From NCBI RefSeq assembly GCF_000002875.2, contig NC_009409.2:368627-432626 (forward strand): a stretch of 64,000 bases of DNA, written 5' to 3'. This DNA comes from Leishmania infantum JPCM5. Taxonomy: Eukaryota > Euglenozoa > Kinetoplastea > Trypanosomatida > Trypanosomatidae. The first letter of the stretch is position 1; each line of letters opens with the position of its first letter. A model generated the notes under the pieces. That model was given only the letters and a program-made list of their open reading frames with translations, was not told where the DNA came from and searched no databases. A program made the position numbers and the translations under genes. This document shows positions 1-64,000 of this stretch, one piece after another.

Positions 1-1425
1 GCGCAGTGCTTCCTGCACTCCGTCGTGGTGGAGCGGCGCAAGTTCGGCCCGATCGGCTTCAGTGTGCCGTACGAATTCAACCAGGGCGACTGGACGGCCT
101 CGGTGCAGTTCCTAATCAACCACATGACGACCATTGGCGAGCAGCTGCGCAACCCGGTGAACCGCGACACGGTGTGCTACATGGTGGCTGACATCCAGTA
201 CGGCGGTCGCATCACCGACAACAACGACCGCGCCCTCTTCAAGGCCATCACGGAGTTCCTGTACGACATGCGCATCACGAACCCGGACAAGTGCAAGGAC
301 GGCAAGGAGATGACGGAGTTCTACCCCGGGTACGGCATTCCGCTGTTCGACGACATCAACAAGCACCGCGAGTTCATTCGGGAGACGTACCCGGACGTCG
401 ACACACCTGAGGTGTTCCAGATGCACCCGAACCAGGACATCACCTACCGCACTCGGCAGGCGCAGGAGGTGCTTGCCACGATCCTCGACGTGCAGCCGCG
501 AGGCGCCTCGACCACCGGAGGGGTGACGCGTGAGGAGAAGGTCATCTCCATGGCGGACAGCTACCTCAAGCTGCTTCCAAGCGACTGGACAGTGGACCGC
601 AAGGCGTACCTTGGCGATCGCCAGCCGCTCTCCATTTTCGCCGGCCAAGAGATCGACCGCCTGAGCGTGACGATGCGCACCGTGCGCAGGACCTGCCAAG
701 ACCTGAAGCTGGCGGTGGCTGGCACCATCATCCTCACTCCAGCTCTGCAGGACGCCCTCAACTCCCTCTATGACGCGCGTGTGCCGGCGGCTTGGGTAGC
801 GGTCGGGTGGCCCTCGCCGAACATCTCTCTGTGGATTGCGGAGCTCGTTCGCCGCTACGAGCAGCTGCAGTCGTGGGCCTCCAACGGTCGCCCACCGGTG
901 TACTGGTTGCCCGGCTTCTTCAACCCGCAGGGCTTCCTCACCTCGGTGCGACAGGAGATCACGCGTAGCCACGCTAACGAGGCGGTGCCGTGGGCGCTGG
1001 ACAAGGTCGAATCCCGCACAGAGGTGCGCAGCTCCGAGTACCGCCCGGGCCAGGAGGCGAAGGTAGAGGATCTGCGCACGGAGAAGGGTGAGGTGGTGAT
1101 TTACGGTCTCTTCCTCGAGGGTGCCATGTGGGACCGCGTGAACAAGCGGCTCAAGGACCCGCTGCCTGGCGACCTCTACCGCGAGCTGCCAATGCTACTC
1201 ATCTCCGCCTACAACAAGGACGCGCCGCCGCAGGCGACGGTGCAGCCTGTGAAGCCCGGCGGGGTGAAGGAGAAGAAGACGAAGCAGGAGTACTACCGCT
1301 GCCCCGTGTACAAGTACCCGACGCGCTCCGACATCAACTGGATCTTTGACGTACGACTGCCAGTTGCCGAGGATGACGCGTACTGGCGCATGCGTGGCGT
1401 TGCGCTGCTCGGCACCACCGACTGA
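1..1425 (+). CDS. Dynein heavy chain, axonemal type, C-terminal end (5' partial)
   Basis: The frame is open from base 1, so the gene begins outside the window; about 474 residues are present. They start with AQCFLHSVVVERRKFGPIG, which matches the stretch before the AAA6/C-terminal region of dynein heavy chains, followed by PYEFN, MHPNQDITY, a VQPR segment, PAAW, YWLPGFFNPQGFLT and the terminal YKYPTR...GVALL, all hallmarks of the dynein C-terminal cap domain. Dynein heavy chains are the ATP-driven microtubule motors of the flagellar axoneme or of cytoplasmic transport. The long cap ending in a GVALL-type tail favours an axonemal chain, but which arm is not decidable here. The ATPase modules AAA1-AAA4 lie upstream and are not seen. 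The stop is TGA at 1423-1425. The family assignment is secure. Confidence 0.95.
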   Translation, partial: AQCFLHSVVVERRKFGPIGFSVPYEFNQGDWTASVQFLINHMTTIGEQLRNPVNRDTVCYMVADIQYGGRITDNNDRALFKAITEFLYDMRITNPDKCKDGKEMTEFYPGYGIPLFDDINKHREFIRETYPDVDTPEVFQMHPNQDITYRTRQAQEVLATILDVQPRGASTTGGVTREEKVISMADSYLKLLPSDWTVDRKAYLGDRQPLSIFAGQEIDRLSVTMRTVRRTCQDLKLAVAGTIILTPALQDALNSLYDARVPAAWVAVGWPSPNISLWIAELVRRYEQLQSWASNGRPPVYWLPGFFNPQGFLTSVRQEITRSHANEAVPWALDKVESRTEVRSSEYRPGQEAKVEDLRTEKGEVVIYGLFLEGAMWDRVNKRLKDPLPGDLYRELPMLLISAYNKDAPPQATVQPVKPGGVKEKKTKQEYYRCPVYKYPTRSDINWIFDVRLPVAEDDAYWRMRGVALLGTTD

Positions 1426-2552
1426 AGAGGGTTTCCAGTGAGTGGTGAAGAACGAGAGCAGCTGGCTACGTCGTCCTCCCTCTCTCGTGTCCGAGGAGGG
1501 CGAGGAGTGTTGGTGCACGCGTGCCGGGTGGTCCACCAGCTCCTCTAGAGGATGTCGCGCACGCGCGTCTGCCCCGTGTTTCCTTGCTTCTCCCTTTTCA
1601 TGGAGCAGGGTTGCCTTCTTCACGTTTCTCTAGTGTGCTCCTTGCACGTGCTCTCATTGTCCATCTCCGACCCCCTCCACGTAGAAGCCGCGTGTGCCCC
1701 CTTACCACCACCACCACCCGGAATTCTCGTCTGCCTTGAGGCGTACGGTTGACCGCCAAGTTGTTCTCCCTTAGATCCTTTTTTTTTGTTGTTGTTGTTG
1801 ACTGTTGATGGCGGCAAATTCTGCGCTGCTTCGGTAGGGCTTGCACAGAGGTGCCTGGTCGCCCTCCCCTCCCTTCTGTGGTGGTGGTGGGGGGCGGGGG
1901 GGGGGGTAACCTTCACTTCGATGGACCAAGCCGGGACGCACAGGGAACGCAAAGCGATGTATCCGTTGAAAAAGGTGCAGGGGCTATGGGCACCCTACAC
2001 CCCACCCACCATCCCAATATCGATGTCTCCTTCCTTCTCCTCGACTTATTTTGCCAGCGTCCTCCCACCGCCACCGCCACCGCCCCTCTGAATGCGGAGG
2101 CAGCAGCCGCGTAGAAGCGCACAACCTCACTCAAACCAGCGCACCCTGTCTCTGAGTCTTGTGCCCCATCCCAGCCCTCCCTGCCGTGTGCGTGCAGAGG
2201 GAGGGCGGGTCGCGCGAAAGGGGAAGCTGATGCAGCGAAGCTGCGAATGCGGACCTGTGCGTGTGTGCCTGTCTGCGCCAAAGGATCCAACGGCTGAGAG
2301 GCAATGTACATATGTGACGCCTTTCTCGCTACGGGGGAGGGGGAGGATAATGGGGGAGCGGGCATGAGCAAAGTCTGCGACAGCACTCCTCCACGAAACA
2401 TCAACAAAAAAAAGTAAACCCACGACAATGCCAATGCGATGTACCGGCCAGCAGAGGCCGTGCAAAAAGGGTCATGGTGGTTGGCTTCCAATCGCGTCTG
2501 TGTTCCCTCTCTCTTTGGACAGTGCAGCGGAGGGCAAAGCAGGCGGAGTTCT

Positions 2553-2653
2553 NNNNNNNNNNNNNNNNNNNNNNNNNNNNNNNNNNNNNNNNNNNNNNNN
2601 NNNNNNNNNNNNNNNNNNNNNNNNNNNNNNNNNNNNNNNNNNNNNNNNNNNNN
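2553..2653. other. Assembly gap (101 N)
   Basis: A run of N bases, 101 long by count. Its length is close to a conventional placeholder gap, so the true missing length is unknown. It lies inside the long spacer and breaks no recognised gene. Confidence 0.99.
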
Positions 2654-3019
2654 TCTATTCGTTCCATTCTGCTTTTTGAGGTGGTTAGTGAAGTCTCTGG
2701 CAGCTAAGGTCTCACCGGTGCGTGTGAGAGTGTGAGTGGACGCGTGTGCGTGCTTGCCCCCAAAGCGCAGCCGTGCGAGGGGAGAGGGTGTTGCTAGGCC
2801 TGCAAGCGGGTTTTGAGCGAGGATCAGACAAAGCAGAGCACGAATGATGACGTACACACGAAGGAGGGCGGCGATGCCCGGACCGGAAGCGATGTATTGA
2901 GCTGTGCGTGCGCCACTGAAGGAGACTGGAAGTCTCTCCCTCCCCCTCTCCTACCGCCACCATCGCCACATTTTCCATCCCCATTCACAGAGTTTGCCCA
3001 ACAGTGAAGCATTACGCGA

Positions 3020-3706
3020 GTGCGTGCGCTTTTTACTGACAAGGGGGAGCTTGATCAGTTGCGCTTCCCAACTGCACGAGGAGGCAGTGCCGACCGTGAC
3101 CGGCGGCCACGGACCACAGGGAGAGACGTTCATGCGTCACACATCACAGCTCTTCCGCAAAAGGAGCACACCATGCATGCTTGGGGAGGGGAGAGCTCGC
3201 CCTCGTCTATGGGAGCAGACGTTTAGCAGATCGCGGCAGCAGACAAGTCGGTCATTAGGCAAGAAATGGCCGAGATCGAGACGAGCATGGAAGGAGTTGC
3301 ACAACGCTTGCCACCACAGAAGCCCGTCGCGAAGACAGCCGTCAAAACGGAACCGCGGGGACCGCAATGGAGGGCAACGCTAGCGGCAACAGCAGCCTCC
3401 TGTTTCTGAACGCCGGCCTGCCGCGGTACCTCGGTGCAAAGGCCGGGTGCTCCACACCGGGAGTTAAATTCATGGGTGGCAGTGTCAAGTGGATCAAGAG
3501 CGCAGGAGAGGGTCACAGCACAGGTGGCTGAGAAACCGCCGGAGGCTACGGTGTGGTGGGTGGGGTACACACGGTCGAAGCTCAGCGGAGACGGCCAGGA
3601 CGGAGACGCAGGATGGACCCCTTGAGAACCACGGCGGCTCAAACACAAAGCCGAGTCGGCGGAGGCCGCCCACGCGATTGCCGCAACGCGGTCTGGGCGG
3701 CGATAA
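3020..3706 (+). pseudogene. Possible degraded protein-coding gene
   Basis: One reading frame stays protein-like across this stretch but is cut by stops at TAG 3224-3226, TGA 3407-3409 and TGA 3623-3625, ending at TAA 3704-3706. Between stops it reads as plausible protein: a helical segment around IRQEMAEIETSMEGVAQRL, then KPPEATVWWVGYTRSKL, then a short helix AESAEAAHAIAATR. Base composition here lacks the CT/GT tracts that fill neighbouring spacers and resembles the flanking coding regions. I do not recognise a family. Alternatives are chance, or a very worn retroposon-derived segment. The stops could also be sequencing errors beside the assembly gap, though three in one frame makes decay more likely. 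Confidence 0.35.
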
Positions 3707-4570
3707 GCGCCCCTCAGTATTCCTTTTCCCTTCATCGCTGGCCGCGGAATGGGCGGCTGCAAGCGCAGCTATGGAAGAAGAGGCATTGCTTGAAATTCGA
3801 GCCTGGTATGGGGCCATGTCTCGCTACACCCACCCGCCCAACCCCACGCACCGCGATCTTTTACGGGCCTGACAGCAATCGGCTCTGCAGCTGACGTCGG
3901 GGAACGCGCACGCGCCCAGCCAGATTGTTTCCTCTCTCGCCTCCTTGCCTACTCCAACGCTGGGAGGACCGCCGCCGACGCGTGGCGCATGCACACAGAG
4001 GCACCCAATCGCAATGCGGTGCTGATGCATCAACATGGATAGGCATGCCTATACGGGAGGGCGCGGTCTGCCCCCACTCACCTCACATCTGCTTAGCGGA
4101 TCCATTCGGCCCGCAGGCGTAGCGGAATGCTGAGAAGTGCATGCAGCCAGCCAGGAGCGCCAGCAATACACATCAGCTTCTTTCCATCCCTTCACCTCTT
4201 CTCTGTCCACCCAGTCGTGCGGCCGCCATCGCCGCCACCACCTACGCGGTTCTCTCTTGTTGTTCTCACAGATACCTTGCTTTGTTTTCTTTTTTAAGGA
4301 TCCCTACACCCACTAAGACGTAGTCGCGCGTCGCCATAAGGGACAACAGCACCATCAGCAGCAGCAGTACTGCGCCTCTTTTCTGGGTGTGTGGCTGGTC
4401 TGGGACAAACGGTAGAAAGCGGTCGCCGGCTCGTTGGCGTGTACACACCGCCCCCCCCTTCCCCTTTTGTTGCTCCGGCGCCACCGCGAGGTTTTTTTAT
4501 CTCTAGCGTGTCTTTGAAGAGCTTGTGCTCGCTTAATGTGGCAGTTGTGGTTGTCGACGCTGCCTTGACC

Positions 4571-4601
4571 TCCTTCTGTCCCACCTTCCCTCTTTGCGGA
4601 G
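4571..4601 (+). promoter_or_regulatory. Candidate polypyrimidine tract and SL acceptor for the LYR-protein gene
   Basis: A pyrimidine tract (4571-4595) is followed by the first AG at 4600-4601; a second AG lies at 4617-4618, just before the ATG at 4628. Polypyrimidine tract plus first AG is the trans-splice acceptor rule in trypanosomatids. The exact site is inferred, not shown. Confidence 0.4.
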
Positions 4602-4627
4602 TCCATCATCTCTCACAGGCGTGCGTT

Positions 4628-5116
4628 ATGCTGCGCTCTAGTGCCCCCCTCTGCACCCTGGGCGGCAGTATTGTCCATAGCAAAGCCCTCGTCGCCCCCG
4701 TCTCGGAGGTGGTGATCCGCGATGCCGGCACCCACCTACCCGGTATCCCGCATGCGAACCGCGTGTGCCGCTCCTATCGGCAGTGGCTCAAGCTCGCTGT
4801 TCTCTGCCCACCTAGCGCCCTGTGCGACCTTAACGAGCACGCGCAGATGAACGAGCGCTTTGTGATTATTCTACGGCAGAAGTTCCGCGAAGGGGCCGCA
4901 CTGCGCGACCCGGACCAGATCGCCGTGGCAGTGCAGTCGTGTGAGCGCAGTCTCGCCATGTTCCGCTTCCTCGCCGCAGACGGCGCAAAGCGCAAGTTCC
5001 CGGAGGCAAAGCCGCGGCTGAACCTTCACAAGATGGGCTTCTTGGAGATGGGCAAGCTAAACTACAAGCAGATGGTGAAAGAGTACTGGAACACCTATGT
5101 GCTGCGCAAGTGGTAG
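4628..5116 (+). CDS. LYR-motif family protein, NDUFA6 (complex I B14)-like, probably mitochondrial
   Basis: A 162-residue protein. The start is taken at 4628 because a CT tract and AG lie immediately upstream; the longer frame from 4391 translates that tract. The N-terminus (MLRSSAPLCTLGGSIVHSK) is basic/hydroxylated with no acid residues, suiting a mitochondrial presequence. Residues 49-54 (SYRQWL) occupy the place of the LYR tripeptide, and the following segment with IILRQKFREGAALRDPDQI resembles the IRxxFRxNxxVxDP pattern of NDUFA6. LYR proteins bind acyl-carrier protein and act in respiratory complexes or Fe-S assembly. The tail NYKQMVKEYWNTYVLRKW is unlike anything I can name. The fold class is fairly likely; the NDUFA6 orthology is inference. 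Confidence 0.6.
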   Translation: MLRSSAPLCTLGGSIVHSKALVAPVSEVVIRDAGTHLPGIPHANRVCRSYRQWLKLAVLCPPSALCDLNEHAQMNERFVIILRQKFREGAALRDPDQIAVAVQSCERSLAMFRFLAADGAKRKFPEAKPRLNLHKMGFLEMGKLNYKQMVKEYWNTYVLRKW

Positions 5117-5192
5117 CACTCGCGTCGAAGAAGCACATCGCAGGAATGGAGAAGAGGGGGGGGGACTCTGCGTGTGTGTTGGTCTCTGCATC

Positions 5193-5220
5193 GTGTGTGT
5201 GTGTGTGTGTGTGTGTGTGT
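5193..5220. repeat. (GT)n microsatellite
   Basis: Fourteen uninterrupted GT units in the 3'UTR region of the LYR-protein gene. Confidence 0.95.
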
Positions 5221-5567
5221 CTCGTGAGTAACGGTCAGTCTCTCACAGCCGGCGGTGAGTCGTGTTATCTTTGGGTGACGCTGCATGAGAAGCGGTGCCT
5301 TTCTCTTCTTGTTTTTTGCTTGCCGCAGCAGCAGCTCATGCCCATCTCTCTGTCGGCGTGTGCCTGTGTGGGCGTGTGTGTGCATACCTCCCTTCTCTTT
5401 ACATTCGTGTTCTTCTTACAGAATGAGCAGCAACGACAGCGGCCGTCAACGGTAGGGAAGCTGACGCCTGATAAGGCGCGATGAGGGCAACAGAGGGTTT
5501 CCTTCGTGGTTGCGTGTGTGGTGGTGGTGGGGTTCTTTTTTAGTGCTACCGATCCTCCGCTCCATCG

Positions 5568-5593
5568 CACACACACACACACACACACACACG
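5568..5593. repeat. (CA)n microsatellite
   Basis: Thirteen CA units in the same spacer, in the opposite repeat sense to the GT run at 5193. Confidence 0.95.
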
Positions 5594-6290
5594 CATAAGC
5601 CCACGGGCCTGGCATAGCGAGTATGCTGAAGCTTCTTCCACTCGGTGCACGTGTCTGGACGCGTGGTGTCTCTTGAATACCCTTTCTCCCTCATGAACCG
5701 GAGATTCGACCTGACGAGCATCATGTCGTCTTCATCTTCTCCTACCCTCCGCCCGGCATCTCACCCCCCCCTTACCCTCTTACACACGTGCACACACTCA
5801 CTTCTCTGCGGCCATCTTCCTCACTGCCCGTGGGACGCCCATGACGTGACGGATGCTGGTATTCTAATGGAGCTATGTGGTTTCTCTCGCTCCTACTCGG
5901 GCACACACACACAAACCTCGAGTGCTATTCGCCCATTACCATCACCGCCACCACTCCACATACACACAAATTCCTCCACCACTGCGGGCTGGACACGGCC
6001 GACGTCGTCTCCCACTTTTTCTGCTTGCCTTCCTCCTCCTCCCCCTCCCCTTCCTCCTCCCTTCCCGCTGCCTTCTGGTCTCAACGTGTGTGTGTGTGTG
6101 TGTGTGTGTGCGTGTGCGTGTCGTCCTCTCGAAGCACGTAACCGATAGGGTCACCCACCTCACCCTCGCCAACAGCACTGCCGCTTCCCGTTATCTTTTC
6201 CTTCTGCCGTCATCGACATCTGCTGTCCTCCACGCTAGCCTCCCTCTCCCCGCCACCGCCTCTGTGGTACCGACACCAGATAAAAGGTCG

Positions 6291-8621
6291 ATGTTTTCGT
6301 TGCACAGTAGTCCCAGCTCAGACGAGCTTGCCGAGGAGCTTCGTCAGCAGCTCGCCACTCTGCAGAGTTGCAGCGATCATCTCCAGCAGTCCCTCACGGC
6401 TCTCCGCCAGCAGCCAAAAGCACCTGCATCCGTCAGTACTCATGATGCGCAATCCGACGAGCCTCATGACGAGCCGCAGGAAGCTGTGCAACCCCCCGGG
6501 CAGGAGCAGTCGGAGCATGACGGGGCGGAGGGCTACCCCGCCGAGAACACCGACGCGAAACCGCAGCCAGCGCAGGAGACGCCCGCTGCGAGCACCGCTG
6601 CACGGGAATTGGAGGAGACGGTGCCGCAAGAGCACGAACCGTCACAGAGCGCAGAGCCGCCTGAGTGCCACGCCGAGGACTCCGCTCAGATCCCTAGCAC
6701 CCAGGAAGCACAAACGCCTACCGCCCTGCACAGTGCCACTGAAAACAATGCGGACGACACAAATCCCCTCACATACAACGTGCCGTCAGCAGCTCTGATT
6801 CAGGATCTCCCCTCCTGCCACCTGCTCACATCGGCACACACACCCGACACGTCGCTTCACCGCATCAACCTCTCGGCCAGCCAACACAGCTCCTATGGTA
6901 CCAACAGCGCCTGCCTCTCCCCTGCCCGAAACACCCACGCGAGCACACATGAGCCGATCCCTTATCGTCAGGACTCCGCAAATCCCTCAGCTGCATACGC
7001 CATCGACCCCACCACGGCGCGCGAGGCGGGGGAGCACGCCGAGGAGTCGGAGGAGGCTGTGCAACCCCCCGGGCAGGAGCAGTCGGAGCATGACGGGGCG
7101 GAGGGCTACCCCGCCGAGAACACCGACGCGAAACCGCAGCCAGCGCAGGAGACGCCCGCTGCGAGCACCGCTGCACGGGAATTGGAGGAGACGGTGCCGC
7201 AAGAGCACGAACCGTCACAGAGCGCAGAGCCGCCTGAGTGCCACGCCGAGGACTCCGCTCAGATCCCTAGCACCCAGGAAGCACAAACGCCTACCGCCCT
7301 GCACAGTGCCACTGAAAACAATGCGGACGACACAAATCCCCTCACATACAACGTGCCGTCAGCAGCTCTGATTCAGGATCTCCCCTCCTGCCACCTGCTC
7401 ACATCGGCACACACACCCGACACGTCGCTTCACCGCATCAACCTCTCGGCCAGCCAACACAGCTCCTATGGTACCAACAGCGCCTGCCTCTCCCCTGCCC
7501 GAAACACCCACGCGAGCACACATGAGCCGATCCCTTATCGTCAGGACTCCGCAAACCCCTCAGCTGCATACGTCATCGACCCCACCACGGCGCGCGAGGC
7601 GGGGGAGCACGCCGATCCCCGCCGAAGCGATAACGAAGCTGGAGATGTGCATTTCAATCTCGAGCGCGAGGATGCTGTGTGTCGGGCGGCGGCATCACAG
7701 GCGATTGTGGCAGAGGGTGTAGGTGGTCTCCCGTTAAGTGCATCTTTGCCACGCATGCTGGACAGCCACGAGGTATCAGGGGCGCAGCGGCGGCTCTCAG
7801 ATTGCGGGGCTGTGAAGCGAGGGGTGTCGAGCATGCCGAAAGTCGGGTCGCATCTCCGCGGCGGTGAGAACCACACCGGGGTGTCTGATCTTGTCCCCCC
7901 CGTTAGATCACCGCCGTCTCAGCAGCAGGGCTACCTCTCTCTGTACGCCTCGAAGAAAAGCGAGCTGGAGAACGCGAAGGAGCCTGAACGAACCTTGGTG
8001 GAGCAGGCGAGTGGCGTGGATGGAGAGCTGGCCCTCTTCGTGTCTTCTTCACTGCTGCCTGTATCGCGCTGCCTATTGCAGGTGAAGCCCTTAACACCGC
8101 GTGAGCAGGGCCACGACGGCACCTGTGTCACTCCTGCAATGAGTGTCGCAGCCGCAGCATATGCCTCGTCAGTTGTGACCTCAAGCCGCGCTGGGGACGA
8201 GGCAGTCGCACTCACCTCCACTGCGCCCGCTCGCTTCCAGCTGTCGAGCGCTGCAAATGGCGACGTGGTGGAGCGTGACATCCTTGCTGGGCGCCCGTAC
8301 TGGGACGCCGAGAACCCCAAAACAACGAGCTATAGAAAGCCGAGCGCACTGCTGGAGGCAAAGGAGAAGCGAGAGTGCACCCTGTTCCGCCGCTACTCCC
8401 GTCGGTACAAAAAGCTCGTAGAAGACTCCGCCGTTCACATGGGCGGCGAAGCCGGCGCCTCCATCTTGAGATCACACGAGGCCTTCAAGGTAGCATGCGA
8501 AGCAGCAGACCAGAAGCCGATTCACAAACGCAGCTTCTACGAGGGTCCCAGCGTGAATTGGAAGAAAGTGCTTCTCGAACAGGCTTCGGGGATGAGCAGC
8601 GTCTCGAACGGGGCTGCTTAA
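6291..8621 (+). CDS. Unrecognised low-complexity protein with an internal 191-residue duplication
   Basis: A 776-residue protein of unknown function. The start at 6291 is the first Met after the CT/GT-rich leader; the frame is open further upstream, but only by translating GT repeats. Residues 8-40 form a short amphipathic helix (DELAEELRQQLATLQ). Residues about 65-255 and 256-442 are two near-identical tandem copies of an acidic, Ser/Thr/Pro/Gln-rich segment beginning EAVQPPGQEQSEHDGAEGY. The last 110 residues, from RPYWDAENPKTTSYRKPSAL onward with FRRYSRRYKKLVEDSA and SFYEGPSVNWKKVL, are ordered-looking and basic, and are probably the conserved functional part. There is no signal peptide, no membrane segment and no known domain. 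I cannot assign a role. Confidence 0.85.
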   Translation: MFSLHSSPSSDELAEELRQQLATLQSCSDHLQQSLTALRQQPKAPASVSTHDAQSDEPHDEPQEAVQPPGQEQSEHDGAEGYPAENTDAKPQPAQETPAASTAARELEETVPQEHEPSQSAEPPECHAEDSAQIPSTQEAQTPTALHSATENNADDTNPLTYNVPSAALIQDLPSCHLLTSAHTPDTSLHRINLSASQHSSYGTNSACLSPARNTHASTHEPIPYRQDSANPSAAYAIDPTTAREAGEHAEESEEAVQPPGQEQSEHDGAEGYPAENTDAKPQPAQETPAASTAARELEETVPQEHEPSQSAEPPECHAEDSAQIPSTQEAQTPTALHSATENNADDTNPLTYNVPSAALIQDLPSCHLLTSAHTPDTSLHRINLSASQHSSYGTNSACLSPARNTHASTHEPIPYRQDSANPSAAYVIDPTTAREAGEHADPRRSDNEAGDVHFNLEREDAVCRAAASQAIVAEGVGGLPLSASLPRMLDSHEVSGAQRRLSDCGAVKRGVSSMPKVGSHLRGGENHTGVSDLVPPVRSPPSQQQGYLSLYASKKSELENAKEPERTLVEQASGVDGELALFVSSSLLPVSRCLLQVKPLTPREQGHDGTCVTPAMSVAAAAYASSVVTSSRAGDEAVALTSTAPARFQLSSAANGDVVERDILAGRPYWDAENPKTTSYRKPSALLEAKEKRECTLFRRYSRRYKKLVEDSAVHMGGEAGASILRSHEAFKVACEAADQKPIHKRSFYEGPSVNWKKVLLEQASGMSSVSNGAA
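6483..7615 (+). repeat. Two tandem 573-bp copies inside the coding sequence
   Basis: Copy 1 spans 6483-7055 and copy 2 spans 7056 to about 7615. The offset is exactly 573 bases (191 codons), so the frame is kept. I find only two differences: a synonymous Asn codon change (aat/aac) and an Ala/Val change (gcc/gtc) close together near the end of the unit. Such identity implies very recent duplication or ongoing homogenisation. Confidence 0.93.
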
Positions 8622-11032
8622 CAGGCGAGCAGGTGCGCCGGTAGGTTGAGGTGTGACCGCCGACGAGTAGCAAAGGTGATTTTGTGAGGGGGTTGAACAT
8701 GAGATGGCGGGAGCGGCGCCGATGGCCTATTATACGGATCCGGTGGAAAGACACGTCACGCGTGACGTCCGAGTCTTGCCTTCACCTTTCTGCCTGGTGC
8801 GCACACCGAGCTTCTATATATGCGTCTCGCGCTCCGGCCGCCTTTGGTCATTTTCTGCCCGCCCTCCCTTTACCACCGTCATCCTGCGCTTGCTCGGTGT
8901 ACCAGCCGCATCGCTCTTTTAATCCCTCCCTCCACACTTCAAGGAGGAGGCTTCGCACCCTGTAGCTGAGGGGTTGGGGGAAATGGTGGGGGGTGAACAG
9001 GAGAAAAGAGGCGCCATCAAAAAAAAATAATAACACAGCCACCACACATAGATGTACGTATAGGTGTACGCGTATATATGTCTGTGTGTGTGTTCTGAAA
9101 CAGGCGGCGGCCTTGCGTACCCGCCACTCTTTTTTTGTGTTTTTCGGCATTGTATGCCTGTGCACACACTCGCGCCACCAGAAGTGTGATGTATGTATCT
9201 ATCTAGACACCTATACACAAGCACATATGCATGTATATATTTTTTTATGCAGGGACGAACTCCCAATATGTACAGTAAACGTTATGGGCAGCATCGCACT
9301 TCGCTTCCCCCCCCCCTCACCCCTTTTTTGCTTGTTTTTTTTTATGATGGCCTTGTGGCTGCCATCCGCTTGTGTGTGTGTGTGTGTGTGTTCACGTGCC
9401 TGTAGATGCACTTTACTCGCTCTCTCCCCTACGCGTCACACCGGGGCAACTGGAGGAGTGCCGGTGGAGATGTGTATAGATGTGTGCAGGGGGTGAGTGG
9501 GGAGGGGGGCCGACCGCAAGTGCTTTCATGTTCACCTGGAAAAGACAACAAAGACGGAGTAAAAGGCGAGCTGAAGGGACGTTCTGTGAACGGTGGGCCA
9601 CTAATGCTTCAGGGCTGTGAGAAGGAGGGCAGCGGCAGAAGAGCGTGCGTTGATGGCCGCCACAAAGAGACGCAATAGGAGGGTGTCATTGCTGGAGGAA
9701 GGAACGGAGCTGCCAGCCCGTCTTTTCTCGGTGCCGCTGTTCTGATTGCGCCTCTTCTCTTCAGGTCTTCTTCACCGTATCCCCCGCGCCACGTGTGTGC
9801 CGGCAGCATGGTGGAAAGGGCTTGGGGCAGCAAAGGACCAGTCAAGCGATACACGCGTGAATGGAGTGCTTGCTCGTGCAGCACGCCGTTCTGGTGTTGA
9901 GGAGGCGCATCTGAACGGCTCCGCGCCCCCTCCCTCCAGAGGCGACGCTCGGAAAAAAAAAGAGGCTCTTATGAGCGCTATCATGAATTTCGCCACTTTC
10001 TTCCTCCTTCCTCTCTTGCTACCACACTGTATTTTTTTGGTTGCTTGCGCGTGTGCAACGGACCGTCGACAACTGCCCTCCCCCTCCCAATGGATTTCTC
10101 TCTCTCTTGTCGAAAAGAGCATGCCGTTGGCAGCACCAGCAGCTCTATCTACAACACTAGTCGCACTACGCCACTCTTCTCAGAAGACGTAGCACGGGGG
10201 GTAAGCTACACGTGGAAGGCCTCTCACCCTTCCCTCGCTCCCTGCCTCTCTTCAGCATCAGTCGCACCAGAAAGCTTCACATTCCTGGCACCGCTGGAAA
10301 TATTGAACGCAGACACCCATACAAAAAACGAAGGAGGAGGGAGGTGTTTGCTATCCCAGAGTTTTCTCAGCGCAGCGCACACCGACATAACGCGACAGTG
10401 CAGCCAGAGCAACACAAAGAAAAGAGGAGAGGAATAAACGTGCAAGCACACACAGCGTGGTGAAGTGCGACCCCCGCTTTTTCTTCGCTAAGGAGAACCA
10501 TCATACGGCAGTAGTCGCTGTGGCTGTTGCCACGCTCCTTATCCGCGCCCTTTCGGGCTCACCTCACCCTAAACCCTTTTTTTCCTCTTACCGCCCCACT
10601 TGTTGCGCTTGTCGGTTCACATCTCGCTCCGTCACCCATCACCACGAGGAAAACGCCAAGCACACGAAAAGAAGCCCAGCGACAGTCAGGGCAGCCAACA
10701 GTGCCGAGCGCACCTCTACAGATACACACATAGAGAGTAGTGCATCCCTTCGCACACCCACACGCAGGAATAGCGTCATAAACGCATACACAAGCACACA
10801 CATATAGAGATAGCAAGAGAAGGCCCAAGGCCTCTGTGTTCGTCTTTCCGGCCCTTCGCTTTCCTCTCTCCTTCCCGTCCACGAGCCTCACATCACGTTG
10901 CTGCACACGCCCCTGTGTCACACCCACACTCACCCACGTTCACTTACGTCTGTCGCTGCTGGCGCTGCGGGGACTTTTTTGTCTTTGTTGCGAACGCTCT
11001 TCCCTCCCCCCCCGCCCTGTCCGTGCGTGTCT

Positions 11033-11068
<36 letters not shown>

Positions 11069-11074
11069 CTAGCC
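8622..11074. other. Spacer before the 2OG oxygenase gene
   Basis: About 2.45 kb of low-complexity UTR-like DNA: a GT run near 9373-9391, homopolymer A and T runs, a G-rich patch near 9488-9510, and long CT-rich stretches from about 10840 onward. Open frames here are short and compositionally biased. No gene is recognised. Confidence 0.65.
10976..11068 (+). promoter_or_regulatory. Polypyrimidine tract, two AG candidates and (GT)16 before the oxygenase start
   Basis: A T/C-rich tract (about 10976-11020) is followed by AG at 11034-11035, then sixteen GT units (11035-11066), then AG at 11067-11068, then the ATG at 11075. Use of the first AG gives a short leader made almost entirely of GU repeats; use of the second gives a six-base leader after the SL. 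Confidence 0.45.
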
Positions 11075-12370
11075 ATGCTTCGCGCTACTACTCTTGCTCG
11101 CGGCACGCTTGTAAAGATCGGCCGCGGCCCGAACAACGTAACGGAGTCGGCCAGCAACGCCCTTCTCGAATCCCTACAAGACCACGGCTACTGCTATATC
11201 CAGCACCCCTTCATTCAGAAGACCATCCTCGATCAGCTTCACCGCGATTGCCGCATCTTCTTTGAGCAGTATGTCCTGCACCTGCACGACGCTGCTGCGC
11301 AGGGCAGCCTGAAGCGCAACAACCTGCACAACTACAACTGCACACAACTCTCCCCGTACGAACTGGAGAGCATAAAGTCCCCGAGTGGGTTCCGCGGCTA
11401 CTACCGCTACGTCGGCGCGAGCGGCATCGATGACGCTATCGAGTGCTTCTCCGTTGGCCGCGACGACGTGGCTGACCCGGCAGTGCTGCGGCGCGACTAC
11501 TACAAGCAAGCCGGTTGGGAGGAGAGCGAGTACCTGAGCATGATTAGCCGTCGCAACCCGTGGGACATCTTGCTGAACCACGTCAACTCAATCCCCGCAT
11601 CCGGCAGCGGCCTCGGCCCGGGCATGGACCGCAACGACAACTTCATGTCCGACTTCAAGGACATGATGATGGCCTACTACGACCTCTGCTACACGGTGAG
11701 CATGGACGTGATGCGGCACATCAGCTGCGGCCTCGGTATCCGCCCCTCCATCCCGCAAGGCGGGCCGGACCCGACGATGGACTTCGAGCTTGAGTACTTC
11801 ACGTCGTTCCACCAGAAGCGCGACTGCGACTTGCAAGCCAAGTACTACCCGCAGCTCGGGGAAGGGGCGCGACTCAAGAACGGCGTCGACATCCAAAATC
11901 AACGGTCGGCGCACAACCCGGACGGCGTGAAAGTGCTCCGGCGCAAGGGAGCCAAGATGCAGCCTCTGGTGAGGACGGCGAGCGCCGAGGACGGCGATGA
12001 TGACAAGGACGTGACGGTGCGCCTCGACACGCACAAAGACCTCAGCACCATCACCCTGCTCTCCCAGGACTCGCTTGGGGGGCTGGAGGTGTGGGACGAC
12101 GAGAAGGGCTCCTACATGGCCGTCCCGGTGCTCGAGGACGCGCTTCTCGTGAACGCCGGCTTGTTCCTGGAGAAGTGGACGGGTGGCCTCATCGAGGCAA
12201 CACCCCACCGCGTGCGCAACGCCAAGGGCGGCAGCAGCCGCTGCAGCATTGTCTTCTTTGCCCTGCCCGACCACGATGCCCGCATCGAGCCGCTCCTGCA
12301 GCAGGAGGACAATCCGGCAGTGGATGCGCAGGACAGCTTCCTTGCAGGTGACATGATGCCCGCCCCGTAA
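11075..12370 (+). CDS. 2-oxoglutarate/Fe(II)-dependent oxygenase (isopenicillin N synthase-like)
   Basis: A 431-residue protein. The C-terminal third carries the double-stranded beta-helix signature of this superfamily: the metal-binding H320-x-D322 in TVRLDTHKDLSTITLLSQD, the distal H378 in IEATPHRV, and the 2-oxoglutarate-binding R389-x-S391 in SRCSIVFF. The spacing and the phrase GGLEVWDDEKGSYMAVPV are typical of plant/fungal isopenicillin N synthase-like dioxygenases. The N-terminal half, with DHGYCYIQHPF, corresponds to the DIOX_N region. These enzymes couple oxidation of a small substrate to decarboxylation of 2-oxoglutarate; the substrate cannot be predicted. An insertion of about 40 residues (270-312, basic then acidic) precedes the metal motif. 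The start MLRATTLARGTLVKIGR could be a mitochondrial presequence. Confidence 0.9.
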   Translation: MLRATTLARGTLVKIGRGPNNVTESASNALLESLQDHGYCYIQHPFIQKTILDQLHRDCRIFFEQYVLHLHDAAAQGSLKRNNLHNYNCTQLSPYELESIKSPSGFRGYYRYVGASGIDDAIECFSVGRDDVADPAVLRRDYYKQAGWEESEYLSMISRRNPWDILLNHVNSIPASGSGLGPGMDRNDNFMSDFKDMMMAYYDLCYTVSMDVMRHISCGLGIRPSIPQGGPDPTMDFELEYFTSFHQKRDCDLQAKYYPQLGEGARLKNGVDIQNQRSAHNPDGVKVLRRKGAKMQPLVRTASAEDGDDDKDVTVRLDTHKDLSTITLLSQDSLGGLEVWDDEKGSYMAVPVLEDALLVNAGLFLEKWTGGLIEATPHRVRNAKGGSSRCSIVFFALPDHDARIEPLLQQEDNPAVDAQDSFLAGDMMPAP

Positions 12371-13560
12371 GACGGATAGGTGGAGGTGCAGTAGCGGCAG
12401 CGCCAGCGCTTTCTCTGCCTCAACGCCGTCAAAGTAGAACGTGAGCTGTGGGGAGGAGTGTGCAGGGCTCCACACAGAGAAGTCCTGCTCGTGCATAAGT
12501 ATGCCGCATTACAAGAGGGAGCGGCAGGTGTCTTTTCCTTTCCAACCACGGACGCCAGCAGCCCCCACCACCATCACCCCTCTCTCTGTCTCTCTGCCCT
12601 CGCCCTCCCTGCAGCGCGCGGGGGCCTGTGTGAGCCTCCAAATTTCCATAGAAAGAGTCATAGAGATCGAAACGTCGGCAATGTCACCATCGCCCTGTCG
12701 GTGCGGCGTGGCCCTCGTTGTCCTTCGTCGTTGTTTGAAAATGTATGTGTAGGTGCAAGTGTGTCTGTGTATGTGCATGCGCAGGTCTTGGCACATCAGG
12801 AAACGAGTGGTATTACTGGCTGTCTGTCTGGTCCTTGGTTGGCTTTCTTTATGCTCTTTTTTTTTGTGTGTGTGTGTGTGCGTGGCGTCGCGGCGCGCGG
12901 TGAGACCATCCGGTTTCTCTTCTCGTGTTTCCTCGCACGCAAAGGAGACGACGTGAGAACACGAATACAGAACGCTGCCCTCGTGTGGCAAGCACATATC
13001 ACGCCCCGCCCTCTCACCGATCTACCCAGCCAGCCTCTCACCCTCTCGTTTCTCCCTCTCATATATGTCGCCGTCACTGTGACTGTTAGCCGTCATGGAA
13101 GGAAGGAGTGCGGAGAGGGAGTGTCAAGGAGCAACCGCGCGCGGTGAGGGCCAGAGACAGCCACAGCAGCAGCAGCTGGTAGGCGAAATGGATGAAGGCG
13201 GGTGCCATCACCGCCACCCATCGATGAATGGCAGGAAAAAGACACCTCCGTGTGCCTTTGCATCTTACCAACGTTTTTGCTCTTCCTCTCTGACCCCTTC
13301 CGTCCCCTCTCCTTCTCTCCGTCTGTGTCTGTGTTGGGCCACCTGTTCATGCGCGTGGCCCCCGCACCATCCACGACGGCGACGCAAATACATGCGCGGC
13401 CATGAAACCACAGCCCTACCTACGTGACTCTGAAACGCCAGTACACAACCACTACCATCGTTGCCAGTGCCGTATCTGCCGTCACTACCGCTCCCGCCCC
13501 CCCTCCCCCCTGCCGCCCACCAAACTCCGCCCGCCTCTGCCCCTTCTCCCTTCGCCAAAG
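12371..13560. other. Spacer between oxygenase and Sec61 gamma genes
   Basis: UTR-like DNA with CT-rich tracts (12530-12610, 13265-13330, 13494-13556) and a short GT run near 12868. No gene is supported; longer open frames here translate repeats. Confidence 0.65.
13494..13560 (+). promoter_or_regulatory. CT-rich tract ending in AG directly at the Sec61 gamma ATG
   Basis: Pyrimidines dominate 13494-13556, and the next AG is at 13559-13560, abutting the ATG at 13561. An upstream tract (about 13265-13330) with AG near 13411 is the alternative acceptor and would give a conventional leader. Confidence 0.4.
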
Positions 13561-13770
13561 ATGGACTTCCTTGATGACATTCTGTTCCACCCCATCGTGG
13601 CCTTCACCAAGAACAGCCGCATGCTGGTACGCAAGTGCCAGAAACCGAACTACAACGAGTTCACGACGGCTGCCATCGCAGCGTTGATCGGCTTCTTCAT
13701 GATGGGCTTCCTCGGTTTCTTTGTTAAGCTGGTGTTCATCCCGATCAACAACGTCATTCTTGGTGCGTAA
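13561..13770 (+). CDS. SEC61G: Protein translocase SEC61 gamma subunit (SecE family)
   Basis: A 69-residue tail-anchored protein. The amphipathic N-terminal helix (FHPIVAFTKNSRMLVRKCQK) is followed by the invariant KPxxxEF stretch (KPNYNEFTTAA), one membrane segment at about residues 34-58 (IGFFMMGFLGFFVKLVFI) and the diagnostic end IPINNVILGA. This matches Sec61 gamma of other eukaryotes over its whole length. It clamps the Sec61 alpha channel in the ER membrane during co-translational translocation. The start is the first Met that gives the family's usual length; the frame is open upstream (from 13402) but that part is Pro/Arg-rich leader translation. Confidence 0.96.
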   Translation: MDFLDDILFHPIVAFTKNSRMLVRKCQKPNYNEFTTAAIAALIGFFMMGFLGFFVKLVFIPINNVILGA

Positions 13771-15269
13771 GGCGCGACTCACGTGTGTACGTGTGCATCG
13801 ACGTGTTCGGTGCTGCTGCGTTGGTGGGGAATTGTCATTGTTGCCGTCGCTCGAGTGCTTCGTCGCATTCTACGAAGACCAGCACGAAGAGCTCCCAGCG
13901 ACATCCTTTGGCCCCCACTAATCGGCGTTGTCTCCCCTTTCCCCGCTTTTTGGCGTTTTTCTGCTCGTACACAGTGACGCGGCGGCGGTAGTGTTTCAGT
14001 GTGCGACCTCGCCGCACGGTGTGTATGTGTGTACGTGCGTGTGTGCCAAAGTCAGGAAGAGGAAGAGGAAGAGAAGGCAGCGGAGGAATAGAGAGTATGC
14101 ACAAGTAGTGGGGGGCTGGAGGCCGCCATGCATGGAAAAGGCAGGCACAGAGACTTTCTAGGGAGACGCACGAGCTCATGCTCGTGCACACGCACGCACC
14201 GTCACTGCCGCCCGCCTCGCTCACCCTCGTTTCTTTGGGCTTTCTTTCATGTGCAGATAGGCTTGTGGCAGCAGCAGTAGCGGTAACAGCATCGCTGTGC
14301 GCGTGCGTACGGCTGTGTGTACATGTATATGTCAAGGTGATGACCGAAAGCGGTGCTTCTACTTCGTCTGTGTATACATGTGTGTGTGCGTGTGTGTCTC
14401 CCAGCAGTGTATCCTCTTTTTTGTCCGCCAGCCGTCCCACCTCCACGCTCCTGGCCCCTCCCTCACTCTCTGGGGCAGACAGCTCTGGTTCTTCGTGCGC
14501 GTATGTGGTGGCGTATGGTGCTCTGAGGCGTTGGGTGTGTGTCTTTTCCTAAGAACATGCACATACAAGTATGACAAGACGAAAAGGTGGACTGTTGCTG
14601 TAAGAAAAGCACAGAAGACACGCAATATTGGGGAGGCGGACGGGAGCAGCAGCAGCCGTTCTCTTCTGTGTGCTGCCGGAATCTACGAATCTCTTCCCTT
14701 CTTCTCCCTCTCTGAGAGACATGTGTGAGTGTGGGTCGTAAGGAGGGAGGGGGTGTATGTGGCGCACGTGTAGTTCCACGCCTGCCTCCCCCCTTCTCTC
14801 CACTGCCGTTTCCATTGCAGCCGCGGAAGAATATGCCAGTGGCACGCTCATCACCACAACGCAGACGCTGGACGCATGCGCACATGTGTGCGCGTAGACT
14901 CTGTCTTCCTCACCCTTTACAAACCCCCTCCATCTTCCCATGTCTCTGCTCTTCTCCCCTCTGTGTTGCTGTGCTGCGGTTCTCAGCTCATCTCCGCGTG
15001 GCGTGTGCAATGCGCAACAACGGCGTACTCCCCAGAACCGCAAGCACACGCACCCACCTCTCGACGCGCTAAAGGAAGAACTGAGGGCATTCGCCTCCGC
15101 CACAACTCTGCTATTTCACCTTCACGGCATCAATCACCTTGCAGCATCCTCTCTGCAGTGTTGCGAAGAGTGCCATCCTTCCGTCGAGCCGTCTTCCCTC
15201 CACCCCGCCCTACTCTACCCCACCCCCACCCCGCCGCTGCCGCTGCCGCTGCCGTCAGCACCCTCATCC
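13771..15269. other. Spacer between Sec61 gamma and the dehydrogenase gene
   Basis: About 1.5 kb with GT-rich sequence (14010-14045, 14310-14400) and CT-rich tracts (14780-14820, 14900-14960, 15170-15265) suited to trans-splicing of the downstream gene. No gene is recognised. Confidence 0.65.
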
Positions 15270-16562
15270 ATGTCAGCCATTAAGCGCTCGCTGAACGTGG
15301 GTGTGGTGGGCATGGGTAACATGGGCATTCCCATTACCCGAAACCTCGCCTTCAAGGCACGCAGCGCCATGTATTTGCAGATCCACAGCCGCACTCTCAG
15401 CAAGGCGCGCCAAGTGTGCGATGACATGAGCGCCGATGGCGCCACCTGCGCCATGCGCATCCACGACCGCTACAGCACCATGACCAAGTGGTGTGACGTC
15501 ATCCTGCTGACCTTGGCACACCGGGTCGCCTCACGGAAGGTCCTCCTGGAGGACAGCGAGGCCCTCGTCACCAACGCCCGTCCTGGGCAGATTATCGTGG
15601 ACCACACGACCGTGGACATGGAGCTGTCGCGCGAGTGCGCCCACGAGGCAGAGCGGCGCGGTGCCGTCTTCCTCGACGCCCCGATGAGCGGTAGTCCGAA
15701 GCAGGCCTTCAACAACCAGCTCGTGCTCATGGTGGGTGGGCCGGCGGAGCAGGTGCAGCGGGTGTCGCCAATCTTTCGTATGTATGCGGACAACATCCAT
15801 CACATGGGCGCCAATGGCAGCGGCACGGCGGCTAAGCTGCTCTCTCAAGCGCTGGTGGCCTCGCACAATGCCGCCGCCGCGGAGGCAATGACGATTGCGA
15901 ATCGGCTCGGCATCGAGGACTACCAGAAGCTCATCCAAGTCTTGGACGCCTCGTGGGGCTCGAGCACGATGCTGCGCCGCAACGCGCCAACGATGCAGGA
16001 CCTCGTGCGCAACCCGGACAAGCTGGCACCATCCTCTGGCGCCAGCATCGACAACCTTCTCGAGGATCTCGCGCTGCTCGACGCCTCCTTACCAAAGATC
16101 GAGAAGGGCGACGACGGCAATGGTGGGCGCGAGGTTGAGGAGGAGCGCTTCCCTGTGCTAGACGCGTCGCTGCGCATGCTGGGCGCCGCCGCCGAATCTG
16201 GGATGGGTGACCGTGATATGGCGGCCGTCATCCACTACATCCCGGCGGCCGCCGCCATGGAGAAAGAAGAGGGGGTCCGCGTTCAGCCTCGCGGGCTCAC
16301 GTCCGGCGCTTTTCTTGGCCGAAACGCCACCGGAAGGGTGAGCAATGGTCCAGCAGCAGCAGGGGCTGCAGTAGCGACTTCGTCGCCGCCGGTGTCGGCG
16401 GAGATCGAGATGGACCCGGGCTTTCTGGCGGACTCGCTCAGTGCCGCCGAAAGTAGCAGCAACGACAAAGGCAGCACGACGCAAGCCGCATCAATCGCGG
16501 AGCCGTTGACAACAGCTTCCTCGCAGCAGCCCCCAGCATTCACCCTGGAGGACTTTTACTAG
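15270..16562 (+). CDS. 3-hydroxyisobutyrate dehydrogenase-like (beta-hydroxyacid dehydrogenase family)
   Basis: A 430-residue protein. The start at 15270 puts the Rossmann motif GVVGMGNMG at residues 11-19, where the family expects it; the frame is open to 14940 but that is CT-rich leader. The substrate motif FLDAPMSGSPKQA (about 135-146) corresponds to the DAPVSGG signature, and GSGTAAKLL contains the expected catalytic Lys (K189). The following family Asn (K-x-x-x-N) is Gln193 here. The all-alpha domain continues to about residue 330, with a Gly/Glu-rich insertion near 280-295, and ends in a roughly 100-residue Ala/Ser/Pro-rich tail absent from typical 290-335-residue members. The family reduces or oxidises small beta-hydroxyacids with NAD(P). 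Specificity is not predictable and activity could be altered. Confidence 0.85.
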   Translation: MSAIKRSLNVGVVGMGNMGIPITRNLAFKARSAMYLQIHSRTLSKARQVCDDMSADGATCAMRIHDRYSTMTKWCDVILLTLAHRVASRKVLLEDSEALVTNARPGQIIVDHTTVDMELSRECAHEAERRGAVFLDAPMSGSPKQAFNNQLVLMVGGPAEQVQRVSPIFRMYADNIHHMGANGSGTAAKLLSQALVASHNAAAAEAMTIANRLGIEDYQKLIQVLDASWGSSTMLRRNAPTMQDLVRNPDKLAPSSGASIDNLLEDLALLDASLPKIEKGDDGNGGREVEEERFPVLDASLRMLGAAAESGMGDRDMAAVIHYIPAAAAMEKEEGVRVQPRGLTSGAFLGRNATGRVSNGPAAAGAAVATSSPPVSAEIEMDPGFLADSLSAAESSSNDKGSTTQAASIAEPLTTASSQQPPAFTLEDFY

Positions 16563-18848
16563 TACCTCCTTAAGGTCGGAGAGAGCGGAAGGGGTGTTGG
16601 TGGTGTTGGCGGCGTGTGTAAGGAGGGGGTGTACGCTGCCTACTGAAAAGACATGCTGCCCCCTCCCCCTCCCCCAAACCTCCATTGAGTCTGGTGTATG
16701 TGCATGTGTCTGTTGGTCACACAAGTTTCTCGGGGCCCCTCGCCATCCTGTTTCTGAGATGGAAGTCTCTCCCCCTCCTTTCCCGCCTCGGCAATCTCGA
16801 CTCTCGCTCTCTCGCATGTGCAGTTTTCAAACGGGGGTGGGTGAGGTGGGAGTGCGGGGTGCCTACGCTTTAAGCAGCGCAGCGTGCACATATCTATAAG
16901 GCGCTGCAGACGGTAAGTCGACATGTGTCACGCGAGCAGCAGACCGAGATGAAGAAGTAGAGGGTCGCCTGGACAATATCATCCATCCCTCGCTGAGGGG
17001 AGGGGGGAGGAGGGGGTCCGCGCCCCCAATCGTTGTCCTTCTCCGCCACGGCTGTGTTTGAGTATACCACTGCGGCACGCATGCCGATCCTATCCCCCTT
17101 CACTGTCCTCTTTGGGCCGCACCACCTCCTTGCGTCGTCTCATTTTTTTTCTTCACACACACGCACACGCGCACTGGCTCTTCATTGTCGGCGTCATGTG
17201 GTTACCTTCTGGCGCGTCCATGCGATCGCGCCGCACTTCCAGCTGTAGACAGTCAGCACAGAAAACGACGGTGGCAGACGCCTCACTTGTCTGCGTGATG
17301 CACCTCATCTCTTGGGTGTCCTTCCCCTTCTCCGCACATGTACAGTCCAGAGCTGGAGTGGCTGCTGGGGAGTGCCACGCCGGTGCAGCAGAGGAGAGAG
17401 TTGAAGGCATCTGCGGCGACCGGATGCAGTGTCCCTGCATCGGATAGCCTCCACCGTGCAGCCAAGCTTGACAGCACGGTTGTCGACGGCCATGCCATGC
17501 CACCGCGACCTCCCACAGCCCCGTCAGCCCAGCGCTCCACATGCACGCCGGAATTCTACAACAACGTGCAGGTGATTGGTGGACTGCCACGACGCGGTCC
17601 CCGTGCGCCCACCGATACCTTCAGCGCAATGCCGTGCCGCTTTCTTTAATGCACGGCCGACTCTCACTATCCCTTCCGCTTTTTGTGTTGTTTTGGGGGT
17701 TTCGGCGTGCCCATTTCTCTGCCATACAACATGAGGCCAAAGGTCACCCCCCTTCACACAGATACGCACGGCCTTGCCACAGGCCCCGACATCCGCGTGG
17801 TGCGAGGCAGCCGTAGGCACAAGCTGGCACAGCAGTGCGCCGACTCGGTCATCCGATCATGGCCTCGGCCTCAAACTCCACCCAACCACCCGGCTTCACA
17901 GTCGCTCCTCCCATCATGCCGGTCGCCAGGTGGCGCATCCCACTCGGGGTGTAAAAAGCGGGCTCCCCACACCAGCGGGCAGTGAGAGGCTCGGGTAAGA
18001 TGCGTGCGAGTCACACTGACACTCTGCCCATCACATGGATGGTGTACACGTGTTCACTGTCGCAGGTCGCTCGGGCCCAGCGCCGTCCCGGGCCTGACTC
18101 TGTCACCACCTAAAGTTGTTCTGCATTGACAGGGATAAGGGGGCTGCCTGGCTTCCGTACACAGAGTGGAGGGGAGGGCGCTGGACCCTGATCCACCACA
18201 CTGAGCTGCCCCTCCCCCGTCGTCAGGATCTTCTCATGTGCGCAAGCAAACAAAGCCCCCCTCCCCAATGGCTCACGTGCACTCGGTCTTCCTCTCTCAA
18301 GTGGTGATCACGACATTCTATCATCCGGCAGCAGCTAGAGCCCCGCACCCGCTCCTCTCCCTCTCCTCGCTGCACGCACAGAAACAAAGACGGGTGGGGC
18401 AGCGGGTAGTACTGTTTTGTATTTTACCAATCTGTGTGTATGTGTATGTATGTGTGTGTGTACGTTGCATGCACACGAGAGCTGCTCAATCTTCCGTGGT
18501 GGTCCCCCCTCCTCCTTCCACTTTCGCTGTACCTCTCAGTGCCTTTCCGTGCTTTTGTGTATGTACGCCTTGCTTGCAGCAGTGACTCCTTATAGTGTTG
18601 CCGTACCTTCATCAGTGATCGCATCTCTCTCTCTATGTGGTTGCTTACACGCCCTAGCACGTGTGCCTCATCTCCTCTCCTTTCCTCCTCCCCCTTTTTC
18701 ATCTCTCTTTACCTCTTGATGCGCTCCGCTTGGCGCCCATTCGGTTTCTCCCGACGTCTCTTGCACCCTCTATTACTCCGCGTGTCGGGGAAGGTGCTTC
18801 ACTTCGCATTTTGCGCACACGCGCAGCGCTACCACAAGCAACCAAAAC
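16563..18848. other. Spacer containing an antisense SIDER-like element
   Basis: About 2.3 kb. CT-rich and GT-rich flanks surround a block (about 17340-18230) of non-repetitive sequence, part of which I read as a retroposon relic (listed separately). Before the next gene, CT-rich sequence at 18640-18720 is a likely trans-splicing tract. No intact gene is seen. Confidence 0.65.
17678..18222 (-). mobile_element. SIDER-like degenerate retroposon, antisense to the gene array
   Basis: Read on the - strand, the element opens near 18222 with CAGCTCAGTGTGGTGGATCA then GGGTCCAGCGCC, close to the conserved 5' signature shared by ingi/L1Tc-clade retroposons and Leishmania SIDERs (core CTCAACGTGGTGCCAGGGTC as I recall it). 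It runs about 545 bp, the usual SIDER size, and ends in an A-rich tail (- strand 17705 to 17678, AAACCCCCAAAACAACACAA). It carries no open frame. It lies in the probable 3'UTR of the dehydrogenase gene. The ends are estimates. Confidence 0.55.
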
Positions 18849-21362
18849 ATGTATGCGAACATTGGAGAAGAGAACCAGTTCACCGGCCTCGTGGCGCGGT
18901 CGAAGTCGTCTTTGCAGCGCGCAGAGGACTCGGCCGCCGCGACATCAGTGGCGCCGCCGCCGTCGAACACCGGCGATCGATGTCCTGCATCTCATGCGCA
19001 CGAGCCCACCGTTGCCGATGAGACAGTCGACACTACGTCGATTCTGCTGATGCATCTCGATCAGGTCCTCGCTGCTGCCACTGCAGCGAAGGCACACGCG
19101 CGCATCAACAAGCATCAATGCGCGTTGGCTGTACGCCGCCTGCGATTGATTGCCGTCACGCTACGCAAGATGCCGCGGCCGGCGCCGTCGCAGCCGCTGC
19201 TGACCGCGATGCAGTCCCTGTGCCTGCTGCTGCGTCAGTGCGCACACGACGGTGGCGTGGTGGCAAGCACGGCGGAGTCCGCCACGGCACTGCAGATCCT
19301 GTACGGTCCCGACGGCGATCCACTGGGACCGGCACAGTGCTGGCCGGTGCTGCTGTATCATCACTTCACAAGCCAACTGTTCTTCCAAGGTGCTTACCGA
19401 CGCCTCTGGGCGGCGTGGTCCATGTACTCGCACGTGGATCTGGAGCGTGAGGATGGCGTTGCCGAGTCGCTGGACTGCGCCGAGGATGGGCAGGTTATGA
19501 TGGAGCTGCTCCTCCCCATGAGTGTTTCTGGCAGAGAGGCAGATCAATCCGCCTTTGAAGAGGTCGGCAGCGTCAGCCATCATCTGCGCGACCTGCAAGC
19601 CTACCACCAGCGGCGTAAGATGAGTCCGTGGCGAATCCTCTATCAAGACCTGAAGCCGACGGATCAGCTCGTACTGGGGGCCAGCCGACCACGAAGCGCA
19701 TCGGCATCGGCTCCTCCGGCGGCGACGGTGGCAGTGAAGCACCACGCTGATGGTGAGAAGGACGTTCGCTTCCGTGTTTTACCGCACGTGTACCGGTACA
19801 GCGGCGTCCCTGTCGTCGTGAAGGCCCTCTGCGGCGCGGCGGGCACGAGCGACGCAGAAACGCAGGAGGTGGCCATGCAGCACGCGACAGAATTCGTACT
19901 GGACGTGGGGTGTCGCTCCACGTGGTGTCACCCACATATCGTCACATGCCTCGGTGGATACACGGAAAGGTTCGTCGACGACGCGGAGAGCTCGAACGCG
20001 TCAGCGGTGCGCGTCGAGGTAGACGAGAAGGCGGGAGAAGAGCGCCCGGCAAGCGCTGCCATGGCGAGCTTCCCCTGGCAGTGTCCCGTGTCGGCCGTCA
20101 CTGGGAAGCCGATCATGGCTCTGGGGTACGTCCTTGAGCTGCAGAGTGCGAGATTGCTTTCCACCGCCGCCGACTCTGCGCAGGCCTCCTACGTCACGCT
20201 TCACGATTTGCTGTTTGCTCCCCCTTCTTCTGCCGCTTTCTCCTCAGCATCCCTCCCTGTTCTTGGGCGGCACCACTTCACGCTTCACGAGGCCCTCGAC
20301 ATCTGCTCCCAGATCGCCGATGCGCTGCAGTACATCATGAGCGACAGCCATGAGGTGTCGGAGGCGGTGCAGACGGCGTGGTTGACCGTCGACCCTGCGA
20401 ACGTCTTTGTTGTGCGCATGGTCGGACTGAACGGGGATGAAGAGCCGGTGCACCAACAGGAAAGGCAGCAAAAGGGTGGTGTCAGCGGCGACCAGCATGC
20501 GCGAGACACGTCGTCGCCCTTGTCGGTGAATAGCGAAAGTGCCGCCTGGGCAGCCAGCGTCACCCCCTTCGCCGAGGGCGGCAGTCGTGAAGAAGCCCCT
20601 GTCGCGAGCCAACCTGACCTGCAAATCGGTTCCGTCAAGGCGTCGGAGGATGGCGGGGGCCGAGTCGACCGGAGCCTCCCCTACAAGGCGGATACGGTGC
20701 AGACACGGAGTGAGCGGGAGACGGAGGTGTACGTCTGCGGAGGAAGAAAGGGCGATCGCGGCGGCGCCGAAGATGCGCTGCGCCTTCGATCAAAGCACTT
20801 CGTTGTGCGCTACAGCCCGCCGTGCAGGTGGACGCCACACCAGGTCGCCGGAAGTCGTTGGCGCCCGCATGCGCGAGCCACGGCCCCCGCCAGCTACGTC
20901 GTTGTGCAGCTCTTCCTCGCTCTCCTCACGGGCCAGGTGCCCTACGCGTACATCAAGACAGACCGAGAGGTGGAGGAGCGGGTGTTCGCGGGTGCTACGC
21001 ATCAGCTCGGCAACACCTCGGGCACCGCGTCGTGTCTCTCAGGAGCAGAGCCGCTAGCGCCGGTGAAGCCAAGCAGCAGCAGCCAAGGGTACCGTATTCC
21101 ACCCTCGCTGCCGCCGATGGTGGCGAACTGGTGTCGGCGCGCGCTCTCCCTCGATCACAGCCAGCCGCCCATGGAACTGGAGGTGCTGCGCAACACTCTG
21201 ACGACGATTCAAGCCTCTCTGCCTGATAACGTCCGTCACGCACACCTGCACGCGGGGGAAGACGCGACTGAGGGGGACAGAGGAGCCGGTGGCGGTGGCG
21301 GTGGCAGTGGCCCCAATCAGGAGATGCAGTCCTGCATGAGTGGTGAGACGCTCGATGTTTAG
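18849..21362 (+). CDS. MLKL-like protein: N-terminal helical bundle plus TKL-type pseudokinase
   Basis: An 837-residue protein. Residues about 62-140 (LLMHLDQVLAAATAAKAHAR, then NKHQCALAVRRL, then LLTAMQSLCLLLRQC) have the spacing of the four-helix N-terminal domain of MLKL and related adaptor domains. Residues 174-200 (TSQLFFQGAYRRLWAAWSMY...) resemble MLKL's brace helix. A kinase fold follows: SPWRILYQDLKPTDQLVLG (259-277) as the TKL N-lobe entry, beta3 Lys325 in PVVVKALCG, alpha-C Glu348, HPHIVTCLGGYTE (361-373), LTVDPANVFVV (512-522) in place of the HRD catalytic loop, VRYSPP as the APE equivalent, and LALLTGQVPYAYI (about 692-704). HRD and DFG aspartates are missing and the glycine loop is broken by an Ala/Ser-rich insert, so catalysis is unlikely. 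The role is unknown; a signalling or membrane scaffold is inference. Confidence 0.65.
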   Translation: MYANIGEENQFTGLVARSKSSLQRAEDSAAATSVAPPPSNTGDRCPASHAHEPTVADETVDTTSILLMHLDQVLAAATAAKAHARINKHQCALAVRRLRLIAVTLRKMPRPAPSQPLLTAMQSLCLLLRQCAHDGGVVASTAESATALQILYGPDGDPLGPAQCWPVLLYHHFTSQLFFQGAYRRLWAAWSMYSHVDLEREDGVAESLDCAEDGQVMMELLLPMSVSGREADQSAFEEVGSVSHHLRDLQAYHQRRKMSPWRILYQDLKPTDQLVLGASRPRSASASAPPAATVAVKHHADGEKDVRFRVLPHVYRYSGVPVVVKALCGAAGTSDAETQEVAMQHATEFVLDVGCRSTWCHPHIVTCLGGYTERFVDDAESSNASAVRVEVDEKAGEERPASAAMASFPWQCPVSAVTGKPIMALGYVLELQSARLLSTAADSAQASYVTLHDLLFAPPSSAAFSSASLPVLGRHHFTLHEALDICSQIADALQYIMSDSHEVSEAVQTAWLTVDPANVFVVRMVGLNGDEEPVHQQERQQKGGVSGDQHARDTSSPLSVNSESAAWAASVTPFAEGGSREEAPVASQPDLQIGSVKASEDGGGRVDRSLPYKADTVQTRSERETEVYVCGGRKGDRGGAEDALRLRSKHFVVRYSPPCRWTPHQVAGSRWRPHARATAPASYVVVQLFLALLTGQVPYAYIKTDREVEERVFAGATHQLGNTSGTASCLSGAEPLAPVKPSSSSQGYRIPPSLPPMVANWCRRALSLDHSQPPMELEVLRNTLTTIQASLPDNVRHAHLHAGEDATEGDRGAGGGGGGSGPNQEMQSCMSGETLDV

Positions 21363-22638
21363 GAGAGGATTGGCCAGGAGGAAGTCTGCTGAGCGAGCAT
21401 ATAAACTGTGAGCTCGCAAGATCCCTTTCTGCTCACTCCATCTTTCATCGGTGTCCAAAGGTCTCCTGCCCTCCCTCCCTCCCCACCTTACGCCTCACCG
21501 CCTTCTCTGTGCTCCGCGGCTGTGATGGCGGTTAGGGCTGCTGCAGCTGCTACGCTGTGCTTCTGTGTCTTCCTCTCCCTCTTGTTCGCCGCGTTGCTTG
21601 TGCTTTATCTATTTTTTTTTAGTATTATTAGTGTCGCTTCTCGTCTCTTCCACCACCGCCACCCACCCGTCCACCCTCCCAGTCGCCTTAAACAGCTATC
21701 ATCATGACGACCAATCCGTCGCCCTCAAAACGAAATAGCCATCGACTTGTGCCGCTCTCGTTGCCCTCCCCCTTACCCTCCCTACTGTTCTTTTTTCATC
21801 GACGTGAAGTTGGATATGCACGCTGCTGCTGCTGCTACCCTCACCACACCACCGCACGCCCTCCTCGTTTTTGCTTGTCCCTCGCCCACTCGCTCTGTGT
21901 CTGTGTCTGTGTCTGTGTGTGCGTGTGTGTGTGTGTGTCTTCTTACTCTTCGCCCTCTGCATCGGTGCTCTCACCCACCCACCCCCGCACGACCGCGCTC
22001 TCTGTCGGTCACGCCCCACCTTTCTGCTCTTTGTTGGTGTCTCAGTGCTTCCTTTTGCCTGTTCATGCTCACCCCCATCACGAGATTTACACACACGCAT
22101 ACACGCACACATGCACCTGCAATTCGCGGAGGGCGCACAACTGTAGGGGAACGGAGACCATGCACTTTCTCGAAGAATGCATGGAGAGCGGGTCGGGGTT
22201 GGGGTCTCACGCCTCGAGGCACACGCTCTCCTTCCCCCCTCCACGTCCCCCCCTCTCATCCCGAATGCGCCCCTCTCTGTCTCTCTCTCGCTGACGCGTG
22301 TACAACGTGATGCACTCGCCCAAAACAGAGCAAGCGCACCACTATAGAGCAGGTCACTTACGCGTTCGAAACAGCACGCACATACATACATACAGGCCGC
22401 ACATACGGGTGCTAACTCTTCCAACTGGTGCATGTGTATCGCTGCTGGTGCATCCTTGGGCATCCTCCTCCCCGCTACATTGCGCTTTCTTGTTGTTGTA
22501 GACTCCACCTTTTGCGTAGAATCACGCGTAGAACTGCCCACCTCCCTTCCACTTTCCCTGCATCGCCCTCTGCGCATACACGCGCACACTCGTACGTGTC
22601 GCGAGAGGGTGTGAAGAAATCCACACAGGAAAGAGGTT
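21363..22638. other. Spacer between pseudokinase and coiled-coil genes
   Basis: CT-rich tracts (21440-21490, 21770-21800, 22220-22290), a GT-rich run (21900-21940), and CA-rich sequence near 22100 and 22380. A lone GGTTAGGG at about 21529 is not repeated. No gene is recognised. Confidence 0.65.
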
Positions 22639-25542
22639 ATGCCGCATGTGTTGTCGGCGAGTCGCACCGGCAGAGGCCCATCGTCCGCCAGCTCCTCCTC
22701 CACAGACCCTCCGGAGGGCACCTCCACGGAGCTGTACCTCCCGGTGGGGCGGCAATCAGCTGCCGCCGACGCTGCGACTGCGATGCCACGCGCGGCGGAG
22801 AGTCACGAGCTGCACCACGGCCGAGCACACTCCTACGCCTCGGAGCCAGATGAGCACGAGGGCGCGGACGCTCTCATGCCCGCGCCGACACACGTGCAAA
22901 ACCAAGCGGCATCCCCTCCTTCTCTGAGGCTTCGTGAGCAGCAGCATGCGGTACTCTTCCCTTCCCGTCCGTCGAGCCCTGGGAACAGCGCCGGCACCGG
23001 GGCTGGGCAGACCACACCTCCCGCAGTGCCGTTTTCCTCATACCACGAAGCGTCACCCCCAACTTTGGTGCCTACCTCCAATCAGAGCCTGGAAGCAGCA
23101 AGCTCGTCAGCCTTTTCTCACGCTGTGCGGACCCACGCCGCCCCCTCTTCTCATTCACACGCACCGCGCACGGGTATCGTCGACAGCAGCGGCTACCACT
23201 ACTCGACTCGAACAAAGGTGCCACAGCTGTTGCCACCATCGCCACCTGCACCACCTCAGCAACCCCTGCAGCGGCGCTCGCCTTACGTGAACCACCAACG
23301 CACTTCCAACGTCACGGAGGCGGCGCCCACCACCACGACAGCGATGCCGCTGCTGCCAGCGCCGCTGGACACTGCCTCTGCCTCTTCATCTACGTCCCAG
23401 CAGGCTGCAACCCGCGCAACAGCAGCCGGTCCGGCTGCTGATGTACCCACAGCCTCGCACACCTCCAGCACTGCCCACTGGCAGCTGACCTCTCCAGAAA
23501 GTCACAGGCATCGCAGCGATGTTCACTTGGCTCAGCGCGGTGCCGTCTTCGAGTACGCCTCCGAGGCGGTCACTACCCTCGAGCAGCAGTACGGCGATGC
23601 CCTACAGCGCCTCAACACAATGCACCGCCTCTACGATCGGCTGGACGCACACAACCGCACCCTCGCGTCCGAGTTGAAGCGGGTGCGGCAGGTGAGTGAC
23701 ACCCTGCACAACGGTGTTGCGTTTCACCTGTACAACAGCGTGCGGCAAGTGAAGCACGAAATGAAGCTGCTGAAGCAGTACGTTGAGCTTCTGAGCTCCA
23801 GCTTTAGCAATCAGCTGCATGTGCTGCAGCAAGCTGTCGTTGAAGAGCTGCCGCACTTGCTTGGGCGGCACGACCCGTACACGTCGCTGCTGCCGCACGG
23901 CGCGGAGGGGCGGCTCCAACCGATTGAAACGCGAGTATCGATCGGCGCACCCAGCGGTAGGGCATGCTCGCTGGAACGTGTCCCCAAAGCGCCCTCCCCA
24001 GTGCTCGGCCGACACGTCACCGGGGCTGGTGGCGACGTGGGCGCGGGCACGCAGTTCTACAGTCAAGATTACTGGTGGAACGTCATGTCACCGCATCCGA
24101 TACGGTCGCCGTCCAGTGCACACACTCAGACAGCACCGGCAGAGATGGAGGCTGGCGGCTGGGCTGGCGTCGTAAATGGCCGCGATAGAGGTACCACCGA
24201 GAGTGAGCGCGATCTTTCGCCACCAGGCCAGCTGCCTCTCAGCATTGAAGACGGCATAGAGAACAATCGCTTGATCCAACCGTCAGGAGAGGCACTGGTG
24301 TCGCGCCGCGCCTACCGGGAGGTGCAGGAGGCCCTTGCAGATGCCCAGCGGCGCGTCGTCGAGCTGGAGCAGACGTCCTCGAATCAGCAAACGGACTACG
24401 AGAACCGCGTTGCGCAGCTGAAGGCTGCCCATCGAGCCAAGGTTGCGACGCTGAAGGAGGAACTCGCGCTGCAGCGTCGGCGAGCAGAACTGGCGCAGGA
24501 TGGTGAACCGCAGCAAACCGCACTCTCGACGGGGCTGCCGGGCCAAGCAGCCGGTCTCATGTCGCCTTTGGATGTCAATCAGCTGGTGCAGCTGCTTCTT
24601 GAGCATCAGTATCAGCAGCCCACAGCGAAGCAGCGCCCCGGTGCCCCTTCGAAGACGTCTAGTCCTGCCTCGACGGTGCAGCCAACACGGCAAGCGCGCC
24701 ACAAAGCCGTCCGATCGCCTCTGCGAAAGTGGGAGGATGGTGATGAGATTACAGGGCAGAAGGACAGCCAGCACGACAGCGAAGACACGTCCGCCACCAC
24801 CGACTCCGACCGCGACTGTCGCCGCCGCGCTGCGCACCCGTGTGCCACTGAGTCTGCCTCCGCCTCGAACACAGACGACGGCAACGGTGATGTACGCCCC
24901 TCCTTTGATCGCAGAAAGCGGCGTGTGCTGCAGGCGATTGCGAGCAAAGGCAGTGGCCGCCACCGCACAGGCGCTGATGGTGATCTTCACATTCCAGACC
25001 GCTACTCGCCGACCGCAGCAGCCCGTCGCGTCGAGCGCGCTCGTGAGGTGCTTGGCTGCGATGCGCGTGACGGCGAGAGGCAGCAGCAGAGCCAGCGAGC
25101 TCATAGTAGCAGCAGCAGCGGAAACCGCCGCCAAAGAGAGAAGGTGGCGGCAACAGAGGCAGCCGGCGCCACCGCCACCGTGCGGCGCTCGCTCGGGTAT
25201 GAGCGGTGGATGGATCACTCGCGTGCTGCTTCGAGAAATGCGGAAGGGTGCGCCTCCCATACTGGCCGCTCCGCAGCGCGTATGCGACCTCGCACGGTCA
25301 GCGGCGCGGACGCTCCCAGTGTGCCGACGCGCAGCTCCAGCCGCCGTTGGCAAAGCGCCGGTGGTGCTGCCCGAGACGCGCGACATGACGCGGGAGCCGT
25401 CGGCGTGCAAGGCGGCTCACGGTGCGCGGCGCCGGCGCCTAAGCGCGTGCGGCCCGTGCAAAGCCAGCCCGACGCCAAGGTCGATCGGGTGGCGCAGGGT
25501 ATTTGGGCGCAGGAGCTGCTCAAGGAGCGCAGCTGCCTATAG
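22639..25542 (+). CDS. Hypothetical Ser/Pro-rich coiled-coil protein
   Basis: A 967-residue protein with no recognised domain. The first 300 residues are Ser/Pro/Ala/His-rich and probably disordered. Residues about 306-407 form a long helix (TTLEQQYGDALQRLNTMHRL, then LYNSVRQVKHEMKLLKQYVE) and residues about 557-620 a second (REVQEALADAQRRVVELEQ, then RAKVATLKEELALQRRRAEL), both with heptad-like spacing. The remaining C-terminal third is Arg/Ser/Glu-rich and ends in a short helix VAQGIWAQELLKERSCL. There is no signal peptide or membrane segment. The layout suits a cytoskeletal or basal-body/flagellar scaffold, but that is inference from composition. The start is the first Met after a leader with CT-rich tracts; a long opposite-strand frame here is a GC-driven shadow. 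Confidence 0.8.
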   Translation: MPHVLSASRTGRGPSSASSSSTDPPEGTSTELYLPVGRQSAAADAATAMPRAAESHELHHGRAHSYASEPDEHEGADALMPAPTHVQNQAASPPSLRLREQQHAVLFPSRPSSPGNSAGTGAGQTTPPAVPFSSYHEASPPTLVPTSNQSLEAASSSAFSHAVRTHAAPSSHSHAPRTGIVDSSGYHYSTRTKVPQLLPPSPPAPPQQPLQRRSPYVNHQRTSNVTEAAPTTTTAMPLLPAPLDTASASSSTSQQAATRATAAGPAADVPTASHTSSTAHWQLTSPESHRHRSDVHLAQRGAVFEYASEAVTTLEQQYGDALQRLNTMHRLYDRLDAHNRTLASELKRVRQVSDTLHNGVAFHLYNSVRQVKHEMKLLKQYVELLSSSFSNQLHVLQQAVVEELPHLLGRHDPYTSLLPHGAEGRLQPIETRVSIGAPSGRACSLERVPKAPSPVLGRHVTGAGGDVGAGTQFYSQDYWWNVMSPHPIRSPSSAHTQTAPAEMEAGGWAGVVNGRDRGTTESERDLSPPGQLPLSIEDGIENNRLIQPSGEALVSRRAYREVQEALADAQRRVVELEQTSSNQQTDYENRVAQLKAAHRAKVATLKEELALQRRRAELAQDGEPQQTALSTGLPGQAAGLMSPLDVNQLVQLLLEHQYQQPTAKQRPGAPSKTSSPASTVQPTRQARHKAVRSPLRKWEDGDEITGQKDSQHDSEDTSATTDSDRDCRRRAAHPCATESASASNTDDGNGDVRPSFDRRKRRVLQAIASKGSGRHRTGADGDLHIPDRYSPTAAARRVERAREVLGCDARDGERQQQSQRAHSSSSSGNRRQREKVAATEAAGATATVRRSLGYERWMDHSRAASRNAEGCASHTGRSAARMRPRTVSGADAPSVPTRSSSRRWQSAGGAARDARHDAGAVGVQGGSRCAAPAPKRVRPVQSQPDAKVDRVAQGIWAQELLKERSCL

Positions 25543-26522
25543 CCAACTACAAGGACAGAGATTGGAAACGGTGGATGCCATACCAGGCTGTGATGCGATG
25601 CACGGCAACAGTCCAAGGGTACACATCGCCCCATCCCCACCACCACCACCACCCGCTTCCTCGGCCATTGGTGTATCGTTCATCTGTTGCCCTCCCTCCA
25701 TCCCCTCTGCGCACGTGTGTGGGGGAGAGAGGAATAGAGGAGCAACAGATGCACGCTGATGCGGGTATCACTTGTTTTCCGTTGTCCGCTGTGTTTGTTT
25801 GCCTGGTGTTGTTGTCTGCTGAGCGGTTTCCTCGTGCACCACAACTGTCATGATATCACTGTGTACGCGGAAAAAGAGAAACGGCTAAGGGGGGAGAAGG
25901 AGCTCAACAGCGAGACAGCGCGTCCACCTCGCATGCCGCCCTTCTCTCTCCGTCAGTCCATTCGCCTACAGAACGCGACACTCGCAACTGCGGCGACTCA
26001 CGAGGGGAGAGACGCACGTGAGACAAAACGAAAAGCGGGGCGAACTGCTCACACCTCTCGTCCTCTGACCTCCTCATTCGGCGCACGCGGCTGCAGATCA
26101 ACGCACGTGAGCACAAATGTACGCATCCGCTGGTGCGGGTGCGAGGTGGCTGCTGCGATGTGCGGTGGAAGGAGGAACGCTCCGCGGAAGCACGTGCATC
26201 GGGGTCAGCATTGCTTCGGGCGGAGGATGAGGAGGACCACGCTCCCTCCCTCCCTCCTCATTCAACCCCAAACCGCACACTACTCTGCTGGATAGACATG
26301 TCTTACTCTTTCACCTTTGTTCATCTGCATGCTGCACCTACTCCCACCCCGCCTTGCCTACTCGCGCACAGGAGCACAGGCTGCGATCCGAAGGAAAGCG
26401 CCGGCTTACAATACCGATCGACCTCCGACCACCGCTGTTCGGTGTGCCTACAGAGCCAGTGGGAGAGGGCGGCCACGTGGTGGGTACACACACACACACT
26501 TCCACACACACACGCAGTCATA
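25543..26522. other. Spacer before frataxin
   Basis: About 1 kb of UTR-like DNA with a CCA/CAC-rich patch near 25640-25665, CT-rich sequence near 26240-26335 and CA repeats near 26490-26515 just before the frataxin ATG. No gene is recognised. Confidence 0.65.
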
Positions 26523-27092
26523 ATGAACTGCGCAAGACTGCATCAGCGCATTCCGCTGCGCGCAATGGCGTTGACGACCACCAGCTACCCCGCACTCGCC
26601 CCTTCGCACTCGTTCGCGAACGCTAGCACGAGTGTCATGACAGCAAGCGCGATGGCCGTTGCGCATCGCGCAGCAGCCACCACCGGGGCCAGCGACGCGA
26701 CCACTACCGCGCAGGTTGTCCACTACTCCAAGCTTGGCATGGATGGCTTCACGGACATCAAGTTCAATACGGCCGCCGACGAGCTGCTTGAGCTCGTTGA
26801 GACGAAGGTGGATGCTCTCGACAGCGCGGCGGTGGAGGATGTCAGCTGTAATGGCGGCGTTCTGACCCTCGAAACGACGGAGAGGGGCACTTTCATCCTC
26901 AACAAGCAAGCTCCGAATGTGCAGCTGTGGCTCTCCTCTCCTATCTCCGGCCCTCACCACTACGACATGATCACCGTGACGCAGGACGGCCACGAAAAGG
27001 TGTCGTGGAAGTCGGACCATGACGGGCATGACTTGGTGAAGAAGCTGGAGAAGGAGTTGACGGAGGTGCTCGGCACTGCCTTCAAACTGTGA
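26523..27092 (+). CDS. Frataxin, mitochondrial
   Basis: A 189-residue protein. The start at 26523 gives an N-terminal region (MNCARLHQRIPLRAMALTTT) rich in Arg, Ser, Thr and Ala without acids, as expected of a mitochondrial presequence. The conserved domain starts near residue 80 with helix 1 (FNTAADELLELVETKVDALD), whose acidic side matches the iron-binding ridge. The beta-sheet core carries the family signature GTFILNKQAPNVQLWLSSPI with SGPHHYD, and the last helix is DLVKKLEKELTEVLGTAFKL. Frataxin regulates the cysteine desulfurase complex in mitochondrial Fe-S cluster assembly and binds iron. The longer frame from 26133 only translates the leader. Identification is secure from the near-invariant NKQxPNxQxWLSSPxSGP stretch. 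Confidence 0.96.
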   Translation: MNCARLHQRIPLRAMALTTTSYPALAPSHSFANASTSVMTASAMAVAHRAAATTGASDATTTAQVVHYSKLGMDGFTDIKFNTAADELLELVETKVDALDSAAVEDVSCNGGVLTLETTERGTFILNKQAPNVQLWLSSPISGPHHYDMITVTQDGHEKVSWKSDHDGHDLVKKLEKELTEVLGTAFKL

Positions 27093-28546
27093 GGGAGGGC
27101 GAAAGAAGGGACTGAAAGAAGCACCGCAGATTAGCCGCAGAGACTAGGCAGGGCGTGCAAGTCGGGCGAGCACACGTCCCTCTTTCCTTCCTTACCATAC
27201 GCTCTGCAGCGCACATCAGCCTTGCACACTCCTCCTACTCAGCCCCCTCCATCCCTCACAGCCACCCTCCCTTTCTCTCTCCGCATCAATCTGATCATTT
27301 TTAGCAGCTCCGCAGCTCTTCTTCTCTGTGCATGGTGTTTCGCTTCCAGGTTGCCTTGGTTGGCTTATCACGTTTTACTTGGTTGACAAGGTCTCCGGCC
27401 TGCTCCTCCGTAAGCCACATCGCTGCCGCCACCGCGGCCGTCTCGCACCCCGGCCCTTCCTTCTTGTACACATCACGTACGTTGGTGTTTTGGCCGCAGT
27501 CACCGTCGTTGGTATGTGCCGTCGCTTCCTCTCTCCGCTGACCCCTCCTCAAGCGGATGGTGCCAAAGCCGCGTGTTAGCTGGCGTCCTGCCTGCTGCCG
27601 GTCACGATAAGCGTGTGTGCGTACGCGCAGGCTAGACGAGGGAAACGAAGAGATATAAAAGATGGGGATAGAGGCGATGTGACGCGCTCCCCTCTCAGGC
27701 CAGCACTCAACTCCTTCCCACTCACCACCCAAGCTGTCGGCCATCTCTTTGCCTGCCTATCTCACTACAGGTTCAGACGGCGGTGGTGTCACTGCCGTTT
27801 TTTTTTCTTGTGCGACGATGATGGTGTCTTGCGTGGTCTCAGGGCGCGGCTGTCGCTCCCTCTCTGTGCCTGTGTGTGTATGTGTGTGTGTGTGTGTGTT
27901 GGTCACGCATATGTGTGGGATTGCGTGAGTGAGTGGAAGAGCGGGTGCCTGTGATTTGGTGGTGGGCGGTGCTCACTGTTGCCTTCTCCTTGTCGCCCCT
28001 TTCTTCCCTCTCCTTCTCTGTCTCCAAGGAAGCAAACAAGCTGAAGGCTGGATGTGTTGGAACCACCACTCCTAAGCGGGTGCCTCGTCCCAGCCACTTT
28101 GGTCCGTATATCTGTATTTTGCTACCTTGTTGTAGTCCTCGGCCCGCCTTCACGACTGCGCACCTCGCTCCTGCCTTTGCCGCTCTACCCTTTCCCTGCG
28201 AAGGAGCTGTCCTCGTACGCCAACTTGGCGACTGTCCCCACACACCACCCCACCCCTCCTCGATCCCTCTCGCTCGCTCTAAATCACGCACCGGCGCACA
28301 CGTCTGCGTCTATGTCGTGGTGTATTGAAGGTGTACACCGTCAGCCCAACCCCCTCCCCTTACCGAACTCTTCACATCGGGTAGCACTGAATCACATATA
28401 GGCACACACTGTCCAGATACCGTATCCAGCTCATCATTGCAGCCACAGCCGCTCCTCCGCCCTCCCTCCCTGGGCATTCTCGTCCCCTTCCCTCCCTCCC
28501 TCTCTCTCTGCTCCAAACTCACGTACGTCACCGGATCGGAGGAGCG
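27093..28546. other. Spacer between frataxin and FAZ-like genes
   Basis: CT-rich tracts (27180-27300, 28000-28020, 28440-28510, the last a good acceptor tract for the next gene) and a GT run near 27876-27899. No gene is recognised. Confidence 0.65.
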
Positions 28547-31102
28547 ATGTCCCTGTCTGCCGCATCGTCCATCGCCTTCCGCGAGGAGGCGCCCAACAAA
28601 AAGCATCGGGAGGACACGAGGATAACCGAGAGTGTCGCCACCATCTCCATACGGGAGGAGCCCAGCGAAGGCCACCGGGACGACAAGGTAGCCGAGAGTG
28701 TCGCCACCATCTCCATACGGGAGGAGCCCAGCGAAGGCCACCGGGACGACAAGGTAGCCGAGAGTGTCGCCACCATCTCCATACGGGAGGAGCCCAGCGA
28801 AGGCCACCGGGACGACAAGGTAGCCGAGAGTGTCACCTCCATCTCCATACGGGAGGAGCCCAGCGAAGGCCACCGGGACGACAAGGTAGCCGAGAGTGTC
28901 GCCACCATCTCCATACGGGAGGAGCCCAGCGAAGGCCACCGGGACGACAAGGTAGCCGAGAGTGTCACCTCCATCTCCATACGGGAGGAGCCCAGCGAAG
29001 GCCACCGGGACGACAAGGTAGCCGAGAGTGTCGCCACCATCTCCATACGGGAGGAGCCCAGCGAAGGCCACCGGGACGACAAGGTAGCCGAGAGTGTCGC
29101 CACCATCTCCATACGGGAGGAGCCCAGCGAAGGCCACCGGGACGACAAGGTAGCCGAGAGTGTCGCCACCATCTCCATACGGGAGGAGCCCAGCGAAGGC
29201 CACCGGGCGGGCATGAAGGTACACGAGAGTGTCACCTCCATCTCCATACGGGAGGAGTCAGCCGAGGAGCCTGAAGAGCTGCACTACGAAATGAGCATCA
29301 GCACCGCGCCCAACGCAAGCACGCACAAGGAAGACATCGAGTTCCAAGTGGTGGACGACATCGCATCGAAATCGGAGAGGAGTCTGCCGTACCAGGTCGA
29401 GGACAGCCGCACAAACCTTGACCGACTCACATCCACGCAACAGGAGGAAAGTGCCGCGGCACCGCGGCCGTCGCACCCGAGCGATGTGGCAGCAGCACCA
29501 ACCAGTGATATCTACGCCCTCAACCCTCCGCCCTCTCGCCTGTCGCAGCGGGCCGCCAAGGCCGCGCAAACGCCTCGCTCGCAGACCAGCGCTCCTATCA
29601 CGCCGAGAACCCGGTCGGCAACCAGCACTTACCGCCCACCGGCTCAGCAGCAGCAGGCCAAAGAAGAGAAGCAGGACGCTGAGGTGCAGCCACTGGTCTC
29701 TGGTGGCGAGAGCGCACCTACGCCGGAGACCGCCGCCAATGACTTGTCCATGGCGGGCGCGGAGTCGACACCAGCTGGCGCCGCCCCGATGCCCACGCCC
29801 GGCGCTACAAGCGCAGGGATTCCTGACGTGGTCGTTACGGAGCACAAGCGGCATTTCTCAGGCGACAAGTGGGAGAGTGTGGTGGCATCCTCGCTCGATG
29901 TGGTGAAGCGGACCGTGTGCAACGAGACGGCGGACGCGATAGGGGTGGAGTCGCAGTATGTGCAGGTGCTAAATGTGGAGGCGACGACGACAGGCATGGC
30001 TTGCTACATCAGTATTGGCCACGCCCCCAGCATGACGGCGAGCGAGGTCGATGAGAAGCTGAGCAACTACCCCTACGAGACAACAATAACGCTGCCGGAC
30101 ATCCTCACAGCCGGCGGCGAGCATCCGCAGTACGGCCTCGGCAGTGCCCTTGCCCCCTCGGAGGGCACGCAGGCGGCAGCGAGTGCGCATGAGCAGCAGG
30201 TGGGGGAAGAAGAGGAGGGGGAAGCCGAAGCTGAAGCGCCGGAGGAGCCTCCAAAGAAGGCGAAGAGAAAGACGAAAAGAGCACACAAGAAACTCGAAAA
30301 CGGCTCAGCGGCCTCAGATGCCCAGAAGGCCACGGCTCGCCCCTCGGTCCGCGCACTCCACAAGAAGTTGGGGCTCAAGGCGCTTCCCGAACTGCTCGTC
30401 ACTCCGCGGATCTACCATTACCGCTCGCCGCGTCCAGGCGCGGAGCATAGCATGGATAAGGGGAGCATTCTCTACTTGGAGGGTCCCAGGGAGGGTACTG
30501 GCGGGCTCAGCAGCCGCTACTCGACCTCCACTGCGACGCCGCACCGCGGCACTAACGGCGTGAATGGCATAAACGGCAGTCGTAGCCCATCCGCTCCGAC
30601 TTACCGCAGCGGGTCCATCAGAAATTCGGTGCACATCCCACCACAGCGCGTGGAGCGCGGTGTCGTCTCCCTGGCACTCCGTAAGCGCCAGATAATCCAG
30701 GCGGCGGCGCCGCCGTCGCCTCCACAGCAGCAGCAGCGCGCAACGGCAGCGCCCGCAGACGATGCCAGCGCGCACCGCTACATGAACGGAGTCGATCACA
30801 CGGCTAACACGCACTCAGTCTCCCGCCGCTCCCGTTCCCGCTCCCCACAGCAGCTGGCGCTCGCCCCGGCGACGGACTCGGCGTCCGATGCGGCTTCCGA
30901 AGAGGCGGCAGTGACGGCCGCTCCCATGGCCGCCAGCGGCTCAGCGGCCGATCAGGATGACTACATTCTCATGACTCAAGGTGTCGAGGAGGCGGCAGAC
31001 GCGGAAGAGTTGCTGCAGAAGCAGAAGGCAGTGGCAGAGTACGACACTGCCGATGACGAGGACGATCCGGTTCCGGCCCCCGCGCCCAACCCGTTTGTGT
31101 AG
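28547..31102 (+). CDS. Flagellum attachment zone (FAZ1-like) repeat protein, putative
   Basis: An 851-residue protein. Residues about 27-235 are a tandem array of a 22-residue unit (ESVATISIREEPSEGHRDDK plus VA). A Pro/Ala/Thr-rich linker follows. Residues about 433-516, from HFSGDKWESVVASSLDVVKR through CNETADAIGV and YVQVLNVEATTTGMACYISI to an acidic helix, have the pattern of the conserved domain in trypanosomatid FAZ1-type proteins (aromatic-G-W start, Cys/Thr-rich helix, beta strand with V-x-V, then S/T-E-V-D-xx-L). The tail is basic and Ser-rich with RIYHYRSPRPG and SRRSRSRSP stretches. FAZ proteins tether the flagellum to the cell body and help set cell length; in Leishmania the equivalent sits in the flagellar pocket. 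The domain match is from memory. Confidence 0.6.
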   Translation: MSLSAASSIAFREEAPNKKHREDTRITESVATISIREEPSEGHRDDKVAESVATISIREEPSEGHRDDKVAESVATISIREEPSEGHRDDKVAESVTSISIREEPSEGHRDDKVAESVATISIREEPSEGHRDDKVAESVTSISIREEPSEGHRDDKVAESVATISIREEPSEGHRDDKVAESVATISIREEPSEGHRDDKVAESVATISIREEPSEGHRAGMKVHESVTSISIREESAEEPEELHYEMSISTAPNASTHKEDIEFQVVDDIASKSERSLPYQVEDSRTNLDRLTSTQQEESAAAPRPSHPSDVAAAPTSDIYALNPPPSRLSQRAAKAAQTPRSQTSAPITPRTRSATSTYRPPAQQQQAKEEKQDAEVQPLVSGGESAPTPETAANDLSMAGAESTPAGAAPMPTPGATSAGIPDVVVTEHKRHFSGDKWESVVASSLDVVKRTVCNETADAIGVESQYVQVLNVEATTTGMACYISIGHAPSMTASEVDEKLSNYPYETTITLPDILTAGGEHPQYGLGSALAPSEGTQAAASAHEQQVGEEEEGEAEAEAPEEPPKKAKRKTKRAHKKLENGSAASDAQKATARPSVRALHKKLGLKALPELLVTPRIYHYRSPRPGAEHSMDKGSILYLEGPREGTGGLSSRYSTSTATPHRGTNGVNGINGSRSPSAPTYRSGSIRNSVHIPPQRVERGVVSLALRKRQIIQAAAPPSPPQQQQRATAAPADDASAHRYMNGVDHTANTHSVSRRSRSRSPQQLALAPATDSASDAASEEAAVTAAPMAASGSAADQDDYILMTQGVEEAADAEELLQKQKAVAEYDTADDEDDPVPAPAPNPFV
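28628..29260 (+). repeat. 66-bp tandem coding repeat, nine full copies plus one partial
   Basis: Units begin with the ESV codons at 28628 and recur every 66 bases to 29156; the ninth has one extra codon (RAGMK instead of RDDK) and a partial tenth begins at 29225. Copies are nearly identical apart from two variants of one short stretch (VATIS or VTSIS), with the VTSIS form in copies 4, 6 and 10. A worn unit (SIAFREEAPNKKHREDTR) precedes the array. Confidence 0.93.
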
Positions 31103-31583
31103 GCCAATCGATCGACCAATACGAAAGGGAGAGTAAAGGCAGCCCCGACCTCCGAAGGAATACACTGTGCGTCTTTTCCCGCATGCCTTGATACACCACG
31201 TGGGATGGCGAGAGGGCGTTTACGGGCTCCTTCGTGCCTTTCCCACCCACCCACCCACCCCTCCTCCTCCTCCCTCCCTCCCTTGGCGACAGGCATTTAC
31301 TTCTCGACTTTTCTTTCTTCTCAGAACAGATATGGATGCAGTGGCACACAAGCACATGCACAAACGCACGCACGCGCGCGCGCCTCCGTACGTCTTCCCG
31401 TTGCACCTCCGATAAACGCTGTGGGGCTTCTCGAAGGATCGAAAAAGTGAAAAAAGGCAAGCGATAAGGACTGCTGGCACACGCGCTTATCCGCAGAATG
31501 GAGGCCTGGAGAGGCGAATGGTCGGGCAAACTCATGAAGTTGAAGGGTGTCACCTCCCCGATGACGCCCTGTGTATACGGGTG

Positions 31584-31602
31584 TATATATATATATATAT
31601 AT
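31584..31602. repeat. (TA)n microsatellite
   Basis: About nine alternating TA units flanked by GTGT on both sides. Confidence 0.95.
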
Positions 31603-31835
31603 GTGTGTGCGGTGAGCGATGAGTGGTGGCTCAAGGTTCGTGGGTAACGCATGGCGTGCCTCCGCCCTTGCCCTCCCCTTCTTTCCTCCTCTTTTTCCTC
31701 TCGGTTTTCGTCTTTTCGCGGTCATGTCGCGTTCTGTTATCGCTGAGATCTGTGGTGTTGTCTTACCCTGTACCGACCCCTTGCCTTCTATGCTTTTTCT
31801 TCTTTCATCTTTTTGCGCTCCCAAGACGTTTAGGC

Positions 31836-32270
31836 CCTGAGGATGCCATCCACCTCGCCCTGGTATCAGGGCCTAGTATCCCCACACTCTTCGTGTCGGC
31901 GGACAGGTCTGGGCTGGTGCTGTGCCGAAGAGACCTGCAGTCATGACCACGCTTGGAGCAGCTCACTGCGTATTGTGTCGACGCTTCAACGAATGCTCGC
32001 ATGCACCTCCTGTTTTCTGCTTTAGCTGCGTTGTGGCAATGCCGAGCGTAATCCTGGGCCCACCCTGCGCTGCTCGCAGCGACATTGCAGTGGGGGTGGG
32101 GGTGGGGGGCCGAAACGACATCGAGCGATGTTGGCTTGGCCCGATGCGCTTGGCTTAGCCGTAGTGCCGCAGAGGTCGATGAGCTGTGGTGTTGCCATGC
32201 GTGTGTGCGTATGTGGTTGACCTGTTCGAATGTGGGCACGTTGCCAAAGCATTTTTTTTTCGAAGTCAAG
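31836..32270 (+). mobile_element. SIDER-like degenerate retroposon, sense orientation
   Basis: The block opens with GGCCCTGAGG, then CCACCTCGCCCTGGTATCAG and GGCCTAGTAT, which resembles the ingi/L1Tc-clade 5' signature as I recall it. The same landmarks align with the antisense element at 17678-18222 (ATCAGGG, then CACTCT and GTGT, then a GCCAGG/GACAGG stretch). It has no open frame. The 3' end is uncertain because no clear A-rich tail is seen; the given end is an estimate. It sits in the probable 3'UTR of the FAZ-like gene. Confidence 0.45.
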
Positions 32271-32571
32271 CACACGTTTGTTTGCGTTTACGTTTGTTTG
32301 TTGCTCATTAGGTGCGCCCTCTACCCCCCCCCCTCTCCTCCACCTTTTCTTGTAAGGTCTTACGGTTTTGTTCGGTCCTCTCCGCCACCTGTTTTCTTTT
32401 TGATTTTGGTTGTGCGTTACTCAAATCGTACGCGTTCGCTGTTAAAGGATGGTGCGGGTGCCGGTGTGTGTGTGTTGTGCCCTCATGCACCGCTTCGCGC
32501 TCCTCCTCCCCCCTCCCTCCTCTTCCGCCGCCCCCCCCCCTATCTCACGCACGGACACAGAATGGCACACA

Positions 32572-32599
32572 CATGCAACCGCGCGCGCGCGGTTGCATG
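32572..32599. repeat. Perfect 28-bp palindrome with a CG-alternating core
   Basis: CATGCAACC (32572-32580), five GC units (32581-32590) and GGTTGCATG (32591-32599) form a self-complementary sequence with no spacer. It could extrude as a cruciform, and its core could adopt Z-DNA; in RNA it would form a stem with little or no loop. Confidence 0.95.
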
Positions 32600-34447
32600 A
32601 GAAGGACTGAGCGTCACTCTCCAAGTCTCTTGTGCTCTTTTTTTATGTGTGTGGAAGTATGTAGGCATGGACAGCTGCAGTGGCGCTGCGGGTTTGTATC
32701 GAGTGCAGTGCACGTCTGGCTCCGTATAAGCGTGGACGTGCAACTCTTTGGTTCACCCTCTCCTTCTCTCCTGTTGCGGTTGTTGCCTTCGTCTTGTTCT
32801 CTCTGCGCGTGTCTGAATGTGCCATTACGTAGTGGCATCTGTGGTGTGGTGTCCTTGTTCGTTCCTTCGCTGTGTGCCGACCTCCACCTCTTTTCTGTAT
32901 GCCTCCCTCTCTTTGCGTGCCGTCTCTGTCTCTCCGTCCCCATAAGGCGCGCTTACATGTACGCAGATATTTACGCGTCCTTCGTGGGGAGGGGAGGGGG
33001 GAGTTGATTGGCCTCGGTAGTATTTCTCCGGTTGTTTTCGCTTTTTTTTTTGCTTTCATAGAGGGGAGGAGGCGTGCGGCGCAGTATGTCGTCGTTTCGG
33101 AGGGAGGGAGTTTTGTGTTATTTTGTCTGTGAACGCTTGTAAAACCGTACCTGTATGCGCACGCATCTCTTGTTGTGGTGACCACCAACTCCCTCACCCC
33201 CTCCGCCGGTCCCCTTGCCAGACTTCCTTCCGCGTTGCGTGTTGCGTTGTGCCTTGTGCGTGTGTGCATGCGGTTTGTCTTCGAGAGCTGCTTTGGTGTC
33301 GCCGTCGTCTCTTCGTCTTTCTCGTTCCTTTCCACGCAACAGTCGAAGAAGAGGAATATGACAAAAAGCGGAGGGCAGGACCGCGAGTACGCACAGCAGC
33401 ATCACCATCGCTACGGACAGGTGTCGCGCACAGCGTCAGGGGAGAGGAGGCGTGGATGGGGAAGAAGGGGGGGACGAAAAGAAACAGTTAGCACTGGCAG
33501 TGCACACTTGGTGGGGTCGCACACGAGAATAGGAAGTTAGAAGCGATGTGGAAAGACGGTATGGTGTGGTGCGTGCTGTATCGGTTGGGTGGGAGCAGCG
33601 GCTGCGCGTGGTAGGCACGGCACAAGGGCGAAGAGTGCCGCGAGGTGTGTACCTGAGCCCGCTCGATTCACTGGCCTCCACCCACCCCCTATTGCTCCGT
33701 CCATCTCTGCCCTGCTTCCCTCATCCTTTCTCCGCGCGTGACCGCTTGAAGAAGTCTGTGGTCGAGCATTTTGAAAGTGTAGGGAAGCAGCAGATGTGCG
33801 TCTGCGCCTATGTGCATCAACGTAGCGTAATATGGTGCTCACCTTACGCTTCCGATGAAGGCCCATGCACAGAAGGCCCTTCTCAAAGAGGTGGTGCTGT
33901 TGGTAGTGTGCCCCCCTCCTCAACACACCACCCTCCCGGCGCGGGGAAGGTTCATCCGCTGAAGGCGAATGCTGTGGCCCATCCTTCTTTGCGAGCCTCT
34001 TTCTTATCTGCAAAAAGCCATCGTGTTGCCACCGGCGCCTCCCCACCCTCCCTGTCCTCGTAGCCCACCAACACATACGATACAAAAACGAAAACGTTCG
34101 CGAATAAAAAACGAGAGCGGTGGACAATATTGTTTCCTGCCTCATTCGGCTCACCCTCTTCCTCGTCGTCGTCCCCGTCCTCGTCACAGCTCACACTGCT
34201 GGCTATCTCCTTCTCCCGCTCATCTATCGTGCACGCCGCTGCAACCACAGCAGGCGTACTTGCTACGCGTACACGCGCGCGCCACAGCGACGCATATATG
34301 CTGAGAGTCACAGCGGCATTCGAAGCAAGGGCGCACTTTGGGCAGTAGCGGGGCGGCAACAAAAGACAGCTCCGCCGTCACGCTAAGCTCGTCGTAGAGC
34401 GTTCCAACTCCGTCGCTGAGCCATCCCCCCGCGGATCTCTGTATAGA

Positions 34448-37024
34448 ATGACAAGTAACGTCCTGGTTACCGCGCCGCTCTCGGAGACCCCGTCCTTCGT
34501 CTCCCAGGGGGCGTCGCAGCCTGCTTCGGCCGCGAAGACGAATCGCGGCCCCTCAAAGTTCAGCTCGTACCTGTCCACCCACACCGACGAGGAGCCGCCT
34601 GAGCAGCGCTCTCGCAGGGCAGAGGATGTCGAGGCGGCAGCACAAGCGCACCAACAGCAAGGTGGTGCGAGCATCTACGAGGCACCACCAGTGCCCGTGA
34701 CGCGCGGACCGGGACACACACCCCGCGGGAGGACACGAGAAGGAAGCCAGCCGCCGCGGAGGCTGCCAAGCCGCACCTCGTTTCGCCACGGCACACCACG
34801 CGGGCGTGGAGACGACGTGACAACGACGCTGATCCCAAAGCCGCATAACCCGCGTGTGAACTTGGTGTCACAGGCGTCCATTGCGCCGAGCGACACCTCC
34901 GTCCACTTCCTCGTCGATGAAGAGCAGACCGACGCCAAAAGCATCTCGTTCCAGGCAGAACCCTCCACGAACAACTTCAACACCACAGAGGTGAGCCTCA
35001 ACCTACAAACAATCACGGAAGGCAGCGACATCCACTTCGTCGTCGAGCAATCCCGCCTGCCGTCGCAGGCGGTGGCTTTGAAGCAGGGCGGCACCCCCAC
35101 GACCAGATCGAGTCTGTGTTTTGAAGTCGAATCGACGAACGACGCGACTCGCAACAGCACCATCAGCCGCTTCTCCATTGAGGGAAACGAGCCGGAACAG
35201 AAGCCGCTCGTCCCGACCTCCCACCTCCGCGTCGAACATAAAGACAACAGCGCTGAGAAAGTGGCGCCGGCCATGGTGGAGAATGCGAGGGAGCCACAGA
35301 TCGAGTTTGTTGGCGAGACGGAGGAGCAGCGACGCGCCAAAAAGGCCGAGGAGGAGCGGCGCAAGCAGGTGCTTAAGGAGCGTAGCCTGTACATGAGCAT
35401 CCGTCCGTGGTCGACCAACGAGCCCGATCGGCGCGCCCGACGCACAAGCAGTGAGAGCGCCGCCCACGCGCTGAAGCAGCAGCTGCACGAGAAGATGGCG
35501 GAGGTCGAGAAGCGCCGGCGCGCGATGTACGCACGTCCGTGGCGCACCGACAGTGCCAGCCCGAATACGTCGCGCTCAGCCAGTCGCACGAATCGGAAGC
35601 GCCGGTTCACGCCGCTGAGCGGGCGCAGCGGCGACGGAGTCGCCATGTCTGAGCTGCCGGCGACGGAGTCTAAGAGCATGCAGGCGGGCAACAAGAGGGC
35701 CCCTGCCGCCCTCGCCGCGTGCTCGTACTCCTCGTCCCTGTCCTCTGAGGAGCGGTCAAGCCCTACCGCGCCGGCGTACGACTGCGTCGAGGCCGCTAAG
35801 TTTGTCACGCCAGCACCGGTGCTGAAGACTCCACTAGAGATCGTATGTGAGGAGTTCGAGGACTGGGTGCACACGGTCAACCAGAGGTGCAACCTGAAAG
35901 CAATCGCGGATATGATGCGGGCGCGCGAGCGCACGATTGTGCAGCTGTCGAGCCAGCTAGAGGATCAGAGTCGCGTGATGAAGCGGCTGAACAAGGAGCT
36001 GTACGACGCTCGCGACGAGTACATGCGGCACCTCGGTAATGACGTGACGGGGTTGGCGCTGCATGCCCCGCGCAGCCGGGCGACGTCCCGGTCGCCAGGC
36101 CGCATAACCACCAGCCGCACACCTAGCGTCGTGCGCCTCCACGTGGAGCAGCGGCACCGGGCGAAGGACTATTATTCCATGAAGATGCAGCAACTTGGCC
36201 CCCGGCCGGTGAGTGTGCTGAGTGATGACGAGCTCTCCGATAGCGAGAAGGAGGTCTATGCGCAGGAACTGCAGAGCTGGCGTGTCGAGCGCGCGGCCCT
36301 GCGAGACGAGAAGGCCCGCCTGGTGCACTGCCGCCGCGACCTCGCCTTTCAGATGCGCCGCGGCAGCAACATCAAGGACATCGCCACTACGCAACCCACG
36401 AGCGGGCGTGGTCCGCTAGAGCGCGCAGCGACGGGCACAGAGACTGCCGTGGATGTGAAAGGGTACGACCGTCTGATGGATCTTCGCATGCGAGCTCAGC
36501 GCGCCGTCGTTGAGACAGCAAATGCCAAGAAGGTGTACGAGGCGACGCTGTGCATGGCGGCCACCATGAAGAAGCAGCACGACCCCTCCTCAGCAGAGCT
36601 GAAGAGCGCGAAGGAGTCACGGAGGAAGGCACGAGAGCTGTACGCCGCGTCGCTGCAGAGGTTGCAGCAGTCTGCGGAGGAGGCACGGTCGCTGCTGGAG
36701 CGGGCCACTGCGCTGAAAACGCGTCGCGAGAAGGCGGCAGAGTCGCTTGATGAGAGCGTCCGGGAGGATCAGGTGGACTACGGCGACGCAGTTCTTGCCG
36801 TGCGCTTGCAGGCGGACCGTGCCCAAGCGCTCGCCGAAGCCGCTGCCGATGATGAGGATCGCATGCTGCGATCGCCGAGCACAGTGCGGCTTGGGGTGTT
36901 GAGGGCAGGCACACCGCGTGGTAGCGTCAACGGCTCCATGCGCCCCGGCACATCGGCACACACCCGCGGAGCCAGCACGTCGAACGGCGACGACGTGTTT
37001 GTTCGACTGACGGAGCGAAGGTAG
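34448..37024 (+). CDS. Hypothetical cytoskeletal-type coiled-coil protein, possibly FAZ-related
   Basis: An 858-residue protein without a recognised domain. Residues about 145-265 carry spaced short strands of similar pattern (SVHFLVDEE, SISFQAE, DIHFVVEQS, SLCFEVES, RFSIEGNE). A charged helix (about 290-320, EEQRRAKKAEEERRKQVLKE) leads to SLYMSIRPWSTNEP and, after a second helix, MYARPWRTDS: two copies of a Y-x-RPW-x-T motif. Residues about 465-520 (VCEEFEDWVHTVNQRCNLKA, then MMRARERTIVQLSSQLEDQ) and about 675-800 (RMRAQRAVVETANAKKVYEA, then RLQQSAEEARSLLERATALK) are coiled coil. The tail is Arg/Thr/Ser-rich (RAGTPRGSVNGSMRPGTSAH). No signal peptide or membrane segment. A structural role near the flagellum is inferred from composition and from resemblance to the upstream FAZ-like neighbour. 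Confidence 0.8.
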   Translation: MTSNVLVTAPLSETPSFVSQGASQPASAAKTNRGPSKFSSYLSTHTDEEPPEQRSRRAEDVEAAAQAHQQQGGASIYEAPPVPVTRGPGHTPRGRTREGSQPPRRLPSRTSFRHGTPRGRGDDVTTTLIPKPHNPRVNLVSQASIAPSDTSVHFLVDEEQTDAKSISFQAEPSTNNFNTTEVSLNLQTITEGSDIHFVVEQSRLPSQAVALKQGGTPTTRSSLCFEVESTNDATRNSTISRFSIEGNEPEQKPLVPTSHLRVEHKDNSAEKVAPAMVENAREPQIEFVGETEEQRRAKKAEEERRKQVLKERSLYMSIRPWSTNEPDRRARRTSSESAAHALKQQLHEKMAEVEKRRRAMYARPWRTDSASPNTSRSASRTNRKRRFTPLSGRSGDGVAMSELPATESKSMQAGNKRAPAALAACSYSSSLSSEERSSPTAPAYDCVEAAKFVTPAPVLKTPLEIVCEEFEDWVHTVNQRCNLKAIADMMRARERTIVQLSSQLEDQSRVMKRLNKELYDARDEYMRHLGNDVTGLALHAPRSRATSRSPGRITTSRTPSVVRLHVEQRHRAKDYYSMKMQQLGPRPVSVLSDDELSDSEKEVYAQELQSWRVERAALRDEKARLVHCRRDLAFQMRRGSNIKDIATTQPTSGRGPLERAATGTETAVDVKGYDRLMDLRMRAQRAVVETANAKKVYEATLCMAATMKKQHDPSSAELKSAKESRRKARELYAASLQRLQQSAEEARSLLERATALKTRREKAAESLDESVREDQVDYGDAVLAVRLQADRAQALAEAAADDEDRMLRSPSTVRLGVLRAGTPRGSVNGSMRPGTSAHTRGASTSNGDDVFVRLTERR

Positions 37025-39083
37025 TAGAACACGCGCACCGCTGCACTTGCGCCAGCGGAGGCGACGGCGTTAGAGAGAGACTGGAGATGGCAGAACAAGC
37101 GCAATGCCCCTCGCCTTCTTCTTTTCTGGCTCGTTGCACGGTGTCGCGCGTGCGGTGCCCCCCCCCCCTGAGAGCGCTGCTTCGACGTCTTCGTCCTCGT
37201 GGGCCTCTTTTGGGGTAGAGGAGAAGAGGTTCAGGTGGGGGTGCTCACACGCGCAGGCGTGCTCGGCCCTGTCCACGTCTAGCGTGCACACCCGCTCTCC
37301 TCCTGCTGTCGGGGAGAGAGATGGAATCGCTGCGGTGTGGCCGCGCATCGATCGGTGTTGCTCATGTCTGTTGCTTGCATACACACTTGGCTCTCGCTCC
37401 CTTCTTCTGTTGCTGTGTTGTTTGCTTTCACCGCACGAGACGTGCGGTTCTGTGTGTCGGCAGAAATAGAGATGGGGAGGGGGGCTGTGAATATGCCGTG
37501 GAGGCGTGCGAGGAGGTGGGGAGGGCTTAAGCGCGACGTGAATTCCCTCTGTGGCGGATGCATCCGCCTCTTTCTTTGCTTCTCTCACTCTCACGCGGCC
37601 GGTGAGCGGTGCTGACTCGTCTTTGTGGGCGTCACGCCGCTAACGCAAGTGTTGCGTTCACGGTGATGTCCCCCGTCACCACCGCCAACCCAAACCTCCC
37701 ATATACATATGTATGTATGCATATGAGTGTGTGTGGTGTCCCTCGTTGTGCTTTTTCTTTGTGTGTTCTCTCGCCGTCTTGCTTCGTATCGATGAAGAGA
37801 TCCGTCGTCCCCTCCTCCTCTTCTGCCGAGTGTCTATGTGTGTGCGGCGTATGGGGGCCGCTGCCGTGGTGCTGGTTACCCCCTCACCGCACTGCACCCG
37901 CCCACCCACCCCATCCCGGCATATGTGTATGTGCGTGGGTGTGTCTCGGCGTAAGAACGAAGTCGAGCATCCGTTGGAGCTCTCATTGTCTTTTTTTCTG
38001 CCCCCCCCTCCCCTCCCTCCCCTCCTCTGTTGTTGCCACTGATACGGTGAGCGCGCTTCTTCAGCTACCTCTCTCCTTCTGTATGTCTTTGGTCCCCCAC
38101 GTTCGTTTGGGCCGATGTGCTTGTGTTTAGATGTGCGTTAAAGCAAGCGTGAGGCAACGCACACACACGCAGACGCACGCACGAAAAAGGCGCAAAATCG
38201 GCGTTGAGCGATACAGCATGGAAGTATAAAATGGTGGATGAGTGGCCGCATGGCTACAGGCATGCCCATGTGCAGGTATGGGCGCCAGGTGTGCTTGTGC
38301 GTACGGTGTATGCAACCTCCATCTCGTTGTTTTCGCGTGCGTGCGTGTGTGTGTGTGTGTGTGGCGCCTCACGCTTGTTGTTGCCACATCCGTAAACTGT
38401 ACCGCATCCGAATGGAGAGGCGAAGACGGACGCGGGATGAGCCGCTGTCATCTACGCACGCCGCTGCGTTTTGCTCTTGTGTAGCGTCGGGCGTCGAGCG
38501 AGCGCCAAGCAAACACAGACGGAGTAGACATATGAACAAGTCGCTTGCTCTCCATTATCCGCGTTCCCGCCCCCACCCCGACACGACTGCCACGCGTGTC
38601 GCTGTGCCACCATCCGGCATCTCGACCGTCACCTTCCTTCTTTCTCTCTCCCCGTCGCCTCTTGCACATTCGCGTGCATCCTCCACACGCACACGCACAC
38701 ATCGGCGCATGCGTCACGCCGCACAGCTCTTTTCAGCTCTCCTCTGTGTTTTGCATTTTGTTTCCTCTTCCCGTGTTTCGTTTTCTTTGCGTGTATACCT
38801 GTGCGCATCCTCCTCCTCTTCCTCCTCTCTCTCGGCCGATTTCCACCCTCCCCTTACCCACCCGCCACGCCTCGCTGCCCGACGTCGTTTTCTCTATTCG
38901 TTTTGTTTTAATCTGTCTCCCCTCCCCTCCCCTCCCCCCAATACGGGTCTCTGTGTGTGTGTGTGTGTGTATAGGCGCGCGTGTCTTCCTCTAACAGTAG
39001 CTATACATACATACGCACACACGCACACGCGTGCATACATACATATACATATAAGCAACGTTAACACACAAGCACGGTCAGCC
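37025..39083. other. Spacer before the RRM/RGG protein gene
   Basis: About 2 kb of CT-rich and GT-rich DNA. A strong pyrimidine tract (about 38872-38938) is followed by a GT run and AG at 38973-38974 and again at 38996-38997, the likely SL acceptors for the ATG at 39084. The frame of the next gene is open far upstream (to 38238), but that is repeat translation. No separate gene is seen. Confidence 0.65.
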
Positions 39084-40430
39084 ATGCCCGCCAAACAGAA
39101 GAAGGGACGCGGAAAGACGGTAAACCTTTTCGAGTTCAATGAAGACTACATCCCTGAGGAGGCCCTCGACTGGGCCGAGGATGACTGGATGACGGCGGAG
39201 CAGGTCGGCGTGGCGAAGCTGTCCGAGAAGATTGCGAAGCAGCGGCAGGAGTACAGCCGCATGGCGAACAACACATTAGACCAGCAGGAGAGCTTCCGCA
39301 CGGCGGCCGTGTCGGAGCAGAAGAAGTGCTTCACCATTGACGACCTGCAGCCGCCGTTTGTGGCCCACTTCGGTAACCTGCGCAATGGCACGACCGAGGA
39401 GGACTTCCTCTCCCTCTTCAACCGCGACGCCATCGCTACCCACCGCCTCATCAACCAGGATGGCAAATCCTTCGCATTTGTGGAGTTCGTCTCCGCGCAG
39501 GCGCTGACGGTGGCGCTGTCGCTAGACCAAACCTTCCAGCGCGGTCGCCGCATGTACGTCGACCTCGCTACACAGAAGCAGGTGGAGCGGCTGCTCAACC
39601 GCAACACGAACGAGCGCCCGGGTATGTCACGCGATTCAGCTGGCCAGCAGCAGCCTGGCGGCCTCGCCGCTATGGGGCTGTCCCGCGACGTCTTCGGCGG
39701 GCAGCAGCCCGAGGACCAGCCGGGCATGCCATCGATGGGCAGCCGCTCGAACTTCGGCTCTCGCGTCGACCTCCACAACCTCGGCGACCTGTCGCGCGAC
39801 ATGCTAGGTTCGGCGGTGCAGCAGGCATCGCCCACGTCGTGCAGCCCGATATGCGGCGCCGGCTCCCCAATGAGCTTCGGCAACTGGCGCAGCGACGCCC
39901 CGGAGCAGCAGCCGGAGTTTCCCATCTCGCGCGAGAACTGCCGCAGCGAGGACAGCTTTGACCGCCGCGCCGGACACCTTCGCCGCAGCAGCGGCCCGGC
40001 CAGCCCGGCCCCCCCGGTTCTGCCGCCGGAGCCGAAGCCGAACCCGTTCAGCGGGGAGACAGGCAACTGGCGTGACGCACCGCGCGCCGAGGTGCCGAAG
40101 ATGGAGGAGCTGTCGGCGGTCACTGCCGAAGGTGACACTACAACGCCGAGCGAGCACAAGACGGAGGAACACAACGCCGGCGGCGCCAGCAACAGCGGTG
40201 CAGCCAGCAGCCCAAGTAGCAACGGTCGCGGTCGGGGCGCAGGCGGTATTGGCCGTGGCGGTAGTCGCGGCGGCCGCGGTGGCGCAGGCTCCTGTGAGAG
40301 GAGCTCCTTCGGCGGCGAGAGGAGCGGGTTTGGTGGTGAGAGGAGCGGATTTGGTGGCGAGAGGAGCGCGCCACCCAAGCCGTCCGGCCCCGTGAACACA
40401 GACAAATGGGCTGACCTGCGCCGCAGCTGA
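39084..40430 (+). CDS. RRM/RGG RNA-binding protein resembling eIF4B/eIF4H
   Basis: A 448-residue protein. The N-terminus KKGRGKTVNLFEFNEDY resembles the KGK-T-[LV]-x-L-x-[ED]F opening of eIF4B. One RRM occupies about residues 90-165: PPFVAHFGNL (RNP2 at 93-99) and KSFAFVEF (RNP1 at 128-135), then ALSLDQTFQRGRRMYVDLA, a close parallel to the eIF4B/eIF4H domain ending. A low-complexity Ser/Gly/Gln/Met region and GNWRSDAP/GNWRDAP motifs follow, then RGRGAGGIGRGGSRGGRGG and three to four FGGERSG units, ending NTDKWADLRRS. RGG tracts bind RNA and are arginine-methylation substrates. A cytoplasmic role in translation initiation or mRNA binding is inferred. Trypanosomatid eIF4B is poorly defined, so orthology is uncertain; the RRM assignment is firm. 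Confidence 0.8.
   Translation: MPAKQKKGRGKTVNLFEFNEDYIPEEALDWAEDDWMTAEQVGVAKLSEKIAKQRQEYSRMANNTLDQQESFRTAAVSEQKKCFTIDDLQPPFVAHFGNLRNGTTEEDFLSLFNRDAIATHRLINQDGKSFAFVEFVSAQALTVALSLDQTFQRGRRMYVDLATQKQVERLLNRNTNERPGMSRDSAGQQQPGGLAAMGLSRDVFGGQQPEDQPGMPSMGSRSNFGSRVDLHNLGDLSRDMLGSAVQQASPTSCSPICGAGSPMSFGNWRSDAPEQQPEFPISRENCRSEDSFDRRAGHLRRSSGPASPAPPVLPPEPKPNPFSGETGNWRDAPRAEVPKMEELSAVTAEGDTTTPSEHKTEEHNAGGASNSGAASSPSSNGRGRGAGGIGRGGSRGGRGGAGSCERSSFGGERSGFGGERSGFGGERSAPPKPSGPVNTDKWADLRRS
40308..40370 (+). repeat. Short tandem coding repeat FGGERSG
   Basis: Three tandem 21-base units encode FGGERS(G) near the C-terminus of the RRM/RGG protein. Third-position differences between units show they are not brand new. 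Confidence 0.85.
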
Positions 40431-41438
40431 GCAAGTAAGAAGCGGCAGTCCCCGCCCATATGCATGTGCACATGTGTTTCTCATGTTTCCCTCCTCTTTC
40501 AACATCTCTGCTCCTAAACTCGTAAGCGTAGCGTCGGGATATGCGAGGGGGTGGCGTGGATCGATGGGGTTCACGGTCGGTGTCTGCCGGTGCGTCTGTG
40601 CCTCTGTGTGTGTGTGTGTGTGTGTGTGTGATTGTGCTTCCACCGGTGTCGACATTGCTGAACGCATTCGATTTCTGTTCTTTCTCTCTTCCTTTCAGGC
40701 TGCGGATACTGTTGAGTGTGGGGGCGTGGCATCGGTGTGTCTGTGTGTGTGCGTGTGCTTGCCACATCTTCCCCAGTCTTTTTTTTTTCCTCTTTCTCTC
40801 TCTGTGTGCGTGTCTTCTATGCCACCGTGAGCATGTGCTGTGCTGGCAGTCCGTTGGCTTGTTCCCTCTCGGCGCGTGTGTGTCTCTCGCTTCTCTCTTC
40901 CTGTTTCTCGGCCGCTGTGTGCCCTTGATGATGCGGAGCCACATGCGGTCACGGCGCCATCCCGGCTACAGTCACCCCTCCGCTTTACCCCCGTCACCAC
41001 GGTCAGCAATGGCACACGCCGCCACCTCCTCCAGCACTCGGGCGCATCTCTCCATCGTTAACTTTCTTGTTTTTCTCTTTGAGCAACTGTGTGATTCGGA
41101 GCGATTTAAAGAAACCTTTAGCGAGCAAGCAAGCAATATATAAGCAACAGCAACTCCCCCCCTCCTCCTCCGCCTCCCTCTCATCCGCCCCGCCTCCTCG
41201 GACACAAGAGGAAGCGACAGCGGACGCACACGCGCGTGCGTGAAAACGGATGCGCGCGAAGGGAGACGGTCCACACAGCGAGAGAGGGAGGGAAGAGCTA
41301 GAAAGACATATGGGATGCGGAGAGAAGGGGGAGAGGCCACAGACATGCATACTCACTGACAGAGAGGGGGAGGATGGGACCCCATTGCTTAACCCAAGTG
41401 TGTTTATAAGAGAGAAGCCTAATGGGTGCGTAGGTGTT

Positions 41439-41470
<32 letters not shown>

Positions 41471-42890
41471 GAAGAGGCTTTTTTTTTCATTCGCTCAGTG
41501 TGTTGTTGCACTCGGCTCCTCGTCGTGGCTGTGACGGTTGCCGCTGTGGCCGTTGTTTCACTTTTGCTTGCTCCAGCCTCATTTTGCGTTTGTTTTCTGC
41601 GCTTGACGGTTGCTCATCAAAGGAAGACGGAGTGCCAAACGCACCGCCAGGAGGAATGTGTGTGCGCATCGCGCGCCCTCGCTTGCATCCCTCTCCCCCC
41701 CCCCACTCTCTGCCCTCTCATGCCGGATGCCCATCACACACACGGACAGAGAAACTGACGCCGCTGTCACCTTCCACCCTTTCCTCTTGTTCTTTCCTCC
41801 TCCTTTGCCTTGTTGGTCCTGCGGTGCGCGCGCGTTTCTGTTTTGGCGTGTGGAGCGTCTTCCTCGTTGGTGCTTGATGTGGGTGGCCGTTGAGTCTGAA
41901 TTCGAGAGACTGAAGTCGGTGGGGGGAGGAGTGAGAAGGGGTGGAGACAGCGTGCAGCGGCACGCATGTCTTGCGAGGGATGCGCTGGAGAACGGTTTTA
42001 CTTCCTCCGGCGTGTGCCCTCCACTCGCTTTCGGCTTCCCATCGGCATGAGTAATGCGTATGTGTGCTTGTGTGGGTGTGTGGTGTGCCGCAGCTTCTCG
42101 TTCCGTGTTTCTTTTTCCTTGTGTGTTTACTAACATCGTAAGCGAATCTCCCCTCCGCATACAAGCAATGTCCAGGCGCACCCGTTTGACACCCAAACGC
42201 GGGATAAGGCGCGCGCGCGTGGCCACCGGATGCGTTTCCCAGCCCCCGCTCTTTGCCGCCGGCGCGTCTCATGCACAACGCCCCTTCCTCCCTGATGCTG
42301 GTCTTCGCGTCAGCTGCGCCACGCCAGCGCCGCCTCAACACCACCGTCCCACACCCTCCCCTGCCCACCCCCCATGGCCAAGCGGCCCGCCCGGCCGAGG
42401 CCCCAAGAGGCGCCCCTGCCCTCAGCCGCCGAGCGGGGCCCGAACCCTCGGCCGCCGAGCAGGGCCCGGACCCGCCCTAGCCGAAAAAAGGGGCCGGGGC
42501 AACCGCCACGCCGCGAAGGCGGCGGGAGAGGGAAGAAGGGGCAGTATGAAGAGCGCGCTTTAACGAAGACGAGGGGATGGAGGGAGCGCCGGCTGCTGAC
42601 GCTGCGCGTGCATGACGGCACCCTGCGCGCCAACCCGCTGGGAAGGGGGGAGCTGAGTGCGTACGTCGTGTTGTTCTTTTGGACGCGGAGGTCGGAGGAA
42701 CAAAGGAGGACGACGAGGTTGGCGACGGCCGTGCGATGACACATAGGAGGAGGAATAAGGTTGGCACGCACACGCGTGTTAAGAAATTAAGTCAGAAGGC
42801 ACTACACTTGAACGGCAAGGCGGCTACCACTAGCGGCACGGTCCATGTAAGCACATGCAGGCGCACCCACCCACTCCGCGCGCGGCCCGC
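40431..42890. other. Convergent strand-switch region (transcription termination zone)
   Basis: The + array ends at 40430 and the - array's last gene ends at 42891, so two polycistronic units meet here. In Leishmania such regions are termination zones, commonly marked by base J and sometimes holding RNA polymerase III genes; I found no convincing tRNA. It contains GT runs (40607-40630, 40738-40755), CT-rich stretches, a CG-alternating patch near 41455-41468 and a GC island (listed separately). Confidence 0.75.
42330..42560. other. GC-rich island in the strand-switch region
   Basis: Nearly all G and C with many GGCC/GCCG words, unlike the CT/GT-rich surroundings. It includes an imperfect tandem repeat of period 26 (42425-42450 and 42451-42474, around CCGCCGAGCRGGGCCCG) and a stem-forming CGCCACGCCGCGAAGGCGGCG. 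A frame from 42374 is open across it but the product is Arg/Pro-rich composition noise. The function is unknown. Confidence 0.6.
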
Positions 42891-44132
42891 TTAGCTGTCC
42901 GTCGGGACAATAGCCTTGGCGGCGTTGCCGCGCAGGATATGGCGGATCGTCGGGATGCTGCAAACAAGCACCCACGCCACCATCAGAGCGACAATGCCCC
43001 AGAAGGCTCTCAGGTCGGGATAGTCATCGGCCTGCCACGCCACCTTGCAGTTCATGCCGAAGATGGAGGCCAGGAGATTTAGCGGCAGGCAGATGACGGC
43101 GACCTGGCTGAGGATCTGCATCTTGAAGTCCATGTTCGCCGAGCTCTGCGACATGCGCATCGACACACCCGTCACGAAGTTCAGGTTCGCCTGATTCAAG
43201 ATGTCACGCGCGTCGTCGAGGCGGTCCGCCATCTTCGTGTTCTTGTCCAGCGCCTCCTTGTAGATGGGCATGACGTGCACCATGTCACACGCGACGAAGC
43301 TGCCGCGCATGGAGGGCGTCACCAACTCGCGCAGCAGTTTCTCCTTCATGTAGAGCAGGCCACGGAAGGAGGAGATGCGGCGGCGCAGCAGGGCAATACG
43401 CCGCAGCAGGTCCGGCTGGTCACGCACGCCCGGCGCGATGAGGAGCACCATCTCGTCGATGCAGTCCACCTCACTCAGTAGCGTCGTCGGGTCCGGCAGC
43501 ATCATCTCACTGGAGTACGCGACCAGCGTGGCGAAGACGATGCTCGGCGTGAGCACGCTGTTCCCGAGGCTGGTCGTGTCCATCGGATTCATGCGCATTT
43601 CCAGGGCCCGCACCACCTCTTCCAGACCGAGGAACCTCTTGTCGTGCATCGTCACGATCAGCGTGTCCGTGATGAGCACCGAGCACCAGACAAAGCCACG
43701 AGCGGCGTCGAAGGCCTCGCCGCTGAAGTTGTCCTCGTCAACCGCGGCGGTCTCATCGGTGGTGTCGTACAGCGGATTGATGGCGCAGCTCAGCACACCG
43801 TGAGCGTACTGCGCCAGGCTCGGCTGTAGCTCCACCACGTCACTCTCCGTCGGCCTCGCAACAGCATCCAGCACCGCCGACGGGATGTTCACGCGCCACG
43901 GAAGGTCATTCAGGATGGCACGGCGCTCCTCCGGCGTCTCGCCCTCCACGTCCAGCCAGAGAGTGCTGTCCTGACTCACCTGCAAGTTCTTCAGCATCAC
44001 GTCCTTGCGCACAAACCAGAAGGAGCCGCCGCTGCGGTTGACGGTGAGGTAGCGCTGGCGGGCGACGAGCGGCGACAACTGGTGTGCCTCAGCGACGCCA
44101 GAAGTGACGCCGTCCAGCTTGGAGCGCATCAT
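42891..44132 (-). CDS. CorA-family Mg2+ transporter, putative
   Basis: A 413-residue protein with the CorA/MRS2/ALR layout: a long cytosolic or matrix N-terminal part (residues 1 to about 335) rich in helices with acidic stretches, then two C-terminal membrane segments (about 336-358, ILSQVAVICLPLNLLASIF, and 376-395, FWGIVALMVAWVLVCSIPTI) joined by the signature GMN at 359-361 and a short acidic loop (WQADDYPDL). GMN lies at the pore mouth of the homopentamer and is needed for Mg2+ selectivity. Motifs such as LLSEVDCIDEMVLLIAP and the VTGVSMRMSQSSANMDFKMQ stalk helix also fit. The membrane location (plasma, organelle) is not clear; there is no obvious presequence. The start is MM at 44132; an alternative Met follows at residue 2. 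Confidence 0.93.
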   Translation of the reverse strand: MMRSKLDGVTSGVAEAHQLSPLVARQRYLTVNRSGGSFWFVRKDVMLKNLQVSQDSTLWLDVEGETPEERRAILNDLPWRVNIPSAVLDAVARPTESDVVELQPSLAQYAHGVLSCAINPLYDTTDETAAVDEDNFSGEAFDAARGFVWCSVLITDTLIVTMHDKRFLGLEEVVRALEMRMNPMDTTSLGNSVLTPSIVFATLVAYSSEMMLPDPTTLLSEVDCIDEMVLLIAPGVRDQPDLLRRIALLRRRISSFRGLLYMKEKLLRELVTPSMRGSFVACDMVHVMPIYKEALDKNTKMADRLDDARDILNQANLNFVTGVSMRMSQSSANMDFKMQILSQVAVICLPLNLLASIFGMNCKVAWQADDYPDLRAFWGIVALMVAWVLVCSIPTIRHILRGNAAKAIVPTDS

Positions 44133-44140
44133 GGCGGAGC

Positions 44141-44153
44141 GGGGGGGGGGGGG
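44141..44153 (-). promoter_or_regulatory. C13 tract immediately upstream of the CorA start
   Basis: On the - strand a run of 13 C ends eight bases before the ATG. No AG occurs between it and the start codon, so if it acts as the trans-splicing tract the first AG would be inside codon 5. The AG just 5' of the run is the more likely acceptor. Confidence 0.35.
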
Positions 44154-44882
44154 TAGTCTGAGTGTCCGTTCTTCGTACTTTAGCTTGCGTATAGCGGTGC
44201 GGACGTTTTGCCCAGTCGCTGTCCTTTATGGCGGTCGGCGAAGGTGACGTGCGAGGAGGGGGCTGTCCTGATAACGATCAAGCCAAAGAAACGAAAGGAG
44301 GTGTATCTTCGGGGGTGCTTGGCAGTAATGATGACTACACGGGTCCGGTTAGCGACAGGGCAGAGTATGTGCGTGTGTCGGCCTTGTGGCGTGTTCCGCA
44401 ACGCAGACGCGGGCGGGAAAGAGGAGGGGAGTGTGGTGGGACGACTAGAGAGCTAATCGTCGCCGAAGCACGTCCATCTCACATCCGTAACGGATCACAC
44501 ATGTACAGACGGGCACGCGGGAGGGAAGATGGAACAGTCGGAGAGACTTAAAACAGGAACGAAAACAAGAAACAAGAAAACGTACAACGAATGCGGGAAA
44601 AGAGAGGAGAGGGGGGTCACAGCATAAGAAAGTGAGAGCGAGAGCGAGAAGGAAAGCGTATACAGCGGGGTGCGGGCACCACTGGCAGGTGATGTACCGA
44701 GTAAGAAGGACGGAGTGTGTAGGTGGAAGATGAGGGTTTGCGTTGTCGGTCATAGAGTCGTTCGTGCATTGTGTGGATATTGAAGGATAGGCAACAGTGG
44801 AGAAGGAAAGAGCGAGTGTGGAGTGGATAGATAACGGTATGGGGTTGATGCTGCCTTCGACGTCATAACTGGTGAGGACGGT

Positions 44883-44899
44883 GGGGGGGGGGGGGGGGG
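44883..44899. repeat. G17 homopolymer
   Basis: Seventeen consecutive G on the + strand, the longest homopolymer noticed in the window. It is prone to copy-number error in sequencing and could form quadruplex structures. Confidence 0.9.
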
Positions 44900-45952
44900 T
44901 AACAACAATCAGTGGCCGCGCGACAGGTATCGCCTGCTGCGCGAAGCGTGTGCATAAGGCACATGAAGCTCATCCGCAATACCGTCCTTCGATAGCCCAT
45001 GACCTCTGAGCTGACTGCGTGTGCCGCCGTGGGGCTCTTGTGTTTTACCAACCTCCGTTTGCCTTTTTCGTACTTCGCTACTCAAGCGATGTATCGCCAC
45101 TGCCGCCACATTCAAGCGGTATGTATGCATTACTGGAGTACATCCGCACAACACGGTCCATGTTGTTTTCTCGGCTCGTCGTTGCAACGGTGCCCCCGCT
45201 TTCATCTGTCGAACCCGTGCCTGAGCATCCGCATCCGCCGAGCGCTGTTGCGGAGCCGCGTGTGTAAGCGTGCACATCACGTACAAGGGAACGAGATGGA
45301 GAACGAACGTGTGCGGAAGAAGAGCGGTGGTAGGCGGAGCGGCTGGCGAGGAGACGCGGGGAGCTGTTTGCCGCCGGTTTACTCATGGCAGGATGCTGGT
45401 TGGCGTCTGCAGACCAGACGGTCGTCTCCAATCCCCACGTGCGGCGGCAGCCGCCGGCTGCGCATCACCCCACCCCTACTGCTCTGCTAAAAAACAGACA
45501 CATACGCACATAGGTGAAGAAAGCTAAGAGAGATGCATCGGAATGGCAGTGCGGCGGCGGCGAGGCGAGGCGCCGCCGCGTCCTCTCGCATGCCTGCTCT
45601 CGAGTACCGCCATAGCAGCACGAGGAGAGCGCCGCACGCACGCCCACACGGGCCACACAGCCGGATGAGAGCAACAACAAAGAACACAGGGACGAGACGG
45701 AACAAAGGAAGCCCACAAAATGAAAGAAAACACGACGAGTGCACGCCTGCGCATGTGCGCGTGTGCGTCATGCACACTAAAGTTCGCGACAACGACGCCA
45801 CCGACAACGATAATGATGCAATCACCATCAACGCAACAACAGCAGCGACGGCAACAGAGAAGGAGGGGAGGGGAGGGGAAGGGAGGGGGAGCGAACAGAA
45901 GGGACTCGGCAGCCGCACAACCGTAGTGGCAAAGCCACTATATAGATGTATC

Positions 45953-45970
45953 TATATATATATATATATA
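45953..45970. repeat. (TA)n microsatellite
   Basis: About nine TA units in the CorA-DnaJ spacer. Confidence 0.95.
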
Positions 45971-46152
45971 ACGCGATGACAGAAAACAGAGAGGAACCCC
46001 CGTAGAACGCGCTGCATGCCGCTGGCCGCACTGATGTTTAAAGCCGCTCCCGACCACCATCACCACCACACATCATCCTGCATCCCTCTTCCACGTCAGC
46101 AAGAACACGGGGTCTCTTCGCGCCTTCCTCACCAGACAAACGCACACACCCG

Positions 46153-47343
46153 CTAGGCGAAGTGCTCCTGGAAGAGCGCACGCTGCTCCACCGTCAACGC
46201 TGCGGGCAGCAGCACGTTATAAGTGATGTAGAGGTCGCCCCGCTCAGATGGCACGTGATGCCGCGGCATGCCTTCCCCTGCTATGCGTACCTGCTGCGTG
46301 TTCTGCATTACACCGTCCCAGTGCAGCTCCACATTGTGTCCATCCAGGTGTGTGAAGGTTTTTTTGAAGCCTAGCAGCGCCTCCTTCAGCGTGATGCTCA
46401 CGTTTGCGTAGAGGTCGTTGCCACTGCGATGGAACACCGGATGCGGCGCGCTGACCACCGTCAGCAGCACGTCGCCGGGCACCTGGCCAGGTGCCTGGTC
46501 CGCCTCTAACTCGTACGTCAGCACGTGCCCTTCCGGTAAACCCTCCTCGATGTCCACGCTCAGCACCGCCTCTCCAGGGAGCACCATCTTGCCACGGCAC
46601 ACCGGGCACATGTGCGCCACATGCGTGCCCTTGCCCTGGCAGTGCGGGCAGACCTGCTCCATCTGCTGCACAAAGCCGGGTGCAATCTGCACTCGCTGCA
46701 CCAGGCGGCCGCGGCCCTGGCAGTGTGGACACTTCACCACGTCCTCGCCGCTGCGCGCGCCGGTGCCCTTGCACGCACGGCATATCTTGCGCTTGGCAAA
46801 CCTGGACGTGTGGGCAGCGCCGCGGTAGATGTCCTCGAGCGGCACCACCATCAGCAGCTCCATGTCCTTACCGCGTTCCGCGTCGGCCTGCTGGCCAACA
46901 CCGAAAAAGGCGAAGAAGGGGTTCATCTGCTGCTGCTGCTGCTGCGGTTTCTCCAGCCTCGTCACACCATCGATGCCGAGAATGTCGTAGATTTTGCGCT
47001 TGCGGCGGTCACCGAGGATCTCGTATGCGCGCTGCACTCGCTGGTACACGAGGCGGTACGAGTCCTGATCGCCAGTGGCGACATCGGGGTGGTATTTCTT
47101 TGAAAGCCGCCGAAAGGCATTCTTGATATCGCGCTCGGTGGCATCCTCCCGTGCCTCATCAAGGCCGAGCACGGCGTAGAAGTCGTCCTCCGGCAGTCGT
47201 AGCACGGCATCGACGGCCTTCGCGTCCTCGTCACGCGGATCGGCAGCACCCGCCATGTGCACCGGCACCTCCGCAACGAAGGCCGCCACCCACACCAGGA
47301 CCAGCAACGCCGCCACCACCCGTGTTATGTGCCGGCCTCGCAT
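46153..47343 (-). CDS. DnaJ (Hsp40 type I) chaperone with signal peptide, ERdj3/Scj1-like
   Basis: A 396-residue protein. The start at 47343 gives a classic signal sequence (RVVAALLVLVWVAAFVAEV, residues 8-26). The J domain covers about 54-122, with HPD at 85-87 (KKYHPDVAT) for stimulating Hsp70. A Gln/Phe linker follows, then four zinc-binding motifs: CRACKGTG (188), CPHCQGRG (205), CPHCQGKG (232) and CPVCRGKM (246). The fourth lacks the final Gly. C-terminal substrate-binding beta domains run to the end (HPVFHRSGNDLYANVSITLK, GDLYITYNVLLP). This is a type I DnaJ, probably working with BiP in the ER lumen. No KDEL-like retention signal is present (it ends FQEHFA), as in some ERdj3 proteins held by partners. 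The frame extends upstream to 47571, but that part is CT-tract translation. Confidence 0.93.
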   Translation of the reverse strand: MRGRHITRVVAALLVLVWVAAFVAEVPVHMAGAADPRDEDAKAVDAVLRLPEDDFYAVLGLDEAREDATERDIKNAFRRLSKKYHPDVATGDQDSYRLVYQRVQRAYEILGDRRKRKIYDILGIDGVTRLEKPQQQQQQMNPFFAFFGVGQQADAERGKDMELLMVVPLEDIYRGAAHTSRFAKRKICRACKGTGARSGEDVVKCPHCQGRGRLVQRVQIAPGFVQQMEQVCPHCQGKGTHVAHMCPVCRGKMVLPGEAVLSVDIEEGLPEGHVLTYELEADQAPGQVPGDVLLTVVSAPHPVFHRSGNDLYANVSITLKEALLGFKKTFTHLDGHNVELHWDGVMQNTQQVRIAGEGMPRHHVPSERGDLYITYNVLLPAALTVEQRALFQEHFA

Positions 47344-48680
47344 CGTATGAGGGGATTCCGTCCACGCAAGAAAACGAAAGGGATGAGTCCAGGGAAAGGG
47401 AGAGAGCACGAGCACGGAAGGAACGATGACGAGCGCGTGGCAAAGAGAAGAGATGCGCCCGGGGAAGGGGGAAGGGGGGAGAGGGGAGAGGGGACGGCGA
47501 GGAAAGGAGCTGGCAACGATTTTCCGCCAAGCTACCTCAGTCGTCCTGTCGTCGTCGTCGTACTTCCACACAAGGCGCTGAGCACGTTAGAGGCGGATGA
47601 GTGCGTCCGTTCGGGAGGGAGGAAAAGAATATGTTATGTGCTCTTGAGGGTCACCTATGTGCACCCCACACCCCCACGACTGCCGCTGTGTTCGAGTGTG
47701 CACGGTGGGCGCCCAGAAGGGCAGCGGGAGACAGAGGGAGAGGGGAGTGAGGGGGTATCACAGAAGACGCAGCCACAGTGGTTAGTGAGGAGAAGAGGGG
47801 GTGCGAGGGGTGCGGCAAGCTGTCTATGTGTGCGTCTGTGCGTACCTTTATGTGTGTGTGTGTGTGTTCAGGACCTGCTGGGTGATGAGGCAATTTGTCG
47901 AGGTCCCACGCGTGTAATGAGAGAGACATGCGCACACGCGCACACACAGGAAAAACGATACGACGACGTGGCCAAAGAGGAGGAGACAAGAGAAGGACAC
48001 GAAGGCGTGTGCAGGGATGCGTGCGTGTTGCATGTGCTTGGCAAGGAATGGAAAGCGACGAGTGCGTTGTTGTCCTCTGCGGCGGGCGAGAAGAGGGGGG
48101 AGAGGAGACACGACTGGCGTTGCGCGGAGGAGCACCCAAGGGAGTGGGAACGAGGAAACTCTGGGTGACGGAGTGGGCTGATGGTTGGCAGCACCAGCTG
48201 CACAGGTACGGTGGCGCACCTATCCCCAGCCTTTGGACACGCTCGTGCCTCTTCCACCCCCATTCACGCTCACCTTTTTGGGCACAGTCGATGCGGCCGC
48301 ACATGGGTCGTCGGTCGCTGCCCCTACGCGGGCGTGGGTGTCAACGTTTCACGCTCGCTGTCGCTCGTTGCGGACCTGTTGCTGCTCTTTGTTTGCCTCT
48401 TTGGTCTTTCTATGGGGTTGGCGCTGAGCGTACCCTGCCGTTGCCCCCTCAGGGCGGGGCGGGGCGGGGGGACGGTGAATGAACGGGGAAGGAAGGAATA
48501 GCACACACACTTTGGAAACACAGCGGGAGGTAACGCAAAAATACACACATGCATATATATCGACACGCACATGCGAAGAGGGGGCATACCGAAGGGGTGG
48601 GGGAGAGACAGGCAGGAGGGGGGGGGGGCACAGCCCACGTCCCAGCAACAAAACTTCTCATCTCACTGCCTCGCACGGCG
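47344..48680. other. Spacer upstream of the DnaJ gene
   Basis: About 1.3 kb. The + strand is purine-rich near 47392-47506, so the - strand leader of the DnaJ gene is CT-rich. GT sequence occurs near 47851-47868, and there are G-rich runs near 48457-48475 and 48600-48630. No gene is recognised. Confidence 0.65.
47446..47509 (-). promoter_or_regulatory. Polypyrimidine tract in the DnaJ leader with no AG before the ATG
   Basis: On the - strand this is the strongest pyrimidine tract near the gene. The nearest upstream AG is at 47511-47510 and is preceded by mixed, not pyrimidine-rich, sequence. No AG occurs from 47509 down to the ATG at 47343; the first AG 3' of the tract spans codons 2 and 3. 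Confidence 0.5.
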
Positions 48681-51600
48681 TCAATGTGTGCGCGTACGTG
48701 TCTGTGAAGAAGGTGCAGAGTATGCGGGCAGAGACGGCAGCTGCTGCTGGCGCTCACAGACGCACGCCACCAGCACCGACGCCACATCAGACGCCGGGTG
48801 CGCAAACCACGGTTCGACGCACTCGCAGAAGGCGCGGTACGCGTCGGGTGCGGAAGCCTTCGTGGCGAAAGGCGACTGATCGTGCGCCACCGCTGGTACC
48901 GTGTGCAACGCCGGCGCAGTCATGCCCCCTGCGACGCAAAGTACCATGGTTGTCAGCCCAGGGTCAGAGGGCACCGCCGCCCCATCATCGAGGGTCTCTT
49001 CAGCGCCGCATACGGCGGCAGCCACCTCCACTGCGGAGTAGGCGTGCAGCTGCGACAAGAAGCGGCCGGCAAGCGGGGTCGCGAGCTCGACGGGCAGCTG
49101 CACTCGCCTCCACGCGCTGTGCACCGGCACATCCTCGACGGCGCCGCTGCGGCCGTGTTGGAGGACACCCGGCACGGGTGTCCAAATCCACAGAAGTTGC
49201 GCTGGCGGCACCAGGACTGTGGGACAAGATGGTGTTATGGTAGCCCCTCCAAAGACGAAGTAGCTGCGGGGCTGCCGCGCGCCGCCGGTGCCGGGAACTG
49301 GGGTCACACAATGGCCGTAGCGCGCCACGGGCCACTCGCCTTGCACGTCACCGGTGTTGGGCTCGTACTGCGCAGACCATGTCCCCTGCACAGTGTCGTA
49401 GATGTGCACAGCCGACGTCGCAACAGGCGCGTCATCGTCTGTCCCGGTAGGTGCCATCAACCCTCCAAACACAGCCACATATCGATCTCCGCAGGTCACC
49501 GCCACGTGGCAAGCCAGTCGGGGCGGCGCGGCAAGCAAGCGCCTTGTCGCCTCTGCCGCGTCCGTGGAGTCTTCTGCCTGCGAGGATGGCCAGGGTGCAT
49601 CCACCGGCGGAGCTGGAAAGCCGTCGTTCAGGCACTGAACGGACTGCACCACCTCACACCAGCGCAGGGAGGCCGAGGTCGGTACGTTGCCTGCTTTGCA
49701 CGGCGCGCTGGATACAGAGGTGCTCGCGCAACGTAATGCGCACTCCGCCAGAGGTGTGGGAGATAGGCGGTCGCCCGTGGCATCGTTGTCGCGGCCGTGG
49801 GTGACGGCTTGACGCACTTCGCGCCGTCGGCGCTCCACAAGCCGCGCTGTGCCCACTAGCGCTGCGAGCGTTGAGCGCAGTGTTGTCGCCCCCGCTGGAG
49901 ATATCCAGCCGCCAAGCAGCCAAATCCGGCCCCCCACCAGCGTCGCGCTGTGAAACAGCCGTGAGGCAGCGTTCGTACTGGGAGAGGCAGCAGGGAGCGA
50001 GCCGGTGACGCAAGCGTGCGCCTCGCAGCGCCACCCCGGCGTCGTCGCCTGCCCATCCTGCGCAGCCGCTGCGCAACTCAGGAAGTGAGACCTGTAGAGG
50101 TCGTAGTCGAACTGGCAAGAGGCTGTGCACGAGTCAAGTCCGGGTGTGGGTGGAGGTGGTGAGGGTTGTGCGGCCACCCTCTTGGCAGGCGTCGGCACAA
50201 GGGGCTGGCGGCGCCGGCGGGCCGGATTCGTGTGATGGGCGGCAGATCGCAAGAGCGGTGGGACTGGCTCAACAGCTCCGCGGCCAGAGTTGGCTCCACC
50301 TGCACTGCCCTGCACCTTCAAGGCGTGGCAGGCTCCGTGGCGAGTGTGTTGCGCGCAGCGACGGCGCAGGCCACCGCTAACCCACGTGCACGCCGATCCG
50401 TCTGTGGCGATGTAGGACACAGAGGCGCCGCCTAAAAGACCCGCCAGCGACGCGGGCAGGCTCATGCTCTGCAGGCGAGCTCCCTCGTCCTCAGAGCACC
50501 AGTCTAGTCGGAGGCGCTGAGCATTGCGCAAGATGGCGCGGCCGGCGTGAAGGTGCGACGCCAACGAGGGTGCGTGCGAGGGGTTACATGTGGCAGCGCC
50601 ACCACTGCGCTGCAGCGGTGGTCCGTTGGAGAGAAGTGTCCACACGGGAACTCGAACTTCGCCGGTCTGTTCGTCGACAAGCCACGCCTGCACTTCGACA
50701 GACATGGAAGCGTCGCTTGTGCCGCCGCTGAGCCCGCCCCCGCTGCAACGTTGACCGGGGCACGGCACGGATGCCGTGCCGTCATGAGTACTGACCCGCC
50801 GCGCCATTCGCCTTCGCAGTGTCGTCCACAGCGTCTGAGAAAGCCGCGTGGGACCGCCCTTGTTGTTGCCGCCGGCGGACAACGCGGCAACGCGCCTTGC
50901 TGTTGACGAAGGAACGCTATCCAGCACGGCAAACGTGTCCACGCGGATCACTATGGGCGGAACGCGCAGGAGCTGATACGGCCTCCGCGACACCCACATC
51001 TGCGAAAGCTGGCGCAGCGTCACGCGTGGCTCTCCGGCGGCGATGGTGCAAACGCGCTTGTTGAGCTCACTCCCCTGTTCGTGAAGATGATAATCGGCTG
51101 CCGCTGATGCGGCAACGGCCTCCTCCGTGCGCTGGAGAACAGACAAGCTGCGACGACGCTGATCGGCTTGCACGGCCCGGGAAGCCTGCAATGCGGCCAC
51201 CTGAGCCATGCTTGGTGCCGTAAAGATCAACAGATCGAACGAAAACGTCAAAGAGGGCTGCGGCTCACCCCTCGCCCCTTCTCCTGGGGCGATAGCAGAG
51301 GTGGGCGCGTCACATCCACCGCGAGGCAGCGCAGCCTCAGCGGTCACAGGCAGCCGCACCGAGAGAGGCGCGTAAAGCCGCCACCCACTCTCCACTCTGC
51401 CCTCTGCAACGTCCCACACCACTTCCTTCGAGCTCGAGCAGCCGAGGCGAAGCTGTCCACGTCCAACCACGGTGCCCGCGACGACACCGCCGCCGCCACC
51501 GGGCAGCCGGCCCTGGGAGTCTGCCGCAGCGCTGTCGCCCTCCTCCGTCTTCTCGTCTGCCAGCACCAAAACTATCTCCACCAAGGTGGTGGTCATCGTC

Positions 51601-54600
51601 GTCTCCGTGGCATGGGCCGCAGGCACGGCGGCGGACGTGTGTGCCGCACTGCAGCCCTCCATCGCCTCCTCCAGGCTCGGTGGCTGCCAACAGAAAAAGG
51701 ATGTCGTCGGCAGCAGAGGAACGACCTCCTTCACCGACGACGGGGCGGCTGAGGCGGTGGTGACGATGCGCTGGTGGACATCGCCGCTTCTATTCTGAGG
51801 CGGCTCCGCCGCTCCGCCCGCGGATGGCGAAACGGTCACCGGCACAGGGGTCGCCACTGGTGCTGTCGGTGCTGGCGTGGGCTGCGAAGTTGCGGCGGAG
51901 GGGGAGGAGGCCGCCGGTGCAAAAGGAGCGACCGTGCCGCTCTCCCATGCCGCTTCGGTGATTAGTGGCGCGCCGCCGCACGGCACCGGTGCCAGTTGCG
52001 TGTGCCACTGCGCTACGTTGCGAGACTGGACCACAGCACCGTCCACGACTCTCTCCGTGGTGACGCGAACTCGCATCACCAGCGACAAGCGGCTCGGCCA
52101 CGCCGCTGCGGCACTTGTGCCATTTCGACGGTGTGGCCCCGCAGTGGCCGCCGTCGCCTCTGCTCCGTCCAAGCTCGTGTACGCGAGCTGCACGCGATCG
52201 AGCTGTGCGCAGCAGACGGCGTCGGCGAGAGCACGTGGCGCTGTGATGCGCGACGGCACCACCGTCGAAAGGCTCTTCGGCAACAGCAGCACAGGTCCGT
52301 GGTAGCTGTAGGCGCACTTGAAGCGCACGCGAGCGTTACCTTGGGTGCCATCCATGATCGGCGTGACAGGCGCCAGCTGCATCCACTGCGTGGGGTACAG
52401 AGCAGCCGCCTCCAGCAGCGCCTCCCGTTCCTCCGTTGTGTACACATCGCCAAGCCAGCGCGCCAGTACCTGGACGAGGTGCAAGGCGCATTCGTGGAGG
52501 AGGCCGGCGAGCTGCGTGGCACCAAGGTTGTAGACCAGCTGGGTCGTGTTCTGCGCGGTGCTGTGGCTGTTGTCGATGCTATTCCTAGCCGAGGACGAGG
52601 AAGGAGGCGCGCGAGAAAGGAGCTGCCACACAGTGAGCCCCGCAGCGGGGTCTCCGCCGACCGTCGCCGCTGTTCCTTTCTCCTCTCTGTGCGCGGCGGC
52701 GGCGGCGGCGGCCTGGCCAATCATGTCAGGCACGGCCATGCTCCACGATAGTGGGGTGAAGGTGCCGGTGTACCGATGACGCCGTGGCCGAGAGCTGCTG
52801 ATGACGGGGGCGACAGATCGTGCGCTGCATGCGCTGCCCTTCATTGTAGCACGGTCGCAAGAGGTCGGTGCGGCCTCCGTGTCCAGACGCGCACCGCGAT
52901 CCATGCGAGTCACAGTGGTGCGGGCCACACCCATCACGAGCCCACCCTTGCTGCGCAGACGACGTCGATGATGATTCCCCGTGCCATCGCTGTCCTGCGT
53001 CGGTTGCCCCTCCGCATCCGCGCCAGCCGCGCTGCTTGGCGCTCCAATCGGTAGCACAAGCTGGGCGAGGAGGGACGTGCACTGGGCAATATCGTACACC
53101 TCGTCGGCCGTGTCAGCGTCGGTTTCGACTCCGGTAGAGCACCAGGACAGCAACTCGACCCCTGATACCTCAACTCCAACAATGGTGCAACGCCAGTGCC
53201 GCAGCTCCGCCTGCGCCGCCCGCATCTTCTCCACGCCGTCCTGGGCCGCTAAAAAATCGTTCCATGCCGCGTACGCCTCCAGCTGCCGCATCCCCACCCC
53301 ACCACCGCCCGCGTCGTCGTCCTCGTCTGTGTCATCGGCCATGCATGCAAGCGAGCCGAAGACGGCCTCTGTGCGATGGGCCCAGTCTCCAGCGTGGCGG
53401 TCGGCGCGGCGGCGAGCGCACTTCGCGGAGGCCAGTACCACACCGGCAGCACAGGCACTGGTTCGCAGCACGCCGAGCACGTCCAACGCCCACGTCACCT
53501 CCATCGTTGCTGTCGGAGCCATCCGAGGCGACAGCGGCCCAGCCTCCCGCTCCTTCTCGTTGCTCTCACAGGCGGCTGAGCCCGTCATCCCAGCAGACGC
53601 CGGCGCCGGCACAAGGCGCATCGCCAACGTTGACAGCCACTGCGAGGGGGACATGCGAAGCGGAGAGTCACCGCCAGCCGCGGCCGCCGTCGTGTCTGCG
53701 CTGCTGCCGATGCCGCTCCGCTCGCCACAACTGCAGGCACTACGAAAGATGTCGGATGCGCACAAGGGGTCGGAGACGTAGTACACCGTGGTCGCCGCCT
53801 CGTCGGCGCCGGCGCCGCAACGGCGACCTCGCACAGCCACCTCAATGCGAAACTGCTCCTCCTCCATTGTCGCCACCTCGTCGCCGCTGTCACTGCCGGC
53901 ATCGTCATCAGCCTTGCCGTCGCCGGCTGCCGCGACCACTGGATCAGGTTGCACCAGCGGCAGCACCACGCGCAGCAATGCGCCTCGTACCTCCTGCAAG
54001 CGCGCCTTCTGCGTGCCGTGGTGGGCATCTGCCCTTCGCGCTGCAGCCGCACACGGCACTGCCATTGTCGAATGTGGCAACTCCAGTGCTGGCAACCACG
54101 TGGCGGTGAGCTGCGAAGAGGCGAGAGAAGGAGAAGAGCCTGTGGCGGCCTGTGGCAGGTCCTCGGCAGAGCACCGCTTCTGTAGCAGTGATGTCGCCTT
54201 GCCGGCATCCAGAACTACAATGAACGCCTCAGGGCGGCCGGCGGCCCCGCTGCCGTTCTCGGCCAATGGTGGTTGGTGAGCACGGAGAGCAGCGCCGCGG
54301 TCGCGTCGACGTCGTTCGGCGACAACGCAGCATGAGATCGTGTCTACTTGCCCCAACTCTAGTTTAGCGAATGCGGCGCCGCTGCACCGGAACGTCAGGG
54401 CCCTCATCGCAACGCCGCCACCACTTCCGACCGCACCAGGGACGACGACGTCTTTGGCTGGGCTCGTCGAGGCATGAGAGCGCACATGAAGCGCTGGCGG
54501 CGATGACGACTCGTCAGCCTTGATAGAACCTGCGGCATTGCACGCCACCGGTGCGTTGACGCCAGCATGCGGAGGCCACCGCGGCGGCTGCGTCGCGAGT

Positions 54601-57600
54601 GCGATTGGTGCAATGGGCATCTCCGCGCCGGTCGCTCGCAGCCCCCGCTGCTCCAGAAGCTGTGCAGCACACTTCGCCAGGGAGCTACTCGTATAGAGGC
54701 CCATAAGCACCTCGTAGCCGGGTCTGCAGCGACGACTGCCGACGGCAGAGGCACCCCCGCAGGTTAGCCACATGAGTGCGTCTTCGCCCGAGTCCTGCGC
54801 CTGGCGACGCCTCGCCTCAAAGCACAGCTGATCCGCTAATGTCCACGCATGCAAGGCGAGCCGCGTCGTCATGCAGGCATCCCGTGTCGGCAGGTTGCAC
54901 CGGAGCGGCGACGGCTGTGCCACCCCCCAAGCCTCTCCGCCAACAAGGAGGTGAGCGCAGGACACCGGGGTCACCTCCAGAAGCTCGACCCGCTTGATTG
55001 TCGCCCCCACCGGGCCGATTCGCGGCAGCTGCATGGCTGCTCCCGACCAGTACACTGGCGCGCCGTCCCTCGGGCGGAAACGAGCCTGCGGCGTCTGCAC
55101 ACTTTTCCCGCCATGGCCAGTGGCGGTCGAGGACGACCTCAAGTGCAGCGGCATGTCGACCGCGTGCTCCGTCTCCGGGTACGCTGTGGCCTCGAAGCAG
55201 TAGACCCATCGCAGCAACAGCTGCCGAGGCGGCGTCGCAGCACCGTCGCCGCCTGCCGTCGGTTTCAAACAGATGCAGGTAAGCCATGTGTCGCCGCGCG
55301 CGGGGTGCACCGCCCACGTCGCCGTTACGTCTGCCTCACCTCCGGGAGGGGTCACCGGGCAGATGCACGGAGTGTGCACCTCGCTTACTGTGCAGGCCTG
55401 AAGATCAACACGCACCGACAGCGGCGAAGTGACCGTCGGCACGGGCGGCTGCCATGCGCCATCGCGCCACAGCGTGCGTGCGGAGTGCAGGGGTATCACC
55501 ATCTGTCCAGCAGCTACGGTAACGCCGCTTGACGCCTGGCAGAGCTCCAGCTGCACGGTCGCCGCCGCGTCGTTTGTGGTTTGTGCGGTGTTCGTATCAC
55601 GCGACAAGCACAGCAGCGGCGCACACGTCGATGATGATGACGTTGTTGCCCTGCATCTGTGGCGCACGAGCTCCGTCGCTGTCGGAAGCGCAAAGGGCTT
55701 GGATGTGTATGTCGACGAAGCGCCAGTGCCTCGCTCGCCCCACGCAGACGTCAGCCGCACCACCCCTGCTCTGGAAAGAGCTGTATGGTTGGCGAGCACA
55801 CCGTCACGCTGCTGTCTTTGCCCCTGCCGCAACTGACGTCGAATCTGGCGTATTTCCTTTAATTGCTGGCGCAGTCGCCGTGGCAGCCTGCCACGCCTCT
55901 CGCACAGCAGCGCTGCCCGCTCACGCAGCCGCACGTACGTCTCTTCCGCGCGGTATGCTAGTGGCACATCACCAACGGCGAAACCGCTGCAGCGCTGAAC
56001 ACTGAGGGTCATGCGCGAGGTGAAGAAGACCGAGGCTGCATCGCGCATCAGGAGGTCGGCAGCGGTGATGTCCACCTGGACCCAGAGGCGGCCGAGCCAG
56101 TGGCCGTGCACGAGGCTCTCCACCTCCAGCACGACATCACGCACGCAATCAGCCGTCTGTGCTGCCGAGACGAGGCAACTGTCATTACAAGGTCGTCGTG
56201 CGCCTTCCACTTGAGCCAACAGGTCCAATGCGTACACTGCCTTGCCCACCACGTTCACCTGGTCGCCGTGCCGCGATCGCCAGCGCGCGTCCACGCCTTG
56301 CGCGTCTGCGTCCTGATGCTCAGCTTCACTCGAGGGGCTCCTCGGCGGCAACCACGCCTCTTCCACGCGCGCCGAACGCAGTGAGGCGACGGGCACGCTG
56401 ACGCAGAAGACGAGCTGCGATACAGGTGCGGCAATGCACACATCAGTGCTCCACATGTACCGCTGCGGCGGCGGCGGGACTGGTTGTATTTGGTCCAGCC
56501 GTGTCATGGGCAACGACGGCGTTGAGGTGGCGTGAATCGGTGGAGACGCGGCAGTGGGTCTGAGGGACAGCAGGCACGGCAGTAGCTGGTGCGCGGTCGA
56601 CGCTGCGTTGGCCGCGCCACCTCTCCGATCTGTGGGCGCGGCTGCAGCGCCTGTGACGTCTGTCGTCATCACCGTCACCGTCGCGGGAGGAAGCACGCGA
56701 AGATGGCGCTGCGCCGCCCCACGAGCAAGGCTGAGGTCGACCCCACACAGCTCGATACGCGTGACAGTGACGTGCGCCAGCGCTGGTGTGCGCGGCAGCA
56801 GGGGTGCAGCGGTGGCCCCTGCGGCTCGGGTGTGTCCGTCACCCCCAATGACCTCGTCCTTCTCCGCCGAAGAGCTGGCCGGTGAAGAGGAGAGCAACCA
56901 TGACGGCATGTGCTTGTCGCATCGTGCTCCGTCGTCTCCCATCGCCTTGCCGCTGTCGACTGCGAGGTCCCGCACCTTCGGCGAGTTGCACAATATTGAC
57001 GACGCTGGCGGGGGCACTGGCAGAGACTCCGTCACGCGTGCGCGCCAGCGGAGTAGCGGTGGCACCGTTGCTACACCGTCCTTCGCATCCGCGCCTGTGG
57101 CGTCCGCATACGGCGGACCACCGCCACTCCTGCCGCTAGCAGATGGTAGAAGCGATGTGAGGCCAAACTGCACCGATGGAGAAGACGCCATGGGCGTTCG
57201 GCCAGTGCCGACACACAGGTCAGACGCCTTCTCGCGGGAGTCCCTGTCACCCCGCGACTGCGGAACAACAAAGAGGGCGAACGTCAGGCAGAAGCGCGCC
57301 GCAAGCCCCAGGTCCCCGAGTAGGTGGTCGGGGTCCTCCGCAGACGGCAAGACCAAGCACAGCGGGGGCAGAGACGCACAAGATAGGAGGCGCTCCCCTG
57401 ACGCATATACCGCCGCCTCGTCGGCAACAGCAGCACCGGAAGCAGCGGGAGAACTGCTCTCCACGAAGACGCCCTCTCCGCTGTCGACCCACACGTTGAG
57501 GGAGACCGTGCCCGCCGTTGATGTTGCGGAAGCGGCAGCTGCAGGAGGCAAGCTCGCAGCCGCGCCAATCTCGGCTTCCAGTGGCACGCGCCGCGGCGAC

Positions 57601-60600
57601 GAGGATGCGATGCCGCGCCACGCCGCGCTCCACTCAACAGGCCACCTTAGCTGCACCTCCAACCGAAATCGAATCGGTGCCGAGGCGGCGTCATCGTGTC
57701 CGCCGTCCACCAGCATCTCCTGTGGCGATGCGGTCGTTCCTCGTTGCAGAGCCGCCCACATCCGCCGCTGACGCGCGCTGCACTGCACGAGCAGCTGGTC
57801 CAGTGTCAAATAGACACACCGGCGGCGCCGGGGCTGGATTGTGCGCAGCACACGTGAGAGCACTCGTGACGCCTGCTCGGTGGTGATCGTGTCCTGTCCT
57901 CTTCTTTCCCTGCCGGGCAACTCCAAGAAGCCTGCACGCCGCTGAGCGTCGGCGCAACTTTGCCCTAATGGATTCTGGTGCGCCTGCGCTGCTGCAGACA
58001 GTGCTGGGAGAAGCGTGTAAGAGCAGGAAGCACCGCCGCCGCCGCAGCACTCTCTCACAAGACGCTGCAGCGACGTCGGTGAGAAGGTCGCGCGCGGCGG
58101 GGCGGTGGCGGCAGACAAGTCCACGACCCGCCATTGGACGAGAAGCTCAGCCACCACACTCTCGCCTTCGCCGTCGTAGCCAACACCGTGAGCATCGTGA
58201 AGACGGCGGCGCACCATGAGCGGCACCCACTGGGCACTCTCTGGCGTCGCCTCATCGCCGCCGGGATCGAAGTACATGGTGTTGGTGGCCATTGCCGCTG
58301 AAGCACCCACCCGCGTCTGCACACGCAGCTGAAGTGAGCCGTCATCGCCCGCGTCGCGCCGTGGAAGAGGAAACACGGCGACGCGGCTCGAGCTACTTGC
58401 CTCACGTGAAACATCCCGGCCAGTGTCAGCGTCAGGCGCGTGCACCGACAGCTGATGCGCCTCGAAGCCCAGAAGCACATCTGCATCACTGCTGACGTTG
58501 CCCAAGAGAACTCCTGTCGCCGCAGCAGTGCCCGCAGCGTTGTCGGCAGCTGCAAGAGCTGTCCATGCTGCATTGCGATGTGTGAGCGCGGCGTCAGACG
58601 GCGGTGTGAGCGGCGCCTCCGACGCCGACGTGCAGGACTCGGAAGGCGGAGGAGATGAGGGGGAAGAGAGCGGATGGCGAGCAGCAACACTCACAGGAAA
58701 ACGTCGATGTAATGGCCCGACACGCACCAGCAGGACACGCGGCCCGGCAGCGCTGGGTTCCGTGCCGCTGGTCGTGACGGCGTCAGCCGCGCGCCTCTGC
58801 ATGTTGTGTGCGTACCGAACCGCAACGAAGCCGACGTGCTTCACCACAATCGCGGCGCGCGGCGCGGCCATCATCATCAACGAGTCCGGCGCATCGCCAC
58901 ATGCCAGAGTTGATTGCGGCGGAGCTGTCGCGGCAATGCCGCCGTGTGCCCGCTCCGCTGTTGAGGGAGATGGTGGCGGCGAGACTGCGCCGCAATTTTC
59001 GCTGGTACCGGTACCGGTGCCGCTGCCACTGCTGCTGCCGCTGTTGCTGCTCAGAGCCACGTCTTCTGCAGCGGCAGTACAGCGCGGCACCTCAGCGGCC
59101 AGAGCAGGCGCGGCGTAACTTTGGAAGAGTGGCAGCCACAGCACGCCCGAGGTACTCTTAAAGGCGTCCAGCCCCGGCAATCGAACGGCTCCCCACACGC
59201 GCTCCTTCGCCGTCACCGCCGTGTTGTCCGCTGCCCCGGCGCCCCCCGACAACGACGGAGGTGCCATCACCCACACAGAGAGGGACGGCGGTGCGTCGTC
59301 GACCCAGCCAAATCGACGTGGTGGCCACTGCAACTCCACGGTCGGAGAGCGAGATGCTCCAGCACCCGGCATGACACTGCGCGCTGCACTCTTCTCGCCA
59401 TCGCCTGCCGCCGCGGTCGCTTGCGGCGGCCGCGGCGGCGTCTTCAACGCCCAAGAAACCTGCGAGGGTGGCAGCTGATACTGCTGCTGGTTGCCGCCCA
59501 TGTTGCTCCCGGTGTCCGTCGCCTTCGCGGCCGTATTGTAGAGCGGAGACAAGGCGTACGCCACACGAGGGGCTTCGGGTGGTGGGGCGTCTCCAGGATA
59601 CATCCAGCACCTCGCCTCAGTGATCGCCGCTGACTCTTCGGGCGGGGTCTCTGTCGGCGAGCCGGCGCACGTGGTGCCGCTCACTGCAATCTGCACAGCT
59701 GCGGTGGCTCGCGCGGTGTCGATGCACGGCCCATCCGTGTGGTCAAAGCAAATCATGTCGCACACCTCGACATGCACTACTGCTGGCGTGCCAATATCTG
59801 GCCACGCCCAAGTAGAGGCCCGTACCGCAGCAGGGGACGGTCGCAACGGACGACAGACGTCTCCGCACGGCCCTGCAACGCAGGACGACGACTCGGGCAG
59901 CGGGCGTGGCATCGCGGGGGGCAACTCACCCCAGCCATCGCACAACAGCCGAGGAACGGACATGAGACGCCACGTCAGCAGGCCTCCCTCCACATGCTGT
60001 GGTACACCAGTGCTGTGCACCGGCGCCACGCGTAAGTCCGCCTTATGTGGAGTGAAGAAGCTGCGGAGAGCCGGCGGCAACGGCGCCGGCCCCATCGCAG
60101 CCCCGCTCTCCTCTTCGCCATCGCTCAGGCATGCAAACCCTGCCGCATCTGCCGTGGTCAGCTGAGAATTCAGCGCCTCCTCAAACGCTCCCTGGTCTGT
60201 CCCTGCAACCAACCCTCGCATCTCTGCAGCCTCCTCGTGCGCGGGGAAGCGCCACTCGCCCCGACCGATGAAACGAGGCGGCACATCGAAGCCGCCGCCC
60301 GCTGCGCTGCCGATACCGTTGCGGGGGTACCACCATACCTGCACCTCGATGAACGGGCTCGCCGGAAGACACAGGGTCGCCTCTGCTGGAGCCGCCGCGT
60401 TTGGTGACGGAGGAGTGTCATCCGATGGTGCAGCAGAGAGCACCATGCCGTAGACAGCAGCCGCGTCGCGCGTCTCGCGTGGGTGCACGCTTGATGGCCG
60501 GCCTCCGCAAACAGTGCTTGTCGAAGGATCTGCCAACTCGCACAACGGAACCAACAAGCACTGCGGAAGTAGGCGTGTCTCACCTTGTGCGGCAGGGTAA

Positions 60601-63600
60601 CGCAGCGAAAGCTGCGCCTGTCCACCATGCATGCAGAGGAGATGCTGCAGCCAGGGCCACTGTAGTCGTACCTCGTGAATCCGCAGCCACGGCACAACAT
60701 CAGGGGTTATCCACCCCAGTTCGCGCGAGTAAGCCGTGGGCGCTGCTGTCACGCTGCTCGGCTCGGTCCCAGGTAAGGGCATTGGATGATACCAGCGCTG
60801 CGGAAAATCGTGCAACTTCTTCAATGTCCCAAGGAATGATCTTGTGCGCGCTGCCGACGCCGTCGTGTGGCGACCTTTGCTGTCGAGCAAGCGGCGTGTG
60901 ACTGAGGCGCACCATGAGCTCGCTTCTCTAGCGCACGGTAACCGCGCCACGGCGGTGGCTTGAGGCACGCGACGCCACTCGACCAGCACAAAGCCGTTGC
61001 ATACAGAAGGGAAGAAGTGCTGCTGAAAGCTGCCTTTGCCATTGGCCGTGGCACAGGCTGTCATTGGCCCGGCAGCCGCCCCGGGGCTCCACAGTAACGG
61101 TAGCCAGGCACACCCCTCGCCAGATGGCCGACACAGCAGTCTTCGCAGCAGCCAACTCGACACGTTTGTGGTGCCGAGAAGCCTCGCCCGTCCCCCAGAC
61201 GCCCCGCTGAGCCGTGCCCGCACAGAGCCCCTCTCTGCGGCCTGCGGCTTCGTCTCACTGCCGTCGCCACCAAGACGGTGCTGGCAAAGGTCGAACACGC
61301 GCAGGTGAAGACTCGACAGCAATGCGAGGCCGCAACGAAACGTGTGCTGCCAGCGAGGATGATTTGTGTGTGCAACAGAGTCCGTGACGGGCAGCACCGC
61401 GTTGGGCTCCGCGCCTGCAGCGCTGGTCCAAGTCCTGGCATCGTAGGCACTTCGCACTTCAACCTCCTCTCCACTGTCACTCAGCGGAGCGCAGCGCGCG
61501 GTCCGGCCCTGCCCATCCGACTCTGAAGCGAAGCTCATGAGATCGCAGTCAGTGCGCGCTGCGGCTCTGAGGCGATAGCCGGAGCTGTGGGCCCTGTACA
61601 CGACGGCGGGAGCCGCCGATGACGACGATGCGGGGGCGAAGACGCCAGCCGCGTGGGGCGACCACCGTGGGACTTGGTGGCCGGTCCCCTGCTGTCGCTG
61701 CCGCTGCAAAGCCAGTACCTCGCAGTACACGTGCGCACAAGTGCCATTGTTCCCCCAGGTCGCAGAGTCGTCCCAGCGCAGCGGTGTAGGCGAGAGTGGC
61801 ATGCCGAACGGCGTGGCCAAGGGCCGCAGGCCAGCTCCCTCCATCACGCTGAAGTCCACCAAGGTGTCGTCCTCAACGCTGATGCCATGTCCTATGCAGC
61901 ATCCGTCGTGCCCTGACTCTCCTCCGGCCGCCGCGGCGAGGGAGGAGAGGCTACGCTGCGGCCCGTTCCACAGCTGCTGCACCGCCGCCTCGGTCAGCGA
62001 CGGCAAGAACACGGCTTCCACGTCGCAGTGAAGCCAGCCAACGAGCAGTAGGCCGGTCGTGCTACGGTTCTGGTCCTTGTTGGTGCTTGATAGCGTTGCA
62101 GAAGAGATGCTGGACGACGCAACCTTCCGCTGCTGCGCCGGTACCGACGTCAGTGGTGTGGCATCAGCACTGCCAGGAGCGAAAAGGGGAAGCCACACAT
62201 CCGCCACGCCGCCGACGCCGGCGTCTTCATGGCGGTGGTGGCTCTGCACATGCGCCGCAGAGGCGGCGTCGAACGGGGTCCACACAGCAAAGCCAAACAC
62301 GTCCGCTGGCGATGCAGCGCTGTGCACTGTGAATAGAAGCGACGAAGCTGTGTCACGCGTGAGGACGGCGTGAAAGCTAACGTTGTACTGCATGACAGGG
62401 GCGCGATGCGCGACAGGTGTGCCGTGCGCGTCGCCAGCTCCTACAGCAGCGGCCCCCTCGACTACCACACCATCGCAGCCACCAGTGACCGAAATCGACG
62501 TTGGTGGGCAATAGCGGTTCTCTGGCACATCGGCCAACTCGTGGGCGAAGAGGATCGCAGCGGCGCACCGCATCACCACAGAGCACACCATCAGTGTCTC
62601 CATCGCGTGCCCTCTCGGCGCCAACTCCCCGCCGCACCAGCGCTGCAGAGGAGAAGCGGCGACACTCGCCTTCCGCACCTCTCGCAGCTTGTCATTTTCT
62701 GCGGCCAGGTGCGGCGGGATTGTGTTCCACAGCACTGTCAGTGGCCAAAACGGCTTGTGGTTCGCGGCTGTGACGGCCGACACGGCACCGGTGGAAGCAC
62801 AGCGGCACACGCGCTCATACTCCTTGATGGCAGTCCCCAACGATGCCCAGGCTGACAGACCCTGCTCCACAGATGCTACTCGTGGGGCGGGCTCCGGCGC
62901 AGCTCTAGATCCGGGCTGCGGCTCCTGCGCCCAGCGCAGGCGGCAGGATAGCTGTGGTAAGAGCTGCCCAGGGCATGCGACAGCGCTCGCTGCTGCCTCT
63001 GCTGTGGTCCCGAGCGCGGTGAGCAGCGGTGGTTGATCCGACTGGAGCTTGCACAAGTCTGCCGGTAAAAGTGGCGGTGAGACTGCCAAGGGCCCCCAGT
63101 ACTCCTCAAGCCGCGTCCCTGTCACCTGTGCACGCTCGTCGGTGCCACCGTCGGCCGATGCGCGAGCGTGCAAGCTGTCCACGTCTGACGTGGCCCCAAT
63201 GGCATGGCGCGTATCGTCACGACCCGCTGTGGTCTCGCTAGCGGAGGAAGAGGGCGGCGCCGCTTCCCCTGCGAGTGGTAAGGACAACGACGGCGACGAC
63301 GGCTCCGTTCGCCTTCCCACGCTCGACTGGGGCGTCTCCTCCTCATTCTGTTGAGACGACGTCACGAGGCCCTCGGCCCCACCCCCGACGGCGGCGGCGG
63401 CTGCAGCAGCCGGCTGCGCATCCTTGACAGGTGAGTGTGCGCGCGTACCACAAGACGCCGCCTCTCCTGCCCGCGTCGCCGCAGCACCGGCGCACGCATC
63501 ACCCAGAGATACCCAGCGCTCGCCCCGCTCCTCAAGCTTCACGTACAGGATTCCACAACCGTCAAGAGAACCAAGATGGCCGCTGCCTGCCAGGCCACAT

Positions 63601-64000
63601 TTCGAGGCTCGATGGCTTGGCGCGTCGCCACCGCCGTCACCGCGGTCGCTGCAGTGTCCTGTTGTGCCTTCTGCTGTGATGGACACGATGTTGTCGTGAT
63701 CACGCGCCTCTGCCTGCTGCATGTCTTCCGCAGCGCCCTCAGACGCGCTCTCCGGAAGCTGAAACACAAGCAGGTCGGACCAGCTGTCGCGACCGTAGCC
63801 GCCTGTGGAAGGGTGCTCGACAATGCCGCCGCCACCGCCACCGCCACCGCATCCCAGGCAGCGCCGCAGCGCCTCCAGGTTTGATGGCAGAGAGAAGACA
63901 GAGCCAGCCGCCAGCAGACGCTCGCCAGCGCTGTCGTGCATGTATATAGCGAGCCGCACGTCCATCCACTTCGGGTCTTCTATGATCGGAGGGCCTGCTT
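48681..64000 (-). CDS. Giant multi-module C2-like protein with C-terminal kelch motifs (5' partial)
   Basis: A single open frame of over 5,100 residues. A Met lies at 63965, but the frame continues to the window edge as ordered-looking protein (AGPPIIEDPKWMDVRLAIYM), so the true start is probably outside. Numbering from that Met, modules recur that end in a C2-like pair of strands: VWLPLFAPGS...GLLLVGWLHC (about 590-645), DSVAHTNHPRWQHTFRC...AWLPLLWSPG...FVLVEWRRV (about 870-1000), VLWLPLFQSYAAP...GFVAVRYA (about 1605-1700), QWVPLMVRRRL...VAELLVQWRVVD (about 1910-1945), with weaker ones later. Ala/Ser/Gly-rich linkers separate them. Kelch-type strands follow: RIWLLGGW (about 4678), YVAVFGGLMAP (about 4827), YFVFGGAT (about 4901) and VLCVAGGMTAP (about 5006). 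No membrane segments seen. A scaffold role, perhaps at the basal body or flagellum, is inference only. Confidence 0.75.
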   Translation of the reverse strand, partial: AGPPIIEDPKWMDVRLAIYMHDSAGERLLAAGSVFSLPSNLEALRRCLGCGGGGGGGGIVEHPSTGGYGRDSWSDLLVFQLPESASEGAAEDMQQAEARDHDNIVSITAEGTTGHCSDRGDGGGDAPSHRASKCGLAGSGHLGSLDGCGILYVKLEERGERWVSLGDACAGAAATRAGEAASCGTRAHSPVKDAQPAAAAAAAVGGGAEGLVTSSQQNEEETPQSSVGRRTEPSSPSLSLPLAGEAAPPSSSASETTAGRDDTRHAIGATSDVDSLHARASADGGTDERAQVTGTRLEEYWGPLAVSPPLLPADLCKLQSDQPPLLTALGTTAEAAASAVACPGQLLPQLSCRLRWAQEPQPGSRAAPEPAPRVASVEQGLSAWASLGTAIKEYERVCRCASTGAVSAVTAANHKPFWPLTVLWNTIPPHLAAENDKLREVRKASVAASPLQRWCGGELAPRGHAMETLMVCSVVMRCAAAILFAHELADVPENRYCPPTSISVTGGCDGVVVEGAAAVGAGDAHGTPVAHRAPVMQYNVSFHAVLTRDTASSLLFTVHSAASPADVFGFAVWTPFDAASAAHVQSHHRHEDAGVGGVADVWLPLFAPGSADATPLTSVPAQQRKVASSSISSATLSSTNKDQNRSTTGLLLVGWLHCDVEAVFLPSLTEAAVQQLWNGPQRSLSSLAAAAGGESGHDGCCIGHGISVEDDTLVDFSVMEGAGLRPLATPFGMPLSPTPLRWDDSATWGNNGTCAHVYCEVLALQRQRQQGTGHQVPRWSPHAAGVFAPASSSSAAPAVVYRAHSSGYRLRAAARTDCDLMSFASESDGQGRTARCAPLSDSGEEVEVRSAYDARTWTSAAGAEPNAVLPVTDSVAHTNHPRWQHTFRCGLALLSSLHLRVFDLCQHRLGGDGSETKPQAAERGSVRARLSGASGGRARLLGTTNVSSWLLRRLLCRPSGEGCAWLPLLWSPGAAAGPMTACATANGKGSFQQHFFPSVCNGFVLVEWRRVPQATAVARLPCAREASSWCASVTRRLLDSKGRHTTASAARTRSFLGTLKKLHDFPQRWYHPMPLPGTEPSSVTAAPTAYSRELGWITPDVVPWLRIHEVRLQWPWLQHLLCMHGGQAQLSLRYPAAQGETRLLPQCLLVPLCELADPSTSTVCGGRPSSVHPRETRDAAAVYGMVLSAAPSDDTPPSPNAAAPAEATLCLPASPFIEVQVWWYPRNGIGSAAGGGFDVPPRFIGRGEWRFPAHEEAAEMRGLVAGTDQGAFEEALNSQLTTADAAGFACLSDGEEESGAAMGPAPLPPALRSFFTPHKADLRVAPVHSTGVPQHVEGGLLTWRLMSVPRLLCDGWGELPPAMPRPLPESSSCVAGPCGDVCRPLRPSPAAVRASTWAWPDIGTPAVVHVEVCDMICFDHTDGPCIDTARATAAVQIAVSGTTCAGSPTETPPEESAAITEARCWMYPGDAPPPEAPRVAYALSPLYNTAAKATDTGSNMGGNQQQYQLPPSQVSWALKTPPRPPQATAAAGDGEKSAARSVMPGAGASRSPTVELQWPPRRFGWVDDAPPSLSVWVMAPPSLSGGAGAADNTAVTAKERVWGAVRLPGLDAFKSTSGVLWLPLFQSYAAPALAAEVPRCTAAAEDVALSSNSGSSSGSGTGTGTSENCGAVSPPPSPSTAERAHGGIAATAPPQSTLACGDAPDSLMMMAAPRAAIVVKHVGFVAVRYAHNMQRRAADAVTTSGTEPSAAGPRVLLVRVGPLHRRFPVSVAARHPLSSPSSPPPSESCTSASEAPLTPPSDAALTHRNAAWTALAAADNAAGTAAATGVLLGNVSSDADVLLGFEAHQLSVHAPDADTGRDVSREASSSSRVAVFPLPRRDAGDDGSLQLRVQTRVGASAAMATNTMYFDPGGDEATPESAQWVPLMVRRRLHDAHGVGYDGEGESVVAELLVQWRVVDLSAATAPPRATFSPTSLQRLVRECCGGGGASCSYTLLPALSAAAQAHQNPLGQSCADAQRRAGFLELPGRERRGQDTITTEQASRVLSRVLRTIQPRRRRCVYLTLDQLLVQCSARQRRMWAALQRGTTASPQEMLVDGGHDDAASAPIRFRLEVQLRWPVEWSAAWRGIASSSPRRVPLEAEIGAAASLPPAAAASATSTAGTVSLNVWVDSGEGVFVESSSPAASGAAVADEAAVYASGERLLSCASLPPLCLVLPSAEDPDHLLGDLGLAARFCLTFALFVVPQSRGDRDSREKASDLCVGTGRTPMASSPSVQFGLTSLLPSASGRSGGGPPYADATGADAKDGVATVPPLLRWRARVTESLPVPPPASSILCNSPKVRDLAVDSGKAMGDDGARCDKHMPSWLLSSSPASSSAEKDEVIGGDGHTRAAGATAAPLLPRTPALAHVTVTRIELCGVDLSLARGAAQRHLRVLPPATVTVMTTDVTGAAAAPTDRRGGAANAASTAHQLLPCLLSLRPTAASPPIHATSTPSLPMTRLDQIQPVPPPPQRYMWSTDVCIAAPVSQLVFCVSVPVASLRSARVEEAWLPPRSPSSEAEHQDADAQGVDARWRSRHGDQVNVVGKAVYALDLLAQVEGARRPCNDSCLVSAAQTADCVRDVVLEVESLVHGHWLGRLWVQVDITAADLLMRDAASVFFTSRMTLSVQRCSGFAVGDVPLAYRAEETYVRLRERAALLCERRGRLPRRLRQQLKEIRQIRRQLRQGQRQQRDGVLANHTALSRAGVVRLTSAWGERGTGASSTYTSKPFALPTATELVRHRCRATTSSSSTCAPLLCLSRDTNTAQTTNDAAATVQLELCQASSGVTVAAGQMVIPLHSARTLWRDGAWQPPVPTVTSPLSVRVDLQACTVSEVHTPCICPVTPPGGEADVTATWAVHPARGDTWLTCICLKPTAGGDGAATPPRQLLLRWVYCFEATAYPETEHAVDMPLHLRSSSTATGHGGKSVQTPQARFRPRDGAPVYWSGAAMQLPRIGPVGATIKRVELLEVTPVSCAHLLVGGEAWGVAQPSPLRCNLPTRDACMTTRLALHAWTLADQLCFEARRRQAQDSGEDALMWLTCGGASAVGSRRCRPGYEVLMGLYTSSSLAKCAAQLLEQRGLRATGAEMPIAPIALATQPPRWPPHAGVNAPVACNAAGSIKADESSSPPALHVRSHASTSPAKDVVVPGAVGSGGGVAMRALTFRCSGAAFAKLELGQVDTISCCVVAERRRRDRGAALRAHQPPLAENGSGAAGRPEAFIVVLDAGKATSLLQKRCSAEDLPQAATGSSPSLASSQLTATWLPALELPHSTMAVPCAAAARRADAHHGTQKARLQEVRGALLRVVLPLVQPDPVVAAAGDGKADDDAGSDSGDEVATMEEEQFRIEVAVRGRRCGAGADEAATTVYYVSDPLCASDIFRSACSCGERSGIGSSADTTAAAAGGDSPLRMSPSQWLSTLAMRLVPAPASAGMTGSAACESNEKEREAGPLSPRMAPTATMEVTWALDVLGVLRTSACAAGVVLASAKCARRRADRHAGDWAHRTEAVFGSLACMADDTDEDDDAGGGGVGMRQLEAYAAWNDFLAAQDGVEKMRAAQAELRHWRCTIVGVEVSGVELLSWCSTGVETDADTADEVYDIAQCTSLLAQLVLPIGAPSSAAGADAEGQPTQDSDGTGNHHRRRLRSKGGLVMGVARTTVTRMDRGARLDTEAAPTSCDRATMKGSACSARSVAPVISSSRPRRHRYTGTFTPLSWSMAVPDMIGQAAAAAAAHREEKGTAATVGGDPAAGLTVWQLLSRAPPSSSSARNSIDNSHSTAQNTTQLVYNLGATQLAGLLHECALHLVQVLARWLGDVYTTEEREALLEAAALYPTQWMQLAPVTPIMDGTQGNARVRFKCAYSYHGPVLLLPKSLSTVVPSRITAPRALADAVCCAQLDRVQLAYTSLDGAEATAATAGPHRRNGTSAAAAWPSRLSLVMRVRVTTERVVDGAVVQSRNVAQWHTQLAPVPCGGAPLITEAAWESGTVAPFAPAASSPSAATSQPTPAPTAPVATPVPVTVSPSAGGAAEPPQNRSGDVHQRIVTTASAAPSSVKEVVPLLPTTSFFCWQPPSLEEAMEGCSAAHTSAAVPAAHATETTMTTTLVEIVLVLADEKTEEGDSAAADSQGRLPGGGGGVVAGTVVGRGQLRLGCSSSKEVVWDVAEGRVESGWRLYAPLSVRLPVTAEAALPRGGCDAPTSAIAPGEGARGEPQPSLTFSFDLLIFTAPSMAQVAALQASRAVQADQRRRSLSVLQRTEEAVAASAAADYHLHEQGSELNKRVCTIAAGEPRVTLRQLSQMWVSRRPYQLLRVPPIVIRVDTFAVLDSVPSSTARRVAALSAGGNNKGGPTRLSQTLWTTLRRRMARRVSTHDGTASVPCPGQRCSGGGLSGGTSDASMSVEVQAWLVDEQTGEVRVPVWTLLSNGPPLQRSGGAATCNPSHAPSLASHLHAGRAILRNAQRLRLDWCSEDEGARLQSMSLPASLAGLLGGASVSYIATDGSACTWVSGGLRRRCAQHTRHGACHALKVQGSAGGANSGRGAVEPVPPLLRSAAHHTNPARRRRQPLVPTPAKRVAAQPSPPPPTPGLDSCTASCQFDYDLYRSHFLSCAAAAQDGQATTPGWRCEAHACVTGSLPAASPSTNAASRLFHSATLVGGRIWLLGGWISPAGATTLRSTLAALVGTARLVERRRREVRQAVTHGRDNDATGDRLSPTPLAECALRCASTSVSSAPCKAGNVPTSASLRWCEVVQSVQCLNDGFPAPPVDAPWPSSQAEDSTDAAEATRRLLAAPPRLACHVAVTCGDRYVAVFGGLMAPTGTDDDAPVATSAVHIYDTVQGTWSAQYEPNTGDVQGEWPVARYGHCVTPVPGTGGARQPRSYFVFGGATITPSCPTVLVPPAQLLWIWTPVPGVLQHGRSGAVEDVPVHSAWRRVQLPVELATPLAGRFLSQLHAYSAVEVAAAVCGAEETLDDGAAVPSDPGLTTMVLCVAGGMTAPALHTVPAVAHDQSPFATKASAPDAYRAFCECVEPWFAHPASDVASVLVACVCERQQQLPSLPAYSAPSSQTRTRTH

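What the first reader, a model, noticed from the sequence alone, without database searches (positions are those of the whole stretch)
18849..19470. MLKL-like helical bundle and brace at the front of a kinase-fold protein
Residues about 62-200 follow the layout of MLKL: a helix with the NK-x-QC-x-L-x-x-R spacing, then LLTAMQSLCLLLRQC, then a brace-like helix SQLFFQGAYRRLWAAWSMY. A TKL-type kinase fold follows. In vertebrates and plants this combination defines MLKL-type cell-death or immune effectors. Finding it in a single-celled trypanosomatid would raise the question of an ancient signalling module that does not need the vertebrate pathway. The resemblance is by eye from remembered family patterns.
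Basis: partly seen in the sequence, partly recalled or inferred. Interest (0 to 1): 0.75.

Follow-up and report, generated by a model that had tools for sequence, protein, structure and literature searches.

The report
MLKL-like pseudokinase in Leishmania relatives
A conserved Leishmania gene appears to encode a dead-kinase protein built like MLKL, a protein that kills animal and plant cells by attacking membranes; that would be surprising in a single-celled parasite, but its function is untested.

The parts
18849..21362 (+). whole gene, 837 aa plus stop; conserved hypothetical protein
   Evidence: 100% identity over 100% to a L. donovani protein; one match in the genome searched
18849..19028 (+). 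residues 1-60, predicted disordered N-terminal tail with a partly conserved EENQFTGLVARS stretch
   Evidence: pLDDT about 30
19035..19094 (+). bundle helix 1, residues 63-82
   Evidence: end-points of the MLKL alignments
19431..19511 (+). first brace-like helix, residues 195-221, net charge -3 to -9 in 14 of 14 aligned sequences
19551..19619 (+). second brace-like helix, residues 235-257
19626..21233 (+). TK/TKL-type pseudokinase fold, residues 260-795, interrupted by disordered inserts
19821..19823 (+). beta-3 lysine K325 (VVVK), kept in 14 of 14 aligned sequences
19902..19904 (+). D352, at the place of the helix-C glutamate; invariant in 14 of 14
   Evidence: position assigned by eye on the kinase pattern
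19980..20099 (+). low-confidence, poorly conserved insert, residues 378-417
20376..20414 (+). catalytic-loop remnant AWLTVDPANVFVV, residues 510-522: catalytic Asp replaced by T or S in 14 of 14, N518 kept
   Evidence: motif assigned by eye
20424..20792 (+). long disordered insert after the catalytic loop, residues 526-648
20796..20822 (+). strand plus SPP in place of DFG, residues 650-658; Asp absent in 14 of 14, P657 and P658 invariant
   Evidence: motif assigned by eye
20853..20870 (+). SRWRPH, at the place of the APE motif, residues 669-674
   Evidence: motif assigned by eye

Best explanation
The gene encodes a pseudokinase with MLKL-type architecture: a four-helix bundle, a two-helix brace and a TK/TKL-type kinase fold that cannot catalyse. 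Most likely it works as a latch. The pseudokinase and the acidic brace hold the basic four-helix bundle shut; a signal read by the pseudokinase (partner binding or phosphorylation by another kinase) releases the brace, the molecules assemble, and the bundle binds acidic membrane lipids. Shown here: conservation, predicted fold and domain order, TK/TKL affinity, loss of catalytic residues, and conserved opposite charge of bundle and brace. Inferred from MLKL: the latch, assembly, lipid binding and membrane damage. Whether the outcome is cell death or a milder membrane task is open.
Confidence: 0.55

Rival explanations
1. A TK/TKL-type pseudokinase scaffold whose helical N-domain serves docking, dimerisation or autoinhibition, homologous in fold to MLKL but never acting on membranes. 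Signalling passes through protein contacts made by the pseudokinase.
For: Loss of catalytic residues in 14 of 14 aligned sequences and large disordered inserts suit a scaffold; a trypanosome pseudokinase with a trafficking role is known (TbNRP1, PMC9633767, passages).
Against: The conserved charge split between bundle and brace is what a releasable bundle would need, though it also fits a plain intramolecular contact.
Confidence: 0.3
2. The N-domain is an unrelated helical bundle (for example THATCH/talin-like) and its likeness to MLKL is convergence or model bias.
Against: The first seven entries are MLKL, from animal and plant, and the same chain carries a TK/TKL pseudokinase in MLKL order; the joint match is hard to get by chance, though I computed no probability. 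The whole model also finds plant MLKL.
Confidence: 0.13
3. An ordinary trypanosomatid kinase (STE or similar) that has decayed so far that profiles misplace it; no link to TKL or MLKL. It overlaps with the preceding rival: both can be true.
For: The sequence is very divergent; the untrimmed protein hits no kinase profile at E 1. The control kinases were not decayed pseudokinases, so they do not show how a decayed one would score.
Against: It prefers PF07714 while 18 of 18 control kinases, and 10 of 10 matching fragments, prefer PF00069; structural neighbours shown are RAF, MLK1, ILK and JAK-type.
Confidence: 0.1

Closest known systems
Mammalian MLKL
   Same: Order four-helix bundle, brace, pseudokinase (predicted); bundle fold best match among solved structures; beta-3 lysine kept, catalytic residues lost (the MLKL side recalled)
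   Different: 12-14% identity in the aligned MLKL entries; long N-terminal tail, several disordered inserts, no glycine-rich loop seen, SPP in place of DFG, no RIPK3 known; no sequence profile match
Plant MLKL (AtMLKL2/3; N-domain DUF1221/MLKL_NTD)
   Same: Whole-length Foldseek match to AtMLKL3; N-domain plus brace match to AtMLKL2 over 153 residues
   Different: No detectable sequence relation; the 8 homologues with an organism name are all trypanosomatids, 8 more bear none
Fungal HeLo/HELL and plant RPW8 bundles
   Same: Placed in one superfamily of membrane-targeting bundles with the MLKL bundle by PMC12881547 (passages)
   Different: Not compared directly here; the fusion partner here is a pseudokinase
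RAF/ILK/JAK-type kinase folds
   Different: Not catalytic; inserts of up to about 120 residues
HIP1R THATCH / talin R13
   Different: Ranks below the seven MLKL entries; no kinase in those proteins (recalled)

Membership tests
MLKL family | N-terminal four-helix bundle with MLKL topology | tested here: inconclusive
MLKL family | Brace helices between bundle and kinase | tested here: met
   Helices 195-221 and 235-257 predicted between bundle and kinase; AtMLKL2 alignment spans model residues 7-203. Prediction only
MLKL family | C-terminal TKL-type kinase fold | tested here: met
   controls. Profile hits use the core with inserts removed, and do not separate TK from TKL
MLKL family | Pseudokinase: beta-3 Lys kept, catalytic Asp and DFG lost (animal and AtMLKL type) | tested here: met
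   14 of 14 aligned sequences, motifs placed by eye; Pm13 shows that some plant members keep catalytic residues (PMC10951266, passages)
MLKL family | MLKL_N profile (PF22215) over cut-off | tested here: not met
   No match reported at this locus; the one sub-threshold match in the genome is elsewhere, in an unrelated-looking ORF. I therefore claim MLKL-type architecture, not proven membership
MLKL family | Activation by RIPK3-type kinase through the activation loop (animal MLKL) | not testable with these tools
   The segment 656-672 is short; no upstream kinase identified
MLKL family | Oligomerises and permeabilises membranes | not testable with these tools
   needs protein
TKL kinase group | Better match to the TK/TKL profile than to the general kinase profile | tested here: met
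   25.4 versus 14.1 bits; 18 of 18 controls the other way round
TKL kinase group | Placement in the TKL clade in a tree | not tested
   no set of outside kinases built
THATCH/talin-type bundle | Bundle topology | tested here: inconclusive

The most novel reading that the evidence does not exclude
Trypanosomatids carry a true, very old member of the MLKL family: a membrane-permeabilising executioner held by a TKL pseudokinase, in a lineage thought to have neither TKL kinases nor any homologue of the necroptosis machinery. The module would then predate the split of Discoba from animals, fungi and plants, and serve regulated death or membrane remodelling in a single cell.
Probability: 0.25. Interest if true: 0.9.

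Novelty: new variant of a known kind. Interest (0 to 1): 0.7.

Why it matters
Two published statements would need revision: that trypanosomatids lack TKL-group kinases (PMC1266030 and PMC7902614, passages), and that no homologue of the mammalian regulated-necrosis genes was found in 67 unicellular taxa (PMC7539657, passages, one of them in its abstract; MLKL was sought there by sequence with human queries). Whether Leishmania has its own death machinery is a long argued question (recalled), and this gives one testable gene for it.

Tried and rejected
Whole-protein searches: no Pfam family at E 1 for the window protein and one chance hit (Phage_lysis, in 1 of 12 members) for its homologues; no PDB sequence with the single protein; an 867-position profile found one chance match, a ribosomal S15 chain. 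Four homologues, the two distant ones among them, scanned at E 10: chance-level families only. N-domain profile against PDB: none at E 10; Pfam scan of its 7 members: OAM_dimer, DUF6699 and PurS, one member each. MLKL_N in this genome: one 16-bit match at C29, in a 269-aa ORF that looks coiled-coil by eye; rejected as chance. A weak P0017 match on C15 was likewise rejected. No paralogue was found, but only the best candidates were scored. No HeLo or RPW8 entry was among the rows shown; that does not exclude one.

The third homologue search, with trimmed queries, returned only proteins already known and missed some of those, P0017 among them, so its recall is poor. No Trypanosoma homologue appeared, but all three searches scored only about 8000 candidates, so absence is not shown. 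A profile-profile comparison with MLKL was not made: no MLKL alignment was at hand, and I did not type one from memory. The viral fold library gave nothing above noise.

Literature: searches pairing MLKL with Leishmania and pseudokinase (20 of 45 listed), MCAfunc and Trypanosoma (10 of 81), trypanosomatid and cell-death words (12 of 33), kinetoplastid (6 of 6), and HeLo with trypanosom (12 of 207) listed no paper whose title or abstract start reports an MLKL-like protein in these parasites. Of the papers cited I saw passages only.

Full report
What it is. The window lies in a Leishmania genome (G000, contig C25; genus inferred). The ORF at 18849-21362 (+) encodes 837 aa and matches at 100% a protein named 'hypothetical protein, conserved' in L. 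donovani and, in another source, 'Protein kinase domain family prote'. One match was found in the genome. The homologues with an organism name, 8 of 16 returned, come from Leishmania, Porcisia, Novymonas and Leptomonas; a profile search added two distant ones from unnamed contigs, P0016 and P0017, 26% identical. A third search added none. The alignments used here hold up to 14 sequences: the window protein and 13 homologues; the identical P0002 and the partial P0007 and P0008 were left out.

The observation. The region 61-220 is about as conserved as the kinase core, while tails and inserts are not. Key residues of the helices are invariant in 14 of 14 sequences, including the two distant ones, which lack most of the 134-162 loop.

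Brace. Only the end-points of the alignments are given. In the best one, model residue 160 (protein residue 215) meets MLKL residue 150, which lies in MLKL's first brace helix (130-154 in PMC10603135). The AtMLKL2 alignment runs through model residue 203, protein residue 258.

Kinase part. Untrimmed, the protein matches no kinase profile at E 1. With the inserts cut out, PF07714 scores 25.4 bits, over its cut-off, and PF00069 14.1 (23.4 and 12.1). At E 1, 8 of 8 trimmed sequences report PF07714, and 4 of 5 longer ones at E 10. As a control I took 10 of the 20 best kinase loci and 8 low-scoring ones from the 159 matches: 18 of 18 score PF00069 above PF07714, and ten fragments cut to about the same stretch do so as well. 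These controls were not trimmed and are not known to be decayed. The kinase profile's best PDB match is CTR1 (E 6e-4), and the 60 rows shown of 228 are CTR1 or tyrosine kinases. Structural neighbours shown are RAF, MLK1, ILK and JAK1/TYK2 pseudokinase domains, and Arabidopsis MLKL3 matches along the whole chain at rank 3, though with the domains placed differently (TM 0.38 by target, rmsd 13.1). PF07714 covers both TK and TKL, so 'TKL' rather than 'TK' rests on RAF, MLK1 and CTR1, whose TKL grouping is recalled (for RAF1 also PMC1266030, passages).

Catalysis. K325 of the VVVK strand is kept in 14 of 14, and D352, invariant, sits where the helix-C glutamate is expected. The catalytic Asp is T or S in 14 of 14, the metal-binding Asp of DFG is absent in 14 of 14 (SPP or similar), and the strand region before K325 shows no glycine-rich loop but a disordered insert. 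The alignment to kinase motifs is mine, by eye.

Mechanism. In human MLKL the first brace helix packs on helices 2 and 4, cutting off the brace frees the bundle to permeabilise liposomes, and R30E in that interface causes stimulus-free death (PMC10603135, passages). Here helix 2 is basic (+4 to +6), the bundle basic (+4 to +9) and the first brace helix acidic (-3 to -9) in 14 of 14 sequences. That is what a charge latch would look like, but it is inference. The trigger, the oligomer and the target membrane are unknown.

Known or new. Passages of two kinome papers state that trypanosomatids, or Leishmania, lack TKL kinases. A survey of 67 unicellular taxa found no homologues of mammalian regulated-necrosis genes. 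A paper on metazoan MLKL names fungi and plants as the non-metazoan holders (PMC11476962, passages).

Verdict. A likely MLKL-architecture pseudokinase in trypanosomatids: fold and domain order supported by prediction, homology to MLKL probable but not proven, function open.

Noticed in passing
28626-29257: Tandem array of a 66-bp unit, 9.5 copies, 96% matches (22-aa repeats if in frame), inside the ORF 28547-31102 whose middle matches FAZ1_cons
   Followed up: no
40430-42891: Change from + strand genes to - strand genes (CorA-like 42891-44132 and DnaJ 46153-47571 on -), likely a convergent strand-switch region; no tRNA or Rfam match in the window
   Followed up: partly
48681-63965: Giant minus-strand ORF of 5094 aa; too long for the family scan
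   Followed up: no
14940-16562: NAD-binding 6-phosphogluconate / 3-hydroxyisobutyrate dehydrogenase-like ORF with long N- and C-terminal additions, upstream of the gene studied
   Followed up: no
26133-27092: Frataxin-like domain at the end of a 319-aa ORF
   Followed up: no
25-1425: C-terminal part of a dynein heavy chain
   Followed up: no
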